Shown: positions 1 through 49,574 of the stretch, in pieces | How the letters are laid out: every line of letters starts with the position of its first letter | Numbering within the stretch: the first letter of the stretch is position 1 | NCBI RefSeq assembly: GCF_041435195.1 | Contig: NZ_CP108108.1 | Coordinates: forward strand, 1 to 49,574 | Reading direction: 5' to 3' | Source of the DNA: Streptomyces sp. NBC_00224 | GTDB lineage: Bacteria > Actinomycetota > Actinomycetes > Streptomycetales > Streptomycetaceae | DNA length: 49,574 nucleotides | Made by a program: the position numbers and the translations under genes | Notes under the pieces: generated by a model | What the model was told of the DNA's origin: nothing | What the model saw: only the letters and a program-made list of their open reading frames with translations | The model's database searches: none

Positions 1-1162
1 ACCGAACATGGAGCCGCCGTAGCCGACGAGGGGGCTGTGGTCCCCGCGCAGGCGGGGGTGAACCATCGTCCACCCGCGCATCCTGAACTACCAGAGCGTG
101 GTCCCCGCGCAGGCGGGGGTGAACCGGCCGGACTCAAGGGCACCCGCTGCTACCACCAGTGGTCCCCGCGCAGGCGGGGGTGAACCGCGTACGCCGAAGA
201 TGAAGAGCTTCAGCTGCACGTGGTCCCCGCGCAGGCGGGGGTGAACCGACTCCGTGGCATTGCGATCCGTGCGAGCAGGCGTGGTCCCGCGCAGGCGGGG
301 GTGAACCGTTCCGCGCCAGCGCCATCAGACCCATGTGCGAGTGGTCCCCGCGCAGGCGGGGGTGAACCGACCGCCGGGTTCGTCCTCACCGAGGACGGGG
401 GGTGGTCCCCGCGCAGGCGGGGGTGAACCGTCGATGGATGAGGTCACTGCGCTGCGCGACGTGTGGTCCCCGCGCAGGCGGGGGTGAACCGCCCTGGACC
501 TGAGTGCCGGCGCCTCGGTCATGGTGGTCCCCGCGCAGGCGGGGGTGAACCGCAGTACGGAACCCCGGAGGCGACCTCATGACCGTGGTCCCCGCGCAGG
601 CGGGGGTGAACCGAGATCGACCGGATCTCCGCCAATCCCGGGCGCGTGGTCCCCGCGCAGGCGGGGGTGAACCGGCGGCAGTTGGAGTGATCGACATGCC
701 GAAGGGGTGGTCCCCGCGCAGGCGGGGGTGAACCGGACAGTTCCGTCAACGGCACTGCAACGGCACTGTGGTCCCCGCGCAGGCGGGGGTGAACCGGCCG
801 CGACGGTCCTCGTGGCCGTGGCTTCCGGGTGGTCCCCGCGCAGGCGGGGGTGAACCGCGGATATCCACGGATTCCTGTCCTACGTCCTGGTGGTCCCCGC
901 GCAGGCGGGGGTGAACCGCGTCCTGTGGGTGTTGGAGTACGGCCGCGCCCGTGGTCCCCGCGCAGGCGGGGGTGAACCGAACGCGATCAGCGCGGTCGCG
1001 GGCGCGGTGCTGTGGTCCCCGCGCAGGCGGGGGTGAACCGAACCGGATCGACCCCCGGGTCTACACGGCTCACCGCTCCCCGCGCAGGCGGGGGTGAAGC
1101 GGCCACATGGACGCTGCCCTGCACCACAACCCCCTGGTCCCCGCGCAGGCGGGGGTGAAGGG
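1..1162 (+). CRISPR. Type I-E CRISPR array 1 (19 repeats in window, continues to the left)
   Basis: Nineteen copies of a 29-nt repeat start at 37, 98, 159, 220, 281, 341 and then every 61 nt to 1134, separated by 32-nt spacers. The repeat begins GTGGTCCCCGCGCAGG and ends GGGGGTGAACCG, the actinobacterial type I-E form. Bases 1-4 (ACCG) are the end of a further repeat, so the array and its leader lie partly outside the window. The copy at 281 has lost one C. The last two copies (1073, 1134) have altered ends, which marks the right side as the old trailer end and puts the leader on the left. Spacers are all different; their targets cannot be named without a search. Confidence 0.98.
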
Positions 1163-1753
1163 GGAAGCGTACTGGTTGGTGGCGGGGGCGTGGGCGTGAG
1201 GTTCTTGGGCTTGAACGGTCGGAGTATGCGCGTCAGTTGGTTTTTTCCATGTCTTGCAGCCGTTGGTGCGGAAGGCTTTGTTGGTGGCTGCGATGGTGAC
1301 GGTCTCGGCTCCTTTGGATGCGTCGGCGCTGATCACGTCTTTGCCCTCGCCGCTGGTCTTGTTCAGTCGGGCCCAGGTGTAGTAGGTGATGGGGTCGCCC
1401 TGGGGGCCCTCGCTGTGGTAGGTGCCGGGCCGGATGTCCCGCCCGATGAGGGAAATGCCGTCACCCGGGATCTGCCCGGCCTTCGCGTGGCCTGTGTCCT
1501 CGGAGCGTGGCGGAGCTGCCGTCGGCGGCAGCGCGGCGGTCTCGGTGCGCGTGGCTGTCACCGTGGGGGAGGCGCCCCCGTCGGAGGAGGAGTGCCCGAC
1601 CGAGCCGGCCAACGCTCCGATCAGCAGCCCCACCGCGGCCGCTGCTGTATGCGTCAGCCACGGCCGGATCCGCCTGCTCCTCGGCTGCCCGTCCTCGCCG
1701 TCGGGCCGCTGTATCGGTCCATGCGGAGGCCCTCCAGGCACTCGCCACTCCAT
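1070..1753 (-). CDS. Putative membrane-anchored secreted protein running into CRISPR array 1
   Basis: A 227-aa frame on the minus strand. A short charged N-terminus is followed by one hydrophobic segment (about residues 33-50, AAAAVGLLIGALAG), a Ser/Thr/Pro-rich linker and a small domain containing IRPGTYHSEG and TNGCKTWKK. That layout is common in exported Streptomyces proteins of unknown function, which usually end soon after the C-K-W motif. Here the frame continues and its last 25-30 residues (FTPACAGT, HPRLRGER) are translated from the two degenerate CRISPR repeats in reverse, so the natural C-terminus is unclear. The start at 1753 (ATG with GTGGGG upstream) is a best guess; the upstream extension looks non-coding. 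No operon partner. Confidence 0.55.
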   Translation of the reverse strand: MEWRVPGGPPHGPIQRPDGEDGQPRSRRIRPWLTHTAAAAVGLLIGALAGSVGHSSSDGGASPTVTATRTETAALPPTAAPPRSEDTGHAKAGQIPGDGISLIGRDIRPGTYHSEGPQGDPITYYTWARLNKTSGEGKDVISADASKGAETVTIAATNKAFRTNGCKTWKKPTDAHTPTVQAQEPHAHAPATNQYASPFTPACAGTRGLWCRAASMWPLHPRLRGER

Positions 1754-2598
1754 CCCCACAGACTGAACCCGCCACCCCGCCCGCGCACGCCAACCCGCCG
1801 CAGCGCCACTACTGCTGGGTTCCTGTGAGGCAGGAAACAGCCATCCGGCGCAGCGAGGAGACGCGGGTGCGGTGACCAACATCCCGTCACAGGCTGGTGT
1901 TGAGACTGTCGAGGGGAGCAGGTATCGGTTCGGAGCCGAAAGCCTCTGCCAGGGGCAGCGCCGACACTGGCGTGAAGTCGGGGGACGGCGGGGTGCAGCA
2001 TGGCTGGTGCCTGCGCGGTGAGAAGGATTTCCAGGCCACGCTCTGCATCGCGTCCGGCGGAGCTCCCGCGCCGGCTGGCCGTACGGTGTCTTCGGTACCC
2101 GCTCGGCAACGCTCCCCGGCACGGGTAGCCGTATGGACTTTTTGGCAGGTGATCCTGGCCCCCGCTGGGCCGTTCAACCGCGGGTCTTCGCCGTCGACCC
2201 TGAGGCCGGCGGGGGCTCTTCGGCGGCATGGCGGGCCCCCGGCTGCGGCAGTACCGGAGCCGGGAGATGTGCATCTTGTATTTCGTTACCGTGGTGTGCA
2301 CCGGGGGCGTCGTCTACAGCGAGGTCTGGTCCTCACCGTTGAAGCGTTGGTCGCGGCAGCCATCTCGCATCGATCCCGTGATCTTTTGCGCACTCTCCTG
2401 CAATACCGCCCCACTGTGAGGCACGTGCGAGCAGCTTGGTCGGGCTTGGCCCGTACGGCTGGTGGGGAGGTGTCGAGTGCTGGCGGTGCTGAGCGCCGTT
2501 GGAGCGGAGGCTGTTGGCGATGTTCTGACGTCAGCGGTGATGGGTGAGATGGTGGGAGCCGTGGAGTGAGGGGGGAGATGTTCGATCCGGGACTTGCT
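1754..2598. other. Intergenic stretch without a convincing gene
   Basis: About 0.85 kb between the secreted-protein gene and the leader of array 2. Long frames exist on both strands (for example 1897-2547 plus and 1654-2301 minus), but their translations are Arg/Pro/Ala-rich without domain pattern, as expected from GC-rich noncoding DNA. Nothing recognisable is seen. Confidence 0.6.
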
Positions 2599-2643
2599 GG
2601 CCAAGAAACGGCAAAGCGGTCTTGATGTAGCAGCTCAGGAAGC
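2599..2643 (+). promoter_or_regulatory. CRISPR leader of array 2
   Basis: The 45 nt before the first repeat contain CCAAGAAACGGCAAAG and, directly at the repeat, GCTCAGGAAGC. The leaders of arrays 3 and 4 share the same layout (CAAGAA, 3 nt, GCAAA, then a CAGGTC-G-AAG-type block touching the repeat). Conservation over independent arrays suggests integration-guiding and promoter function. Confidence 0.75.
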
Positions 2644-3159
2644 CTGATCCCCGCGCAGGCGGGGGTGAACCGGGCGAGTCGCCCGGGACCGCGCGGCGGA
2701 GGAGCTGATCCCCGCGCAGGCGGGGGTGAACCGGGGATCATCGCAGGCGCGCAGGCCTCGGGCGCCTGATCCCCGCGCAGGCGGGGGTGAACCAGGGCGA
2801 TGATGTGCATCTACGGCGGCGCGGGCCTGATCCCCGCGCAGGCGGGGGTGAACCGCAGGTCTGACATGTCCTACACGGGCACGTGGACTGATCCCCGCGC
2901 AGGCGGGGGTGAACCGACCGCCGAGCGCGCCCGCAACCTCTACCTCCTCTGATCCCCGCGCAGGCGGGGGTGAACCGGCCGGCGGGACCGCGGCGGACTG
3001 GCGAGCCCTCTGATCCCCGCGCAGGCGGGGGTGAACCGCCCAGGAAATCCACGGAATTGGTGACCAGGACCTGATCCCCGCGCAGGCGGGGTGAACCGAA
3101 CGTGGCAGAGCAGGCGTTGTGGACGCGGTGCTGATCCCGGGCGCCTGGGCTGTGCTGTT
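2644..3159 (+). CRISPR. Type I-E CRISPR array 2 (8 repeats plus a degenerate terminal one)
   Basis: Repeats of 29 nt beginning CTGATCCCCGCGCAGG start at 2644, 2705, 2766, 2827, 2888, 2949, 3010 and 3071, with 32-nt spacers. The copy at 3071 has lost one G. At 3131, in register, a badly decayed copy (CTGATCCCGGGCGCCTGGG) marks the trailer end. The first four bases differ from array 1 (CTGA instead of GTGG), so each array has its own repeat 5' variant. The leader is at 2599-2643, giving the same orientation as the cas genes. Confidence 0.97.
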
Positions 3160-3320
3160 GAGCTCACATTCGCCGGCACCCTCGCGCCCCTTTTGCCTCT
3201 CTACAGGTATCCGCCGTTGGTGAGCGGTCGGCTGGGCTCGCGAGACTTCCTGTCTAAAATGCTGGAGCCTCGGTGCAGTTCGTCAGTGAGTGAGGAGATT
3301 CCAGTGGTCCCTAGTGGCAC

Positions 3321-3367
3321 GCGTCAAGAACTTGCAAAGGGTCTTTAGCCTCGCAGGTCAGGAAGCC
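3321..3367 (+). promoter_or_regulatory. CRISPR leader of array 3
   Basis: The sequence contains GTCAAGAACTTGCAAAGG, then GCAGGTCAGGAAGCC immediately before the first repeat. These blocks match the leaders at 2599-2643 and 14079-14124. The 160 nt further left (3160-3320) carry no gene and probably belong to the leader or promoter region. Confidence 0.75.
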
Positions 3368-3886
3368 CCGCTCCCCGCGCAGGCGGGGGTGAACCGGTGA
3401 TCCTGTGACCGGCCGCGAGTACGCACGCCCCGCTCCCCGCGCAGGCGGGGGTGAACCGCCGCACTGGGCGAAAAGCCTGCCCCAGGAGGGCCGCTCCCCG
3501 CGCAGGCGGGGGTGAACCGGGCCTGTACATGGTCGAGTCGGCCGGGTACCAGTGGTCCCCGCGCAGGCGGGGGTGAACCGGATCCGCTTTATCGTCCGAA
3601 TCCCACGTCGTAGTGGTCCCCGCGCAGGCGGGGGGTGAACCGACGAACCCGCGGTTCAACGCGCCGAAGAACTTCCGCTCCCCGTGCAGGCGGGGGTGAA
3701 CCGAACGCGACCGCGTCGGCGCCGGCCGACCACATCCGCTCCCCGCGCAGGCGGGGGTGAACCGGCGGCTTTAGCGTCATGGCGGCCCACTTTCCCCCGC
3801 TCCCCGCGCAGGCGGGGGTGAACCGGGCGTTACGGACTGGACCAAGGTCGCCCAGGGCTGCTCCCCGCGCAGGTGGGGGTGAGCCG
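3368..3886 (+). CRISPR. Type I-E CRISPR array 3 (9 repeats, two repeat variants mixed)
   Basis: Repeats start at 3368, 3430, 3491, 3552, 3613, 3675, 3736, 3797 and 3858. Seven begin CCGCTCCCC or a close form, while the copies at 3552 and 3613 begin GTGGTCCCC like arrays 1 and 4. The copy at 3613 has an extra G (30 nt), the one at 3675 has a C-to-T change in the loop, and the last (3858) has two changes in its 3' half. Spacers are 32-33 nt. About 230 nt separate the array from cas3. Confidence 0.97.
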
Positions 3887-4114
3887 GGTCGGGCCAGGCG
3901 CGGGCGCTTTGGCGGTGTTGTGGTAACGGCAGGCGGTAGTGGTTCGGGGCGGGATTGCGGTGAGCGGCTGTGTGGGGGAAGCGGCCGGTGTTCTCGTCAA
4001 CATCCCTGGGGGCATGGCCTGTTGTGAGGCCGGGGGTCTGGCCTGGTGTGTTGTGGCGTTGTCAGTGGCGTGTGGTGGAGTACTGCCCTGCTGCTGGGCT
4101 CGGGTGGGGGAGTG

Positions 4115-7027
4115 ATGGTCGATACACGCTTATGGGGAAAGTCTGATGGGCTGCCCATGCCGTATCCGTTGGTAGGGCATCTGGTGGACACGGCGGTGGT
4201 GTGCGGGACGGTGTGGGATTCGGTGCTCTCGGCCGCCCAGCAGCGTCGCATCGCCGAGGCGCTGAAGCTCGGGCCGGAACAGGCCCGTGGCGTGGTGATG
4301 TTCTGGGCGGGTCTGCACGATCTGGGGAAGATCACGCCGGGTTTCCAGCGGCTCGCGGCTCGGACCAGGCCGGCTGCCTGCGGCTTCCTCGACGAGGCGG
4401 CGTATGCGAACGGCGTGCTGTCCGGGGGTGGTTCGGGGGCTGTGCGGCATGAGTACGCCACCCACCGCGCCTTGCCGCAGCTGCTGGCACGGCTGGGATA
4501 TCCGCAGTCGGGCGGGCGGCTCGCGCGGCTGCTGCTCGCGCAGGTGCCGCAGGTGCTGGGCGGGCATCACGGCCGTTACCCGCAGGGGATTGAGCTGCGT
4601 GATCTGCAGGACCCGCTGAGCGTGACACGGGAGCTGGGGGCTGGCGCGTGGGAGGGGCAGCGGTGGGAGCATGCGGCGGCGCTGCACGAGGTGCTGGGCC
4701 GGCCCGCGGTACCCGCCTGCGGGGCGTTGCCGGTGGAGGTGGCTGTGGTCATCGCCGGCATGGTGATCGTCTCGGACTGGATCGCCAGCCAGGAACATGT
4801 CATCCTCCGCCAGCAGAAGTGCCTTGCCGGCCGGGCGGATGTGGGATCCCGTGCATCACTGGCTGCCCATGCGCGCGCTCTGGTGGGCTCGGCGCCGGTC
4901 TTGTTGGAGGAAGCCGGCCTGGGGCGGGCGGCCCTGCGACGCGGCACCTTCGCTGAGCTGTTTCCGGAGATCGCGCGTCCGTACGGTTTGCAGAAGAGTG
5001 TGGAGGCCGGGCTGTCCGGGGCGATTGACGGCCCGGGGATTTTGCTGGTGACGGCGCCGACGGGGGAGGGGAAGACCGAGACGGCGTTTTATGCGGCGTC
5101 GTTGCTGAGCGCGGCGTGTGGAACGAGCGGGTTGTTTTTTGCCTTGCCCACGCAGGCCACGGCCAACCAGATGTACGGGCGCATGGCCGCTTTCGCGTCG
5201 GGCACCTTGCTGGAACCGGCGGCGTTGACCCTTCTGCACGGCGCTGCCGACTTGTATGAACCGTACGGCGATGCGGGCCAGGGCGGTAGCGAGCCGCGCG
5301 TGCTGTCCGAGCCCGAGGGGGCAGGCGGGGATGAGGGAGTCTCGGTCGAAGCCAGCCGGTGGCTGCGACGGCGGGGACGGGGCATCCTCGCGCCGCTGGC
5401 TGTCGCCACGATCGACCAGGCCCTGATGGCGGTGCTGCCGCTCAGGCGCAATGCCCTGCGCCACCTGGGGCTTTCGGGCAAGACGGTGGTCGTCGACGAG
5501 GCGCATGCCTTCGACGCCTATACGCACGCTTTGCTGCTGCGGTTGCTGGAGTGGCTGGGGGCGATGAGGGTGCCGGTGGTGCTGTTGTCGGCGACTCTCA
5601 CCGGCCAGACCGCGCGCGGACTGGTGCAGGCCTACCTGACGGGCGCGGATCCGCGCGCGGTACGACGCGAGGTGCCCAGCCCCGCCTATCCCGGCTGGCT
5701 GTTCGCTTCCCTCAGCGGGCGTGTCATCGAACCCGCGCAGCCGGTGCGCAGCGAGCGAGAGCGCGAGCTGCACGTCGACGTCCGGCACGTCACCCACACC
5801 TACGATCCGTCCCTCCAGGAGGGCCGGCTCGTTGCCCTCCTGGAGGTGATCGAGGGCGTGGTGGCCGGTGGCGGCTGTGTCGCGGTCATCTGTACGACGG
5901 TCGCCGAGGCGCAGCAGACCTATCAGGCGCTGCGTGCGCATTTTCGGACACGTTTCGGCGAGGGGTATGCAGGCTGGGACGACGCGTCGGTGGGGGACCG
6001 CTCGCTCGGCGACGCGCAGGCGGGCCCCCGGCTGCGGCTGCTGCACGCGCGCTTCCCCGCCGGGCGCCGCTCTGAGCTCACGGCAGAGGTGGAGGCGTGG
6101 TTCGGCCGCACGGACAAGCCGCACGTGCGCCGCCCCCAGGGTCCGCGCGGGGCGGTGCTGGTCGCCACCCAGATCATCGAGCAGTCACTCGACATTGATT
6201 TTGACTTGGTGGTGTGCGACCTGGCTCCCATGGCCATGCTGCTGCAGCGAGCGGGCCGCGTCTGGCGTCACCACGCTCCGCAGCCTTGGCGTCCGGCCTG
6301 GGCGCATCGTCCTCGTCTCGTGGTGCTGGCACCCGTCGCAGGCGATCGGAAACTGGCGGTGCCCAAGGCGTGGGGGGATGTCTATGATCCGTCCTTGCTG
6401 CAGCGCACGCTGGAACTCCTGGAGCAGCGCAAGGGGACTGCCGTGGCTGTTCCGGGCGATGTGCAAGAGCTCATCGACGCGGTGTACGCGGAGGAGTTCG
6501 CCTCCAGTTCCCCAGAGCAGCTGTTCGAGCGTGACTGGAAGCGCCTGGCCGACGGCATGGCCCGCAGGGCGCTGGCGGACATGGTCATGCTGCCCGCCCC
6601 GCACAAGGTCTCGTCGCTGCATACCCTGACCACCAGCAATGCCGACGAGGACCTGGTGCGTACGCGTCTTGGGGTGGAGTCCGTGCAGGTCCTGCCGGTG
6701 TTCGACGATGGGCAGGAGCGGTGGCTGGACCAGGAGTGCACCGTGGAGTTCCCCATCGCCGGGAGCGGCCCCAACGGCCGCTTCACCACGGGGGACGTGC
6801 GTACCCTGCTCGGCTACGTGGCGCCGCTGGCGCACGGACGCTGGCGTGCCGCATGCGGTCCGGAGCACGCACCGCCCGTCTCCTGGCGTGACGAGCCGCG
6901 CCTGGCCCGGCTCATCCTGCTTCCCCACCGCATGGAACCCGGTGGCACGCTGCTGGGGGCCAGGCTGGGGGGCGACGAGATCACTTGCCACCGCGACCTG
7001 GGGCTGGTCCTGCAGCGGGATGCGTAG
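4115..7027 (+). CDS. cas3: CRISPR-associated helicase/nuclease Cas3 (type I-E)
   Basis: About 970 aa. This is the single-strand nuclease and SF2 helicase recruited by Cascade to destroy target DNA. An N-terminal HD nuclease domain shows GLHDLGKITPGFQ (HD pair) with flanking HLVDTA and HEYATH histidines. The helicase follows with Walker A (TAPTGEGKTETAF), DEAH box (VVVDEAHAFDAY), LSATLTG, VATQIIEQSLDIDFD and the arginine motif QRAGRVWRH, then the C-terminal domain. The start ATG at 4115 (GTG at 4112 possible) has GGGTGGGGGAG upstream and precedes the conserved N-terminus; the open frame extends further upstream without similarity. It is separated from cse1 by 258 nt and so probably transcribed independently. 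No lesions seen. Confidence 0.97.
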   Translation: MVDTRLWGKSDGLPMPYPLVGHLVDTAVVCGTVWDSVLSAAQQRRIAEALKLGPEQARGVVMFWAGLHDLGKITPGFQRLAARTRPAACGFLDEAAYANGVLSGGGSGAVRHEYATHRALPQLLARLGYPQSGGRLARLLLAQVPQVLGGHHGRYPQGIELRDLQDPLSVTRELGAGAWEGQRWEHAAALHEVLGRPAVPACGALPVEVAVVIAGMVIVSDWIASQEHVILRQQKCLAGRADVGSRASLAAHARALVGSAPVLLEEAGLGRAALRRGTFAELFPEIARPYGLQKSVEAGLSGAIDGPGILLVTAPTGEGKTETAFYAASLLSAACGTSGLFFALPTQATANQMYGRMAAFASGTLLEPAALTLLHGAADLYEPYGDAGQGGSEPRVLSEPEGAGGDEGVSVEASRWLRRRGRGILAPLAVATIDQALMAVLPLRRNALRHLGLSGKTVVVDEAHAFDAYTHALLLRLLEWLGAMRVPVVLLSATLTGQTARGLVQAYLTGADPRAVRREVPSPAYPGWLFASLSGRVIEPAQPVRSERERELHVDVRHVTHTYDPSLQEGRLVALLEVIEGVVAGGGCVAVICTTVAEAQQTYQALRAHFRTRFGEGYAGWDDASVGDRSLGDAQAGPRLRLLHARFPAGRRSELTAEVEAWFGRTDKPHVRRPQGPRGAVLVATQIIEQSLDIDFDLVVCDLAPMAMLLQRAGRVWRHHAPQPWRPAWAHRPRLVVLAPVAGDRKLAVPKAWGDVYDPSLLQRTLELLEQRKGTAVAVPGDVQELIDAVYAEEFASSSPEQLFERDWKRLADGMARRALADMVMLPAPHKVSSLHTLTTSNADEDLVRTRLGVESVQVLPVFDDGQERWLDQECTVEFPIAGSGPNGRFTTGDVRTLLGYVAPLAHGRWRAACGPEHAPPVSWRDEPRLARLILLPHRMEPGGTLLGARLGGDEITCHRDLGLVLQRDA

Positions 7028-7053
7028 CCCGTGGAGCGGCGGCAGGAGCTGGT

Positions 7054-7099
7054 CAGCGCAACCTGTCACCTTCGGTGCAGCGCAACCTGTCACCTTCGG
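7054..7099 (+). repeat. Tandem 24-bp repeat in the cas3-cse1 gap
   Basis: Two identical 22-nt blocks (7054-7075 and 7078-7099) contain GCAACCTGTCACCTTCGG, with period 24. They sit just after the cas3 stop and before the Cascade operon. The core AACCTGTCACC resembles the right end of the IS3-family element (17554-17565), so it could be either a regulator site or a transposon-end relic. Confidence 0.7.
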
Positions 7100-7165
7100 G
7101 AAAACGCGGCACGATCAAGGGAGTTGGGCATAGCGTCGGGACGTACTCCGGAGGCAGCCCGCCTG

Positions 7166-7184
7166 CCTGGCAAGCCATGCCAGG
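7166..7184. promoter_or_regulatory. Hairpin upstream of cse1
   Basis: A perfect inverted repeat CCTGGCA-5 nt-TGCCAGG about 100 nt before the cse1 start and 140 nt after the cas3 stop. There is no T-run, so it could be an operator for a dimeric regulator or a weak terminator of cas3. Confidence 0.4.
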
Positions 7185-7200
7185 TGGGCGGGGCTGCTCG

Positions 7201-7220
7201 ACCCCCGCCTGCGCGGGGAC
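7201..7220 (-). repeat. Solo inverted CRISPR repeat core upstream of cse1
   Basis: Twenty consecutive bases are the exact reverse complement of the central CRISPR repeat (on the minus strand GTCCCCGCGCAGGCGGGGGT). The outer repeat bases are lost and no second copy is present at 61-nt spacing. It lies in the probable 5' untranslated region of the Cascade operon, 66 nt before the cse1 ATG. Confidence 0.85.
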
Positions 7221-7285
7221 GGGCTGAGTAGGAACTTCCCAGCTCACCCGGTCACTGGTTCACCTCCGCCGAACGCTGCGGAGAG

Positions 7286-9013
7286 ATGACCTCAGGGTAC
7301 GACGGTCCCCGCCCGCTCTCGCGGACTCCGGAGGATCCGCGCGCCGGCCTGAACGTTCCGCATTCCCGTTTCATGATCGAGGTGTTGGCTCGTATGCCTC
7401 CCGATGACGGTGTCCCAGATCCCTTCCCCCTGGCCTTACGGCCGTGGGCGCCGGTGTTCGCCGGAGAGTCCACCCGGCGCGTCGGCCTGCTCGAACTCTT
7501 CCTTGACGCACACCGGTTCGACGGCCTTGCGGTGGCGATTCCTCCCGCAGCATCGGGCCTGATGCGCATGCTGTGCGCGATGGCCGCACGGATCACGGGC
7601 CTGCACGAGGCAACCGACAGCAGCGATTGGCTCGATCGCCGCTATGCCCTGCTGGAGGACTCCTGCGGCTTCGAACCCGACGCGGTCAAGCGCTACTTCG
7701 ACACCCATGCTGTCGGCCTGCGTCTTTTTGATCCGCAGCGTCCCTTCCTCCAGGATCCCCGGCTAGACCAGGAGTGCTCTACCTCCTCGGGGGTGAACAA
7801 GCTGGTACTTGCCCGTCCGGCGGGCAACAACCAAGTGTTCTTCGGGCACTTCACCGACGCTGACCAGGTCGCGCTCGCCCCGGGTGAGGCGGTGCTGCAT
7901 CTGATCGCCCAGTTGTATTACGGGCCGTCGGGGCAGTGCACACCGCGCACTGTCGACGGGCAGCGCTACGGCAACACCATGGCGGGGCCGCTGCGGCGGG
8001 TCCTGTCGTGCCATCCCCTGGGCCGGTCCCTGTTCGAGACCCTGGTGCTGGGTATTCCCGAACCCGGCACCTGGCCCCAGGCCGAGGGCGGGATGGTGGA
8101 TGGCTGCCCTTGGGAGCGGGAGGTGCCTCCCGACCCCTTGGCCCCGCCCGAGTCGGCGGCGGGCCTGTTGTCCCTGCTGACCGAGCAGTACCAGCACGCG
8201 GTCCTGCTCCAGCCGTCCGAGGACGGACAGGGCGTGGTCGACGCCACCATCACCTGGGGCCTGCGGCACAACCGGCCCGCACACCGTGACCCCTACCTGA
8301 TCTGGGACGAACGCAAGGACGGGCAGATCTATCCCCGCGACGCGGCGGCAGAGCGGGCCTTGTGGCGTGACCTCGACGCACTGGTGCTGCTGCGCCGCGG
8401 GGATAGCGGCCGAAGGCCACTGATCTTCGACGGGTTGGGCGGCGACCAGCTGCCACCTGCCGTGTTCCGGGAGCTGCGCGTGGTGGCCTACGGCTTCGAC
8501 CAGGACGGTCAGACACGGGACCGGACCTACTTCAGCGCCACGACCCCCCGCCTGTTCGCTCTGCTGAACACCAGCGACAGCGACACGGACACGGCGTTGG
8601 CACACGGGGCCAAACAGGCGCGCGAAGCAGCCGAGAAAGCAGCCTGGCATCTGTCGACGGCGCTGCGCAGCGCGTGGCGCACCTACACCACCCCCTTCAC
8701 CCAGGAGCACCCCACCCAGCAGGTGATGACCTCCGCCCAGCCCGCAACGGGCGGCGGAGCTAAGAAAACCAAGAGCACGGGGCCGTGGCCGGACCGGGCG
8801 CTGGCCGCATACTGGCCGGCCGCCGAGGAACTCTTCTGGAACCTGATGGAGGGCGCAGACTTCACCGCCGTCGTCCGCTTGTTCGGTGAGATCGCCCTGC
8901 ACGTGTATGACGACACCACCGCCTCGGTGGCAGCGCAGCCGCGCGGCGCCCGAGCGCGTGAGTCGGCGCGAGGCCTGGTACGCACGCTGCTGGACCACGG
9001 CCGTGACCGATGA
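7286..9013 (+). CDS. cse1: Cascade large subunit Cse1 (Cas8e)
   Basis: 575 aa. Cas8e recognises the PAM, helps melt the target and recruits Cas3. The N-terminal region contains the family pattern LRPWAPVFAGES...VGLLELFLDAHRFDGL, and later LFDPQRPFLQDP and the L-loop-type region around STSSGVNKLVLARPAGNNQ. A helical C-terminal part (about 440-575) matches the four-helix-bundle end of the family. The ATG at 7286 has CGGAGAG just upstream. It is the first gene of the Cascade operon, followed after 90 nt by cse2. Length is in the normal 500-580 range and no damage is visible. Confidence 0.93.
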   Translation: MTSGYDGPRPLSRTPEDPRAGLNVPHSRFMIEVLARMPPDDGVPDPFPLALRPWAPVFAGESTRRVGLLELFLDAHRFDGLAVAIPPAASGLMRMLCAMAARITGLHEATDSSDWLDRRYALLEDSCGFEPDAVKRYFDTHAVGLRLFDPQRPFLQDPRLDQECSTSSGVNKLVLARPAGNNQVFFGHFTDADQVALAPGEAVLHLIAQLYYGPSGQCTPRTVDGQRYGNTMAGPLRRVLSCHPLGRSLFETLVLGIPEPGTWPQAEGGMVDGCPWEREVPPDPLAPPESAAGLLSLLTEQYQHAVLLQPSEDGQGVVDATITWGLRHNRPAHRDPYLIWDERKDGQIYPRDAAAERALWRDLDALVLLRRGDSGRRPLIFDGLGGDQLPPAVFRELRVVAYGFDQDGQTRDRTYFSATTPRLFALLNTSDSDTDTALAHGAKQAREAAEKAAWHLSTALRSAWRTYTTPFTQEHPTQQVMTSAQPATGGGAKKTKSTGPWPDRALAAYWPAAEELFWNLMEGADFTAVVRLFGEIALHVYDDTTASVAAQPRGARARESARGLVRTLLDHGRDR

Positions 9014-9103
9014 TCCCGACTGCCATGCAGTGCGGCATGGACGTGGGCCCTCTCGGGCCACCGCATGCCCTGTTGTGGACACTGAACAGTTAAGGACTCG
9101 CCG

Positions 9104-9820
9104 ATGAGCCTGAGTGACGACCAGCCTCCCCAGCCAGCGACCGACCACAGGCCCGCACCGCAACCGCGTGCGCCAGCCCTCGCCGACTGCGACACCTTCG
9201 TCACCAACGTCCGTGCTGCCTGCGCCAGCCCCGGCACCCAGCAGGCGCTCCGCCGCGCGCTGGCCAAACCCGTGGACGAAGTACCTGCCCGCACTCACGC
9301 GGCGCTGCTGCGGGGCGGCCTGATCCCCGACTCGGCCCGCGGAGCCAAAAAGCGCGCCTACTACGCAGTGGCCGCCCTGATCGCCGCACGCCCACGCGCC
9401 GAGCGCCAGACCGACACTGACACCGCTGCGCCTGCAGACCTGGGGGAGCCGGCACACGAGCAGCCTGCGCAGCCGTCCGCCACCACCGAACCCGTGCCCA
9501 CTCCCGGCGCCCCGCCCACGGCGTGGGGGGCCAGCCTGGGGGCCAGCCTGGCCCAGGCCGTGACCCGGCACGGCCCGGAGGCCATCAAGGAAGACGGCGC
9601 CGAGGCGCGCCTGCACCTGATTGTGCGTCAGGACACCGACGGCCTGCACCGCATGCTGCCCGGCGTGCTGCGCCACCTCGGCTCCGCGGGCACACCGGTC
9701 GACTACGGCCGGCTCCTGCACGACCTGGGCCGCTGGCCCTACGCGCGGGAGGCGATCGCCACTCGATGGCTGGAGGACTACTACCGCACCCTGCGCCGCG
9801 CCCGCGAACCCCGGCCGTAA
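9104..9820 (+). CDS. cse2: Cascade small subunit Cse2 (Cas11e)
   Basis: 238 aa, rather long for the family (often 160-220) because of a Pro/Thr/Ala-rich insertion at about residues 100-140. Cse2 dimers stabilise the non-target DNA strand in the Cascade belly. Supporting sequence: an all-helical N-terminal part with ALRRALAKPVDEVPARTHAALL and a C-terminal part with RLHLIVRQDTDGLHRMLPGVLRHL followed by VDYGRLLHDLGRWP, the typical Cse2 ending. The ATG at 9104 was chosen because similarity begins soon after it. It sits between cse1 and cas7 in the expected order. Confidence 0.9.
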   Translation: MSLSDDQPPQPATDHRPAPQPRAPALADCDTFVTNVRAACASPGTQQALRRALAKPVDEVPARTHAALLRGGLIPDSARGAKKRAYYAVAALIAARPRAERQTDTDTAAPADLGEPAHEQPAQPSATTEPVPTPGAPPTAWGASLGASLAQAVTRHGPEAIKEDGAEARLHLIVRQDTDGLHRMLPGVLRHLGSAGTPVDYGRLLHDLGRWPYAREAIATRWLEDYYRTLRRAREPRP

Positions 9821-9871
9821 CCGTGCCCCGTCCCGCTGCATCTCACCACCGCACAGACTGAGGAACCCGCG

Positions 9872-11044
9872 ATGAGCACACACGACGCCCCCACGACAGC
9901 CCTGCCCGGCCTGGGCCGGCCGCGTTTCGTCGACATCCACATCCTGCAGACCCTGCCCTTCAGCAACGTCAACCGCGACGACCTCGGCTCACCCAAAACG
10001 GTCACCTTCGGCGGCACCACCCGCACCCGCGTCTCCAGCCAGGCGTGGAAGCGCCCCACCCGGCTGGCCGTGGAAGCACAGATCGGGCATCAGGCGCAGC
10101 GCACCCGGCGCCTGCCCGTGCAGATCGCCAAGATCCTCACAGCGCGGCAGTGGCCCACCGACCTCGCCGAGCTCGCCGGCGCCCAGATCATCCGCTCCAC
10201 CGACTCCAAACTCGGCCTGGACAACGGCGACCGGACCACCACATCCCTGCTCTTCCTGCCCGACACCGCCGCCGAGATCCTGGCCGGCATCGCCGAAAAG
10301 CACCGTGATCAGCTGGAAGCGGCCCTGGGAACCAAAGCGGCAGCCAAGCCCCTGCTCCCCAAGGACGACATCCACGAGGTCCTGCGCTCCCGCAACGGCT
10401 CGATCGCCCTCTTCGGCCGCATGCTCGCCGAAATCCCCGGCGCGGGCGTCGACGGAGCCGTCCAAGTCGCCCACGCCTTCACCACCCACAGCACCTCGGT
10501 CCAGGCCGACTTCTTCACCGCCGTCGACGACATCGACCAATGGGCCACCGACGCGGGCAGCGCCCACATGAACACCAGCGAATACAGCAGCGGTGTCTTC
10601 TACCGCTACGCCACCCTCGACCTCGACGACCTCACGCGCAATCTCGCCGACGCCGCTCTGGCCCGCACCCTGGCCACCGCCTTCGTCCATGCCTTCATCC
10701 ACAGCATGCCCAGCGCGAAGAAGACCTCCACCGCCCCGCACAGCATCCCCGACCTCGTCCACCTCGCCGTGCGCACGGACCGGCCCGTCTCACTGGCCTC
10801 GGCGTTCGAAAAGCCAGTCCAGGCCACTCGGGAAGGCTGGGGCCAGCCCTCCCGCGACGCCCTTGCCACCTACGCCAGCCGTCTGACACAGCTACTGGGA
10901 ACGACCGCCGTGGCTCACCACGCCCACGCAGGCATCAACGAGGATCCACTGACAGGACTGGGCACTCACGTGCAGTCCTACACCGAACTCGTCGACCAGG
11001 CCCTCGACGCCGCCTACGCCACCAGCGAAGACACGGCCTCATGA
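9872..11044 (+). CDS. cas7e: Cascade backbone subunit Cas7e (Cse4/CasC)
   Basis: 390 aa. Six copies of Cas7 normally form the filament that holds the crRNA guide. The N-terminus carries the family hallmark FVDIHILQTLPFSNVNRDD followed by TRVSSQAWKRPTRL. The middle contains the AEFFTAVDD-type segment (VQADFFTAVDDI) and NTSEYSSGVFYRYATLDLDDL, and the C-terminal part has SAKKTSTAPHSIPDLVHLAV, all characteristic of CasC. Its TGA overlaps the ATG of cas5 (ATGA), implying translational coupling. The preceding gap to cse2 is 51 nt. Confidence 0.96.
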   Translation: MSTHDAPTTALPGLGRPRFVDIHILQTLPFSNVNRDDLGSPKTVTFGGTTRTRVSSQAWKRPTRLAVEAQIGHQAQRTRRLPVQIAKILTARQWPTDLAELAGAQIIRSTDSKLGLDNGDRTTTSLLFLPDTAAEILAGIAEKHRDQLEAALGTKAAAKPLLPKDDIHEVLRSRNGSIALFGRMLAEIPGAGVDGAVQVAHAFTTHSTSVQADFFTAVDDIDQWATDAGSAHMNTSEYSSGVFYRYATLDLDDLTRNLADAALARTLATAFVHAFIHSMPSAKKTSTAPHSIPDLVHLAVRTDRPVSLASAFEKPVQATREGWGQPSRDALATYASRLTQLLGTTAVAHHAHAGINEDPLTGLGTHVQSYTELVDQALDAAYATSEDTAS

Positions 11045-11922
11045 GCGGGTTCCTGCTGCAACTGGGCGGCCCCCTGCAGGCATGGGGGGAACACAGCGCC
11101 TTCACCGACCGCGACACCGTCTCCCACCCCACCCGGTCCGGACTCATCGGCATGATCGCATCCGCCCTCGGCATCCCCCGCGCCCATGCCGTCGCCGATA
11201 CCCCAGCAGACAGCCAACTGCCCATCGCCTTCACCCGGCTGAGCCATCTGCGCTTCGTGGTGCGCTGCGACCGCCCCGGAACCCGCCTGCGCGACTTCCA
11301 CACCGTCGGAGGCGGCTACCCCGTCCACCGCACCGTCCCCACTGCCAAAGGCACCCGCAGGGCAGCCGCATTCGCCACCATCGTCTCCCAGCGCACCTAC
11401 CTGGCCGACGCCGTCTTCACCATCGCTGTCACCGCCCCAGGCGACCCGGACCTCGCCGCTGCCTGCGCCCGCGCGCTGAGCGCCCCGCACTGGCCACTCC
11501 ACCTCGGCCGCCGCTCCTGCCCGCCCAACCCCCAGCTGCTCCTGCGCAGCGACGTCCCCGACCCCGTCACCGAGTTGACCAAGGTGCCGCTGGCCCGCCC
11601 CGCCCCCGACGCCCGCCACGACACCACCGCCGGCCCCCCGCAAGGTCCTGCCACCGTCTCCGTACGGTTCACGGCAGACACCCCCCTGCCCCCCGGCCTC
11701 GCCCCCACCCTCACCACCAGATCGTCCACCACCACCCTCAACGACGATCCCGTACGCCTTCGCGTACACGACCGCGTCTACCGCAGCAGGCCCGCCTACT
11801 CTGCCCACTACCCTCTGCCCGCCACCTTGTGCCAGGGCTACGGCCTGGACTACCTCCAGGCCCTCATCACCTACCTGCACCCCGGCAACTCACCCGCACC
11901 GCACGAAACGAGCACCCCATGA
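11041..11922 (+). CDS. cas5e: Cascade subunit Cas5e (CasD)
   Basis: 293 aa. Cas5e caps the 5' handle of the crRNA and contacts Cse1. The N-terminus GFLLQLGGPLQAWGEHSAF and the following TRSGLIGMIASALGI are the RAMP-type signature of the family, with RLRDFHTVGGGYP further on. The C-terminal third (about 195-240) holds a Pro-rich stretch that is probably a lineage-specific loop before YRSRPAYSAHYP. The chosen start is the ATG overlapping the cas7 stop; a longer open frame upstream overlaps cas7 and is an artefact. The gene ends ATGA with cas6e. Confidence 0.95.
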   Translation: MSGFLLQLGGPLQAWGEHSAFTDRDTVSHPTRSGLIGMIASALGIPRAHAVADTPADSQLPIAFTRLSHLRFVVRCDRPGTRLRDFHTVGGGYPVHRTVPTAKGTRRAAAFATIVSQRTYLADAVFTIAVTAPGDPDLAAACARALSAPHWPLHLGRRSCPPNPQLLLRSDVPDPVTELTKVPLARPAPDARHDTTAGPPQGPATVSVRFTADTPLPPGLAPTLTTRSSTTTLNDDPVRLRVHDRVYRSRPAYSAHYPLPATLCQGYGLDYLQALITYLHPGNSPAPHETSTP

Positions 11923-12656
11923 CACCCACAGCACCCCCCGCCACCACCCAGGCCTGGCTCACCCACATCAGCCTCAACCCCGCCAGCCGCGCCGTCCAGT
12001 ACGACCTCGCGCACGCGGACGCGCTGCATCGCCGGGTCATGACGCTGCTGCCGCACCACCTCGGCGCCAGCCCGCGTGCCCACGCAGGGCTCCTCTTCCG
12101 CCTCGACACCGACGCCGCCCCCACCCTCCTCGTCCAAAGCCGCATCGCCCCCGACGCCAGCCGACTCCCGCACGGCTACGGACACACCCAAGTCCGCGAA
12201 ATGCACGCCCTCTTCAGCGCCCTGCGCCCCGGCCTGAGCGTCTGCTACCGCATCCTGGGCAACACCGTGCGCCGATGCGGCCGCAACAGCACCGCAGGCC
12301 GTTTCAAGCAAGCCATCGCCCTCCACGGCGACGACGCAGCCCAGTGGTGGAGCGAACGCGCCACCGCCGCCGGACTCACCCTGAACACCCTCCTCGCCGA
12401 ACCCGCCGAAACCCTCACCACCCGCCACCCCCAGAACACCACCCCCCACCCCAGCCGGCCGACAGCCCCGCTCCCCGCCACCACCGCACCACCACCCCAC
12501 AAGGTGGTGGTACCCCATCAGGCCACCCTCTTCCAGGGCACAGCCACCATCCACGACCCCCAAACGGCCCAGGAAGCCCTGCTGCACGGCATCGGCCGCA
12601 GCAAGTCCTACGGATGCGGACTCCTCAGCCTCGCCCCCCACCACCCTCACGGATGA
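11919..12656 (+). CDS. cas6e: CRISPR RNA endoribonuclease Cas6e (CasE)
   Basis: 245 aa. Cas6e cuts pre-crRNA at the base of the repeat hairpin and stays bound to the 3' handle. The sequence begins with a RAMP strand (WLTHISLNPASRAVQYDLAHADALHRRVM), where a conserved His in the family takes part in cleavage. It ends with the glycine-rich loop HGIGRSKSYGCGLLSLAP that identifies Cas6e. A low-complexity Pro/Thr linker lies at about 165-195. ATGA overlaps with cas5 upstream and cas1 downstream indicate one transcript. The palindromic repeat in all arrays fits its substrate preference. Confidence 0.94.
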   Translation: MTPTAPPATTQAWLTHISLNPASRAVQYDLAHADALHRRVMTLLPHHLGASPRAHAGLLFRLDTDAAPTLLVQSRIAPDASRLPHGYGHTQVREMHALFSALRPGLSVCYRILGNTVRRCGRNSTAGRFKQAIALHGDDAAQWWSERATAAGLTLNTLLAEPAETLTTRHPQNTTPHPSRPTAPLPATTAPPPHKVVVPHQATLFQGTATIHDPQTAQEALLHGIGRSKSYGCGLLSLAPHHPHG

Positions 12657-13730
12657 CACCGCACACCATGGCCAATTCCAACCCGCCACACGACCACACA
12701 ACGGCACGCCGCCGCATCGCCGCACCCACCCTCGCCATGCTGCCCCGCGTCGGCGACTCCCTCTCCTTTCTGTACGCGGACGTGGTCCGCATCGTCCAGG
12801 ACGACACCGGCGTCTGCGCCGAAACCACCACCGTGGAAGGCGAGACCACCCGCGTCTATCTGCCCACCGCAGCACTCTCCTGTGTACTCCTGGGTCCCGG
12901 AACCTCCATCACCCAGCCAGCACTGGCAACCTTCGCCCGCCACGGCACCACCGTGGTCTGCAGCGGTTCCGGCGGCGTCCGCTGCTACTCCACCACCACC
13001 TCCGACGCCCTCACCACCCGCTGGGCTCGAACACCAAGTCCACCAATGGTCCGATCCCGAACGCCGTCTGGACGTCGCCCGGAACATGTACCTCAAACGA
13101 TTCGACACCCCCGTCCCCGCCTCCACGCCCCTCAACACACTCCGCGGCCTGGAAGGACAGCGCGTCAAGACCCTCTACCGCCTCCTCGCCCAGCAGCACC
13201 GCATCGGCCGCTTCCGCCGCAACTACGACCCCGCCGCCTGGGACGACCAGGACCCCGTCAACCTGGCCCTGTCCTCCGCCAACACCTGCCTGTACGGCAT
13301 CGTGCACGCAGCCCTCGTCGCCCTCGGATGCTCACCCGCCCTCGGCTTCGTCCACCAAGGCAAGCAGCACGCCCTGGTGTACGACATCGCTGACCTGTAC
13401 AAAGCAGAACTCACCATCCCGCTCGCCTTCTCGCTGCATGACTCGCCCCACCCCGAAGCCATGGCCCGACGCAGCTTCCGCGAAGGACTGCGCCTGTACA
13501 AACTCCTGCCGAGAATCGTCGCCGACGTACAGTCACTCCTCGCTCCCGATGAAAGCCGCCCCGTCCCGGACGGCCACGAAGTTGACCTTGTCAATCTCTG
13601 GGATCCGGAAGCCGGTTCAGTTCCTGCAGGAGTCAACTATGCAAGGACCGCAGACGCATCGTTTGTTGCGTCTCCTGAACCCCCAGGAGCGTCGAACGAG
13701 CCGGACAGGCCGACAGGGGGATCACTGTGA
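12653..13730 (+). pseudogene. cas1: Integrase Cas1 (type I-E), split by a +1 frameshift
   Basis: Cas1 with Cas2 inserts new spacers. Translation starts at 12653 (ATGA overlap with cas6e) and gives a normal Cas1 N-terminus (RVGDSLSFLYADVVRI, FARHGTTVVCSGSGGVRCYS) up to TTRW. The conserved continuation (LEHQVHQWSDPERRLDVARN) lies in the next frame; the run GGG at 13023-13025 should be GG. All catalytic residues are downstream in the second frame: Glu of LEGQRVKTLY, His of GFVHQGKQH and Asp of VYDIADLYK. Read as is, the protein terminates out of frame at 13393 with unrelated residues. It is either a true inactivating insertion or a sequencing error; everything else is conserved, so the lesion is recent. 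Confidence 0.9.
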
Positions 13731-13791
13731 GTCCCGGTAGCTGGGCATCGGCAACAGCCCAACCTGTCCTGAGAGGGAAGGCGGCTGGACA

Positions 13792-14106
13792 GTGCCGAAC
13801 CTGACAGTCCTGTCCGCCACGGCGGTCCCCGACCATGTGCGCGGCGCGCTGACCCGTTGGATGATCGAACCCGCTCCAGGGCTCTATGTCGGAACGCTCT
13901 CCGCACGTGTGCGTGACGAGCTCTGGCGGGTCGTCAGCGCCTCCATCGGTGACGGAGCCGCTGTACTTGTTCATCCAGAGGCCAACGAGCAGGGGTTCAC
14001 GGTGCAGACAGCCGGCGAACGGCGCCGCGTCCCTGTAGATCTTGACGGACTCACACTGATCGCGTTCCGCCCGGAGGAGTGTCAAGAAATAGCAAACCGA
14101 GGGTAG
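13792..14106 (+). CDS. cas2: CRISPR-associated endoribonuclease-fold protein Cas2 (type I-E)
   Basis: 104 aa. Cas2 is the central dimer of the Cas1-Cas2 integration complex. The N-terminus LTVLSATAVPDHVRGALTRW and the motif GLYVGTLSARVRDELW are typical of Cas2e. The GTG start at 13792 has GAGAGGGA upstream. Unlike many I-E loci, where cas1 and cas2 overlap, 61 nt separate the two here. The last 28 nt of the coding region also form the left part of the array 4 leader. The gene is intact although its partner cas1 is frameshifted. Confidence 0.93.
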   Translation: MPNLTVLSATAVPDHVRGALTRWMIEPAPGLYVGTLSARVRDELWRVVSASIGDGAAVLVHPEANEQGFTVQTAGERRRVPVDLDGLTLIAFRPEECQEIANRG

Positions 14107-14124
14107 AAGCCCAGGTCGGCAAGG
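14079..14124 (+). promoter_or_regulatory. CRISPR leader of array 4, overlapping the end of cas2
   Basis: It contains GTCAAGAAATAGCAAACCG and CCAGGTCGGCAAGG adjoining the first repeat, matching the leaders of arrays 2 and 3. It starts within the last codons of cas2. Confidence 0.7.
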
Positions 14125-14458
14125 GTGGTCCCCGCGCAGGCGGGGGTGAACCGCAGCGTCACCGCGGCTCACCTCCCTTGGTGTCGTGGTCCCCGCGCAG
14201 GCGGGGGTGAACCGCACGGTCCGCACTACACGCGCAGCTCGACCGGGTGGTCCCCGCGCAGGCGGGGGTGAACCGCACTACATGGACGTGCTGGCCGACC
14301 TGGACCGGTGGTCCCCGCGCAGGCGGGGGTGAACCGGTGCGTTCGGACACGAACACGGGGTGGGAGTCGTGGTCCCCGCGCAGGCGGGGGTGAACCGTCG
14401 GCCTGTTCTCCGTGGGCCTGCGTGTGCGCGTGGTCCCCGCGCAGGCGGGGGTGAACCG
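14125..14458 (+). CRISPR. Type I-E CRISPR array 4 (6 repeats)
   Basis: Repeats of the GTGGTCCCC type begin at 14125, 14186, 14247, 14308, 14369 and 14430. All are perfect and every spacer is 32 nt. No decayed trailer copy follows, so the array may have been cut short; an in-register relic lies at 15881-15957. The orientation is the same as the cas operon and the leader is at 14079-14124. Confidence 0.97.
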
Positions 14459-14679
14459 GCGGCGGGCATCACCGTCGACGTCATCGTCGGGCCGCAGACC
14501 TGGCGTCTCATCGGCTGAACCCGCCGGATTGCGCCGCACTTGGCGCGGCGTGACGATGGAGGAAAGGGCCTGTTCCAGCGGCAGTCCGCTGCTTACCGGG
14601 TGTCGCGCCATGATCGCGGCGGACCGTCTGCTCCGAGCTTCCCCGAACCCCTGGACACGCAGGTCGGAGGACGACGGAC

Positions 14680-14883
14680 ATGGCGGAAGAAAAGCGCTTC
14701 ACCGTGCAGGTGAGCAAGAGGGGAGACCTCGGAGCCCCGAGCGACCCCCAGGACCGCAGGACGAACGTCACGGTGCGCCGACCGTACCGGACGGCTCAGG
14801 CCGCCGACGTGCTCGTCGAACGCGAGGGCCGCGAGGGCGTGCGTCCGGCTCCTGGCCGGGCCACGGAGTCCGGGAAAGGCTGA
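14680..14883 (+). CDS. Small hypothetical protein
   Basis: 67 aa, strongly charged, beginning with a short beta-like stretch (EEKRFTVQVSKRGD) followed by an Arg-rich, probably disordered tail. The ATG at 14680 has TCGGAGG at a good distance. It ends 20 nt before the next gene and the two may be co-transcribed. Function unknown. Confidence 0.5.
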   Translation: MAEEKRFTVQVSKRGDLGAPSDPQDRRTNVTVRRPYRTAQAADVLVEREGREGVRPAPGRATESGKG

Positions 14884-14903
14884 GGACCGGAGGGAGAGGC
14901 ACG

Positions 14904-15251
14904 ATGCTGCAGTATCTGAACCGGTGCCCGTTCGTGGTCTCGGTGGCCATCATGCGGTACACCCCCGGCTGCCCGGACGGCGGAGACTGGACGAAGGAAG
15001 GCTGGTTTAACATCCCACCGGGCGGCACCGCGATCCCGTACGGCGACGATCTGGACGACGTAAACGCCTGGTGGTGCGACTTCATCACGGGCGGTGGGCT
15101 GGTGTGGCCGGGCTCGGGGATCATCCGCGCCCTGCCGTTGCGGGCGTTCGACTGGTGCGAATGGACGGCCAGCAGCGACTCCTTCGACGCCGACATGTTC
15201 CTGTTCAACGTGGACGACAACGAGGACCAGATCTTCGCCATCGTCCCCTGA
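14904..15251 (+). CDS. Small protein resembling DUF1036
   Basis: 115 aa. The N-terminal YLNRCPFVVSVAIMRYTPGC and the following GWFNIPPGGTAIPYGDDL match the pattern of DUF1036-type proteins, in which a conserved Cys/Asn start is followed by a Trp-Pro-Gly-Gly turn. It is rich in Trp and Asp, with Cys at 9, 22, 54 and about 85, and no clear signal peptide. The ATG at 14904 has GGAGGGAGAGG upstream. The stop codon forms the first bases of a heptamer repeat tract. The assignment is from memory of the family and is moderate; function unknown. Confidence 0.55.
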   Translation: MLQYLNRCPFVVSVAIMRYTPGCPDGGDWTKEGWFNIPPGGTAIPYGDDLDDVNAWWCDFITGGGLVWPGSGIIRALPLRAFDWCEWTASSDSFDADMFLFNVDDNEDQIFAIVP

Positions 15252-15304
15252 GCCCTGAGCCCTGAGCCCTGAGCCCTGAGCCCTGAGCCCTGAGCCCTGA
15301 GCCA
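15249..15304. repeat. Heptamer tandem repeat TGAGCCC
   Basis: Seven perfect TGAGCCC units and one changed copy (TGAGCCA) follow one another. The first TGA is the stop codon of the preceding gene. The tract is typical of replication slippage, and length changes here would not alter the protein. Confidence 0.95.
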
Positions 15305-15379
15305 GGCGGTGCCGCGGTGCCGCGGGGTTTGGCATGCTGGGACGTCAGGGGCATTTAACCTTTGGGCAGTTGGCGTGAT

Positions 15380-15893
15380 CACGGCTTAGAGGCAATACCG
15401 GTGATTTAGGTTCTTTTGGTGCGCCTGCTTGTGGGTTTGGTTGGTGGCGCCAGGGTGACGGTGTGGGTGTTGGCGGTAGCCGTCGTCGACCCAGACGTTG
15501 CGCAGGGTGGGGTGGGCGGCGGCGACCTGGTCGAGCAGGCGGGTGCCGGCCGCCGAGTCCTGCACGCTGGCGGCGGTGACCACCACCGCCAGCAGCAGGC
15601 CGAGGGTGTCGGTCACGATGCTGCGCTTGCGGCCCACGATCTTCTTGCCCGCGGCGGTGCCCTGGCTCGTGGCGGGGACGCTGGTGGAGGTTTTGACGCT
15701 CTGTGCGTCGATCACGCAGGCTGAAGGCTCGGGTGCACGGCCCTCCTGTCGTCGTACCAACTCTCGCAGCAGGCCGTTGAGCTGGGCGAAGATGCCTTCC
15801 TTCTGCCACCTGACGAAATATCCGTAGACCGTCTGGTGGGGCGGGAAGTCGTGCGGGAGATAGGCCCACTGGCATCCGGTGCGGTCCACGCGC
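15380..15893 (-). pseudogene. IS5-type transposase remnant
   Basis: A minus-strand frame of about 167 aa reads RTGCQWAYLPHDFPPHQTVYGYF, then IDAQSVKTS, GKKIVGRKRSIVTDTLGLLL and VWVDDGYR: the N-terminal helix region plus the first two Asp motifs of IS5/IS427-type DDE transposases. The first 30 or so residues are missing. After DDGYRQ the sequence becomes unrelated (HPHRHPGATNQ), so the last acidic motif is lost. It is therefore inactive. Its 5' end abuts the CRISPR relic at 15881-15909. Confidence 0.85.
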
Positions 15894-15957
15894 AGGCGGG
15901 GGTGGCCCGGCCGAGGTCACCATCTTGGACTGGACGGTCACGTGGTCCCCGCGCAGG
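15881..15957 (+). CRISPR. CRISPR array relic (repeat, 32-nt spacer, half repeat)
   Basis: Bases 15881-15909 match the 29-nt repeat at 25 positions. A 32-nt spacer follows (15910-15941), then the first 16 bases of a perfect repeat (GTGGTCCCCGCGCAGG, 15942-15957), after which similarity stops. Spacing is exactly 61 nt. The left repeat touches the IS5-type remnant. Confidence 0.85.
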
Positions 15958-16335
15958 CCTGCTTACAGCTGCTGCAGCTGCGAGGGGGGATGTCCAACCA
16001 GTCGACTTGCTTGCCCGTTCGCGTGATGTCATGCCCGGCCATGGATTCCTCTGTGGTGAGGTCGGGTGTGCCTGTCCTGGTTTGCTGTGTTTGTGGTTCT
16101 CGGATCTGTGCGCGGTCGGCGGCTGTTTTTTGCTGGCCGGGGCGAGGGTGCTTCGGTCACGGTGTAGGTGTTGCCGGTGCACGTGTTTGCTCCGCTGTGT
16201 GTGATGTTGTCGGCGTGGCCGCGCGGTGAACACGGCTGTGGATTCCTGCCCGTTGAGGTTCGGTTTCGTGGTGTTGGTCGGTTGGGTGTGGGGTTTCCTG
16301 GCAGGTGTGAGTGGTGTGGGGTCTGCCGCACGATC
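15958..16335. other. Noncoding stretch between CRISPR relic and IS3 element
   Basis: About 380 nt, T/G-rich on the plus strand. The frames across it are low-complexity and no domain is recognised. It probably represents decayed DNA between insertions. Confidence 0.5.
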
Positions 16336-16387
16336 GGGTGACATCTGAACTGGCTTGCCCTGTGGGGCGGGTGGGAAGGATGTCGCT

Positions 16388-16696
16388 GTGCCCAAGCCTT
16401 ATCCGCAAGAGTTCCGCGAGGACGTCGTGCGGGTCGCGACGAACCGTGGCCCGGGCGTGACGGTCGAGCAGGTGGCCGCCGACTTCGGAGTGCATGCGAT
16501 GACGCTGTGGAAATGGATGCGTCGCGCGGACATCGACGACGGGACCAAGCCCGGAACGACCAGCCAGGACAACGCGGAACTACGGGAAGCACGTCGGCGG
16601 ATCAAGCTGCTGGAGCAGGAGAACGAGGTCCTGCGCCGGGCTGCGGCCTACCTGTCACAGGCACACCTGCCGGGAAAAGGATCTACCCGCTCGTGA
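16388..16696 (+). CDS. IS3-family transposase OrfA
   Basis: 102 aa. An N-terminal helix-turn-helix (PYPQEFREDVVRVA, VTVEQVAADFGVHAMTLWKW) binds the transposon ends, and a C-terminal leucine-zipper-like coil (LREARRRIKLLEQENEVLRRA) serves for multimerisation. The GTG start at 16388 is supported by the conserved VPKPYP beginning. It overlaps orfB by GTGA and contains a G-GGA-AAA slip sequence near its end. Confidence 0.9.
   Translation: MPKPYPQEFREDVVRVATNRGPGVTVEQVAADFGVHAMTLWKWMRRADIDDGTKPGTTSQDNAELREARRRIKLLEQENEVLRRAAAYLSQAHLPGKGSTRS
16672..16678 (+). promoter_or_regulatory. Putative -1 ribosomal frameshift site (orfA to orfB)
   Basis: GGGAAAA is read as G GGA AAA in the orfA frame. Slippage by -1 gives GGG AAA and enters the orfB frame (GKRIYPLVKE), producing the fused OrfAB transposase as known for IS3 elements. 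Confidence 0.6.
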
Positions 16697-17550
16697 AAGA
16701 GCTGGCCACGGGCGGAATTCCCGTCACGGTCACGTGCAGGGTTCTGAGACTTGCCCGCCAGCCCTACTACCGCTGGCTGGAGCGGCCGGTGACCGAGGCC
16801 GAGTTCGAGCAGGCCGCACGCGCGAACGCGTTGTTCGACGCTCACCGCGAGGATCCGGAGTTCGGCTACCGATTCCTGGCCGACGAAGCCCGCAGCGTGG
16901 GATCCGGCATGGCCGACCGGACCGCATGGCGGATCTGCCGGGACAACAACTGGTGGAGCGTGTTCGGCAAGAAGCGCGGCAGAAACAAGAAGGCCGGCCC
17001 GCCGGTGCACGACGACCTCGTCCGCCGTGACTTCACCGCGACCGGACCCAACCGGTTGTGGCTCACCGATATCACCGAACACGCCACCCGCGAAGGGAAG
17101 TTGTATCTCTGCGCGGTCAAGGACGTCTTCAGCAAGAGGATCGTGGGCTACTCGATCGATGAGCGGATGAAGTCCCGCCTGGCCGTCACAGCCCTCAACA
17201 ACGCTGTCGCCCGGCGTGGACACGTCGACGGGTGCATTCTGCACAGCGATCGCGGGTCGCAGTTCCGGTCACGGAAGTTCGTCCGGGCCCTCGACCGGCA
17301 CGGGATCGTCGGCTCGATAGGGAGGGTCGGGGCGGCAGGCGACAACGCGGCCATGGAGTCCTTCTTCAGCCTGCTACAGAAGAACGTCCTCGACCGCCGA
17401 TCGTGGGCCACCCGCGAGGAACTGCGGATCGCGATCGTGACCTGGATCGAGAGGACCTACCACCGGCGCCGCAGACAAGCCTCGCTCGGCCGGCTGACCC
17501 CCGTCGAATTCGAGACCGTCATGACCCCACCGGCCCTTCAGGCCGCGTGA
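16693..17550 (+). CDS. IS3-family transposase OrfB (DDE integrase domain)
   Basis: 285 aa from the GTG overlapping the orfA stop; the in-frame part upstream of it is reached by frameshifting. The rve-type catalytic core shows the three acidic motifs: LWLTDITEH (Asp), LHSDRGSQF (Asp) and NAAMESFFSLLQK (Glu), followed by the usual RRRQASLGRLTPVEFE ending. The N-terminal part PYYRWLERPVTEAE is the HTH_21-type region. The protein looks complete, so the element may still be active. Confidence 0.93.
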   Translation: MKELATGGIPVTVTCRVLRLARQPYYRWLERPVTEAEFEQAARANALFDAHREDPEFGYRFLADEARSVGSGMADRTAWRICRDNNWWSVFGKKRGRNKKAGPPVHDDLVRRDFTATGPNRLWLTDITEHATREGKLYLCAVKDVFSKRIVGYSIDERMKSRLAVTALNNAVARRGHVDGCILHSDRGSQFRSRKFVRALDRHGIVGSIGRVGAAGDNAAMESFFSLLQKNVLDRRSWATREELRIAIVTWIERTYHRRRRQASLGRLTPVEFETVMTPPALQAA

Positions 17551-18152
17551 CCGAACCTGTCACCCAAACCTGCACCAGACCCGTGTCCTGTCGGCTGTAT
17601 TGGGTGGGGTGGTTCTTTGGAGGCGCCCTGGGTCGACGGACGCGTGGGTGTGGCCCAGCCGGTGTGTGCCTGTGGTGGTGGTGTGTGACTGCGTCGGGCC
17701 GTCAGCTGTAGCTGTTTGTTGTGCCACTGTGTGCGTTCAGTGTGGTGGTGTTGTCGTCTGCGGTCGCCGGTGCCGTCTACGCTCAGACGTTTTGCTACGT
17801 CGGTCCAGTCGGTGGCGGGGTGTTGGCAGTGGGGGCCGGGCTGGCCGGTTCCGGTGAGGGCTTTGGGTGTGAGGTGGAGGAGTTCGCCTTGGCGTTGGAT
17901 GAGGCCGAGGTGGGTGAGTGTGGTGAGTTGGCGGTAGGCGGTGGCGCGGGAGATGGAGGCGGTTCCTTGGAGTTCGGCCAGTGTCTGCCCGTCTCGTTCG
18001 GCCAGTGCTGCCAGGATGGCGAGTCCGCTGCCGCCGAGTCCGTGGTGGGCGAAGGCGTCCAGGCTCATTAATCGTCGGGCGGTGTGGGTGTCGAGGTCGG
18101 CGTTGCTGTCGGTGTGCTGGGGTGGGTGGTGTCTCAGTATGAGTCCGCTCAT
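17538..18152 (-). CDS. Winged-helix DNA-binding protein, C-terminus running into IS3
   Basis: 204 aa as read. The first 100 residues look genuine: GGSGLAILAALAERDGQ, LAELQGTASISRATAYRQL, then THLGLIQRQGELLHLTPKAL, a MarR/IclR-like winged helix. The remainder is His/Thr/Pro-rich and the last residues are translated from the right end of the IS3 element, so the original C-terminus has probably been lost to the insertion. The ATG at 18152 touches an 8-nt G run (minus strand) where the upstream winged-helix frame also ends. The two may be one gene split by a homopolymer change or two coupled genes. Target unknown. Confidence 0.5.
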   Translation of the reverse strand: MSGLILRHHPPQHTDSNADLDTHTARRLMSLDAFAHHGLGGSGLAILAALAERDGQTLAELQGTASISRATAYRQLTTLTHLGLIQRQGELLHLTPKALTGTGQPGPHCQHPATDWTDVAKRLSVDGTGDRRRQHHHTERTQWHNKQLQLTARRSHTPPPQAHTGWATPTRPSTQGASKEPPHPIQPTGHGSGAGLGDRFGHAA

Positions 18153-19134
18153 GACCCCCCCCAGCCTGCGGCCGTTCGGGGGTGGGCTTGTGGTGAGACG
18201 GGTTCAGGGTTCTGGCGGGTTGGTGGTGGGGCGGGCTGAGGGGGGTGGTGGGGGAGAGGAGCATCCAGCGGGCGCCGTGGGTGGGGGTTCCGTGGTCGAG
18301 TTGGCGCAGGAGTCGGGCGTGGCGCAGGCGTTGGTTGGAGCGGCGGGCGGTGGTGCGGGCGCATCCCATGCGTTCGGCGAGGTCGCGTTCGGACAGGGTG
18401 TGGTCCCAGCTACCGGCTAGGGCGCAGATGTCGAGGCGGGCGATCAGGTTGCGTAAGTCGGTTTTGGCGGCGGTGCCCGGCCAGGGTGTGCGTTCGATGC
18501 GGGTGCGCAGGGCGGCCAGGGCGGCGTGGAAGTCCTGCCGGCCGCACAGCGGGTCAGTGCTCTGGATGTGCTGTTGTGCGCCGTCGAAGGCCCGGTGTAG
18601 CCAGGCGACAGCGGTGTCGTAGCCGCGGCGGTGCTGCAGGGCGCGGGCGGGCGCTCCGGCTGTGTAGGGGCCGTCCAGGAGGACTTGGACGAACGCGGCG
18701 CGGCTCCAGCCCGCGTGGGCGGCACTGGTGGCGAGGGCGCGGGTGGTGGCCCAGGCGTGGTCGGAGGCTGTGCTGTTGTGGCCGCCGCGCTGCAGGGTTG
18801 GGCGGGTGTAGGCGCCGTGCGGGTCGCCTTCGGTCAGGAGCTGGTGCATGCGCGGGGACAGCGGGCTCAGCGGATCGAGCAGACTCGCGGGCCGGGTGGA
18901 GGCCCGTTGTCCGGCGGGGGCTTGTGGCCGGGGGCGGCCGTGGGGGTCCTTGGGCGCGGCGGGGGTCTGCGGGGCGGGCATGTTGGCGCGGGTGGTCCGC
19001 TCGTGCAGGGGTGTGGGGGCGGCTGTCGCGGCTTCGGGCACCGTCATCGCGGCCGCCCAGAAGCCGTGCACCGGGTCCGTAAGCCGTCGGCAAGCGCGCT
19101 GCAGTCGTGGCCCGGACACGGGCCGTTGTGGCAT
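17737..19134 (-). CDS. Helix-turn-helix protein of mobile-element type, 3' part doubtful
   Basis: Open frame of 465 aa; only about residues 1-325 look real. A disordered Pro/Thr start is followed by a helical domain (LTEGDPHGAYTRPTLQ, AWATTRALATSAAHAGW, AFVQVLLDGPYTAG) and a winged helix (HTLSERDLAERMGCARTTAR, RLRHARLLRQLDHG). Past 18155 the translation turns into Arg/His/Pro-rich residues overlapping the next gene. The switch coincides with eight G on the coding strand (18155-18162), suggesting that this frame really ends there or shifts into the downstream one. Similar proteins occur in Streptomyces plasmids and integrative elements; function unknown. Confidence 0.45.
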   Translation of the reverse strand: MPQRPVSGPRLQRACRRLTDPVHGFWAAAMTVPEAATAAPTPLHERTTRANMPAPQTPAAPKDPHGRPRPQAPAGQRASTRPASLLDPLSPLSPRMHQLLTEGDPHGAYTRPTLQRGGHNSTASDHAWATTRALATSAAHAGWSRAAFVQVLLDGPYTAGAPARALQHRRGYDTAVAWLHRAFDGAQQHIQSTDPLCGRQDFHAALAALRTRIERTPWPGTAAKTDLRNLIARLDICALAGSWDHTLSERDLAERMGCARTTARRSNQRLRHARLLRQLDHGTPTHGARWMLLSPTTPLSPPHHQPARTLNPSHHKPTPERPQAGGGHERTHTETPPTPAHRQQRRPRHPHRPTINEPGRLRPPRTRRQRTRHPGSTGRTRRADTGRTPRNRLHLPRHRLPPTHHTHPPRPHPTPRRTPPPHTQSPHRNRPARPPLPTPRHRLDRRSKTSERRRHRRPQTTTPPH

Positions 19135-19660
19135 CCGGGCATGCCAGGATCGCCGACAAATGCCGGTATTCTGGGCGGCGGTGAGCGGTAGAGGGCACCG
19201 TGGTGCAGCATGATGGTGATCCGTTCCTGGCGGGGTGGAACGTCAAGGCCCCTTCAGCGGGGCGTGAGGTCCGAACGGGAGTGGTCAACCGCTGTCCCGG
19301 GGCCGGGGGATGCAGGGCCCCGGGTTCTGACGGGGGGTGCGGGCCCAGGAGTTAGAGCCTTTCATGCCTGTCATGCGCGGCAACCGTATGCGCCCCGGCG
19401 GCGCTTCAGCTATTGCCCCTGTGCACCATCGAAGGCGGTTGCTCTGTCGCCTGTGCACGAGAGACGACGTTTCGTTTCCATCCACGCACCATGCACGACA
19501 GCCGGGTTGCCGTTGTGCACCACGACCCGCGCCGAGTGCCCGCCCGCCTCGCCGCCGCAGCCCCGGCGCACTCCTGCGGCGGACGCCCGCCGTGCGCGCG
19601 AGGGCGTGTATCGAAAGTATTTCCGGAGCGGTCGTCGGGCCGCTCCGCTACGGTGCGGCC
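19135..19660. other. Noncoding stretch upstream of the hydrolase gene
   Basis: About 525 nt without a convincing frame. The long plus-strand frame that covers it is simply the hydrolase frame extended upstream and has no domain pattern there. It presumably holds the promoters of the two divergent neighbours. Confidence 0.5.
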
Positions 19661-20359
19661 ATGGCGAACTTTGTGCTGATTGCAGGTGCGCGACTCGGAT
19701 CGTGGGCGTGGGACGGGGTGGTGCCGCATTTGCGTGCGGCAGGCCATGGCGTCCACCCGCTGACGCTGTCCGGTCTTGCTGAAAAGCAAGGTGTGCCGGC
19801 TGGGCAGCAGACCCACGTTCAGGACATCGTTGAAGAGGCCGAGCACCAGGACCTGCGTGAAGTCATTCTGGTAGGTCACAGCTACTCGGGTGTCCCAAGC
19901 GGTCAGGCCGCCGGGCGGATCGGCGACCGGCTAGCGCACGTGGTCTTCCTTGACTCCAGTGTTCCGGCCGATGGTGAACCGTTCGTCTCCGCCTGGCCGG
20001 ACGGCGGGGCGATGGTGAGGGCATCGATCGCCGAGAACGGAGGGTTCTGGCCGGTCGCGCCCGCGGCCCACTTCGAGGGCCACGGTCTCACCGATGAGCA
20101 GATCACACGGATCGTGGGCGGTTCCACGCCGCACCCGGGTGCCACGCTGACCGAACCCGCCATGCTGGAAGTGCCGCTCGGCGACCTCCCGGCGACCTAC
20201 ATCAAGTGCACGCTCGGTGACCCCGAGCCGAGCGACGACGTAGCCAAGCTGCTCACCAGTGGGCATTGGCGGCTTATCGAGATGGACACCGGCCACTGGC
20301 CGATGTTCTCCCAGCCACGTGAACTGGCGCAGGTCCTCCTCGACATAGCCGGGGCGTGA
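19661..20359 (+). CDS. Alpha/beta-hydrolase
   Basis: 232 aa. The N-terminus MANFVLIAGARLGSWAWDGV is the first strand and oxyanion region of small alpha/beta hydrolases. The nucleophile elbow GHSYSG (about residue 72) and the C-terminal MDTGHWPMFSQP (catalytic His) are present, and an Asp/Glu in LGDPEPSDD may complete the triad. It resembles the esterase/hydroxynitrile-lyase-like group with salicylate-type esterases; the substrate cannot be told. The ATG at 19661 is preferred because upstream residues are unlike the family. Complete, single gene. Confidence 0.88.
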   Translation: MANFVLIAGARLGSWAWDGVVPHLRAAGHGVHPLTLSGLAEKQGVPAGQQTHVQDIVEEAEHQDLREVILVGHSYSGVPSGQAAGRIGDRLAHVVFLDSSVPADGEPFVSAWPDGGAMVRASIAENGGFWPVAPAAHFEGHGLTDEQITRIVGGSTPHPGATLTEPAMLEVPLGDLPATYIKCTLGDPEPSDDVAKLLTSGHWRLIEMDTGHWPMFSQPRELAQVLLDIAGA

Positions 20360-20407
20360 CCGCAGGCCCATGCGGACTCCTTGCCATCCTTGTATCAACT
20401 GCCCTGA

Positions 20408-20690
20408 TCACAGCCACTCGTTGATAGCCGTGACGAGGACAGTCGCCTCGTAGCGGACTGCGAGTTTGTCGTACCGCGTGGCTACGGCTCGGTGCCTTTT
20501 GAGGCGATTGATGCCGCACTCGACCGCGTGCCGAGCCTTGTAGTCCTGCGGGTCGAAATGCGGCGGCCGACCGCGCGAGCCGCGTTTCTTGCGGTTGCGG
20601 GCCTGGTCGGCCTTGTCGGGGATGGTGCAGCGGATCCCGCGGCGGCGCAGGTAGGCGCGGTTCTGGCGGGCGGCGTATGCCTAACGCGTG
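20408..20690 (-). pseudogene. Transposase C-terminal remnant (IS5 family)
   Basis: On the minus strand from about 20690 to the TGA at 20408-20410 a frame reads [20 protein letters not shown], then [20 protein letters not shown] and [20 protein letters not shown], ending INEWL. This is the last ~95 residues of an IS5-family DDE transposase including the final Glu (AVECGIN). A TAG immediately upstream in frame and loss of the N-terminal two thirds show that it is a relic. The 190 nt on its right carry no recognisable transposase. Confidence 0.88.
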
Positions 20691-20958
20691 CTGTACCAGG
20701 AGCTCGTGCAAGCCCTGGTGGGCCTCGACCGCCCACATCGGTGGCTCGGCCAGGGCAGGCATCTCGGGCGCCCATCCACCGCGAAGAAGTGCTGGCGGGC
20801 CAGGTCCGCAAGCATCACGCAGAGCCGCAGGTCCTAGCCGCGCTCGTGACCGCTGCCGGGCTGGACGAAGACTGGTATCACGATGACGCAACTGCCTCAG
20901 CGGTGGGGGATTGCGGGAACGCCTGTGGTGTACCCGGTGGTTGAGGCACGATGCAGCG

Positions 20959-21855
20959 GTGAATCAGCCAAGTCCCGTGCCCGTCCCTCCGCCAGCGTCC
21001 CAGGCCGGCGTCGAGCACTGGTACAGCACCACCCTGAACGTATGGCAGACCGCGGCCATCGTCGGCGCAGTGATCGCCCTTGGTCCAGCCCTGCGGACCC
21101 TGTGGCGTACGACGATCGGCTGGCGCCGGTATCTGCTCAGCCGTCTGCGTCAGGTCGCCCCGGGCGTGCAGCAGATCTTCGTGGAGAACCTGTTCGGCGC
21201 CCCGACGTGGAAGCATCCGGTGGCCGCCGGTCTCACAGTGTACGTGTGGCCGCTGTCCGCAGTGGGCTATCTGACGACGTGGGCCAATGCGTCGGGCACG
21301 GTGGTGATGTACGGGATCACGACCCGTAGCCGCTGGCTGCGGCCCCGGATCCTCATCGCCGACGGCGCCCGGTTCCGCCTCGGGAAAACGCGGCTCTCCG
21401 CGGTGGACAGCCCTCAGAGGCCTCAGAGCGTTCATGCCTCTGTCGGTGCCCGACGGTTCACGTACTTCGAGGAACACTACTTCGGCAACATCTCGGGCTA
21501 TCGGCACTGGTTTATCGGCGTGAACGCCGCCGGGTACCAGCCCGTCGCACCCGTGCAGGTCCCCGTGGACGAGGACACGGAGGCGAAGAAGGGGCCCGAT
21601 CTGGAGCGGTTCCGAGCCCGAGCCCTGATCAACACAGTGGTCGTGGTGGGGATAGGCGCGCCCATCAATACGCCGACTATCTTCGTGGAGCACGGATTCG
21701 GGCCGGACCAGGACATGGTCCGGCTGACCCAACCTGGATACCACGCGGTCGAGAGCCGCCCGATCCGGGTGTTGGTGGCGGTACGGGACTGGCGTGCCCG
21801 GCGTTCGTGGAGACGCCAAGAGCGCCGTCTGGCTCGTAACACGGAGCCGACCTGA
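20959..21855 (+). CDS. Membrane-anchored protein of unknown function
   Basis: 298 aa from the GTG at 20959 (an upstream ATG in frame precedes non-conserved residues). A hydrophobic segment near residues 25-45 (TAAIVGAVIALGPAL) is followed by a basic stretch, then a long soluble domain with VYVWPLSAVGYLTTWANAS and TYFEEHYFGNISGYRHWF. The latter recalls the ETEC_3214-type domain seen in Streptomyces proteins, an identification from memory only. The C-terminus is very basic. It is convergent with the 22004-23320 gene, with a perfect terminator-like hairpin between them. Confidence 0.65.
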   Translation: MNQPSPVPVPPPASQAGVEHWYSTTLNVWQTAAIVGAVIALGPALRTLWRTTIGWRRYLLSRLRQVAPGVQQIFVENLFGAPTWKHPVAAGLTVYVWPLSAVGYLTTWANASGTVVMYGITTRSRWLRPRILIADGARFRLGKTRLSAVDSPQRPQSVHASVGARRFTYFEEHYFGNISGYRHWFIGVNAAGYQPVAPVQVPVDEDTEAKKGPDLERFRARALINTVVVVGIGAPINTPTIFVEHGFGPDQDMVRLTQPGYHAVESRPIRVLVAVRDWRARRSWRRQERRLARNTEPT

Positions 21856-21921
21856 CACGGGATTACTCGTGGTGGTCATGCAGAGGTGAGATGTGTACGA
21901 CTCCAGGGCTCGCTGAGCCTG

Positions 21922-21970
21922 GTGAGGGGAGTAGCCCAGCTCCGGCCCGGAGCTGGGCTACTCCCCTCAC
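21922..21970. terminator. Perfect 22-bp inverted repeat, bidirectional terminator
   Basis: Arms 21922-21943 and 21949-21970 are exact reverse complements (starting GTGAGGGGAGTAGCCC) around a 5-nt loop GGCCC. It lies between two convergent genes, as expected for a GC-rich terminator without a T-run. Confidence 0.85.
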
Positions 21971-22003
21971 TCAGACGTGGATGCGGGAAGGTCCTTCCAC
22001 CGT

Positions 22004-23320
22004 TCACCTTTGCCAGCGGCGCGGCAGCAGGCTGCGCCAGCTGAACCGCAGGCGGGGTGAGGGGACGCGGGGGAGGGGTGCGTGCGGAGGCGGAGGCGGC
22101 AGGGTGGGGCGCGGAGGCAGCGGTGCGGGCGCGACGCTCTCCGCAGCGGTGGTGTCCGTCGGCGGTGCCAACGGGGCCCCGTCCCCCGCGACATCCTCCG
22201 GCTCAATGGGGAGCAGGGCGGGTGCGGCGCTTTGCTGCCCGTCCGCCAAGCGCTGGGCGTGTTCGCGGGCGAGGCGGCGGCGGTGTGCTTCACGGCCGTT
22301 CTGCGCGTTTTCCAGGGCGGTCATCAGGCCGAAGGAGGCGGTGGGACGGAAGCCGGTGTGCTGTCCCAAGGTGAGCAGGGGCAGGGGGATCAGGCCCCAC
22401 CAGGCGGCGCCGTCGGCGGGGTAAGGGTGGGAGATCTTCCAGTCCCGCGACCAGGAGGCCATTTCCCCGCTCCAGTCCTCGCCTTCGAGGGCGGGATGGG
22501 TGCCGGGGTGGCCACCGTAGGGGATGAGGACGGTGTCCTTGGTGATCCAGCAGACCGCGCCGCCCGCCTGGATGAGCTGCCGCTGGACGGGGGTGGGTCG
22601 CACCTTGTGGTGGGTGTCCGGGGTGCCGTGGGGGCGGACTTTGACGGTTCCGGCGGCCATGTATTGCTGGGTGTCGTCGCGGTCGAAGAACCACCAGTGG
22701 GTGGCGTTCGGGCCGTACTGGGTTTGTACGGTATGCAGGCGGGCATCTGCCACGGCTTTGGTGAGCGGGCGGCGCGGCCGTTCGATGATGACCGCTTGGT
22801 CGCCGTGGTGGATGACGAGGGCGGGGGGCAGCTCCCAGCGCTGTCCGGCGAGGCGGGGGTCGATCTGGAGGCAGGCGGTCGCGCCAGGCAGGGCGTGCCC
22901 CAGCTGGTCGCGCAGGTCAAGGATGACGGTGAGGTCGGCCTGGACGTCGGCCTGGTGGGGGCCCGGGGCCGTGCACTGCTCGGTGCCAGGGGCGTTGTAG
23001 TCGTGGCGGAATCGGGGCGTGAAGCCGGAGTGGGGGGTGGCCGGGCCCGTGAACGTCAGCGTCGCTCCGCAGGCGCAGCACCGGTAGCGGCCGCCGGCCT
23101 TGCCGCGGGGCAGGCGGCCAGCGGCGCCCGGTTCCCGGCGCAGGTCGATGACCCTGCCGTCGTCGCCGGTGTCGATGGCGAGTTCGCTCATGCGGGGCAG
23201 TTTGCTGTGCGTACGCCCGCAGCGTGATCGTTTTGTGGGGATCGTCAGCTGCCCGGGACTGGCGGTGCGGGCGGAGACGCGGCGGGACCGGGTGGCGGCG
23301 GACGCGGTAGGACGGGTCAT
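22004..23320 (-). CDS. CoiA-like protein with N-terminal zinc-finger-type region
   Basis: 438 aa from the ATG at 23320 (GGGAG 8 nt upstream). Near residues 60-110 it has YRCCACGATLTF...GFTPRFRHDYNAPGTEQC, a Cys/His arrangement like the start of competence protein CoiA, where a metal site and an FxH motif precede a nuclease-like domain (here VILDLRDQLGHALPG, VIHHGDQAVIIERPRR). The last 100 residues are Pro-rich and disordered. It shares a divergent promoter region containing four TTGTCCG half-sites with the gene at 23489. The CoiA link is from motif recall; a nuclease role is not proven. Confidence 0.6.
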   Translation of the reverse strand: MTRPTASAATRSRRVSARTASPGQLTIPTKRSRCGRTHSKLPRMSELAIDTGDDGRVIDLRREPGAAGRLPRGKAGGRYRCCACGATLTFTGPATPHSGFTPRFRHDYNAPGTEQCTAPGPHQADVQADLTVILDLRDQLGHALPGATACLQIDPRLAGQRWELPPALVIHHGDQAVIIERPRRPLTKAVADARLHTVQTQYGPNATHWWFFDRDDTQQYMAAGTVKVRPHGTPDTHHKVRPTPVQRQLIQAGGAVCWITKDTVLIPYGGHPGTHPALEGEDWSGEMASWSRDWKISHPYPADGAAWWGLIPLPLLTLGQHTGFRPTASFGLMTALENAQNGREAHRRRLAREHAQRLADGQQSAAPALLPIEPEDVAGDGAPLAPPTDTTAAESVAPAPLPPRPTLPPPPPHAPLPRVPSPRLRFSWRSLLPRRWQR

Positions 23321-23407
23321 GCGGGGCAACTCCCAAGGGACGTAAGGCGGGTTGGGGGCCGAGCGGTTCTGGTCATGAGCCTTGCGCCCTGCTGTGTGTC
23401 CGGCACT

Positions 23408-23474
23408 TTGTCCGTATCCTTCGACCAGGTGAACTCCGGACAAGGACCTCTTTGTCCGGGACACGGCCGGACAA
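23408..23474. promoter_or_regulatory. Cluster of four TTGTCCG half-sites (operator candidate)
   Basis: TTGTCCG or its complement occurs at 23408-23414, 23437-23443, 23452-23458 and 23468-23474 in alternating orientation. The middle pair forms the 8+8 nt palindrome CCGGACAA-8 nt-TTGTCCGG. The cluster lies between divergent genes starting at 23320 and 23489, directly before the helix-turn-helix gene, consistent with autoregulation. Confidence 0.65.
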
Positions 23475-23488
23475 TGCCGGGGGGCGTC

Positions 23489-24880
23489 ATGGCGGGTGCG
23501 AAGGGCCGGGGCCGTGGCTGGCGGCCGTTGCGAGCGCAGACGCACCAGGCGGCGGAACTGGCCACGTTCCTGCGGGCGCTGATGGACGAGCACGGCATCA
23601 CGGTGCGCGCGCTCGCGGAGGCGACCCGCTGGGGGAAGTCGACGATCAGCGACAACCTGGACGGGCGGGTGCCTTCCAAGCAGTTCGTCACCGGCCTGGT
23701 CCAGGCGGTGGTCCGCGAGCCCCGCAAGCGCGACATCGACCTCAAGCAGGCCTGGGCGCTGTGGGAGGCAGCGGACAAGCCGCCCGCGCCTCCGTCACCG
23801 CACTCGGGGGCCAGCGGCGGAGCGCTGGCGGTACGGGCCACCCAGGAGGAGCTGATCTCCCTCACCCGCCAGACCCTGGACTTGGAGCGGGAGCGGGCGG
23901 GCACCCACCAGCTGGTCCTGCTGCTGATGCGGCTGGTCTCCACCCTTCAGACCGAGGTTGCCCACGCCCGGGAAGTGCCTGACGCCCGCGCGAAGCTGAA
24001 GGCGTTAGAGGACCAGTTACATACCGCCCAAGTGGATCTGGAACGCGCCCGGCAGGCTCGGGAGGAGGCGGAACTCCTGGCCGACCGCGCCCAGCAGCAG
24101 AGCACCGCGCTCCAGGAGGAGCTCGCCCAGCTCCGCGCCGCCGCGCCGCCGATCACCATCGCTTTCCGCCTCGGTCCCCAGGACCTGCCTGCGGAACTGC
24201 AGGAGGAGTACTTCCTGGCCGATCCGGACCGGGCGCTGCGCACCGCCGAGGCGATGCTGGTGAAGGGAGCTGAACACCGTTCCGAGCTGGAGGGCTCCAT
24301 CGCTCCGGCGGACCCGTGGCAGGCTCGGCAGGTGGGCGAGGGCTGGCTGCTGGTGGCGCTGGTGCTGGGCCGGGTCCTGGGCTGTCTGCTGATGATGGTG
24401 GGCGCCAGCCTGCACTATGCGCTCAAGACCTGGGTAACGTCGTCAACGGTCTGGCTGGGCTTCCCCGACCTGCTGGTGCTCGTCGGCATCGCGCTGCTGT
24501 ACGACCCATGGGACATCGTCTGGGACACCGCGCGCCCGCTGCTGCTGCGGCTGATCGGCGACCGGGACGAGCCAGTGGTGTGGCCGCTGACGGTGGAAGA
24601 GGCGCTGACTCGGGCCTTGAGGCTGCCGTGGGCAGTGGCCGCGGCCACCGCCACGGTGCTGAGCCTGGCCACGGTCAGCTGGTGGTCCCTGTGGCTGCTG
24701 GCCGCCACCGTCCCGGCCGCCCTGGGGACCATGGCGTACACGGTGCTGGGGCGCAACCGGCCCGTGGTAGCGCTGGTCGCGCCGGTGTTGTCGAGCGGGC
24801 TGGCTGTGCTTCGGCCGTTGCTGCCAGGCCCGGCTGCGACCGGGGCTATGCCCTCCCAGACCACGGCGACGGAACGCTGA
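23489..24880 (+). CDS. Helix-turn-helix, coiled-coil membrane protein
   Basis: 463 aa from ATG 23489 (GGGGGG upstream). The N-terminal domain has an XRE-like helix-turn-helix (HGITVRALAEATRWGKSTIS). The middle, about residues 135-220, is a long coiled coil (LKALEDQLHTAQVDLERARQ). The C-terminal third has three to four hydrophobic helices (LLVALVLGRVLGCLLMMVGA, WLGFPDLLVLVGIALLY, AAATATVLSLATVSWWSLWL). The layout suggests a DNA-binding protein tethered to the membrane, as in several actinomycete accessory elements. The four half-sites upstream could be its operator. Confidence 0.7.
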   Translation: MAGAKGRGRGWRPLRAQTHQAAELATFLRALMDEHGITVRALAEATRWGKSTISDNLDGRVPSKQFVTGLVQAVVREPRKRDIDLKQAWALWEAADKPPAPPSPHSGASGGALAVRATQEELISLTRQTLDLERERAGTHQLVLLLMRLVSTLQTEVAHAREVPDARAKLKALEDQLHTAQVDLERARQAREEAELLADRAQQQSTALQEELAQLRAAAPPITIAFRLGPQDLPAELQEEYFLADPDRALRTAEAMLVKGAEHRSELEGSIAPADPWQARQVGEGWLLVALVLGRVLGCLLMMVGASLHYALKTWVTSSTVWLGFPDLLVLVGIALLYDPWDIVWDTARPLLLRLIGDRDEPVVWPLTVEEALTRALRLPWAVAAATATVLSLATVSWWSLWLLAATVPAALGTMAYTVLGRNRPVVALVAPVLSSGLAVLRPLLPGPAATGAMPSQTTATER

Positions 24881-24928
24881 CAACAACACGTCACCTGGGG
24901 CTCTCCAGCTCGCTGCCGGGAGGCCGTG

Positions 24929-25577
24929 TCATCCGATGGTCACCGTCACGTTGTACAAGCCGCTCGCGCCGACGGCCGTGGCGGTCGAGCACCGGCGAGG
25001 GGCGGGGAGGGCTGGCCTACTGCGTGCTCTTTGTCGTTCAGGGCCCTTGTCGACGTACGCGCGGACCAGACCGGCCACTTCGGCCGCGGTCAGTTCCCTG
25101 GTCCAGCGTCGGCTGCAGTGCGAGGTGCAGCTCAGCAAGAAGTACTGCGCCGAGCCGTCGGCGTACCGCGCGGCGACCGCGACCGACCATGCGCGGCTCG
25201 CGCGCTGTGCGCTGCGCAGCGTCGTCGCGGACGCGGGTGGTGGCTGCGCATCCGCTGCCGGGCCGGGCAACTCGGGCCCGGACCATCGGCTGCGCAAGTC
25301 GGACCTGCGCACTCGACACCTCGCCAGTGCCGCTGCGCAGCCACACGTTGGCGAACAGCTGCGCATAGCGCGCTGGATCGGCGGCTGCCGCACTGCGCAT
25401 CGGCGGGGCCTGGCCGGGACGGCTGCCTGAACTGACGTCGGGCTGCAGATGAGGGCGACTGCCAGCGCGACGGGGTCCTGAGGCGACAATGGCCAGGGCG
25501 GCCAGGCGGGAGGGTCGGACGCGGTGCCGCAGCGCGACGGGGTGGCTCTGTGCAGCCTTGCCGGAGGGCATGGTCAA
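24929..25577 (-). pseudogene. Decayed TcpC-like conjugal transfer gene
   Basis: On the minus strand the beginning (LQPDVSSGSRP, ADPARYAQLFANVWLRSGTG) matches the start of Streptomyces conjugal transfer proteins of the TcpC type. The next conserved part (LRSAQRASRAWSVAVAARYA, DGSAQYFLL) lies in another frame, and the end (TAAEVAGLVRAYVDKG) breaks off early. At least one frameshift near 25220 and loss of the C-terminal domain make it non-functional. It indicates that this part came from a conjugative plasmid or integrative element. Confidence 0.6.
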
Positions 25578-26008
25578 AGATCCAGGCTAGAACGTGTAGT
25601 TGCTGACGTCGAAGAAATCCGCTGCCCCCGACCACACCACCTGCCACCAGACCCCCACCACGGTCACGAAGAGGTCACAGGAGTCGTGGTCGAGGTCATG
25701 GTCGGCCCCACCATGGCCCCCACCACGGCCCGGGCCCGGGCCTACGGGAAGGTGTACCAGCAGCGCGCGGTCCCCAGGTCGGCCGCTGGGGGCGAACATA
25801 TGCGGTGCCGCCACCGCATCCGCGTGCCCGCGCGCTGGTGGAAGCCAGCCAGACCGGCTGAACGGCCGTGCCGTGTGTCATGCGGAACTGCGCATCGGAA
25901 GATCAGGACTCTTCGACTGGTTGCGCAGCCATGACGTGCACGGTGACTGCGCAGACTCCATACCCGGTTGCACAGACTGATTGCGCAACGCCCCTCCGGA
26001 GCTGCGCA
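25213..26008. repeat. Dense cluster of TGCGCA palindromes
   Basis: TGCGCA occurs at 25213, 25245, 25291, 25306, 25334, 25360, 25394, 25889, 25922, 25948, 25982 and 26003 (start positions). Seven are packed in 190 nt inside the decayed transfer gene and five in 120 nt beyond it, mostly as CTGCGCA or TTGCGCA. Confidence 0.75.
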
Positions 26009-27072
26009 GTTGAGCTACGCCCAGGGCCGCGCAGCGAGGGGACGGTGGCGTGGTGGGCCCGACCATGAGCCCGGCCACGGCAAACAGAGGTTCCCGGTGG
26101 TGGCTCGTGACCATGGTCGGGGCCCGTGGCCCCAACGGGTGGAGCCAGCCCGCCGCGGTCTGCCACCGCCTCCACAGCCGTCCGCACGGCCTCCTGTTCC
26201 GGGTGGGAGTCGGCGTACCCGGGACTCTTACCCGTACCAGGGACGGCGGCTGCTGTCCGGCGGTGCCTGTCCTGTCAACGCAGCACGCGGCCCCGACCGG
26301 TTTGTCGACCAAGAGGGCCCGACCACGGTCACGAAAGGATTACACATGTCCTGGTCGGCCCGACCACGACATTTCGACTACGTGGAGTCGCCCCTGTGAA
26401 TGCGGATCTTTCGGCCCGGGCCGCCGTGAGCGCATCGATCTGCCGTTTGGCTTCTGGTCGCTGGTGGACACGGGGGTACCCGATCGTCATCTCGGTGCGG
26501 ATGAGCGGCTCGGCGAGGCACTGTCGCGTCCGCGCCTTCGGCCTCGACGGTGGTCGCCAGATCGCCGCCGGTGTGGGCGCAGGCGAGGGCGGCACGGTAG
26601 CCAGGCTGGTCCCGACATCGAACCGGGCGGCGCCGGGGCACCGTCGTCCGTGCCGCATCACGACCACCACGACACTCAGCAGGGTGCTGGGCAGCCTGGG
26701 GCGTCTGGTCACCAGCTGCTCGCCGACTGGTCGGCGGTCGCGTGGTCGGCGGGCAGGGAACCGACTGGGGTCGCCCCGGTCTGATCCGGGTTCGCGGCAC
26801 GCAGCCAGGCAGCTTCGTCGGCGTCCCGGCCCTGGGCAGGCGGCCGTCTCTCCCCCCTTGCCGGTCGGTTTGAACGTGGCTGCTTGTGCTCATTCACCAC
26901 ACCCGCAGAACGATCGACAGCCTCGTGCACCGCCCTTCAGTCCGGGCGTTCACCGCCTTCCTGCCCCATCTATAAGGGCCTGCGGCCGCTTGTTGGGCGG
27001 GCGGGGAATCGGAACCTGGCGTGGGGGCGGTTGCCGAGCGCACGGCATCGGCTGATTGCTACGGTCCTGGCT
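25578..27072. other. Repeat-rich region without a convincing gene
   Basis: About 1.5 kb. Frames up to 309 codons exist, but their translations are Arg/Pro-rich and no domain emerges. A minus-strand frame at 26329-26712 (with LIRTEMTIGYPRVHQRPEAK) is the only one that looks faintly protein-like and may be a relic. The region holds TGCGCA sites and three TGGTSGGCCCSACCA palindromes. Confidence 0.5.
25699..26366. repeat. Three 15-bp palindromes TGGTSGGCCCSACCA
   Basis: Copies are at 25699-25713, 26051-26065 (each with one mismatch in symmetry) and 26352-26366 (perfect). The first and last are each preceded by the same 14-mer ACCACGGTCACGAA at 25657-25670 and 26322-26335. Confidence 0.7.
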
Positions 27073-27921
27073 ATGACCGCGACTGTGTCCCGCGTAGTTG
27101 ATCTCCGCAAAGAGCCGATCGAGGAAGCACTGGACCGTGTGGAAAGTGCTTTGCACGTGCGCCTTGACCGGGCGTCCGTCGTACGCAAGCGCCGGTCGGT
27201 GGGGGCGCGCACGGACCGGGAGAGCTGGGTACGTATCGAAAGGCGCGGGCTCGACCGGATCGGCTCGCAGGGCGGGGACGGGACCGCGGCTGCCGAAGCC
27301 CTGCACGGGGTCGCTAAACCTGCGTGGTACGGCAGCGTGGCGTGGCGGGATGCGGAGGAGCCAGTGATGTGGCGGGCCGATGAGACCGCGCTCCTTTCCG
27401 GGCAGCCTGTCGGTTCGGCGATCGCGAGTGAGGACCCGGAGCTGCCGGACGCATGGTGGGCGGCGCTGAACGCGTCCCTCGGTGCGCTGGCCGCGCAGCA
27501 CACCTACCGCACTGCCACCCCTGACACCGAGGCCATCACGCAGGAACTGGTCACCCAGACCATCCACGGCGTGTTCGCCGGTGTCGACACCATGGTGGAC
27601 GAGTGGACGCCTGCGCACGCGGATCTGAACTGGGCGAACATGACTGCGCCGACGTTCTGCCTGTTCGACTGGGAGGACTGGGGGCTTGCCCCACGAGGGC
27701 TGGACACGGCCACTCTGTGGGCTGCCTCCCTCGCGGTCCCGGCTCTGGCCGACTGCGTCCGCCAGGAGCGGCGTAGCGATCTGGAGAGCCGGGACGGCAA
27801 GCTCATGCTTCTTTTCGCCGCAGCGAAGATCCTTGGTCCACATGCCCACCCGGAGGACCCACGCCTGACAGCAGCCCGCGCCGTGGCAGAGCAAACGGTG
27901 CGGGAACTTCAGTCAGCCTGA
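27073..27921 (+). CDS. Phosphotransferase-like protein (APH family)
   Basis: 282 aa. The C-terminal half carries the kinase-fold signature of aminoglycoside/choline phosphotransferases: PAHADLNWANMT (catalytic Asp and Asn) and LFDWEDWGLAPRGLDTATLW (metal-binding Asp). The N-terminal lobe is short and the usual ATP-binding strand pattern is unclear. The ATG at 27073 was chosen because upstream residues are low-complexity. The gene converges on and slightly overlaps the aldo/keto reductase gene. The substrate is unknown; resistance should not be assumed. Confidence 0.72.
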   Translation: MTATVSRVVDLRKEPIEEALDRVESALHVRLDRASVVRKRRSVGARTDRESWVRIERRGLDRIGSQGGDGTAAAEALHGVAKPAWYGSVAWRDAEEPVMWRADETALLSGQPVGSAIASEDPELPDAWWAALNASLGALAAQHTYRTATPDTEAITQELVTQTIHGVFAGVDTMVDEWTPAHADLNWANMTAPTFCLFDWEDWGLAPRGLDTATLWAASLAVPALADCVRQERRSDLESRDGKLMLLFAAAKILGPHAHPEDPRLTAARAVAEQTVRELQSA

Positions 27922-28721
27922 CGACTGCGCAGCAGGTCGCGGTACTGCCTGACCATCGCGTGATCGACCTCGTACGTCAGGCAGGAGGCCGATTCCTTGA
28001 GATGGCCGAGGTCGTCTGTCCCGAGGGCCACGGCATCCACCACCGGGAGCTCGAAGGCGGTACGAAGCGCAGCCTGCACCGGCGTGGCCGAGTCGGCCTC
28101 ACGCAGGAAGGTCCGCGGGTCGAACGCCTTCCAGACCGGCGTGGCCGTACTCCCGCCGAGCGGGCTCATGCCCCAGACCGATGAGGGCTGCCATTGCTTG
28201 GCGAGGAGTTCGGCGGAATCCAGGATGTCGATCCCGACGAGCAGGCCGCAGCGCAGCATCAGTACCCCAGGGCTGGGAAGTGTGTTGACCTGGCCGAGGA
28301 GGGGGCGTGGGTCCCAGGTGGAGACGCCCCACCCTCCGCACCGGCCTGCGGCTGCGGCGTCGGCGAGCATGCCGCACGCCTCGGCCAGCGCATCGCCTGT
28401 CGGGGCGGAGTGCTCGGGGTTGTGCAAGAGCACCCACTCCGGCTCGCGTCCCAGATCCCGCACCGCCTCATCAACCGCTGTGCTCAGGCGGGCAGGGTCG
28501 AGTGAATGGCCATCGGGGAAGTAGCCGACCTTTGTAGACACCGAGAACCTCGGCAGCAGATCGCCCGCCACTCGGGCAAGAGTCTCGTGGGAGCGGAACT
28601 GGAAGTAGACGTAGGCGGTATCGAAGGCGGTGACGCCGAGATCCAGTGCACCCGTCAGCAGACGGCGTTCGTGACGAGACCGGTGTAACCCGAGGACAGT
28701 TCGTCGGTCAGTGGCGCGCAC
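27909..28721 (-). CDS. Aldo/keto reductase family protein
   Basis: 270 aa TIM-barrel oxidoreductase, NADPH-dependent by family. The tetrad is visible: Asp and Tyr in AFDTAYVYF, Lys in STKVGYF and His in LLHNPEHS. The C-terminal half shows GGWGVSTWDPRP and late-strand motifs. The N-terminus lacks the first beta-hairpin typical of the family. The GTG at 28721 has AAGGAGG 5-6 nt upstream and lies 67 nt inside the preceding oxygenase gene, so the two are translationally linked. It is the last gene of the minus-strand peptide cluster and a possible tailoring enzyme. Confidence 0.85.
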   Translation of the reverse strand: MRATDRRTVLGLHRSRHERRLLTGALDLGVTAFDTAYVYFQFRSHETLARVAGDLLPRFSVSTKVGYFPDGHSLDPARLSTAVDEAVRDLGREPEWVLLHNPEHSAPTGDALAEACGMLADAAAAGRCGGWGVSTWDPRPLLGQVNTLPSPGVLMLRCGLLVGIDILDSAELLAKQWQPSSVWGMSPLGGSTATPVWKAFDPRTFLREADSATPVQAALRTAFELPVVDAVALGTDDLGHLKESASCLTYEVDHAMVRQYRDLLRSRQAD

Positions 28722-29851
28722 AGATCCTCCTTCACCAAGATTTCCGCTACGTCGTACGCCTCGGCACCGACGACGGCCGCGGCCTCGTCCAGCACGATGG
28801 GCTCCCCGCTGAGGAGCACCCGGATCGCGGGGAGCGCCTTGGCTGCCAGAGTGAGCCGCTTCCCGGCCGCGATGACGTGCACGGTATTGCCGCTGGTGTG
28901 GATCTGAGGAGGGAAGTGGGTGGCGCAGACCACGGTGTCGAGGGGCCCGAAGATGTCGAGGAACGGCACATGGCGGCCCGGGGCCGTGTTGTGTTCGTAC
29001 GCCGTAAGGAAGTCTGCGGGCGGGCGCTCGACGACGAGCCGGGCAGCTGCCTCCATCAGGGAGGCATGGCCGGCTGCGTGCTGGCGGTCGAGGTCGTGGC
29101 GGAACACTTCGTGTTCACGGCACCAGTCGCCCAGCCAGGCGAGCCAGCTCGCGCCGGTGCGCTTCGTTATACCGAAGGTGACGTGAAGGCTGTATCCGCT
29201 GCCCTTCTCCGCGCGGGTGGCCTGATGCCAGTGGCCTCGCGGAATGTGCATGATGTCGCCGGCCCGGAGCACGCCATCGAAGAGCACGGTGTCGCTCGGG
29301 ATGCTGTTGGGGTCGGCGTCCCGGTACATGGGAGCGGTACGGGTGGTCTCGCGGACCTGCCACTTCTTCTCGCCGGCGAGCTGGATAACGATTACGTCGT
29401 GGTCGTCCCAATGCAGCGGGAAGCCGGAAGCCTCATTCGTCGTCAGATACGCGTTGACCTGGACCCGCTCGTGTGACCACCACTGCAGGGCGCGGCAGGC
29501 CACCTCCATGGTCGGGTCGAAGACGTTGAGCTGGTCCAGGATGAGCGTGGCGCCCTCATCCAGCAGCCTGCCGAGCCGGTGCATGTTGACCATGGGAATG
29601 CTCTGCCCCCGCGGGCTGACGGTGTCGGTGACGTACACCGCCGGATGGACCTCTTCGCCCTTTTGGAAGACCCGGAATTGCGGACGGTTCAAACTGCGCC
29701 GCATCGCGATGTCCAGCAGCCGGTTGGGGGTCAGGACTCGTGACAGCAGCCCCGTGTCGTCGCAGCGCCCGCACACGAACGCCTTCCCGACCTGCTCGGC
29801 CCCCTTCCAGCCCAGCGCGCCTTCGATGGCATTGATCAACCGGTGCTCCAT
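28655..29851 (-). CDS. JmjC/cupin-fold 2-oxoglutarate oxygenase
   Basis: 398 aa. The Fe(II) site is readable: PLHWDDHDVIVIQLAGEKKW (His-x-Asp) and GDIMHIPRGHWHQAT (distal His), the arrangement of ROXA/MINA-type cupin hydroxylases acting on protein side chains. A winged-helix-like C-terminal part (about 300-398) with LDEAAAVVGAEAYDVAEILV agrees with that group. The ATG at 29851 has a perfect AAGGAGGT 5-6 nt upstream. It lies 70 nt downstream of a 56-codon peptide gene on the same strand, suggesting that the peptide is a substrate; this is inference. Confidence 0.85.
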   Translation of the reverse strand: MEHRLINAIEGALGWKGAEQVGKAFVCGRCDDTGLLSRVLTPNRLLDIAMRRSLNRPQFRVFQKGEEVHPAVYVTDTVSPRGQSIPMVNMHRLGRLLDEGATLILDQLNVFDPTMEVACRALQWWSHERVQVNAYLTTNEASGFPLHWDDHDVIVIQLAGEKKWQVRETTRTAPMYRDADPNSIPSDTVLFDGVLRAGDIMHIPRGHWHQATRAEKGSGYSLHVTFGITKRTGASWLAWLGDWCREHEVFRHDLDRQHAAGHASLMEAAARLVVERPPADFLTAYEHNTAPGRHVPFLDIFGPLDTVVCATHFPPQIHTSGNTVHVIAAGKRLTLAAKALPAIRVLLSGEPIVLDEAAAVVGAEAYDVAEILVKEDLCAPLTDELSSGYTGLVTNAVC

Positions 29852-29921
29852 GACTACCTCCTTTTGATGGGACGGATCACCAGTGGAGGCCCGCCCAGGA
29901 CGGGCCTCCACCTTCAGCGAG

Positions 29922-30092
29922 TTACTCGACGTCGGTCAGGTTGCCGTCGCCGCCCGGCCAGGGGGCATCCCCGGACGATCCGGCGTTGTCGGAACGGAGG
30001 CTGTCGTAGCGGTCCTGGACAGCGGCCAGTTCCTCAACGGCCAGCAGCAGACCGGTCTGAGTCGACTGTGACGGCTCGGTGTGCTCTGCCAT
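29922..30092 (-). CDS. 56-aa peptide, candidate modified-peptide precursor
   Basis: Starts with the ATG at 30092 (GGAAGGAG upstream). The first half is polar then helical (TGLLLAVEELAAVQDRYDSL). The second half is small, flexible and acidic (NAGSSGDAPWPGGDGNLTDV), with one Trp between Pro residues. It has no Cys, no signal peptide and no membrane segment. It directly precedes the JmjC oxygenase and aldo/keto reductase genes. Helical leader plus Gly-rich tail beside a protein-hydroxylase-like enzyme is the classic layout of a RiPP precursor. No similarity to a named class is recognised. Confidence 0.65.
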   Translation of the reverse strand: MAEHTEPSQSTQTGLLLAVEELAAVQDRYDSLRSDNAGSSGDAPWPGGDGNLTDVE

Positions 30093-30246
30093 GTGGTGCT
30101 CCTTCCATCTCGGTTCCTCCACCCGGATGCGGGCGAAGTTCTCAGTGAACTGCCCCCACTGCGCCGCGTGAGGACTGCTTCCGGTCAGCCATGCCGCCGG
30201 CGGCTCCCTTCTCCTTGCTGATGCAGCAAGGCCGCTGCGGTGCGGG

Positions 30247-30411
30247 TCAGCCGAAGGCCGTGTACAGAAACCACATGAAGAGGCCCCAGGCGGCGACGGC
30301 CAGGAGCGCGACTGCGCAACCGGTGAGGACCGCTATCGGCGAGAGAGGCGACTCTGGCTCGGGTTCCTCTGACAGGGGGGTGGCCTGCTGTGTGGGCGCG
30401 CGCCATGCACA
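30247..30411 (-). CDS. Possible tiny membrane protein without a clear start
   Basis: One minus-strand frame ends at 30247 and reads SEEPEPESPLSPIAVLTGCA then VALLAVAAWGLFMWFLYTAF, an acidic stretch followed by one transmembrane helix. The frame opens after a TGA and contains no ATG, GTG or TTG before the helix; only a CTG precedes SEEPEP. Either a rare start is used or the gene is broken. An overlapping 83-aa frame in another phase looks non-coding. Confidence 0.3.
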   Translation of the reverse strand, partial: CAWRAPTQQATPLSEEPEPESPLSPIAVLTGCAVALLAVAAWGLFMWFLYTAFG

Positions 30412-30470
30412 GTGGGCAGTGCGGATGTGAGGTCATCGCGAGGTCACTCGCTCCTTGTCACTGGCTCGGC

Positions 30471-31538
30471 TCAGTGGGAGGGAGCACCGCAGGTCAGTTC
30501 AAGGGGGCCGGTGTTGTTCCACAGGGCGGTCACACAGGCGTCGAGGCGCCGGAGCAAAGGTTCGCTGACCAGCGCCGCGCTGTCGTCCACGCTGACCATG
30601 CGCCACGCTGCGTTCCGGTGGGGGACGAGCCGGATGCGGGCCAGATCATGCTCACCGAGGGTGGCGCTGTGGAACGTGTACGCGACACGGCTCAGCCATG
30701 GTGCGCCATGACTCCAGTCAACAGCCAGGAGTCGGCCAAGTGGGACGTCGAGACCGAGCTGGTCGCGCAGGGCCCGGCCTGCAGCCTCACGCGGCCCCTC
30801 CCCGGCGTCACTGTCGATGCCGCCACCGGGCAGCTCCCACAACTGGCTGCGGGAGGAGGTCGGCTGGAGCAGCAGAGCACGCCCGCCCGAATCGGTCAGC
30901 ACAATGTTCACCTCAGCGAGCACCTTCGGACGATGGGCCTGGTAAAGATCCATGTCGACGGCGACACTCTGCTCCACAAACGAGCGCAGACCCCGCTGAA
31001 AGCCGGCGGGAGAGCCGGGCTGGACACGCCCACCCACCAGGTAGGCGATGGAGCCGGAGTGCCACGCGTCGACGGCCGCGCGCACCCGGTCGACGACAGC
31101 TTCGGGGAACAGAGGGATCGCATCCTTGGGCGCCAGCCACTGAGCGGTCACCGGTGGCGGGGTCTGCGTAGCGCGGCGGGCCTGGTGTTCATCGAGCGGA
31201 CCGAACAAGTAGAGGTGGCACACGACCGACAGGACGGGAGACCACTGTTCGCAGTCGACGGCCAGCAGTCTCTTCGCCTGGTAGGGGTGTACGTCGAAGT
31301 GGCTGTACAAAGTGTTGGCCAGCTCTGCCTGCGGGGGATGAGCACCCGTGGACTGGACGACGGGAAGGCTCACCGCGGCTCCGCCGCTGGGCCGGGGATG
31401 CGTCAGCACGAGTATCCGCCCGCGAGTATCGGTGACCAGCGCGGAGGCAAGGACGGGCGGCGACGTTTCCCGAGCAGTGGGGTCAATGGCTGTCTCGACT
31501 GTCGAACGCTTTGTGGAAACAGGCTGGTAGGCGGACAC
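30471..31538 (-). CDS. Double NUDIX-like protein with altered catalytic box
   Basis: 355 aa with two repeats of the NUDIX fold. The N-terminal half (about 25-165) has ALVTDTRGRILVLTHPRPSG but no NUDIX box. The C-terminal half (about 205-340) has EVNIVLTDSGGRALLLQPTS and ELPGGGIDSDAGEGPREAAG, then RALRDQLGL where the normal box needs REUxEExGU; the metal-binding glutamates are replaced by Ala, Asp and Gln. It may therefore bind rather than hydrolyse nucleotides. The GTG at 31538 has AAGGAG upstream. It lies 21 nt after the damaged regulator gene, in the same orientation as the cluster. Confidence 0.7.
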   Translation of the reverse strand: MSAYQPVSTKRSTVETAIDPTARETSPPVLASALVTDTRGRILVLTHPRPSGGAAVSLPVVQSTGAHPPQAELANTLYSHFDVHPYQAKRLLAVDCEQWSPVLSVVCHLYLFGPLDEHQARRATQTPPPVTAQWLAPKDAIPLFPEAVVDRVRAAVDAWHSGSIAYLVGGRVQPGSPAGFQRGLRSFVEQSVAVDMDLYQAHRPKVLAEVNIVLTDSGGRALLLQPTSSRSQLWELPGGGIDSDAGEGPREAAGRALRDQLGLDVPLGRLLAVDWSHGAPWLSRVAYTFHSATLGEHDLARIRLVPHRNAAWRMVSVDDSAALVSEPLLRRLDACVTALWNNTGPLELTCGAPSH

Positions 31539-31559
31539 GAGGACGACTCCTTGAATGGT

Positions 31560-32061
31560 TCAGCGAGCGGAGGGCAGAGCAGCCTTGGCCGAGGGGGCCA
31601 GGTGGTGACCGGCGCTGCCGCGGGAGGCGTTGAGGACGCCATAGGCCCAGCCGAGCGTGATCAGGTGACATTCGTTGGCTGCGTTCCACCGGGCACGTAA
31701 GCTCTGCAGCCTGCGCTGCAGGGCGGTCATCGACAGGTGGCAGTGCGCGGCGACTTCCAGGTGGCTGTCCCAGGGCGAGCCGCCACAAGATCGCCACCTC
31801 GTGCGGCTCGGCGCCGCTGTTGGGGGGTGCGGCGGGTACGGGTCGGGGCATGAGGTTGAGGACGTAGCAGGCGTGGATGAAGGCGTAGCGGTGGCGCACG
31901 CCGAGCCGGTGGTTGGCGGTGGACTGGGTGGTCGAGACGGTGCCCGTGGCCAGATCCAGGTCGGCGGCGGCTTCAGCAGTGTCCCGTCCTTGCGCGAGTA
32001 CGGCGGCGATCCGCAGTTGTGCTGGTGTGGACAGCAGTTTGGATCGGAGATTTAACGTCAT
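31560..32061 (-). pseudogene. Frameshifted regulator with two LuxR-like HTH regions
   Basis: From the ATG at 32061 the frame gives a first HTH-like region (STPAQLRIAAVLAQGRDTAE) and continues to ILWRLAL. The related second region (DSHLEVAAHCHLSMTALQRR, then LITLGWAYGVLN) lies in another frame and ends at a TGA at 31560-31562. A missing pair of bases near 31778 (CTGGGACAGC where CTGGG-GACAGC-type spacing is expected) explains the shift. As read, the downstream part is junk until 31483. Intact, it would be a 160-170-aa tandem helix-turn-helix regulator of the surrounding operon. Confidence 0.6.
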
Positions 32062-32103
32062 GCGGGCGGTTTCTTTCTCCTCGTGAGAGGTGGGCAGGGG
32101 CGT

Positions 32104-33543
32104 TCAGGCGCGGGTGAACCAGCGGGCCTGCTCTGCGTCGGTGACGGTGTGGCGCTGGTGGTCGATCTCGATTTGCGCCAGCTGCGCGTAGTGCTCCACC
32201 ACCTCCTCGCCGAACGCCTCCCGGGTGATGGGGCTGTGGCGGAACGCGGAGCGCGCCTGCTCGAACGTGAGCGGCACCAGCGGTGCCTGGGAGGCTTCGA
32301 AGGCGTTGGAGACACACTGCCGGGGCGGGACGAGGTCGTGGCTGATCCCATGGACGATGCCGGCCACAGCGGCGGACAGCGCCAGATAGGGATTCGCGTC
32401 CGCCCCGCCCAGGCGCACCTCCAGGTGGAGCCCGTCGCTGTGTCCGACGATGCGCACCGCGCAGGTGCGGTTGTCGAACCCCCAGGCCATCCGGGTCGGG
32501 GCGAACGCCTCGCCCAGGTACCGCTTGTAGGAGTTCACGTTCGGCGCATAGAACGGGGCAAGCCCCGGCAGGGCCTCCAGCAGACCCGCCGCCGCGCTCT
32601 TGCCGATCGTTGAGAGTTCGCCGTCGGGGGTGGGGAGTATGGGGGTGCCGTTGCGGGTGAGGGACCGGTGGAGGTGCAGGCCGCTGCCGATGCCGGTCTC
32701 GGGCGCGGCCATGAACGTCGCCGTCATCCCCGCGCGGTCGGCCAGCGTGCGCGCGGCGTGCTTGAAGACGAGATGCTGATCGCAGGCGCTGAGCGCGCCG
32801 CTGTGGGGGAAGGTGACCTCGACCTGGCCGGGGGCGCTTTCGGTCTTGATGGCCTCCACCGGCATCCCCGCCTTCGCCAATGCGGTTTGGAGGCGGCGGA
32901 AGTAGCGGTCGAGACCAGGGGTGTGGTCGAGGGCGTAGTCCAGATTCACGTCCGCTGCCGGAACGAGTCCGCCGGGCCCGATGCCGGTGGTGGGGGTGTA
33001 GGTGCCTTGGTAGAGCAGGAACTCGGTCTCCAGGCCGACCTGGGCGTGCAGGCCGTGTGCGGCGAGCCGGGTGAGCTGGGTGCGCAGGACCTGCCGGGGA
33101 GCAACTTCGACCGGGGCGTCTGCTGCGTCTACCGCGTCTCCGAGGACGAGCACGGTGCGCGGCATCCAGGGCACGAGACGCAGGGTTGCGAGGTCCGGGA
33201 CGACACCGGTGTCCTCGAAGCCGCTGTCCCACGAGGTGAGGTCGAAGCCGTGGCGCGGACTCATCTCGACATCGGTGGCCAGCAGGTAGGCGCACATGTC
33301 CGCGCCGTCGAGTGCGACCTTGTCCAGGAAGTGCCGGGCCCCGTACCGCTTGCCCTTCAACTGCCCTTGCGAGTTCGGCAACGCGTAGAAAACGGTGTCG
33401 ATCAATTCGGCATCCACTGCATCCCGCAGATCGGGCAGTGTCAGCTTCCCGATGACCGCGCGCTTCCGCCGCGCACGAGCGGTATCAGCGGACGGGGCAC
33501 TCAGACGGGGAACCTGTGAGAACGAGCGCGGAGTCGTGGGCAT
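32104..33543 (-). CDS. Glutamine-synthetase-like ligase (gamma-glutamyl-amine synthetase type)
   Basis: 479 aa. ATP-dependent GS-fold enzyme joining glutamate to ammonia or an amine. Motifs: metal site VGLETEFLLYQ, SAPGQVEVTFPHSGAL, nucleotide/His loop GSGLHLHRSLT, VNSYKRYLGEAFAPTRMAWG and LEVRLGGADANPYLALSAAV. Length and motifs fit the PuuA/GlnA3-like group rather than the main glutamine synthetase; the adenylylation loop is not evident. The ATG at 33543 overlaps the permease stop as TGATG, so uptake and ligation are coupled. Either polyamine/amine catabolism or amide formation on a product is possible. Confidence 0.88.
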   Translation of the reverse strand: MPTTPRSFSQVPRLSAPSADTARARRKRAVIGKLTLPDLRDAVDAELIDTVFYALPNSQGQLKGKRYGARHFLDKVALDGADMCAYLLATDVEMSPRHGFDLTSWDSGFEDTGVVPDLATLRLVPWMPRTVLVLGDAVDAADAPVEVAPRQVLRTQLTRLAAHGLHAQVGLETEFLLYQGTYTPTTGIGPGGLVPAADVNLDYALDHTPGLDRYFRRLQTALAKAGMPVEAIKTESAPGQVEVTFPHSGALSACDQHLVFKHAARTLADRAGMTATFMAAPETGIGSGLHLHRSLTRNGTPILPTPDGELSTIGKSAAAGLLEALPGLAPFYAPNVNSYKRYLGEAFAPTRMAWGFDNRTCAVRIVGHSDGLHLEVRLGGADANPYLALSAAVAGIVHGISHDLVPPRQCVSNAFEASQAPLVPLTFEQARSAFRHSPITREAFGEEVVEHYAQLAQIEIDHQRHTVTDAEQARWFTRA

Positions 33544-35069
33544 CAGACGATCTCCTGCTGGATCTTGGACAGTTCCTTGTCGGCGGCGACGGCCGGCACC
33601 TTGTAGTGGCGTCCGGCGATGCGCCACCACGCGGCGGCCAGCAGTAGGGCGGCGGCGAGGGCGATGGGGGCGTAGTTGAAGGTGTCCACCGTGACGAGCC
33701 CGCCGGTCGCGGGCTTCGATTGCGGCAGGCAGAACAACACCGTGACGACAGCGACCCACGCGACGGCGATGGTGCCGATGGGAATGCTCCAGCGGCCCAG
33801 GTTCCACGGGCCCGGGGTGAAGCGGTCGCGATGGCGGATCCGCAAGTAGATGGGAATCGCGTACGCCGGGGTGATCCCGATGACGTTGATTGCGACGACC
33901 GCCCCGAACGCGGTCGGACTGTAGAGCGAGGGCAGCGCCAGGACGGCGGCGACCGTGACCGACAGCCACACGGCTGCCCGTGGGGTGCGGCTGGCGTTGT
34001 CGGTACGCGTCCACCACTTCTGCCCGGGTAGGGCGCCGTCGCGGGAGAACGCGAACACCATCCGCGAACACGCCGCGGTCTCTGCATTCCCGCAGAACAA
34101 CTGGGCGACAATCACGATCAGCAGCAGCGCCTTCGCGCCGCCGATGCCGAGCGCGTCGATGAAGATCTGCGCCGGGGGGACTCCGGTGCTGGTGTTCTGT
34201 GTGCCGGTGTAGTCCTGGATGGCGAACGTGAGCCCGACCAGCAGCACGAGACCGGCACCCCAGGACCAGACGATGGACCGCACGATGCCGCGCGGAGCCG
34301 CGATGGAGGCGTGGGTGGTCTCCTCCGACAGATGCGCCGAGGCGTCGTAGCCGGAGAATGTGTACTGCGCGACCAGCAGACCGATCGCCACCACATACAG
34401 ACTGCTGGACCAGCCGGTGCCATTGACGAACCTCGTGAACACGAAATCAGCGGACTGATGATGGGCGGGGACGATCGTGAGGGCGCCGACGATGACGGCC
34501 ACACCGACCAGGTGCCACCACACGCTCACCGCGTTTAACACGGCGACCAGGCGGACCCCGAACAGGTTCAGCACAGCGTGCAGGATCAGGACGCCGAAGA
34601 AGATCCACAGGGTCTTGCCGGGAGTGGGCTGGAAGCCGTACTGGAGGTCGAGGAAAGCGCCGGTGAACTGGGCGCACCCGTAGTCGATGCTGGCGATCCC
34701 GCCCAATAACCCGAGCAGGTTGAGCCAGCCCGTGTACCAGCCCCAGCGGCGTCCGCCGAGGCGGTCAGCCATGAAGAACAGGGCACCGCTGGTGGGGTAG
34801 GCGCTGGTGACCTCCGCCAGCGCCGCGCCGACGAACAGCACCATGCCGCCTACGACGATCCAGCCCCAGATCATCACCGAGGGGCCGCCGGTGGAGAGGC
34901 CGTAGCCGTACATGGTCATGCAGCCGGTGAGCACGCTGATCACGGAGAACGAGACGGCCGCGTTGCCGAACGCGCCCATCCGCCGGAACAACTGAGGCTT
35001 GTAGCCCAGGTCCCGCAGGTGTTCATCGTCGGCGTGCACACCGGGAGGTTGTTGATGTGTATATGACAT
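33543..35069 (-). CDS. Amino-acid/amine permease (APC superfamily)
   Basis: 508 aa with about 12 hydrophobic helices. The cytoplasmic N-terminus and first helix (FGNAAVSFSVISVLTGCMTM), and the loop GYDASAHLSEETTHASIAAP after helix 6, are hallmarks of the GABA/amino-acid permease branch (Uga4/Bat1-like). Proton-driven import is expected. The start at 35069 precedes HADDEHLRDLGYKPQLFRRM, the usual cytoplasmic leader. It is directly coupled to the glutamine-synthetase-like gene, suggesting that the transported amine is that enzyme's substrate. Confidence 0.92.
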   Translation of the reverse strand: MSYTHQQPPGVHADDEHLRDLGYKPQLFRRMGAFGNAAVSFSVISVLTGCMTMYGYGLSTGGPSVMIWGWIVVGGMVLFVGAALAEVTSAYPTSGALFFMADRLGGRRWGWYTGWLNLLGLLGGIASIDYGCAQFTGAFLDLQYGFQPTPGKTLWIFFGVLILHAVLNLFGVRLVAVLNAVSVWWHLVGVAVIVGALTIVPAHHQSADFVFTRFVNGTGWSSSLYVVAIGLLVAQYTFSGYDASAHLSEETTHASIAAPRGIVRSIVWSWGAGLVLLVGLTFAIQDYTGTQNTSTGVPPAQIFIDALGIGGAKALLLIVIVAQLFCGNAETAACSRMVFAFSRDGALPGQKWWTRTDNASRTPRAAVWLSVTVAAVLALPSLYSPTAFGAVVAINVIGITPAYAIPIYLRIRHRDRFTPGPWNLGRWSIPIGTIAVAWVAVVTVLFCLPQSKPATGGLVTVDTFNYAPIALAAALLLAAAWWRIAGRHYKVPAVAADKELSKIQQEIV

Positions 35070-35108
35070 GTTGGAGCCTCTGGTTCCTGATGTCGGAGGG
35101 ATGAGGTG

Positions 35109-36164
35109 TCAGATGGGGCGGAGGCGGTGCTTCGGAGGGGCGGCTGTGCGGGTGCGGGTGGTGGTCAGGCATTGGGCGCGGGCGCGGACAAACTCCCGCA
35201 CCGCCGACTCCGGACGGTCCGGATCGTCACAGACGTACGCCCACGGCAGCCGGGTGGCATACCGGTCGAGCGCCCGGAACGCCTTGGCCGCATCCGCGTA
35301 CTGATGCCCCGCCCACAGCGCGTGCGCCAGATAGTTGAGATCCACCACCGACGTCGAAGGAGCGGGCTCTTCATTCCAGCGGTAGAAGGCGCGCCGCACA
35401 TATTGGTTCACCGGCTCACGCGACCACTGGCGGTGCTGCAACGCATCCGCCGTCCCGTCCTTCCGGTGGCGCCAATAGCTCTCCATGTAGGCATACAGCG
35501 GCAGCATCCGCAGCGGCGAACCCGCAGGCTCCCTCGACACCGTCCACTGCGCAAAGTTGATCGCATCCGCCACCGACGTATGACGGCAGGCGTAGAAGAA
35601 CTGCATCATCCGGTGGAACGCCTCCCGGTTACCTCCCGGATCCCGCTCCTCCACCCGCGCCAGCAGCCCCCACGGCCCAGCCGGAAGCATCTCCTCCCAC
35701 GCCACACGCCAATGCTCCGAATACCGCAGACCCGTATCCGCCTGGGCCAATGCAAGCAACGCCACCCACGGCACCGGATCCGCAGGCACTCGACGCACCG
35801 CGACCAGACACGCATGCCGCGCCGCCTGCTCCAAAACGGGCGCCTTCGCGTCTCCGCCGCGATGAGCCTGCAATGCCCGCACCACCGCAACTCGGCCACG
35901 CATCACCAACGCATCCGCGCTGTCCGGCTCTTCCGCCCCCCACGCCTCGACGGCATCCGTACGGGCCGCGGTCGCCGCCAGCACCTGCATCCGTGACGTC
36001 CGCAATGCCCAGTCGCCCCCGGTCCGCGCGAGCAGATCCCGCACTGCTAGCCAGCGCCCCATTTGGAGATCCGCGAGCACGGCCCGCAGTTCTTGGTCGA
36101 AGCCCGCCGGGTGATAGACCGGGGTGAAGTCTTGCAGGCCCGTAGGCTCGCTGCGGTTTCGCAT
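35109..36164 (-). CDS. TPR-like helical-repeat protein of unknown function
   Basis: 351 aa, all helical, with repeated Ala/Leu/Trp patterns (GRWLAVRDLLARTGGDWALR, RMQVLAATAARTDAVEAWG, WVALLALAQADTGLRYSEHW, DAAKAFRALDRYATRL) resembling degenerate TPR or HEAT helices. No catalytic motif, signal or membrane segment. The ATG at 36164 overlaps the preceding acetyltransferase stop as TGATG. Proteins of this look occur beside Streptomyces peptide or natural-product clusters; its role could be as a scaffold. Not recognised by name. Confidence 0.65.
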   Translation of the reverse strand: MRNRSEPTGLQDFTPVYHPAGFDQELRAVLADLQMGRWLAVRDLLARTGGDWALRTSRMQVLAATAARTDAVEAWGAEEPDSADALVMRGRVAVVRALQAHRGGDAKAPVLEQAARHACLVAVRRVPADPVPWVALLALAQADTGLRYSEHWRVAWEEMLPAGPWGLLARVEERDPGGNREAFHRMMQFFYACRHTSVADAINFAQWTVSREPAGSPLRMLPLYAYMESYWRHRKDGTADALQHRQWSREPVNQYVRRAFYRWNEEPAPSTSVVDLNYLAHALWAGHQYADAAKAFRALDRYATRLPWAYVCDDPDRPESAVREFVRARAQCLTTTRTRTAAPPKHRLRPI

Positions 36165-36835
36165 CACCTCACCCCGCCAGAGTGGCCGTAAGGCACGTCC
36201 GAAGAGAAGTGCGTGATGCAGCGGGACAGACCGTTGATCTCTACTTGTGTTGTGCGTGAGTGATCGCGCCACCGGGCGGCACCGATGACGTCCTCGTGGG
36301 TGTCATACGAGCGGCCGTCAACCGCGATGCGGTGGATGCCATTGGGCTGGTAGCCGAACTTGCGAGAGATGGCTCGGGAGGCGGCGTTGTCAGTGAACGC
36401 GGTGGAAGTGACGCGGGAGGCTTCGAGGCCGTCGAAGGCAAGGGTGAGGGCGGCGGCGCGCATCTGCGTGCCGTAGCCCTGCCCTTGGAACCGGCGGCTG
36501 AGCCAGAAGCCGGTGCGGGCTTCACCAGTGGTGGCGAAGTTGCGGGCAGAAAGGTTCTGCTGGCCGATGACCTGGTCGTTTCGGAAGACGGCCAGGAGCA
36601 GGCGCCAGTTGTCCTGTGTCCAGTCCCCTCTTGCCCACCAGTGGTTCTGGACGACGTTGCGGGCGCGTTCGGCCGGTGGGGCGGTGGCCCAGGGCTGCGG
36701 GAAGTAGACGGCGCCGTCCGGGACGACGCCGTCCGCCGTGACCTGGGCAAGGGCGTCGAGTTCGGAGTCTGAGGGAAGACGCAGGACGAGGTCGGGCGTG
36801 GTGAGTGTGAGAGCAGTGAGGGGCCAGTGGTGCAC
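36164..36835 (-). CDS. GNAT-family N-acetyltransferase
   Basis: 223 aa. The acetyl-CoA loop is seen as RRFQGQGYGTQMRAAAL (Q/RxxGxG/A) following EARTGFWLSRRF, and the C-terminal SRAISRKFGYQPNGIHRIAV is typical of the RimJ/RimL branch, which often acetylates N-termini or small amines. The start GTG at 36835 gives VHHWPLTALTL, the natural first strand; the longer frame upstream is Ser/Pro/Thr-rich shadow of the next gene. Coupled to the TPR-like gene by TGATG and 16 nt after the VOC gene. Confidence 0.87.
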   Translation of the reverse strand: MHHWPLTALTLTTPDLVLRLPSDSELDALAQVTADGVVPDGAVYFPQPWATAPPAERARNVVQNHWWARGDWTQDNWRLLLAVFRNDQVIGQQNLSARNFATTGEARTGFWLSRRFQGQGYGTQMRAAALTLAFDGLEASRVTSTAFTDNAASRAISRKFGYQPNGIHRIAVDGRSYDTHEDVIGAARWRDHSRTTQVEINGLSRCITHFSSDVPYGHSGGVR

Positions 36836-36851
36836 GGGGGCTCCGAAAGGG

Positions 36852-37205
36852 TCAGGGCCCGTCGAGTCCGAAGACGGTTCCGAAGGGGTCGACGAGTTGG
36901 CAGATACGTCGGCCGGGCTCGACGTCGAGGGGGCCGCGGTGGTGGGTGCAGCCGGCGTCGAGGAGACGCTGGCGGTCGGTGTCCAGGTTTTCAACTGACC
37001 AGTAAGGGACGGTGCTTCGTCCGTAGACGTTCGCCTTGGGGGAGGCGGGGTGGAAGCCGAATTCGAGTCCGTTGAGGTCGAGCCAGGCGTAGACGGAGGT
37101 GCCGTTGACGTCGAGCTCGACCTCGGAGTCGAAGATCTCGCCCCACCAGCGGGCGGCGGCTTCGGGGTCGTCGACGAAGACCATGACGGTGCGGATACCG
37201 TGCAC
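36852..37205 (-). CDS. VOC/glyoxalase-like protein
   Basis: 117 aa. Two beta-alpha-beta-beta-beta units of the vicinal-oxygen-chelate fold: HGIRTVMVFVDDPEAAARWW and YWSVENLDTDRQRLLDAGCT, with ending VDPFGTVFGL. Possible metal ligands are the His near the start, Glu in LNGLEFGFH and a late acidic residue. Proteins of this size may be lyases, dioxygenases or binding proteins; no reaction can be assigned. The GTG start at 37205 has AAGGAG 9 nt upstream. Confidence 0.85.
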   Translation of the reverse strand: MHGIRTVMVFVDDPEAAARWWGEIFDSEVELDVNGTSVYAWLDLNGLEFGFHPASPKANVYGRSTVPYWSVENLDTDRQRLLDAGCTHHRGPLDVEPGRRICQLVDPFGTVFGLDGP

Positions 37206-37252
37206 TTGGGATTCTCCTTGGTTTGGGGAGTGGCACGGTACCGCCGTGGCGA

Positions 37253-38122
37253 TTACTCGTGGACGCCGTGCAGGGAATGGAGGCCGGTCGCGGCGGCGAA
37301 CGCCGTCAACGCGCGTGTCAGGCTCTGGTCGTTCCACTGAGCGCCGAGGTCCCGCACGTGGTGCAGGTAGGCCTGGCGTACCCAGCGCGGGGATCGGCAG
37401 CCCTGGCCGCGTGCGATGTAGGCGAGTGTGATCAGGTCGGGCAGGCCGGTGATGTCGGGACGCAGGGTTTCGGCATCGACCAGAGCCAGGTGCCCTTTGC
37501 CACGGCGCCGGACGTGATCCGGTTTGAGGTCCAGATGACCGAGCGGCACGTGTTCGGGGCCGTGGGCGTCGGTGACCAGTTGCAGGAGCCGGTGCCAGTC
37601 GTCAGGACGGGTGATCCACCCCGGGGGTGGGGCGTTGACGGCCTTCCCGGCCTGCCAGCGGGCCATGGCTTCGGTCATGGTGGGGTGCCAGCGGGCAGAG
37701 GAGGTGTGGATGACCGCGACCGCACGTACCAGCTCGCAGAAGGCATCAGTGGCGGCCAGGGCGACGGCCTGGTCGAGGTAATCGACCAGCAGCGTCTGCG
37801 ACGTGTCGCAGGCCCGGTAGAGGTGCGGCAGAACGCATTCGTCGGCTAGGAGTTCGTAGGCGAGGACTTCGCCGAAATAACCGGCTTGGTCCGCGTGCCG
37901 CTTCAAGACCCGGTCGGGAGGATCGCCGAGGGCGAAGGCGGCTGTCCGGTAGCGGGCGGTGAGGCACCGCACCGGCCCCGGCGGGCTGCTGTAGCGGCGG
38001 GCCAGGATCACGTGTGCCTGCCGCTCGGCGGTGGCGGGGTCGGTGGCCAGAGGGTTGGGTAGCCAGCCCTGCGGCCGTGCCTTGGCGGCGCCGTCCAGCG
38101 GCCCGGCGTGGGCGGTGGTCAC
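37253..38122 (-). CDS. Phosphotransferase-fold protein in the peptide cluster
   Basis: 289 aa. The C-terminal lobe shows LGHLDLKPDHVRRRGKGHLA (catalytic Asp; the usual Asn is replaced by His) and LALVDAETLRPDITGLPDL (metal Asp), as in APH-type kinases. The N-terminal lobe has ALGDPPDRVLKRHADQAGYF with a likely ATP-binding Lys. The GTG at 38122 overlaps the stop of the MBL gene (GTGA), so the two are made together. A kinase acting on a peptide or small substrate is possible; the changed Asn leaves activity open. Confidence 0.75.
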   Translation of the reverse strand: MTTAHAGPLDGAAKARPQGWLPNPLATDPATAERQAHVILARRYSSPPGPVRCLTARYRTAAFALGDPPDRVLKRHADQAGYFGEVLAYELLADECVLPHLYRACDTSQTLLVDYLDQAVALAATDAFCELVRAVAVIHTSSARWHPTMTEAMARWQAGKAVNAPPPGWITRPDDWHRLLQLVTDAHGPEHVPLGHLDLKPDHVRRRGKGHLALVDAETLRPDITGLPDLITLAYIARGQGCRSPRWVRQAYLHHVRDLGAQWNDQSLTRALTAFAAATGLHSLHGVHE

Positions 38123-39618
38123 GCTGATATCTCCTGATGGATGCCGAGCGTGGCCAGGCTGCGGGCGTAGCAGCGGGCGGCCAGGTCGGGTCGCTGGTGC
38201 TCGCCGTAGATCGCGAAGAGGGCATAGACAGGGGAGTCGAGGTGCTCACCGATGTGCCATCCCTGGTACGAGCCCCCGACGATATCCCAGATCTGGGCAC
38301 GTCCCAAGAACACGGCAGCGAGGTCCTGGAAGTAGATCTCGATACCGAAGGGGTAGGCGGCCATGGCCTCCTCCCGGTTGGTTGTCTCCACCTTGTCCCA
38401 GTGGGGACCGGTGATGTTCCAGGCGTAGGAGTCGACTTCGTCAGGTCGCCCGGGTGGGTCGAGCAGACGGAGAACAGCACGGTGAGCCTGGAGAGGCCCG
38501 CGAAGGTAGTCGTGGATGCTGGTGGCCAGGGCTCCCGTGCGCGTGGCGATCAACTCACGTGCCAGCCGGGGAAGTTCCTGCGCCACGAGATGTTCGGCCT
38601 TCCCCCACTCCTCCTTGTCCAGGCTCGGAGTGACCGGGGTGGGCTCGACGCGCTGTGGGGCGTCCAGGAAGGCCGACAGCGCGGCTAGTTCCGACTTCTC
38701 CGCCACGGGGTCAGGGGTGACCCAGAGCGCGCGCGAGACGGTGATGGAGCCGCCGCCCGCCGGGACGGTCAGGCGGTCGCCTGGACGGGGGCCATGGACG
38801 TGAAAGAGGTGCTGGAGGTCGTTGGCGGCGGCGGCCAGAGCCTTGTGATCGGCATAGAGGAAGGGGCCGTGAGGGCTGCGCGGTGCGGTGAAGCCGTTGC
38901 CGCACAGGGCGACGTCCCGCACCCCGTCGAGAGGCTTGAGGTAGTCGATGAGCAGGGCGTGCAGGATCTGGAGCCCAGTGGTGCGGTTGCGAGGGCCGTC
39001 CAGGCCGGGTAGAAGATTGTTGTCCGCGCCAAGGGCACCGTACGGGACGGTCTGGGCGTTGTTGGAGACGACGGCGAGACGTGGCGGGGCGAGGGTGCCC
39101 TGGGCCAGTTGCTCGATGTACAGGTCGGAGACGTCGGCGTCGACGCCGATGAAGACGTCGTTGCCGGTGGTTCCCGAGAGCCGGACCAGCGGCTGGGCCA
39201 CGCGCTTCTCCCAGAAGAGAGTGTGAGCGCCGGCGGGGTAGAGGGTGATCTCGATGTCCCCGATGTCCAGCGGCTGGGTGTGGTCGACGCGGTGCACGGT
39301 CAAGCCCAGGGCTTCGATGGCGTCGGTGACCGCGGCGGGGGTGGAGATGCCGGTATAGATAGGGACCGTGCGCGGGAGGAGGCTGAGGGAGGGGAGGTGG
39401 AAGTGGTCCAGGTGCTCGTGGCTGAGGATCACGGCGTTGGGAGCGGGCATACCCTGCACGTCCACGCTACGGGGCGGCCAGATCTTGAACTCCAGGCTCC
39501 CGGCTCCGAAGGCGGGCGCAAGGATTGGATCGAGGAGGACCGAGGAGAGGCCGTCGCTGATGTGCCACGTCTGGTGACCGAGGAAGGTCAGTTCCAGGCC
39601 GACGGGAGTGGCTGTCAT
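38119..39618 (-). CDS. Metallo-beta-lactamase-fold hydrolase/oxidoreductase
   Basis: 499 aa, about twice a simple MBL domain. The N-terminal 250 residues show LTFLGHQTWHISDGLSSVLL and the metal motif ILSHEHLDHFHLPSL (HxHxDH), then a further ligand region around AGAHTLFWEK and IGVDADVSD, similar to the UlaG/Neu5Ac-hydroxylase-like branch. The C-terminal half is unrecognised (GPHWDKVETTNREEAMAAYP, IWDIVGGSYQGWHIGEHL). ATG 39618 has AAGGAG upstream. It follows a 44-codon peptide gene by 94 nt and overlaps the kinase-like gene. Confidence 0.82.
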   Translation of the reverse strand: MTATPVGLELTFLGHQTWHISDGLSSVLLDPILAPAFGAGSLEFKIWPPRSVDVQGMPAPNAVILSHEHLDHFHLPSLSLLPRTVPIYTGISTPAAVTDAIEALGLTVHRVDHTQPLDIGDIEITLYPAGAHTLFWEKRVAQPLVRLSGTTGNDVFIGVDADVSDLYIEQLAQGTLAPPRLAVVSNNAQTVPYGALGADNNLLPGLDGPRNRTTGLQILHALLIDYLKPLDGVRDVALCGNGFTAPRSPHGPFLYADHKALAAAANDLQHLFHVHGPRPGDRLTVPAGGGSITVSRALWVTPDPVAEKSELAALSAFLDAPQRVEPTPVTPSLDKEEWGKAEHLVAQELPRLARELIATRTGALATSIHDYLRGPLQAHRAVLRLLDPPGRPDEVDSYAWNITGPHWDKVETTNREEAMAAYPFGIEIYFQDLAAVFLGRAQIWDIVGGSYQGWHIGEHLDSPVYALFAIYGEHQRPDLAARCYARSLATLGIHQEISA

Positions 39619-39712
39619 GTCGAACTCCTTTGCACGGGCGGAGAAGGTATGAGGTGATGCGGAGGGGGACACAGCAAGATCCCCCTCCGCGGCGGACTGT
39701 GAACAGGCCGGA

Positions 39713-39847
39713 CTACCGGTGGTAGGTGACCGGGGAGTTGCTGGTGGTGCCGGTAGCAGCGAACGCCGTCACGCGCTTCTGCAGTCGGCGGACCGCCTCG
39801 GCCGTCACCGGCGCCGTGGGCTTGGCCTGGGACTTCGCCTGTTTCAT
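39713..39847 (-). CDS. 44-aa peptide, candidate precursor at the head of the cluster
   Basis: ATG at 39847 with GAGAGGGG 8 nt upstream, TAG at 39713. The N-terminal half is basic and probably helical (TAEAVRRLQKRVTAFAATG); the tail is TTSNSPVTYHR, rich in Ser/Thr. No Cys, no signal peptide. It is the first gene of the minus-strand run and precedes the MBL-fold enzyme by 94 nt, while an XRE-TPR regulator is transcribed away from it 175 nt upstream. It is either a RiPP precursor (leader helix plus Ser/Thr core) or a signalling peptide for the regulator. Base composition and start site support a real gene despite its size. Confidence 0.6.
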   Translation of the reverse strand: MKQAKSQAKPTAPVTAEAVRRLQKRVTAFAATGTTSNSPVTYHR

Positions 39848-40022
39848 CAGGTACCCCTCTCACTCGACGTCACAGCGGTGCGGGTGCAGCCGCTGGTTCC
39901 AGCTGCTGAGTCAACTCCGCTGACTGCAGCCCGAACAGGGCATTCCGCTGGGCAGGTTGTGGGCATCCAATAGGCAGATTCTCGGTAGGCTTTGCGCCGC
40001 CCAACTCGACCAGCGGACGGCG

Positions 40023-41336
40023 ATGATGGCGAACAAGACCCTGCAAGGCCTCAGACGTGAGCGGCGGTGGACTCAGGCGGAGACCGCGAAGCGTGTGTGC
40101 GATCAGGTCGTGGTCGAGACCGGGCGTAGCCCTGGACTGGATGCGGCCTGGATCTCCCGGTTGGAGCGCGGAGTCATCTCCTGGCCGTCTGGCGACTATA
40201 GGGCAGCCCTGTGCAAGGTGTTCCAGGTCAACTGCGAAGCACAGCTGGGGCTCTACCCAAAGGCTGTCACCGAGGGACCAGGAACAGAGGCGCAGAGCGG
40301 TACGTCCTCCGCGCAGCTAGAGCTAGAGACGCTCGAATCTGATGCTGAGCTGTCCTCCCACATGGCCAGGTTGGCCGCTATAACCAACGTCAACGCTCTC
40401 GTACTCGAGCAGCTCGACGCCGACCTGGACCGGCTAGCCCGGGACTTCGTCAGCCGCCCACTTCCTCTCCTGGTTCCGGAGATCCGCCACCTGCGTCGGG
40501 AAGTCTTCCGATTAGTCGAAGGCCGCCAATACCCGAACCAGGCCCGCCATCTCTACGTAACGGCTGGATGGCTGTGTGGCTTGGCGGCCCACGTCTCGCT
40601 CGATCTCGGCCACCAGCCGTCCGCCGCCACCCACGCGCGCACCGCGGTCCAATGCGCGGACATCGCGGAGCACCACGCGCTACGGGCTTGGGCTCGGTCG
40701 TTTCAATCACTCGCCGCCTACTGGACCGGCGACTATCGCCGAGCCGCCGACCTCGCACACTCCGGCTACCAGGACGGAAGACCTGGACCAGGCACCATCA
40801 GAGCACGATTACTGAGTCTGGAGGCCCGCGCCCTGGCAGCCTGCGGAGACTGCCGTGCTGCACTGCGCGCTCTCTCACTGGCACAGGAGGCCCGCAGTGC
40901 CGCCGACGCGGACGAACTGCCTGGGGTATTCGCTTTTCCCGAGGCCAAGCAGTGGGCTTACACCGGCACCACGTTGCTGGCCGTCGACGGCACGCAGCAG
41001 GTAAGGCGAGCGATCGCGGCCTCCAACCACGCCGTTGAGCTCTACCAAGCGGGCCTGGAAGGAGAACGGTCACCAGGGGACCTGCACGCGGCCCATCTGG
41101 ATCTCGCCACCGCCTACCTCACCGACGGAGAGATGGAAGGCGCCGCACATGAACTCGCTTCCGTCCTCGCCGCACCGAACTACACGGCCAGCATCGCGAT
41201 CAGACTGCGCAATCTGTACGCACTGATGGGCAGCGAGCCCTACCGTGACTCACGGCGGGTAGTCGATCTCCGCGAGGACATCAGGGAAGCGACCACCCGG
41301 CCCGCTCTAGCCAGCAACCCCACGGAGCCGAGATGA
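40023..41336 (+). CDS. XRE-family regulator with TPR-like sensor domain
   Basis: 437 aa. An N-terminal helix-turn-helix (LQGLRRERRWTQAETAKRVC, AWISRLERGVISWPSG) is followed by a helical-repeat domain (about 150-420; ARHLYVTAGWLCGLAAHVSL, ARSFQSLAAYWTGDYRRAAD, DLHAAHLDLATAYLTDGEME). Such regulators are common near Streptomyces specialised-metabolite genes, and TPR domains in related Gram-positive regulators bind peptides. ATG at 40023 or 40026. It diverges from the 44-aa peptide gene and overlaps the methyltransferase gene by ATGA. Confidence 0.88.
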   Translation: MMANKTLQGLRRERRWTQAETAKRVCDQVVVETGRSPGLDAAWISRLERGVISWPSGDYRAALCKVFQVNCEAQLGLYPKAVTEGPGTEAQSGTSSAQLELETLESDAELSSHMARLAAITNVNALVLEQLDADLDRLARDFVSRPLPLLVPEIRHLRREVFRLVEGRQYPNQARHLYVTAGWLCGLAAHVSLDLGHQPSAATHARTAVQCADIAEHHALRAWARSFQSLAAYWTGDYRRAADLAHSGYQDGRPGPGTIRARLLSLEARALAACGDCRAALRALSLAQEARSAADADELPGVFAFPEAKQWAYTGTTLLAVDGTQQVRRAIAASNHAVELYQAGLEGERSPGDLHAAHLDLATAYLTDGEMEGAAHELASVLAAPNYTASIAIRLRNLYALMGSEPYRDSRRVVDLREDIREATTRPALASNPTEPR

Positions 41337-42184
41337 CTGCCCGCCCGACCAACGACTCTTCGGTGACCGACCGGCACCTGCTCTCGACTCAGGCGTACGG
41401 CACCGGTCAGCATCTCGCGGCACGGCAATCTCTGTACCAGTGGCAGGCCCCGCAGCACGACCTCCCTGGCATCATCGTGAACGAACTGGCCGATGTCCGA
41501 GGACCGGTCGCGGACGTGGGCTGCGGTAATGGAAAGTTCGTGCAGCGCCTCCGCACGGAACGGCCCGACCTGACCGTCGTGCCTATGGACATTTCGCCCG
41601 GCATCCTGACTGGGATCCCGGGGGCAATTGTCGCTGATGCCCAGCAGCTCCCTCTCGCGAATGGCGCGCTGAGCGCAGCCTTGGGCATGCACATGCTCTA
41701 CCACGTCGAAGACCAGCAGCGAGCTGTCAGGGAGCTGGGTCGTGTCCTGGCCCCGGACGGCCTTGCTTTCATCTCCACCAACAGCCGCACCGACAAAGGC
41801 GAGCTGGAGAACCTGTGGCGGCGGGCTGCCGGAGACGTCCTGGGCATCCCGGAGGGCCCGGCCCGGGTGCAGCTCTCATCACGCTTCACTCTTGAAGAGG
41901 CGCCAGGTGTGCTGGGGGAGGTCTTCGCCGAGATCAGGACCATCCAGCTGCCGGGTGTGATCGACGTATCGGATGCGGCTCCGGTTGTGGCTCACCTCGC
42001 CTCCTACGAAGCCTGGGCAGGGAAGATGGGCGTTCCCTTCGCGGAGACAGTCGAGCGCGCTCGCGAGCGGGTTGAAGAAACCATCCGTGCAAAGGGAGCG
42101 TTCCGCATTACTTGCCTCGGTGGCATTCTCGTGTGCCGGAACACTGGCCTGACAACTACGCCGTCCTCGAGTGGGTTCGCGTAA
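41333..42184 (+). CDS. SAM-dependent methyltransferase
   Basis: 283 aa class I methyltransferase. Motif I VADVGCGNGKFVQRL binds SAM, VVPMDISPGIL is the acidic loop, ADAQQLPLANGALSAALGMH the post-motif region and ALGMHMLYHVEDQQRAVREL the motif typical of the ubiE-like branch. The substrate is unknown. ATGA overlap with the regulator shows co-expression; it may belong to the divergent peptide cluster as a tailoring or self-modification enzyme. Confidence 0.9.
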   Translation: MTARPTNDSSVTDRHLLSTQAYGTGQHLAARQSLYQWQAPQHDLPGIIVNELADVRGPVADVGCGNGKFVQRLRTERPDLTVVPMDISPGILTGIPGAIVADAQQLPLANGALSAALGMHMLYHVEDQQRAVRELGRVLAPDGLAFISTNSRTDKGELENLWRRAAGDVLGIPEGPARVQLSSRFTLEEAPGVLGEVFAEIRTIQLPGVIDVSDAAPVVAHLASYEAWAGKMGVPFAETVERARERVEETIRAKGAFRITCLGGILVCRNTGLTTTPSSSGFA

Positions 42185-42324
42185 GCCATGCACCCTGGCG
42201 TCGGCGCTGCCGCAGCCTCATTCAACCGTGTGCCGTCTCTCAGTGTGACTGCCAGTCGGAGCGGCGCCCAAGCCACGGTTTCGCCACTCTCCCCCGGCAG
42301 GAGCGCGGCAGCGAGGAGCCGGAC

Positions 42325-43338
42325 AACGGGGCTGAGCGGCATCGGCCTGGCCGCCGGGCCCGTGGCCGGAGGCGTCCTGGCGCAGGCGTTCGACTGGCCC
42401 GCGATCTTCCTGGTCAACGTGCCCATCGGCGTGGTCCTGCTGGTGGCCGACCGACGTGTCCTGGCCGAGTCCCGCAACCCGAACGCGCGCGCCCTCGACA
42501 TCCCCGGCACGATCCTGTCCGTCCTCGCAGTCGGCACCCTGGCCTACGCCCTGATCGAGGGCGGCTCGCGCGGCTGGACCTCACCGCTGATCCTCGGCGG
42601 CTTCACGGCGGCGGCCGTCCTGCTCGCCGCATTCGTGGCCGTCGAGCGGCGCCACCGCGCACCGATGCTGCCCCTGGGCCTGTTCGGCCGGTGGCTGTTC
42701 ACCGTGTCCAACTCCGCCATGGTCGTGGTGGGGTTCGCGCTCATGGGTTCGTCGTTCTTCTTCTCCCAGTTCTTCGTGTACGTCCAGGGCAGCTCGATCC
42801 TGCGGGCCGGACTCCAGACCCTGCCCATGACTCTCGCCATGGTCCTCATCAGCCCCTTCGCGGGCCGCCTCGCCGCCAAATACGGCTAGCGGTCCGTCGT
42901 CACCAGCGGCCTGGCCCTGGCCGGCTTTGGCCTCCTCGCACTGGGAGGAGTACACGCCGACACCGGATACGCGAACGTGTGGTGGCGGCTCGCCACCGTC
43001 GGCGTCGGCTTCGCCCTGACCATGTCCCCACTGACCGGCGCCGCCATCCAGGCAGTCGACCCACAGGAGGGCGGCCTCGCCTCCGGCATCAGCAGCACCA
43101 CCCGGCAGATCGGCGCGGTGCTCGGAGCCGTGGTCCGCACCCGGCAGTCCAGCGGCGCTCCTTCGAGACCGGCCTCGACACCGCCTTCACCGTGGCCGGA
43201 GCCGTCACCCTGGCCACCGCCGTGTGCACCGGCCTATGGCTGGTGCAGTCCCGGCCGACACCCGCACCCGCGCCGACGCCCACGCCCGTGCCTGAGCCGC
43301 AGCAGCGTCCCAACCTCAGCGCGCGGCGAACTCCGTGA
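42325..43338 (+). pseudogene. MFS drug-exporter remnant (DHA2 type)
   Basis: The region starts in the middle of a 14-helix MFS exporter (GIGLAAGPVAGGVLAQAFDW, IFLVNVPIGVVLLV) and continues to GRLAAKYG, where a TAG at 42887-42889 interrupts the frame. The same frame goes on (SVVTSGLALAGFGLLALGGV, GLASGISSTTRQIGAVLGAV) up to about 43140. There it shifts to a frame ending SFETGLDTAFTVAGAVTLAT and a Pro-rich tail at 43338. It lacks the N-terminal six helices and has an internal stop and a frameshift. It once was a multidrug or product exporter. Confidence 0.85.
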
Positions 43339-43425
43339 ACTGCCTCCAGGATATCCGCCGACAGTGCAGTGCCGACTGCGTGCCCGCCAGGCGCTCGGAG
43401 CCGCGTGGCGAGCCGGTGCGGAACT

Positions 43426-43635
43426 TCATGCAATCGCGTCGATCACCCGGCGATGATCCCGCCACCGGCCACCACGCTTCGGCGTCCGGTTCGCCAGCAA
43501 CGGCTCAATCCGCGCTTCCTTCACCAGGTCTTCGAACTGGCCTGGCTCCAGGGCGTCGGGGACGAGGACGGTTCCGGCCTCCTCCCACGCCGTACGGGCG
43601 GCCGAGTGTTCGATGACGGGCTGTCCGGTATCCAT
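43426..43635 (-). CDS. Small hypothetical protein
   Basis: 69 aa from the ATG at 43635 (CAGGAG 9-10 nt upstream). Sequence features: TAWEEAGTVLVPDALEPGQF, LVKEARIEPLLANR and a basic end GGRWRDHRRVIDAIA. It is mixed alpha/beta with no signal peptide or Cys. No family recognised. It lies alone between the broken exporter and a further small gene pair. Confidence 0.45.
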   Translation of the reverse strand: MDTGQPVIEHSAARTAWEEAGTVLVPDALEPGQFEDLVKEARIEPLLANRTPKRGGRWRDHRRVIDAIA

Positions 43636-43828
43636 GCTGATCTCCTGTTCCACGAAGGGGCATCGCCGGGTTCAAGGGGCCGTCCCCGCCCCGCGGCCCG
43701 AGCCGATGGGCGCGGCGGGGCGGGAACGGCGGGGCGGCCGAGCAGGGGCCGCCCGCGCCGCCCGCAAGGGCGGCGGTCTGGTGCTCCGGCACCCGGTGGC
43801 ACATCCCCAGGCCGGGCGCCGGAGCGCT

Positions 43829-44023
43829 CTAGGTGCCGTCGCCCCCACTCTCCGGGGCGACGGTCACATCCGGCGCGGTCACAGCAGCCCGGCCGCCGGA
43901 CGCGTCATGGCGCAGCTCCTGATCGGCGGAGAGGCCGACCAGCACGAGCCCGGTGAGGATCGCACCCCACCAGCCGACAGCGGCCACCACGTCCCCGTCG
44001 ACCTGTAGCCGGCGGCGGGCCAT
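43829..44023 (-). CDS. Small membrane protein
   Basis: 64 aa from the ATG at 44023 (GTG 44026 possible). One hydrophobic helix (VVAAVGWWGAILTGLVLVGL) follows a short basic start, giving an N-in single-pass topology; the tail is acidic. The start overlaps the stop of the upstream gene (TGATG), so both are co-translated. Unknown function. Confidence 0.5.
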   Translation of the reverse strand: MARRRLQVDGDVVAAVGWWGAILTGLVLVGLSADQELRHDASGGRAAVTAPDVTVAPESGGDGT

Positions 44024-44337
44024 CACTGGCCGCCGATCGAGCGGGCGGCCTCGCGAGCCCGGATGGCCCGGTGCAGCTTCGCGGAGGTCGCGTACATCTG
44101 GGACGGGTTCAGGACCAGCTCGGCCCGCTGGGTGTCGCCGTCGCCGAGCACGACGTCCACCCCGATCCGGGCCTGCTCCGCCCCGTGGTCATAGGCGATG
44201 TCCCGCTCCAGCAAGACCACCGAGCGCACGGGTACTCGCACTGCCGGGGCCGAGGTGACCTGGAGCGCCTGGCCGGCGCCGGCGCTTTCGGTCACCTTCG
44301 GGAGGAGGCTGCTTCTTCCTGTTCCATCGGCGTGCAT
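44023..44337 (-). CDS. Small hypothetical protein coupled to a membrane peptide
   Basis: 104 aa from the ATG at 44337, for which the ribosome site is weak; a GTG about 45 nt downstream is an alternative. The core VRSVVLLERDIAYDHGAEQA then RIGVDVVLGDGDTQRAELVL is a plausible beta-rich domain, followed by an amphipathic helix (ATSAKLHRAIRAREAARSIG). It is coupled to the next small membrane protein. Not recognised. Confidence 0.5.
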   Translation of the reverse strand: MHADGTGRSSLLPKVTESAGAGQALQVTSAPAVRVPVRSVVLLERDIAYDHGAEQARIGVDVVLGDGDTQRAELVLNPSQMYATSAKLHRAIRAREAARSIGGQ

Positions 44338-44553
44338 CACGGGGTCACCGGCTCTCGGTTTCGGGGCGGCCGGACACAGCAACGAGGCGTTTTCGGCCGC
44401 CAGGCCAACGGGAAGCCCGGATCTCGACGTTCGACGTCGCGTAGACCGGGCAAGCACGTTCAGTTAAGGACGGCACACGCGGCGCGGTAACCCCATGTAA
44501 GGGACCCCCACGATGGGTACATTCCGTGGGGGGCGCCAACCGAGGGGGTAGGC

Positions 44554-45885
44554 ATGGCACTTCGGAATCCGCCGGGAGCGCTGCCCGCAGCCCTGCGACG
44601 CGATCCCCGCTTCACCGAGGCCCTGGCCCGGCGCGACATCAGCACGGTCTTCGCCCTAGCCCACACCGAGGGCGAGATCAGCTTCAACAAGATCAGCGAA
44701 GCGTGCGGCATCCGCGCCGAACGCGTCAGCCAGATCGCGCGCGGAAACGCCGACGTCACCTCCCTGCCGGTCCTGGAGCGGATCGCGGACGGACTCAGAA
44801 TCCCGGGCGCGGACTTAGGCTTGGCCGCAAGGCCATGGGAGGCCGTAGACCCGGTAACTCCCTTACAAGACCAAGGAGATGGAGACGATCAGATGAAGCG
44901 CCGCGATGTGATGCGCGGCGCGCTCGCTGCCGGTCTGGCAGGTACCGGGCTCGCCGCTTTAACGTCCACCCGTACCGACATCGACGCCGCCCTTGCCGCC
45001 GACCACACCCATCCCGATCTCGGCTACTGGGAGTCGACCGCCGAGCGGTACGGCTACGGTTACCACGGCCAGGCCCCGGCCGACGTCCTGGCGAACCTCC
45101 AGGACGACCTGGAGGAGATGAAGCCCCTCCTCTTCCAGGCCCAGACCGACAAGAGCCGCAGCCAGCTGTGCCACGTCACCGGGCAGATGGCGGGCATGCT
45201 CGCGATCGTCCTGCACGACCTCGGCAACCACCGCGAGGCCCACCGCTGGTTCGCCACCGCCGGACGGGCCGCCCAGCAGTCCGGAGACCAGCTCCTGCAC
45301 GCCTGGGTGCTGGGCCGCGAGGCCATGGTGCCGCTGAACTACGGCGCCCCGGCCGCCGCAGCGAAACTCGCCGACCAGGCCCGGCACCTGGCCGGGGAAA
45401 CCCCCAGCGCGGCCGCCGCCCTCGCGGCCGCCGTCGCATCGCGCGCCTACGCGATCGGCGGCGACCGCGACAAGGCCCTCGGCGCCGTCACGGACGTTGA
45501 GCGCCTCGCCGACCGGCTCAGCTCGCAACAGCACGCGGACACCTGGTTCGGCTACCCGATGCAAAAGCACCAAGTCCACATGAGTCAGGCCCTCACCCAC
45601 CTGGGAGACACCCGCCGCGCGTACGAAGCGCAGGCTGCCGCCCTGGAGCTGTCGCGGGCGCCGTCGCTGATGACACGGGCGCTGATCGCCATCGACCAGG
45701 CGTCCTGCCTCGCCCACGACGGCGATCGGGAAGGGGCCGTGCACGTCGCGACACGCGCTTACGACGGCCTCCCGGCCTCCTACCGCAACGGACTCACCCA
45801 GACCCGAGCCCTGGCCCTGTACCAGGCCCTGCCGGACGACACCCCCGGCCGTGACGACCTCGCCGAACTCTTGAACGCCGCCTGA
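44554..45885 (+). CDS. XRE-family regulator with TPR domain (second copy type)
   Basis: 443 aa. The N-terminal HTH is ISFNKISEACGIRAERVSQI followed by VTSLPVLERIADGLRIPGA. In the middle is a KRRDVMRGALAAGLAGTGLA segment that resembles a Tat signal but sits at residue ~113, a common oddity of this Streptomyces family. Helical repeats follow (LCHVTGQMAGMLAIVLHDLG, AVASRAYAIGGDRDKALGAV). ATG 44554 with GAGGGGG upstream. It stands alone and shares layout, not close sequence, with the regulator at 40023. Confidence 0.87.
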   Translation: MALRNPPGALPAALRRDPRFTEALARRDISTVFALAHTEGEISFNKISEACGIRAERVSQIARGNADVTSLPVLERIADGLRIPGADLGLAARPWEAVDPVTPLQDQGDGDDQMKRRDVMRGALAAGLAGTGLAALTSTRTDIDAALAADHTHPDLGYWESTAERYGYGYHGQAPADVLANLQDDLEEMKPLLFQAQTDKSRSQLCHVTGQMAGMLAIVLHDLGNHREAHRWFATAGRAAQQSGDQLLHAWVLGREAMVPLNYGAPAAAAKLADQARHLAGETPSAAAALAAAVASRAYAIGGDRDKALGAVTDVERLADRLSSQQHADTWFGYPMQKHQVHMSQALTHLGDTRRAYEAQAAALELSRAPSLMTRALIAIDQASCLAHDGDREGAVHVATRAYDGLPASYRNGLTQTRALALYQALPDDTPGRDDLAELLNAA

Positions 45886-45959
45886 CCGAGGAAACGCGGG
45901 GGCCACGGCCGCTGGCCAAGTGCCCCCTGCGGGCAACCCCGAGTGATCGGTGTCGATGA

Positions 45960-46130
45960 CTTCGCTTCGCGCTGGCGACACCGCCATGCCACCGCGCTCC
46001 GTACGCCGTGGGGAACCACACCCGGCTGCGCCCGGCCCGTGGCAGGGTGATGCGCTCAACGAGGCCCTGGGTGCGCAGGCGGCCCAGGCGGCGTCGGATC
46101 TGCTCGATGCGCACCGGAAGTAGAAAGAAG
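45960..46130 (-). pseudogene. Replication-relaxation protein fragment
   Basis: The minus strand encodes IEQIRRRLGRLRTQGLVERI, then LPRAGRSRVWFPTAYGARW, which looks like the winged-helix part of actinobacterial replication-relaxation proteins found on plasmids and integrative elements. The N-terminal part and the rest of the protein are missing, and flanking residues are out of pattern. Relic of a plasmid backbone. Confidence 0.5.
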
Positions 46131-46541
46131 CGGGTGGGTGGGACAGGTCCCCGGCGGTGGGCGAGGGGATCGGGGCGGTGCTGGTGGTGCTCGTGTGTCG
46201 GCGGGATGCGCGCGGTGGCGGGAGCCACGGGCTGTCGCAGACAGCCCAGGACGGCGCGATGGACCGAGGCCGTGGGGGACGACGCCTCGGGACATCTGGG
46301 TGCGTCTGGCTCTGCTCGACGAACCCAGCCGCCACCAGTCTTACCGACGCCCTCGGCTGGCAGCGTCAGATGCTCCTGGCGGGCCGGATCGTGTGGTCAG
46401 CCGCTGCATGGCGGCCGCAACACCGGGGAGGGGCAGCCATGGGGATGGAGAGCGTCCGGGTGGTCTGGGTGTGAGACGGTGTCGTGCGCGTTTTCCCGTC
46501 TGGGGCCTGCCCTTGCTGGGTGGTCGGCTCCCGTACCGGCC

Positions 46542-46567
46542 CAACTATCGCAACTATGATAGTTGCG
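46542..46567. promoter_or_regulatory. Palindromic operator of the toxin-antitoxin operon
   Basis: CGCAACTAT-G-ATAGTTGCG (46549-46567) is a perfect inverted repeat. An extra CAACTAT half-site lies immediately to the left (46542-46548). It ends 16 nt before the antitoxin ATG, where Phd/YefM-type proteins normally repress their own operon. Confidence 0.75.
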
Positions 46568-46583
46568 GGGTAGGGTCGAGTCC

Positions 46584-46784
46584 ATGGAGACGAGGACGTA
46601 CACGACGATCGACCTGCGCAAGCAGATGGGCGAGATCCTCGACCGCACCCGGATCGCGGGCGAGCCCGCAGCGATCACCCGCAAGGGCAAGACCCTCGCC
46701 TACCTCGTGCCGGCCGAGTGGTTCGAGCAGTACACGGCCGCCCAGAACCCGCCGGCCCCCGCCGCCGGCCAGGACGCGGCCTGA
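46584..46784 (+). CDS. Phd/YefM-type antitoxin
   Basis: 66 aa. The N-terminal domain TTIDLRKQMGEILDRTRIAG, followed by AITRKGKTLAYLVPAEWFEQ, is the DNA-binding fold of the Phd/YefM family; the Pro/Ala-rich tail would be the toxin-neutralising part. ATG at 46584 with GGTAGGG upstream. The palindrome directly before it is the probable binding site. It is followed after 32 nt by a second small gene and then the putative toxin. Confidence 0.85.
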   Translation: METRTYTTIDLRKQMGEILDRTRIAGEPAAITRKGKTLAYLVPAEWFEQYTAAQNPPAPAAGQDAA

Positions 46785-46816
46785 CCGCCCGGCCGCGCGA
46801 ACAGGGAGCCCGCGTC

Positions 46817-47185
46817 ATGACTGCCCAGCCCGCACACTTCGACGGCCCCGGCGGCGACAAGCCCCGCCGGGTACCACCGATGCCCGAACGCACCCCCCAA
46901 GCACTGCGCCTGGCCATCCAGGAGCACGCCCCCCACCTGCTGCCGGACTTCGAGGCCCACTGGCGCCGCGCGATCGGCGACGCCTTCAACCTCACCCCGG
47001 TCCCGGCGTTCATGCGCCTGTGGTGGACCCAGTACGCCATCGCCCGCGACCCCGGCCTGGAAGCCCACCTGCGCGACGTCGAGGCCCGCGCGGCGACGTC
47101 GAAGGATCCTGCCGAGTCGACCCGTCTGCTGGCCGAGTACAGCAGCCTGCGCCGCCAGGCGGGTGCCGTGGAGCCCGGCCGGTGA
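46817..47185 (+). CDS. DUF6247-like protein between antitoxin and toxin
   Basis: 122 aa. RRVPPMPERTPQALRLAIQE, then HLLPDFEAHWRRAIGDAF and a long C-terminal helix pair (EARAATSKDPAESTRLLAEY). The beginning matches what is recalled of DUF6247, a family often next to toxin genes in Streptomyces. It ends GTGA with the next gene. It may be a third partner or a co-antitoxin; not tested. Confidence 0.65.
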   Translation: MTAQPAHFDGPGGDKPRRVPPMPERTPQALRLAIQEHAPHLLPDFEAHWRRAIGDAFNLTPVPAFMRLWWTQYAIARDPGLEAHLRDVEARAATSKDPAESTRLLAEYSSLRRQAGAVEPGR

Positions 47186-47505
47186 CCGATGAGCTCCCCG
47201 GCCCGCCGTGGAAGATGGACTGGACGGCAGAGGCCCTTCAGGAGTTCGAGGGCATGCCCGAGGACGGCAAGCAGCTGGTCCTGTCAGCCCGCGCGGAGCT
47301 GATCACCGCCACCGACCCCTATTTCCGGGGCATCGACGCCGACCTCGGCCTGCCGCATTGGATCACCGTCCGCCCACTGGCCTCGACCAGCCCCGGCGGC
47401 CCGCACATCGCCGACCTCGCCGGTGGCCGCGGCTGGCTCATCTTCACCTTCACCCGCCGCCACGCCGACCCCCAGATCACCGTCACCGACGCCTTCTGGT
47501 CCTGA
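47182..47505 (+). CDS. RelE/ParE-like toxin candidate
   Basis: 107 aa from GTG 47182 (coupled to the preceding stop). The region WTAEALQEFEGMPEDGKQLV, then LVLSARAELITATDPYF, and the last strands RGWLIFTFTRRHADPQITVT follow the helix-helix-sheet plan of RelE/ParE toxins, where a basic residue in the final strands (RRHAD) cuts mRNA or binds gyrase. Similarity is by pattern. Position after an antitoxin and a palindromic operator supports it. Confidence 0.65.
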   Translation: MTDELPGPPWKMDWTAEALQEFEGMPEDGKQLVLSARAELITATDPYFRGIDADLGLPHWITVRPLASTSPGGPHIADLAGGRGWLIFTFTRRHADPQITVTDAFWS

Positions 47506-48339
47506 CCCGCCGGTAGGCGCCGCAGGTTCTTCATGGGTCGGCGACAAGGGCGTACCCGGCGCGGAGCACGAGCGAGGCCTACCGGGAAGCCGAAGGTGAA
47601 GGCACTGTGGTGTAGATCGTGCCCGTCACGATTGCCGGTTCCGTACCGGAAGACATCCTGGGCGAGGTCAAGACCGAGTCCCTGACCCCGCCAGCCGCCT
47701 GACACCCGATCTGCTCACAGACGGACTGGACCCATGCCCGGCCCGCGCCAAAGTGGAGTGTGCACGACAGGCAAAAGCGTGGTGTCGCGCACGGAGACGG
47801 CGGGCTCCTGGAGGAGAGAACCAACGGCACCGCATCGTCGCTGACGGCGCGGAGAGCTGTCGATCGATTTGACGGCTTAACAGCATGAGGTGTCTTTCTC
47901 CGCGATAGCCGGAGGCAGAGGTGGACGCAGGGCGGGGCGGCGTGGCGTTTCCCTTGCGCCTCATCCCCTGCACGATCTCCTGAGCTGTCTGCTGAGTTGT
48001 CTCCTGACCTAGTCTTCCGGCACTCCCGTGAATGCTGCTGGTCACCACGGGTTTTGGTGTGGTGCGGGGCTGGACATCCCCTCCAGAGCCCCTCGCCCGC
48101 CCCAGACAAGAAAAAAGGGGAGGCAGGGAGGCGGGGGCGAGCGGCGCTGGAGGGGATCGGGGCGGCCGGTTTCCTGTTGCGCGGCGCCAGGGGGCTCCGC
48201 GCTGCGCCCGCTAATGGCGGGCAGGCGTCACGCGACCGCGTAAAGCACGCTGCACGGCCGCCTCCCGCGCTTCTGCCGTGCTCGGGCCTTCCTCTGCGTC
48301 CGCGTTGGGGATCGGCGCTCACAGAGACGGTGATGCGAT
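47506..48339. other. Noncoding stretch right of the toxin gene
   Basis: About 830 nt. Frames across it are long but Arg/Pro/Ser-rich and lack domain pattern; the longest (minus, 47579-48613) is the upstream membrane peptide read out of frame. Nothing reliable is seen. Confidence 0.5.
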
Positions 48340-48613
48340 TCACGGGTTGACGCGCTTGGCGAACGTGTAGATGACGGCCGTGATGCCGAAGCGTGCCGAC
48401 GCCTCCGAGGGCGGGGAGGGCCGCGGGGTGTTCGAACAGGACGGTGAAGGCGAACGCGGCGCCCAGGACGAGGAGTACGACCACTACAGCCTGGAGCTGG
48501 CGACGCAGCGAGGCATCCGCCGGCACCGGCACCGGCGAGGGTGTGGGTGCGGCGGCCGGGGGCTGGGCCGGGCTGGGGGACGGTACCGGGTTCGGGGTCG
48601 GGTGGGTGTTCAC
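48340..48613 (-). pseudogene. Small single-pass membrane protein, probably frameshifted
   Basis: From the ATG at 48613 a Pro-rich start is followed by RRQLQAVVVVLLVLGAAFAF then TVLFEHPAALPALGG, one transmembrane helix of the SpdB-like kind. The natural end (ITAVIYTFAKRVNP, TGA at 48340-48342) is in a different frame reached by a one-base shift near 48385; without it the frame runs on into nonsense. Such small proteins belong to conjugative spread or plasmid functions in Streptomyces, but the assignment is tentative. Confidence 0.45.
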
Positions 48614-49415
48614 GATGGTCCTCTCGATGGATGTGTGGGTGGAACGGGGGCAAGATTCGGCGCTGGACGACGGGCATTCAAGAGTTCGCGAAAATCCGTG
48701 AAGTCGCTGGTAGCGGGGCTCTTTCGCAGGGTTGGGCGAGGATTCGCGAACCCTTGAACGGGCCGTGGCGACCTGCTAGGGCAGCACGATGACGGACGGG
48801 CCGGTTAGCCACGCAAGTCCGGCTGAAGCCGGTGCCAGACGGCGGAGTGCGCACCGATGTTGCGTACGGGCGTTGCGCCCGCTGGCCGTCCGGCCGTGAA
48901 GCCGCCCTCCGGTGGGCCGGTCGCGCCTCGGGCGGGGCCTGCGCGCTGCGCCCGCTGTCGCGGGCCGGGGTATCGCGTGGGTGGGGCTGTCGGCGTGACA
49001 GATCCTCTGCGACCTGCGGGGCGCCTGGCCGACCCCCGTGGCTCAGTCCGACGCGACAGGTAACAGCACAAGCCGCGCGGTGGTGCTTACGCCGTAAGCG
49101 CCCGCAGTCCGTCACAGCCTGGCCAACGCGTGCCGCGCGTGCCGCGCGCGAAGGGCCCCGGGCTCAGGTGTCCGTGAGTGGGTGTCAGGCGCCCGAGGGG
49201 GCGGCCGGGGCCTGGGGCGCGGCGTGATGGTCACTCGCGCGGGGGGTTGCGGGGGTTGCCGGGTGTGTGCCACGGTGGGCACTCAATTCGAAAAGGGAAG
49301 CAAGTTGGGAATGTGCTGGATGGTGAATCCGGTATTCTGGTCCGAGAATTGACGGGTCCTCAGAAAACGGAAAGCAGAAAACCGTCCGACCCTGCCCCCA
49401 ACCCTTAACCAGACC
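48614..49415. other. Subterminal noncoding region
   Basis: About 800 nt. The first 600 nt are GC-rich without a convincing gene; short inverted repeats occur (GCTTAC-GCC-GTAAGC at 49084-49098). From about 49270 the composition becomes clearly more AT-rich, which is unusual for this window and leads into the hairpin cluster. Confidence 0.5.
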
Positions 49416-49574
49416 AATACAATTCGCGGAGCGAATTGTATTCCGGCCGGATCGCGAAGCGATTCGCGCCCAGGGCCAACGGAGTTGGCCCCTAAATTCC
49501 GGCGAAGCCGGAATTCAACCGCGCGGAGCGCGGTAATCCTCCCGCCGCGTAGCGGCGGCGCGTCGTGTCTGCGG
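49416..49574. repeat. Terminal cluster of hairpins, telomere-like
   Basis: Closely packed perfect inverted repeats with 3-nt GNA loops on the plus strand: 49416-49442 (12-bp arms, loop GGA), 49451-49463 (5 bp, GAA), 49473-49491 (8 bp, GGA), 49495-49515 (9 bp, GAA), 49518-49534 (7 bp, GGA), 49542-49558 (7 bp, GTA). They fill the last 160 nt up to the window end. GNA loops on the strand with the free 3' end are the hallmark of Streptomyces telomeric fold-back ends. The sequence is not the archetypal chromosomal telomere as remembered. Confidence 0.75.

Follow-up and report, generated by a model that had tools for sequence, protein, structure and literature searches.

A probable RiPP-type locus in Streptomyces that combines a small Tyr-His peptide, an MBL-fold enzyme and an APH-fold kinase-like protein

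RiPP classes have mostly been discovered via a known class-defining enzyme. PqqB is related to MBLs and has a tyrosine substrate, CmlA and FrsH take the carrier-bound amino acids of NRPS pathways as substrates, and biarylitides are made from a five-residue precursor together with a P450, with Tyr and His close to each other at the C-terminus of the tiny precursor, as in the peptide described below. We know of no MBL/precursor pair for the corramycin phosphotransferase. One paper, in its accessible portion, assigns PqqB to the iron-dependent hydroxylases (PMC11002830), which sets a precedent for enzymes of this kind in RiPP pathways. Within the accessible text of the decRiPPter paper and two RRE-mining papers (PMC7794033, PMC7470986, PMC12710340), one uses PqqB as a marker, another reports that the pristinin cluster contains a phosphotransferase, and a term search for "lactamase" returned nothing.

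The window analyzed here is the entire third contig (49,574 bp) of the 9.18-Mb genome of Streptomyces sp. NBC_00224. Judged from sequence comparisons, its core unit comprises a small peptide, an MBL-fold enzyme and an APH-fold kinase-like protein, with VOC and GNAT genes as frequent, non-core extras (Table 1). The core unit was seen in actinobacteria, one Chlamydiales genome and one Burkholderiales genome. In contrast to class V lanthipeptides (lexapeptide, LxmK; pristinin, SprPT), an assignment that we rejected, the locus has an MBL and lacks both cysteine (absent from all 22 peptides) and a HopA1-type lyase (no HopA1 match in eight neighbors). Membership of PqqB was likewise rejected, as none of 48 MBL members matched this family in NCBIfam at E 0.01; nor was a radical-SAM, PqqE-like gene found among the tested neighbors. 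The MBL fold is common to the locus enzyme and the diiron beta-hydroxylases CmlA and FrsH, and one PDB title names a CmlA E377D mutant, near which region the locus family has an invariant Glu; however, the MBL domain is N-terminal in the locus enzyme (model range 5-285 vs. chain 249-532). No P450 occurs among the locus neighbors tested, which sets the locus apart from the biarylitides, and the corramycin phosphotransferase differs, at 16% identity. Literature searches, with most subscription journals outside their reach and a prior description therefore possible, found no account of this locus type.

Table 1 Features of the locus in window coordinates
Feature	Position	Strand	Basis
Precursor peptide gene, 44 aa, ending TYHR	39713..39847	-	Homologue, motif and conservation searches
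Leader-helix motif VTAEAVRRLQKRV, residues 14-26	39770..39808	-	Pattern fits 21/22 peptides; devised post hoc
C-terminal Tyr-His-Arg, residues 42-44	39716..39724	-	Tyr and His invariant, 23/23 distinct peptides
Hairpin, 12-bp stem, precursor/MBL intergenic	39659..39690	-	z -4.6; hairpin in 18/18 loci
MBL-fold enzyme, 499 aa, presumed modifying enzyme	38119..39618	-	Pfam, fold, motif
APH-fold kinase-like protein, 289 aa	37253..38122	-	AlphaFold model; present in 21/24 loci
VOC-fold protein, frequent extra	36852..37205	-	Pfam; 14/21 loci
GNAT acetyltransferase, occasional extra	36164..36835	-	Pfam; 6/21 loci
Divergent NsdA-family regulator	40026..41336	+	NCBIfam NF053720
Methyltransferase downstream of regulator	41333..42184	+	Closest relatives only, 4/21 loci

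The peptide gene and its conservation

A first-pass annotation had proposed a gene of 44 codons preceded by a good ribosome site, and indeed the sequence GAGGGG (39854-39859) lies six bases ahead of its ATG. All four candidates returned by a protein search were homologues, three of them with 95, 82 and 75% identity along their full length and the fourth with 90% over 70%; the three named homologues are from Streptomyces. Among 199 genomes searched, three beyond the window's own gave clear matches (E 2.5e-17, 1.3e-14 and 1.6e-6), the remaining matches being weak (E 0.013 or worse; 117 of the 199 genomes match at E up to 1). The third clear match, in another family, adjoins an MBL sharing 68% identity with that of the window across 463 residues. 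Scanning a genome collection with the MBL yielded 16 loci, and the peptide was found upstream of the MBL in 22 of 23 loci examined, the sole miss being L046, where the MBL is broken.

When 21 long loci (L031-L046 and L060-L064) were scanned in six frames, YH[RHY]-stop turned up 18 times among 13,565 stops, always at this peptide gene, 71-157 nt before the MBL gene and once each in 18 of the 21 loci; since several loci are near-duplicates (e.g., L040 and L062), the number of independent events is below 18. The three loci without it are L045, from Caenimonas, whose counterpart has TYHY internally, and the decayed L046 and L064. Absence of the small frame from otherwise syntenic loci had been named as the observation that would overturn its identification as a precursor; of 21 loci, 19 retain the frame or, in Caenimonas, its counterpart, and both exceptions have broken MBL genes.

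The peptide consists of a helix-like leader, a variable Ser/Thr-rich linker and Tyr-His at -3/-2. The tail had been expected to vary, an expectation that did not hold: Tyr(-3) and His(-2) do not vary among the 23 distinct peptides, 22 of which also retain Pro(-6), and variation falls in the extreme N-terminus and the linker. This tail is unusually constant for an antibiotic, which counts against our favored reading. The leader-helix pattern, written after the sequences had been seen, is absent from the L004 peptide alone, and composition shuffles fit it 0.03 times on average, with a maximum of 2. Comparing the peptide gene of the window with those of six relatives gives dN/dS values of 0.30-0.38. 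At the level of sequence, these comparisons confirm the small gene as real, and the conservation of its frame beside the MBL and kinase genes supports the annotation's reading of the product as a RiPP-type precursor.

A long hairpin folds between the precursor and MBL genes in every locus folded, with z-scores from -1.9 to -5.3 (17 of 18 at -2.5 or below). Its stem sequences differ between clades, and it recurs in the AT-rich chlamydial locus; the weakest instance is that of L042, where the MBL start is uncertain and the folded stretch includes coding sequence. The hairpin may serve to keep the precursor level above that of the enzymes.

The MBL-fold enzyme, the kinase-like protein and their neighbors

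The annotation's assignments of the neighboring genes were borne out by Pfam for the MBL-fold enzyme, by an AlphaFold model with an APH/choline-kinase fold for the kinase-like protein, and by VOC and GNAT matches above the Pfam cut-offs. The run of overlapping genes that it described stands in part: the MBL and kinase genes share 4 nt, whereas ~48 nt separate the end of the kinase gene from the VOC start. The VOC gene lies on the opposite strand in 6 of its 14 loci (21 loci scanned). The GNAT start, GTG at 36835, was picked by comparison with relatives. A 353-aa "TPR-like" protein (35109-36170) was dropped as a unit member, having no Pfam or NCBIfam match and no relative in any of 21 loci (tblastn 1e-6), and membership of the methyltransferase in the locus is doubtful.

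The MBL matches Pfam Lactamase_B_2 (1.2e-8) and Lactamase_B_3 (1.3e-8) and shows the HxHxDH motif and fold of the MBL superfamily. Its residues 301-499 gave no Pfam match in six pieces (those of the window and five relatives, or shorter pieces), and the window's 301-499 had a single, chance-level match (E 0.9) among PDB sequences; our impression is that this part may be SCP2-like. MBL and kinase are fused in two database proteins. In the MBL tree, enzymes accompanying TYHR and TYHH peptides fall mostly into separate clades, L042 (TYHR) lying among the TYHH members, and L044 and L045 form deep branches. Three relatives (P0106, P0116 and P0122) carry the names Rhizobium acaciae, Vibrio parahaemolyticus and Verminephrobacter aporrectodeae.

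The MBL might be a hydrolase or peptidase rather than an oxygenase, releasing a C-terminal core or opening a ring while the kinase makes the main modification, a reading that we treat as a tentative but serious one. Its nearest solved sequence is NAPE-PLD (4.8e-8), SaxA also matches, and RNase J and hydrolases head the fold-match lists; CmlA and FrsH are among the few PDB sequence matches (0.0054 and 0.0093), and fold searches match MBL hydrolases and CmlA/FrsH oxygenases alike, so that the fold does not discriminate. What speaks against a hydrolase is that Glu137 is invariant in 48 of 48 family members and that no His is conserved beyond residue 74 (invariant and 90% columns), unlike in the ligand sets of the classical dizinc hydrolases; a CmlA-type diiron site would have a Glu where a His ligand otherwise stands. 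An oxidative action of the MBL is, for its part, conceivable without being the expected outcome.

Taken alone, the kinase-like protein has no Pfam match. Its AlphaFold model (pLDDT 92.4) matches APH/choline-kinase folds, and among 41 sequences Asp198 and Asp216 are invariant, with Lys74 and Glu85 at 90% or more. By its predicted fold, catalytic Asp, metal-binding Asp and Lys-Glu pair, the protein belongs to the APH-like kinase superfamily, as a putative kinase. A second kinase-like gene follows the APH-fold kinase at L063:11413-12255, with relatives in L042 and L043 (Pkinase 5.9e-6, below cut-off). The divergent regulator scores 121.3 bits against the NsdA model (cut-off 75), and an NsdA-family regulator was present in 4 of 4 other loci tested (5 of 5 including the window).

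Further out in the window, an incomplete MFS transporter lies at 42188-43456 (MFS_1 6.3e-9 over 233 aa, profile positions 103-266), and other frames contain additional MFS-like sequence; possibly, this remnant is a decayed exporter of the peptide locus. A glutamine-synthetase-like gene and an amino-acid permease, recognized by eye at 32104-35069 (minus strand), are probably unrelated to the peptide locus. Type I-E CRISPR-Cas genes occupy 7286-11044 (Cse1, Pfam 1.8e-63; Cas7, NCBIfam 4.1e-96) within a wider region of ~4046-14400, where repeat-like protein frames near 13.6-14.4 kb, again seen by eye, suggest CRISPR arrays.

Distant loci, a tandem-MBL subtype and distribution

In Caenimonas koreensis (L045), a single locus that was found during the motif hunt, a 53-aa frame (6297-6458) has a double-glycine leader followed by the motif and ends in ...SLETAENVGGG-LTYHYQQGPN. 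Downstream come, in order, an HlyD-type gene, a C39-peptidase ABC exporter (Peptidase_C39 1.4e-32), the MBL, the kinase and a histidine-phosphatase gene. The Chlamydiales locus (L044) consists of a peptide ending in ...SPFSYHY, an MBL (37% identical), a kinase and an ABC-transporter-like gene. Genes for leader removal and export are clear in Caenimonas only, with the ABC-transporter-like gene as the Chlamydiales candidate; in the window, neither an intact exporter nor a protease could be identified next to the locus, and the same holds for the annotated actinobacterial peptide genes.

A subtype in genomes G233 and G328 (L052, L053, L066, L067) has two tandem MBLs, the second without the first His of HxHxDH, accompanied by genes for a P-loop kinase-like protein and an MFS protein, and in G233 also by a confirmed Stf0 sulfotransferase. 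The upstream short frames, picked by eye, encode 46 and 47 aa and end in KWAYTR and HHHYVR, with Tyr at -3 and no His at -2. BLAST between the two upstream regions gave no match at 1e-3, and it is position, leader pattern and Tyr that link the subtype to the main family.

Seven of 295 Streptomyces genomes had MBL matches, five of the main type and two of the tandem-MBL subtype. Sampling with the MBL profile gave 1 of 300 genomes in the order of the Caenimonas genome, 1 of 218 in its family and 1 of 398 in its phylum, 1 of 190 in the phylum of the Chlamydiales genome and 1 of 396 in the window's phylum, each lone match being the seed or window genome itself. Since few candidates were scored per genome, these counts are lower bounds. 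Full-length copies occur on four linear Streptomyces/Kitasatospora plasmids, and a fifth plasmid has a broken copy. Decayed copies in which MBL and peptide motif are both lost occur at L046 (S. inhibens) and L064 (K. aureofaciens plasmid). A phage origin was rejected, with no relative in viral_contigs or phages. On a Streptomyces linear plasmid (L062:2210-4864), an annotated alaS lies 4 kb from the peptide locus, with HAD, phosphoribosyltransferase and LOG-family genes as its neighbors, and is possibly a resistant AlaRS copy.

A model for the locus and its alternatives

A short encoded precursor with leader-like and core-like parts, accompanied by conserved, co-encoded MBL and kinase genes, is what characterizes a RiPP pathway, and as far as such gene content can tell we have strong confidence that this is a RiPP-type locus. 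With good confidence, too, we propose that it directs biosynthesis of a RiPP of an undescribed class from a precursor with leader, linker and Tyr-His, and we infer that MBL and kinase modify this peptide. The leader would dock the precursor on the MBL/kinase pair. That the MBL acts on the Tyr-His tail is fairly probable; it would modify Tyr or the Tyr-His tail, perhaps by metal-dependent oxidation as PqqB and CmlA/FrsH perform on their own substrates. The kinase probably acts on the peptide or its product, and could phosphorylate a core Thr, Ser or Tyr or a new hydroxyl, which would either form part of maturation or hold the product in an inactive state ahead of export. Our best guess combines oxidation of the Tyr-His tail with phosphorylation, and a new modification chemistry at the locus, as the first-pass annotation had conceived, is possible. 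The NsdA-type regulator would control expression, and VOC and GNAT proteins may provide self-protection. The latter two are reminiscent of bleomycin self-resistance, which would, speculatively, fit a metal-binding product.

A bolder version strikes us as rather unlikely in its entirety: as an iron oxygenase that works on peptides, and in this respect a counterpart of PqqB and CmlA, the MBL would oxidize or cross-link Tyr-His into a metal-binding pharmacophore, which the kinase phosphorylates and to which VOC and GNAT proteins give immunity by bleomycin-style sequestration and acetylation. With the two-MBL subtype included, which has a Tyr(-3) peptide, a sulfotransferase and an MFS protein, the outcome would be a new RiPP class defined by an MBL oxygenase and spanning at least three phyla.

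Alternatively, the peptide could give rise to a redox cofactor or a metallophore, in the manner of PQQ or mycofactocin, instead of an antibiotic, with the invariant Tyr-His retained in the product; such a product would still count as a RiPP. The complete constancy of Tyr-His favors this, as does the role of PqqB as an iron-dependent hydroxylase in PQQ formation (per the accessible part of PMC11002830). The distribution is, however, patchy, as judged from the Streptomyces genomes and plasmids above, the VOC and GNAT extras resemble resistance genes, and no dedicated dehydrogenase was noticed in the gene tables of the plasmid loci. On balance, we consider the cofactor reading unlikely.

More improbable still, the peptide might serve the MBL/kinase pair as a small subunit or an activator, never processed or exported, with the enzymes acting on another small molecule. 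In favor of this, conservation extends over the whole peptide rather than the leader alone, and no protease or exporter was identified beside annotated actinobacterial peptide genes; against it stand the double-glycine leader and C39-peptidase exporter of the Caenimonas counterpart, the ABC-transporter-like gene of the Chlamydiales locus, and the hairpin after the first gene, which fits a need for excess precursor. A toxin-antitoxin or immunity unit, in which MBL and kinase neutralize a peptide toxin, would suit the patchy, often plasmid-borne distribution but is highly improbable given a constant partner that is a 500-aa MBL, the NsdA-family regulator in all loci tested, the intergenic hairpin and the Caenimonas exporter.

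For the proposed RiPP pathway, the constant pair is an uncharacterized MBL family and a divergent APH-fold kinase. If the MBL modifies the Tyr-His tail, it would represent a new family of peptide-modifying enzymes; and if this is true, "MBL family plus small ORF ending Tyr-His-x" would provide a search handle for such loci in Actinomycetota, Chlamydiota and Pseudomonadota.
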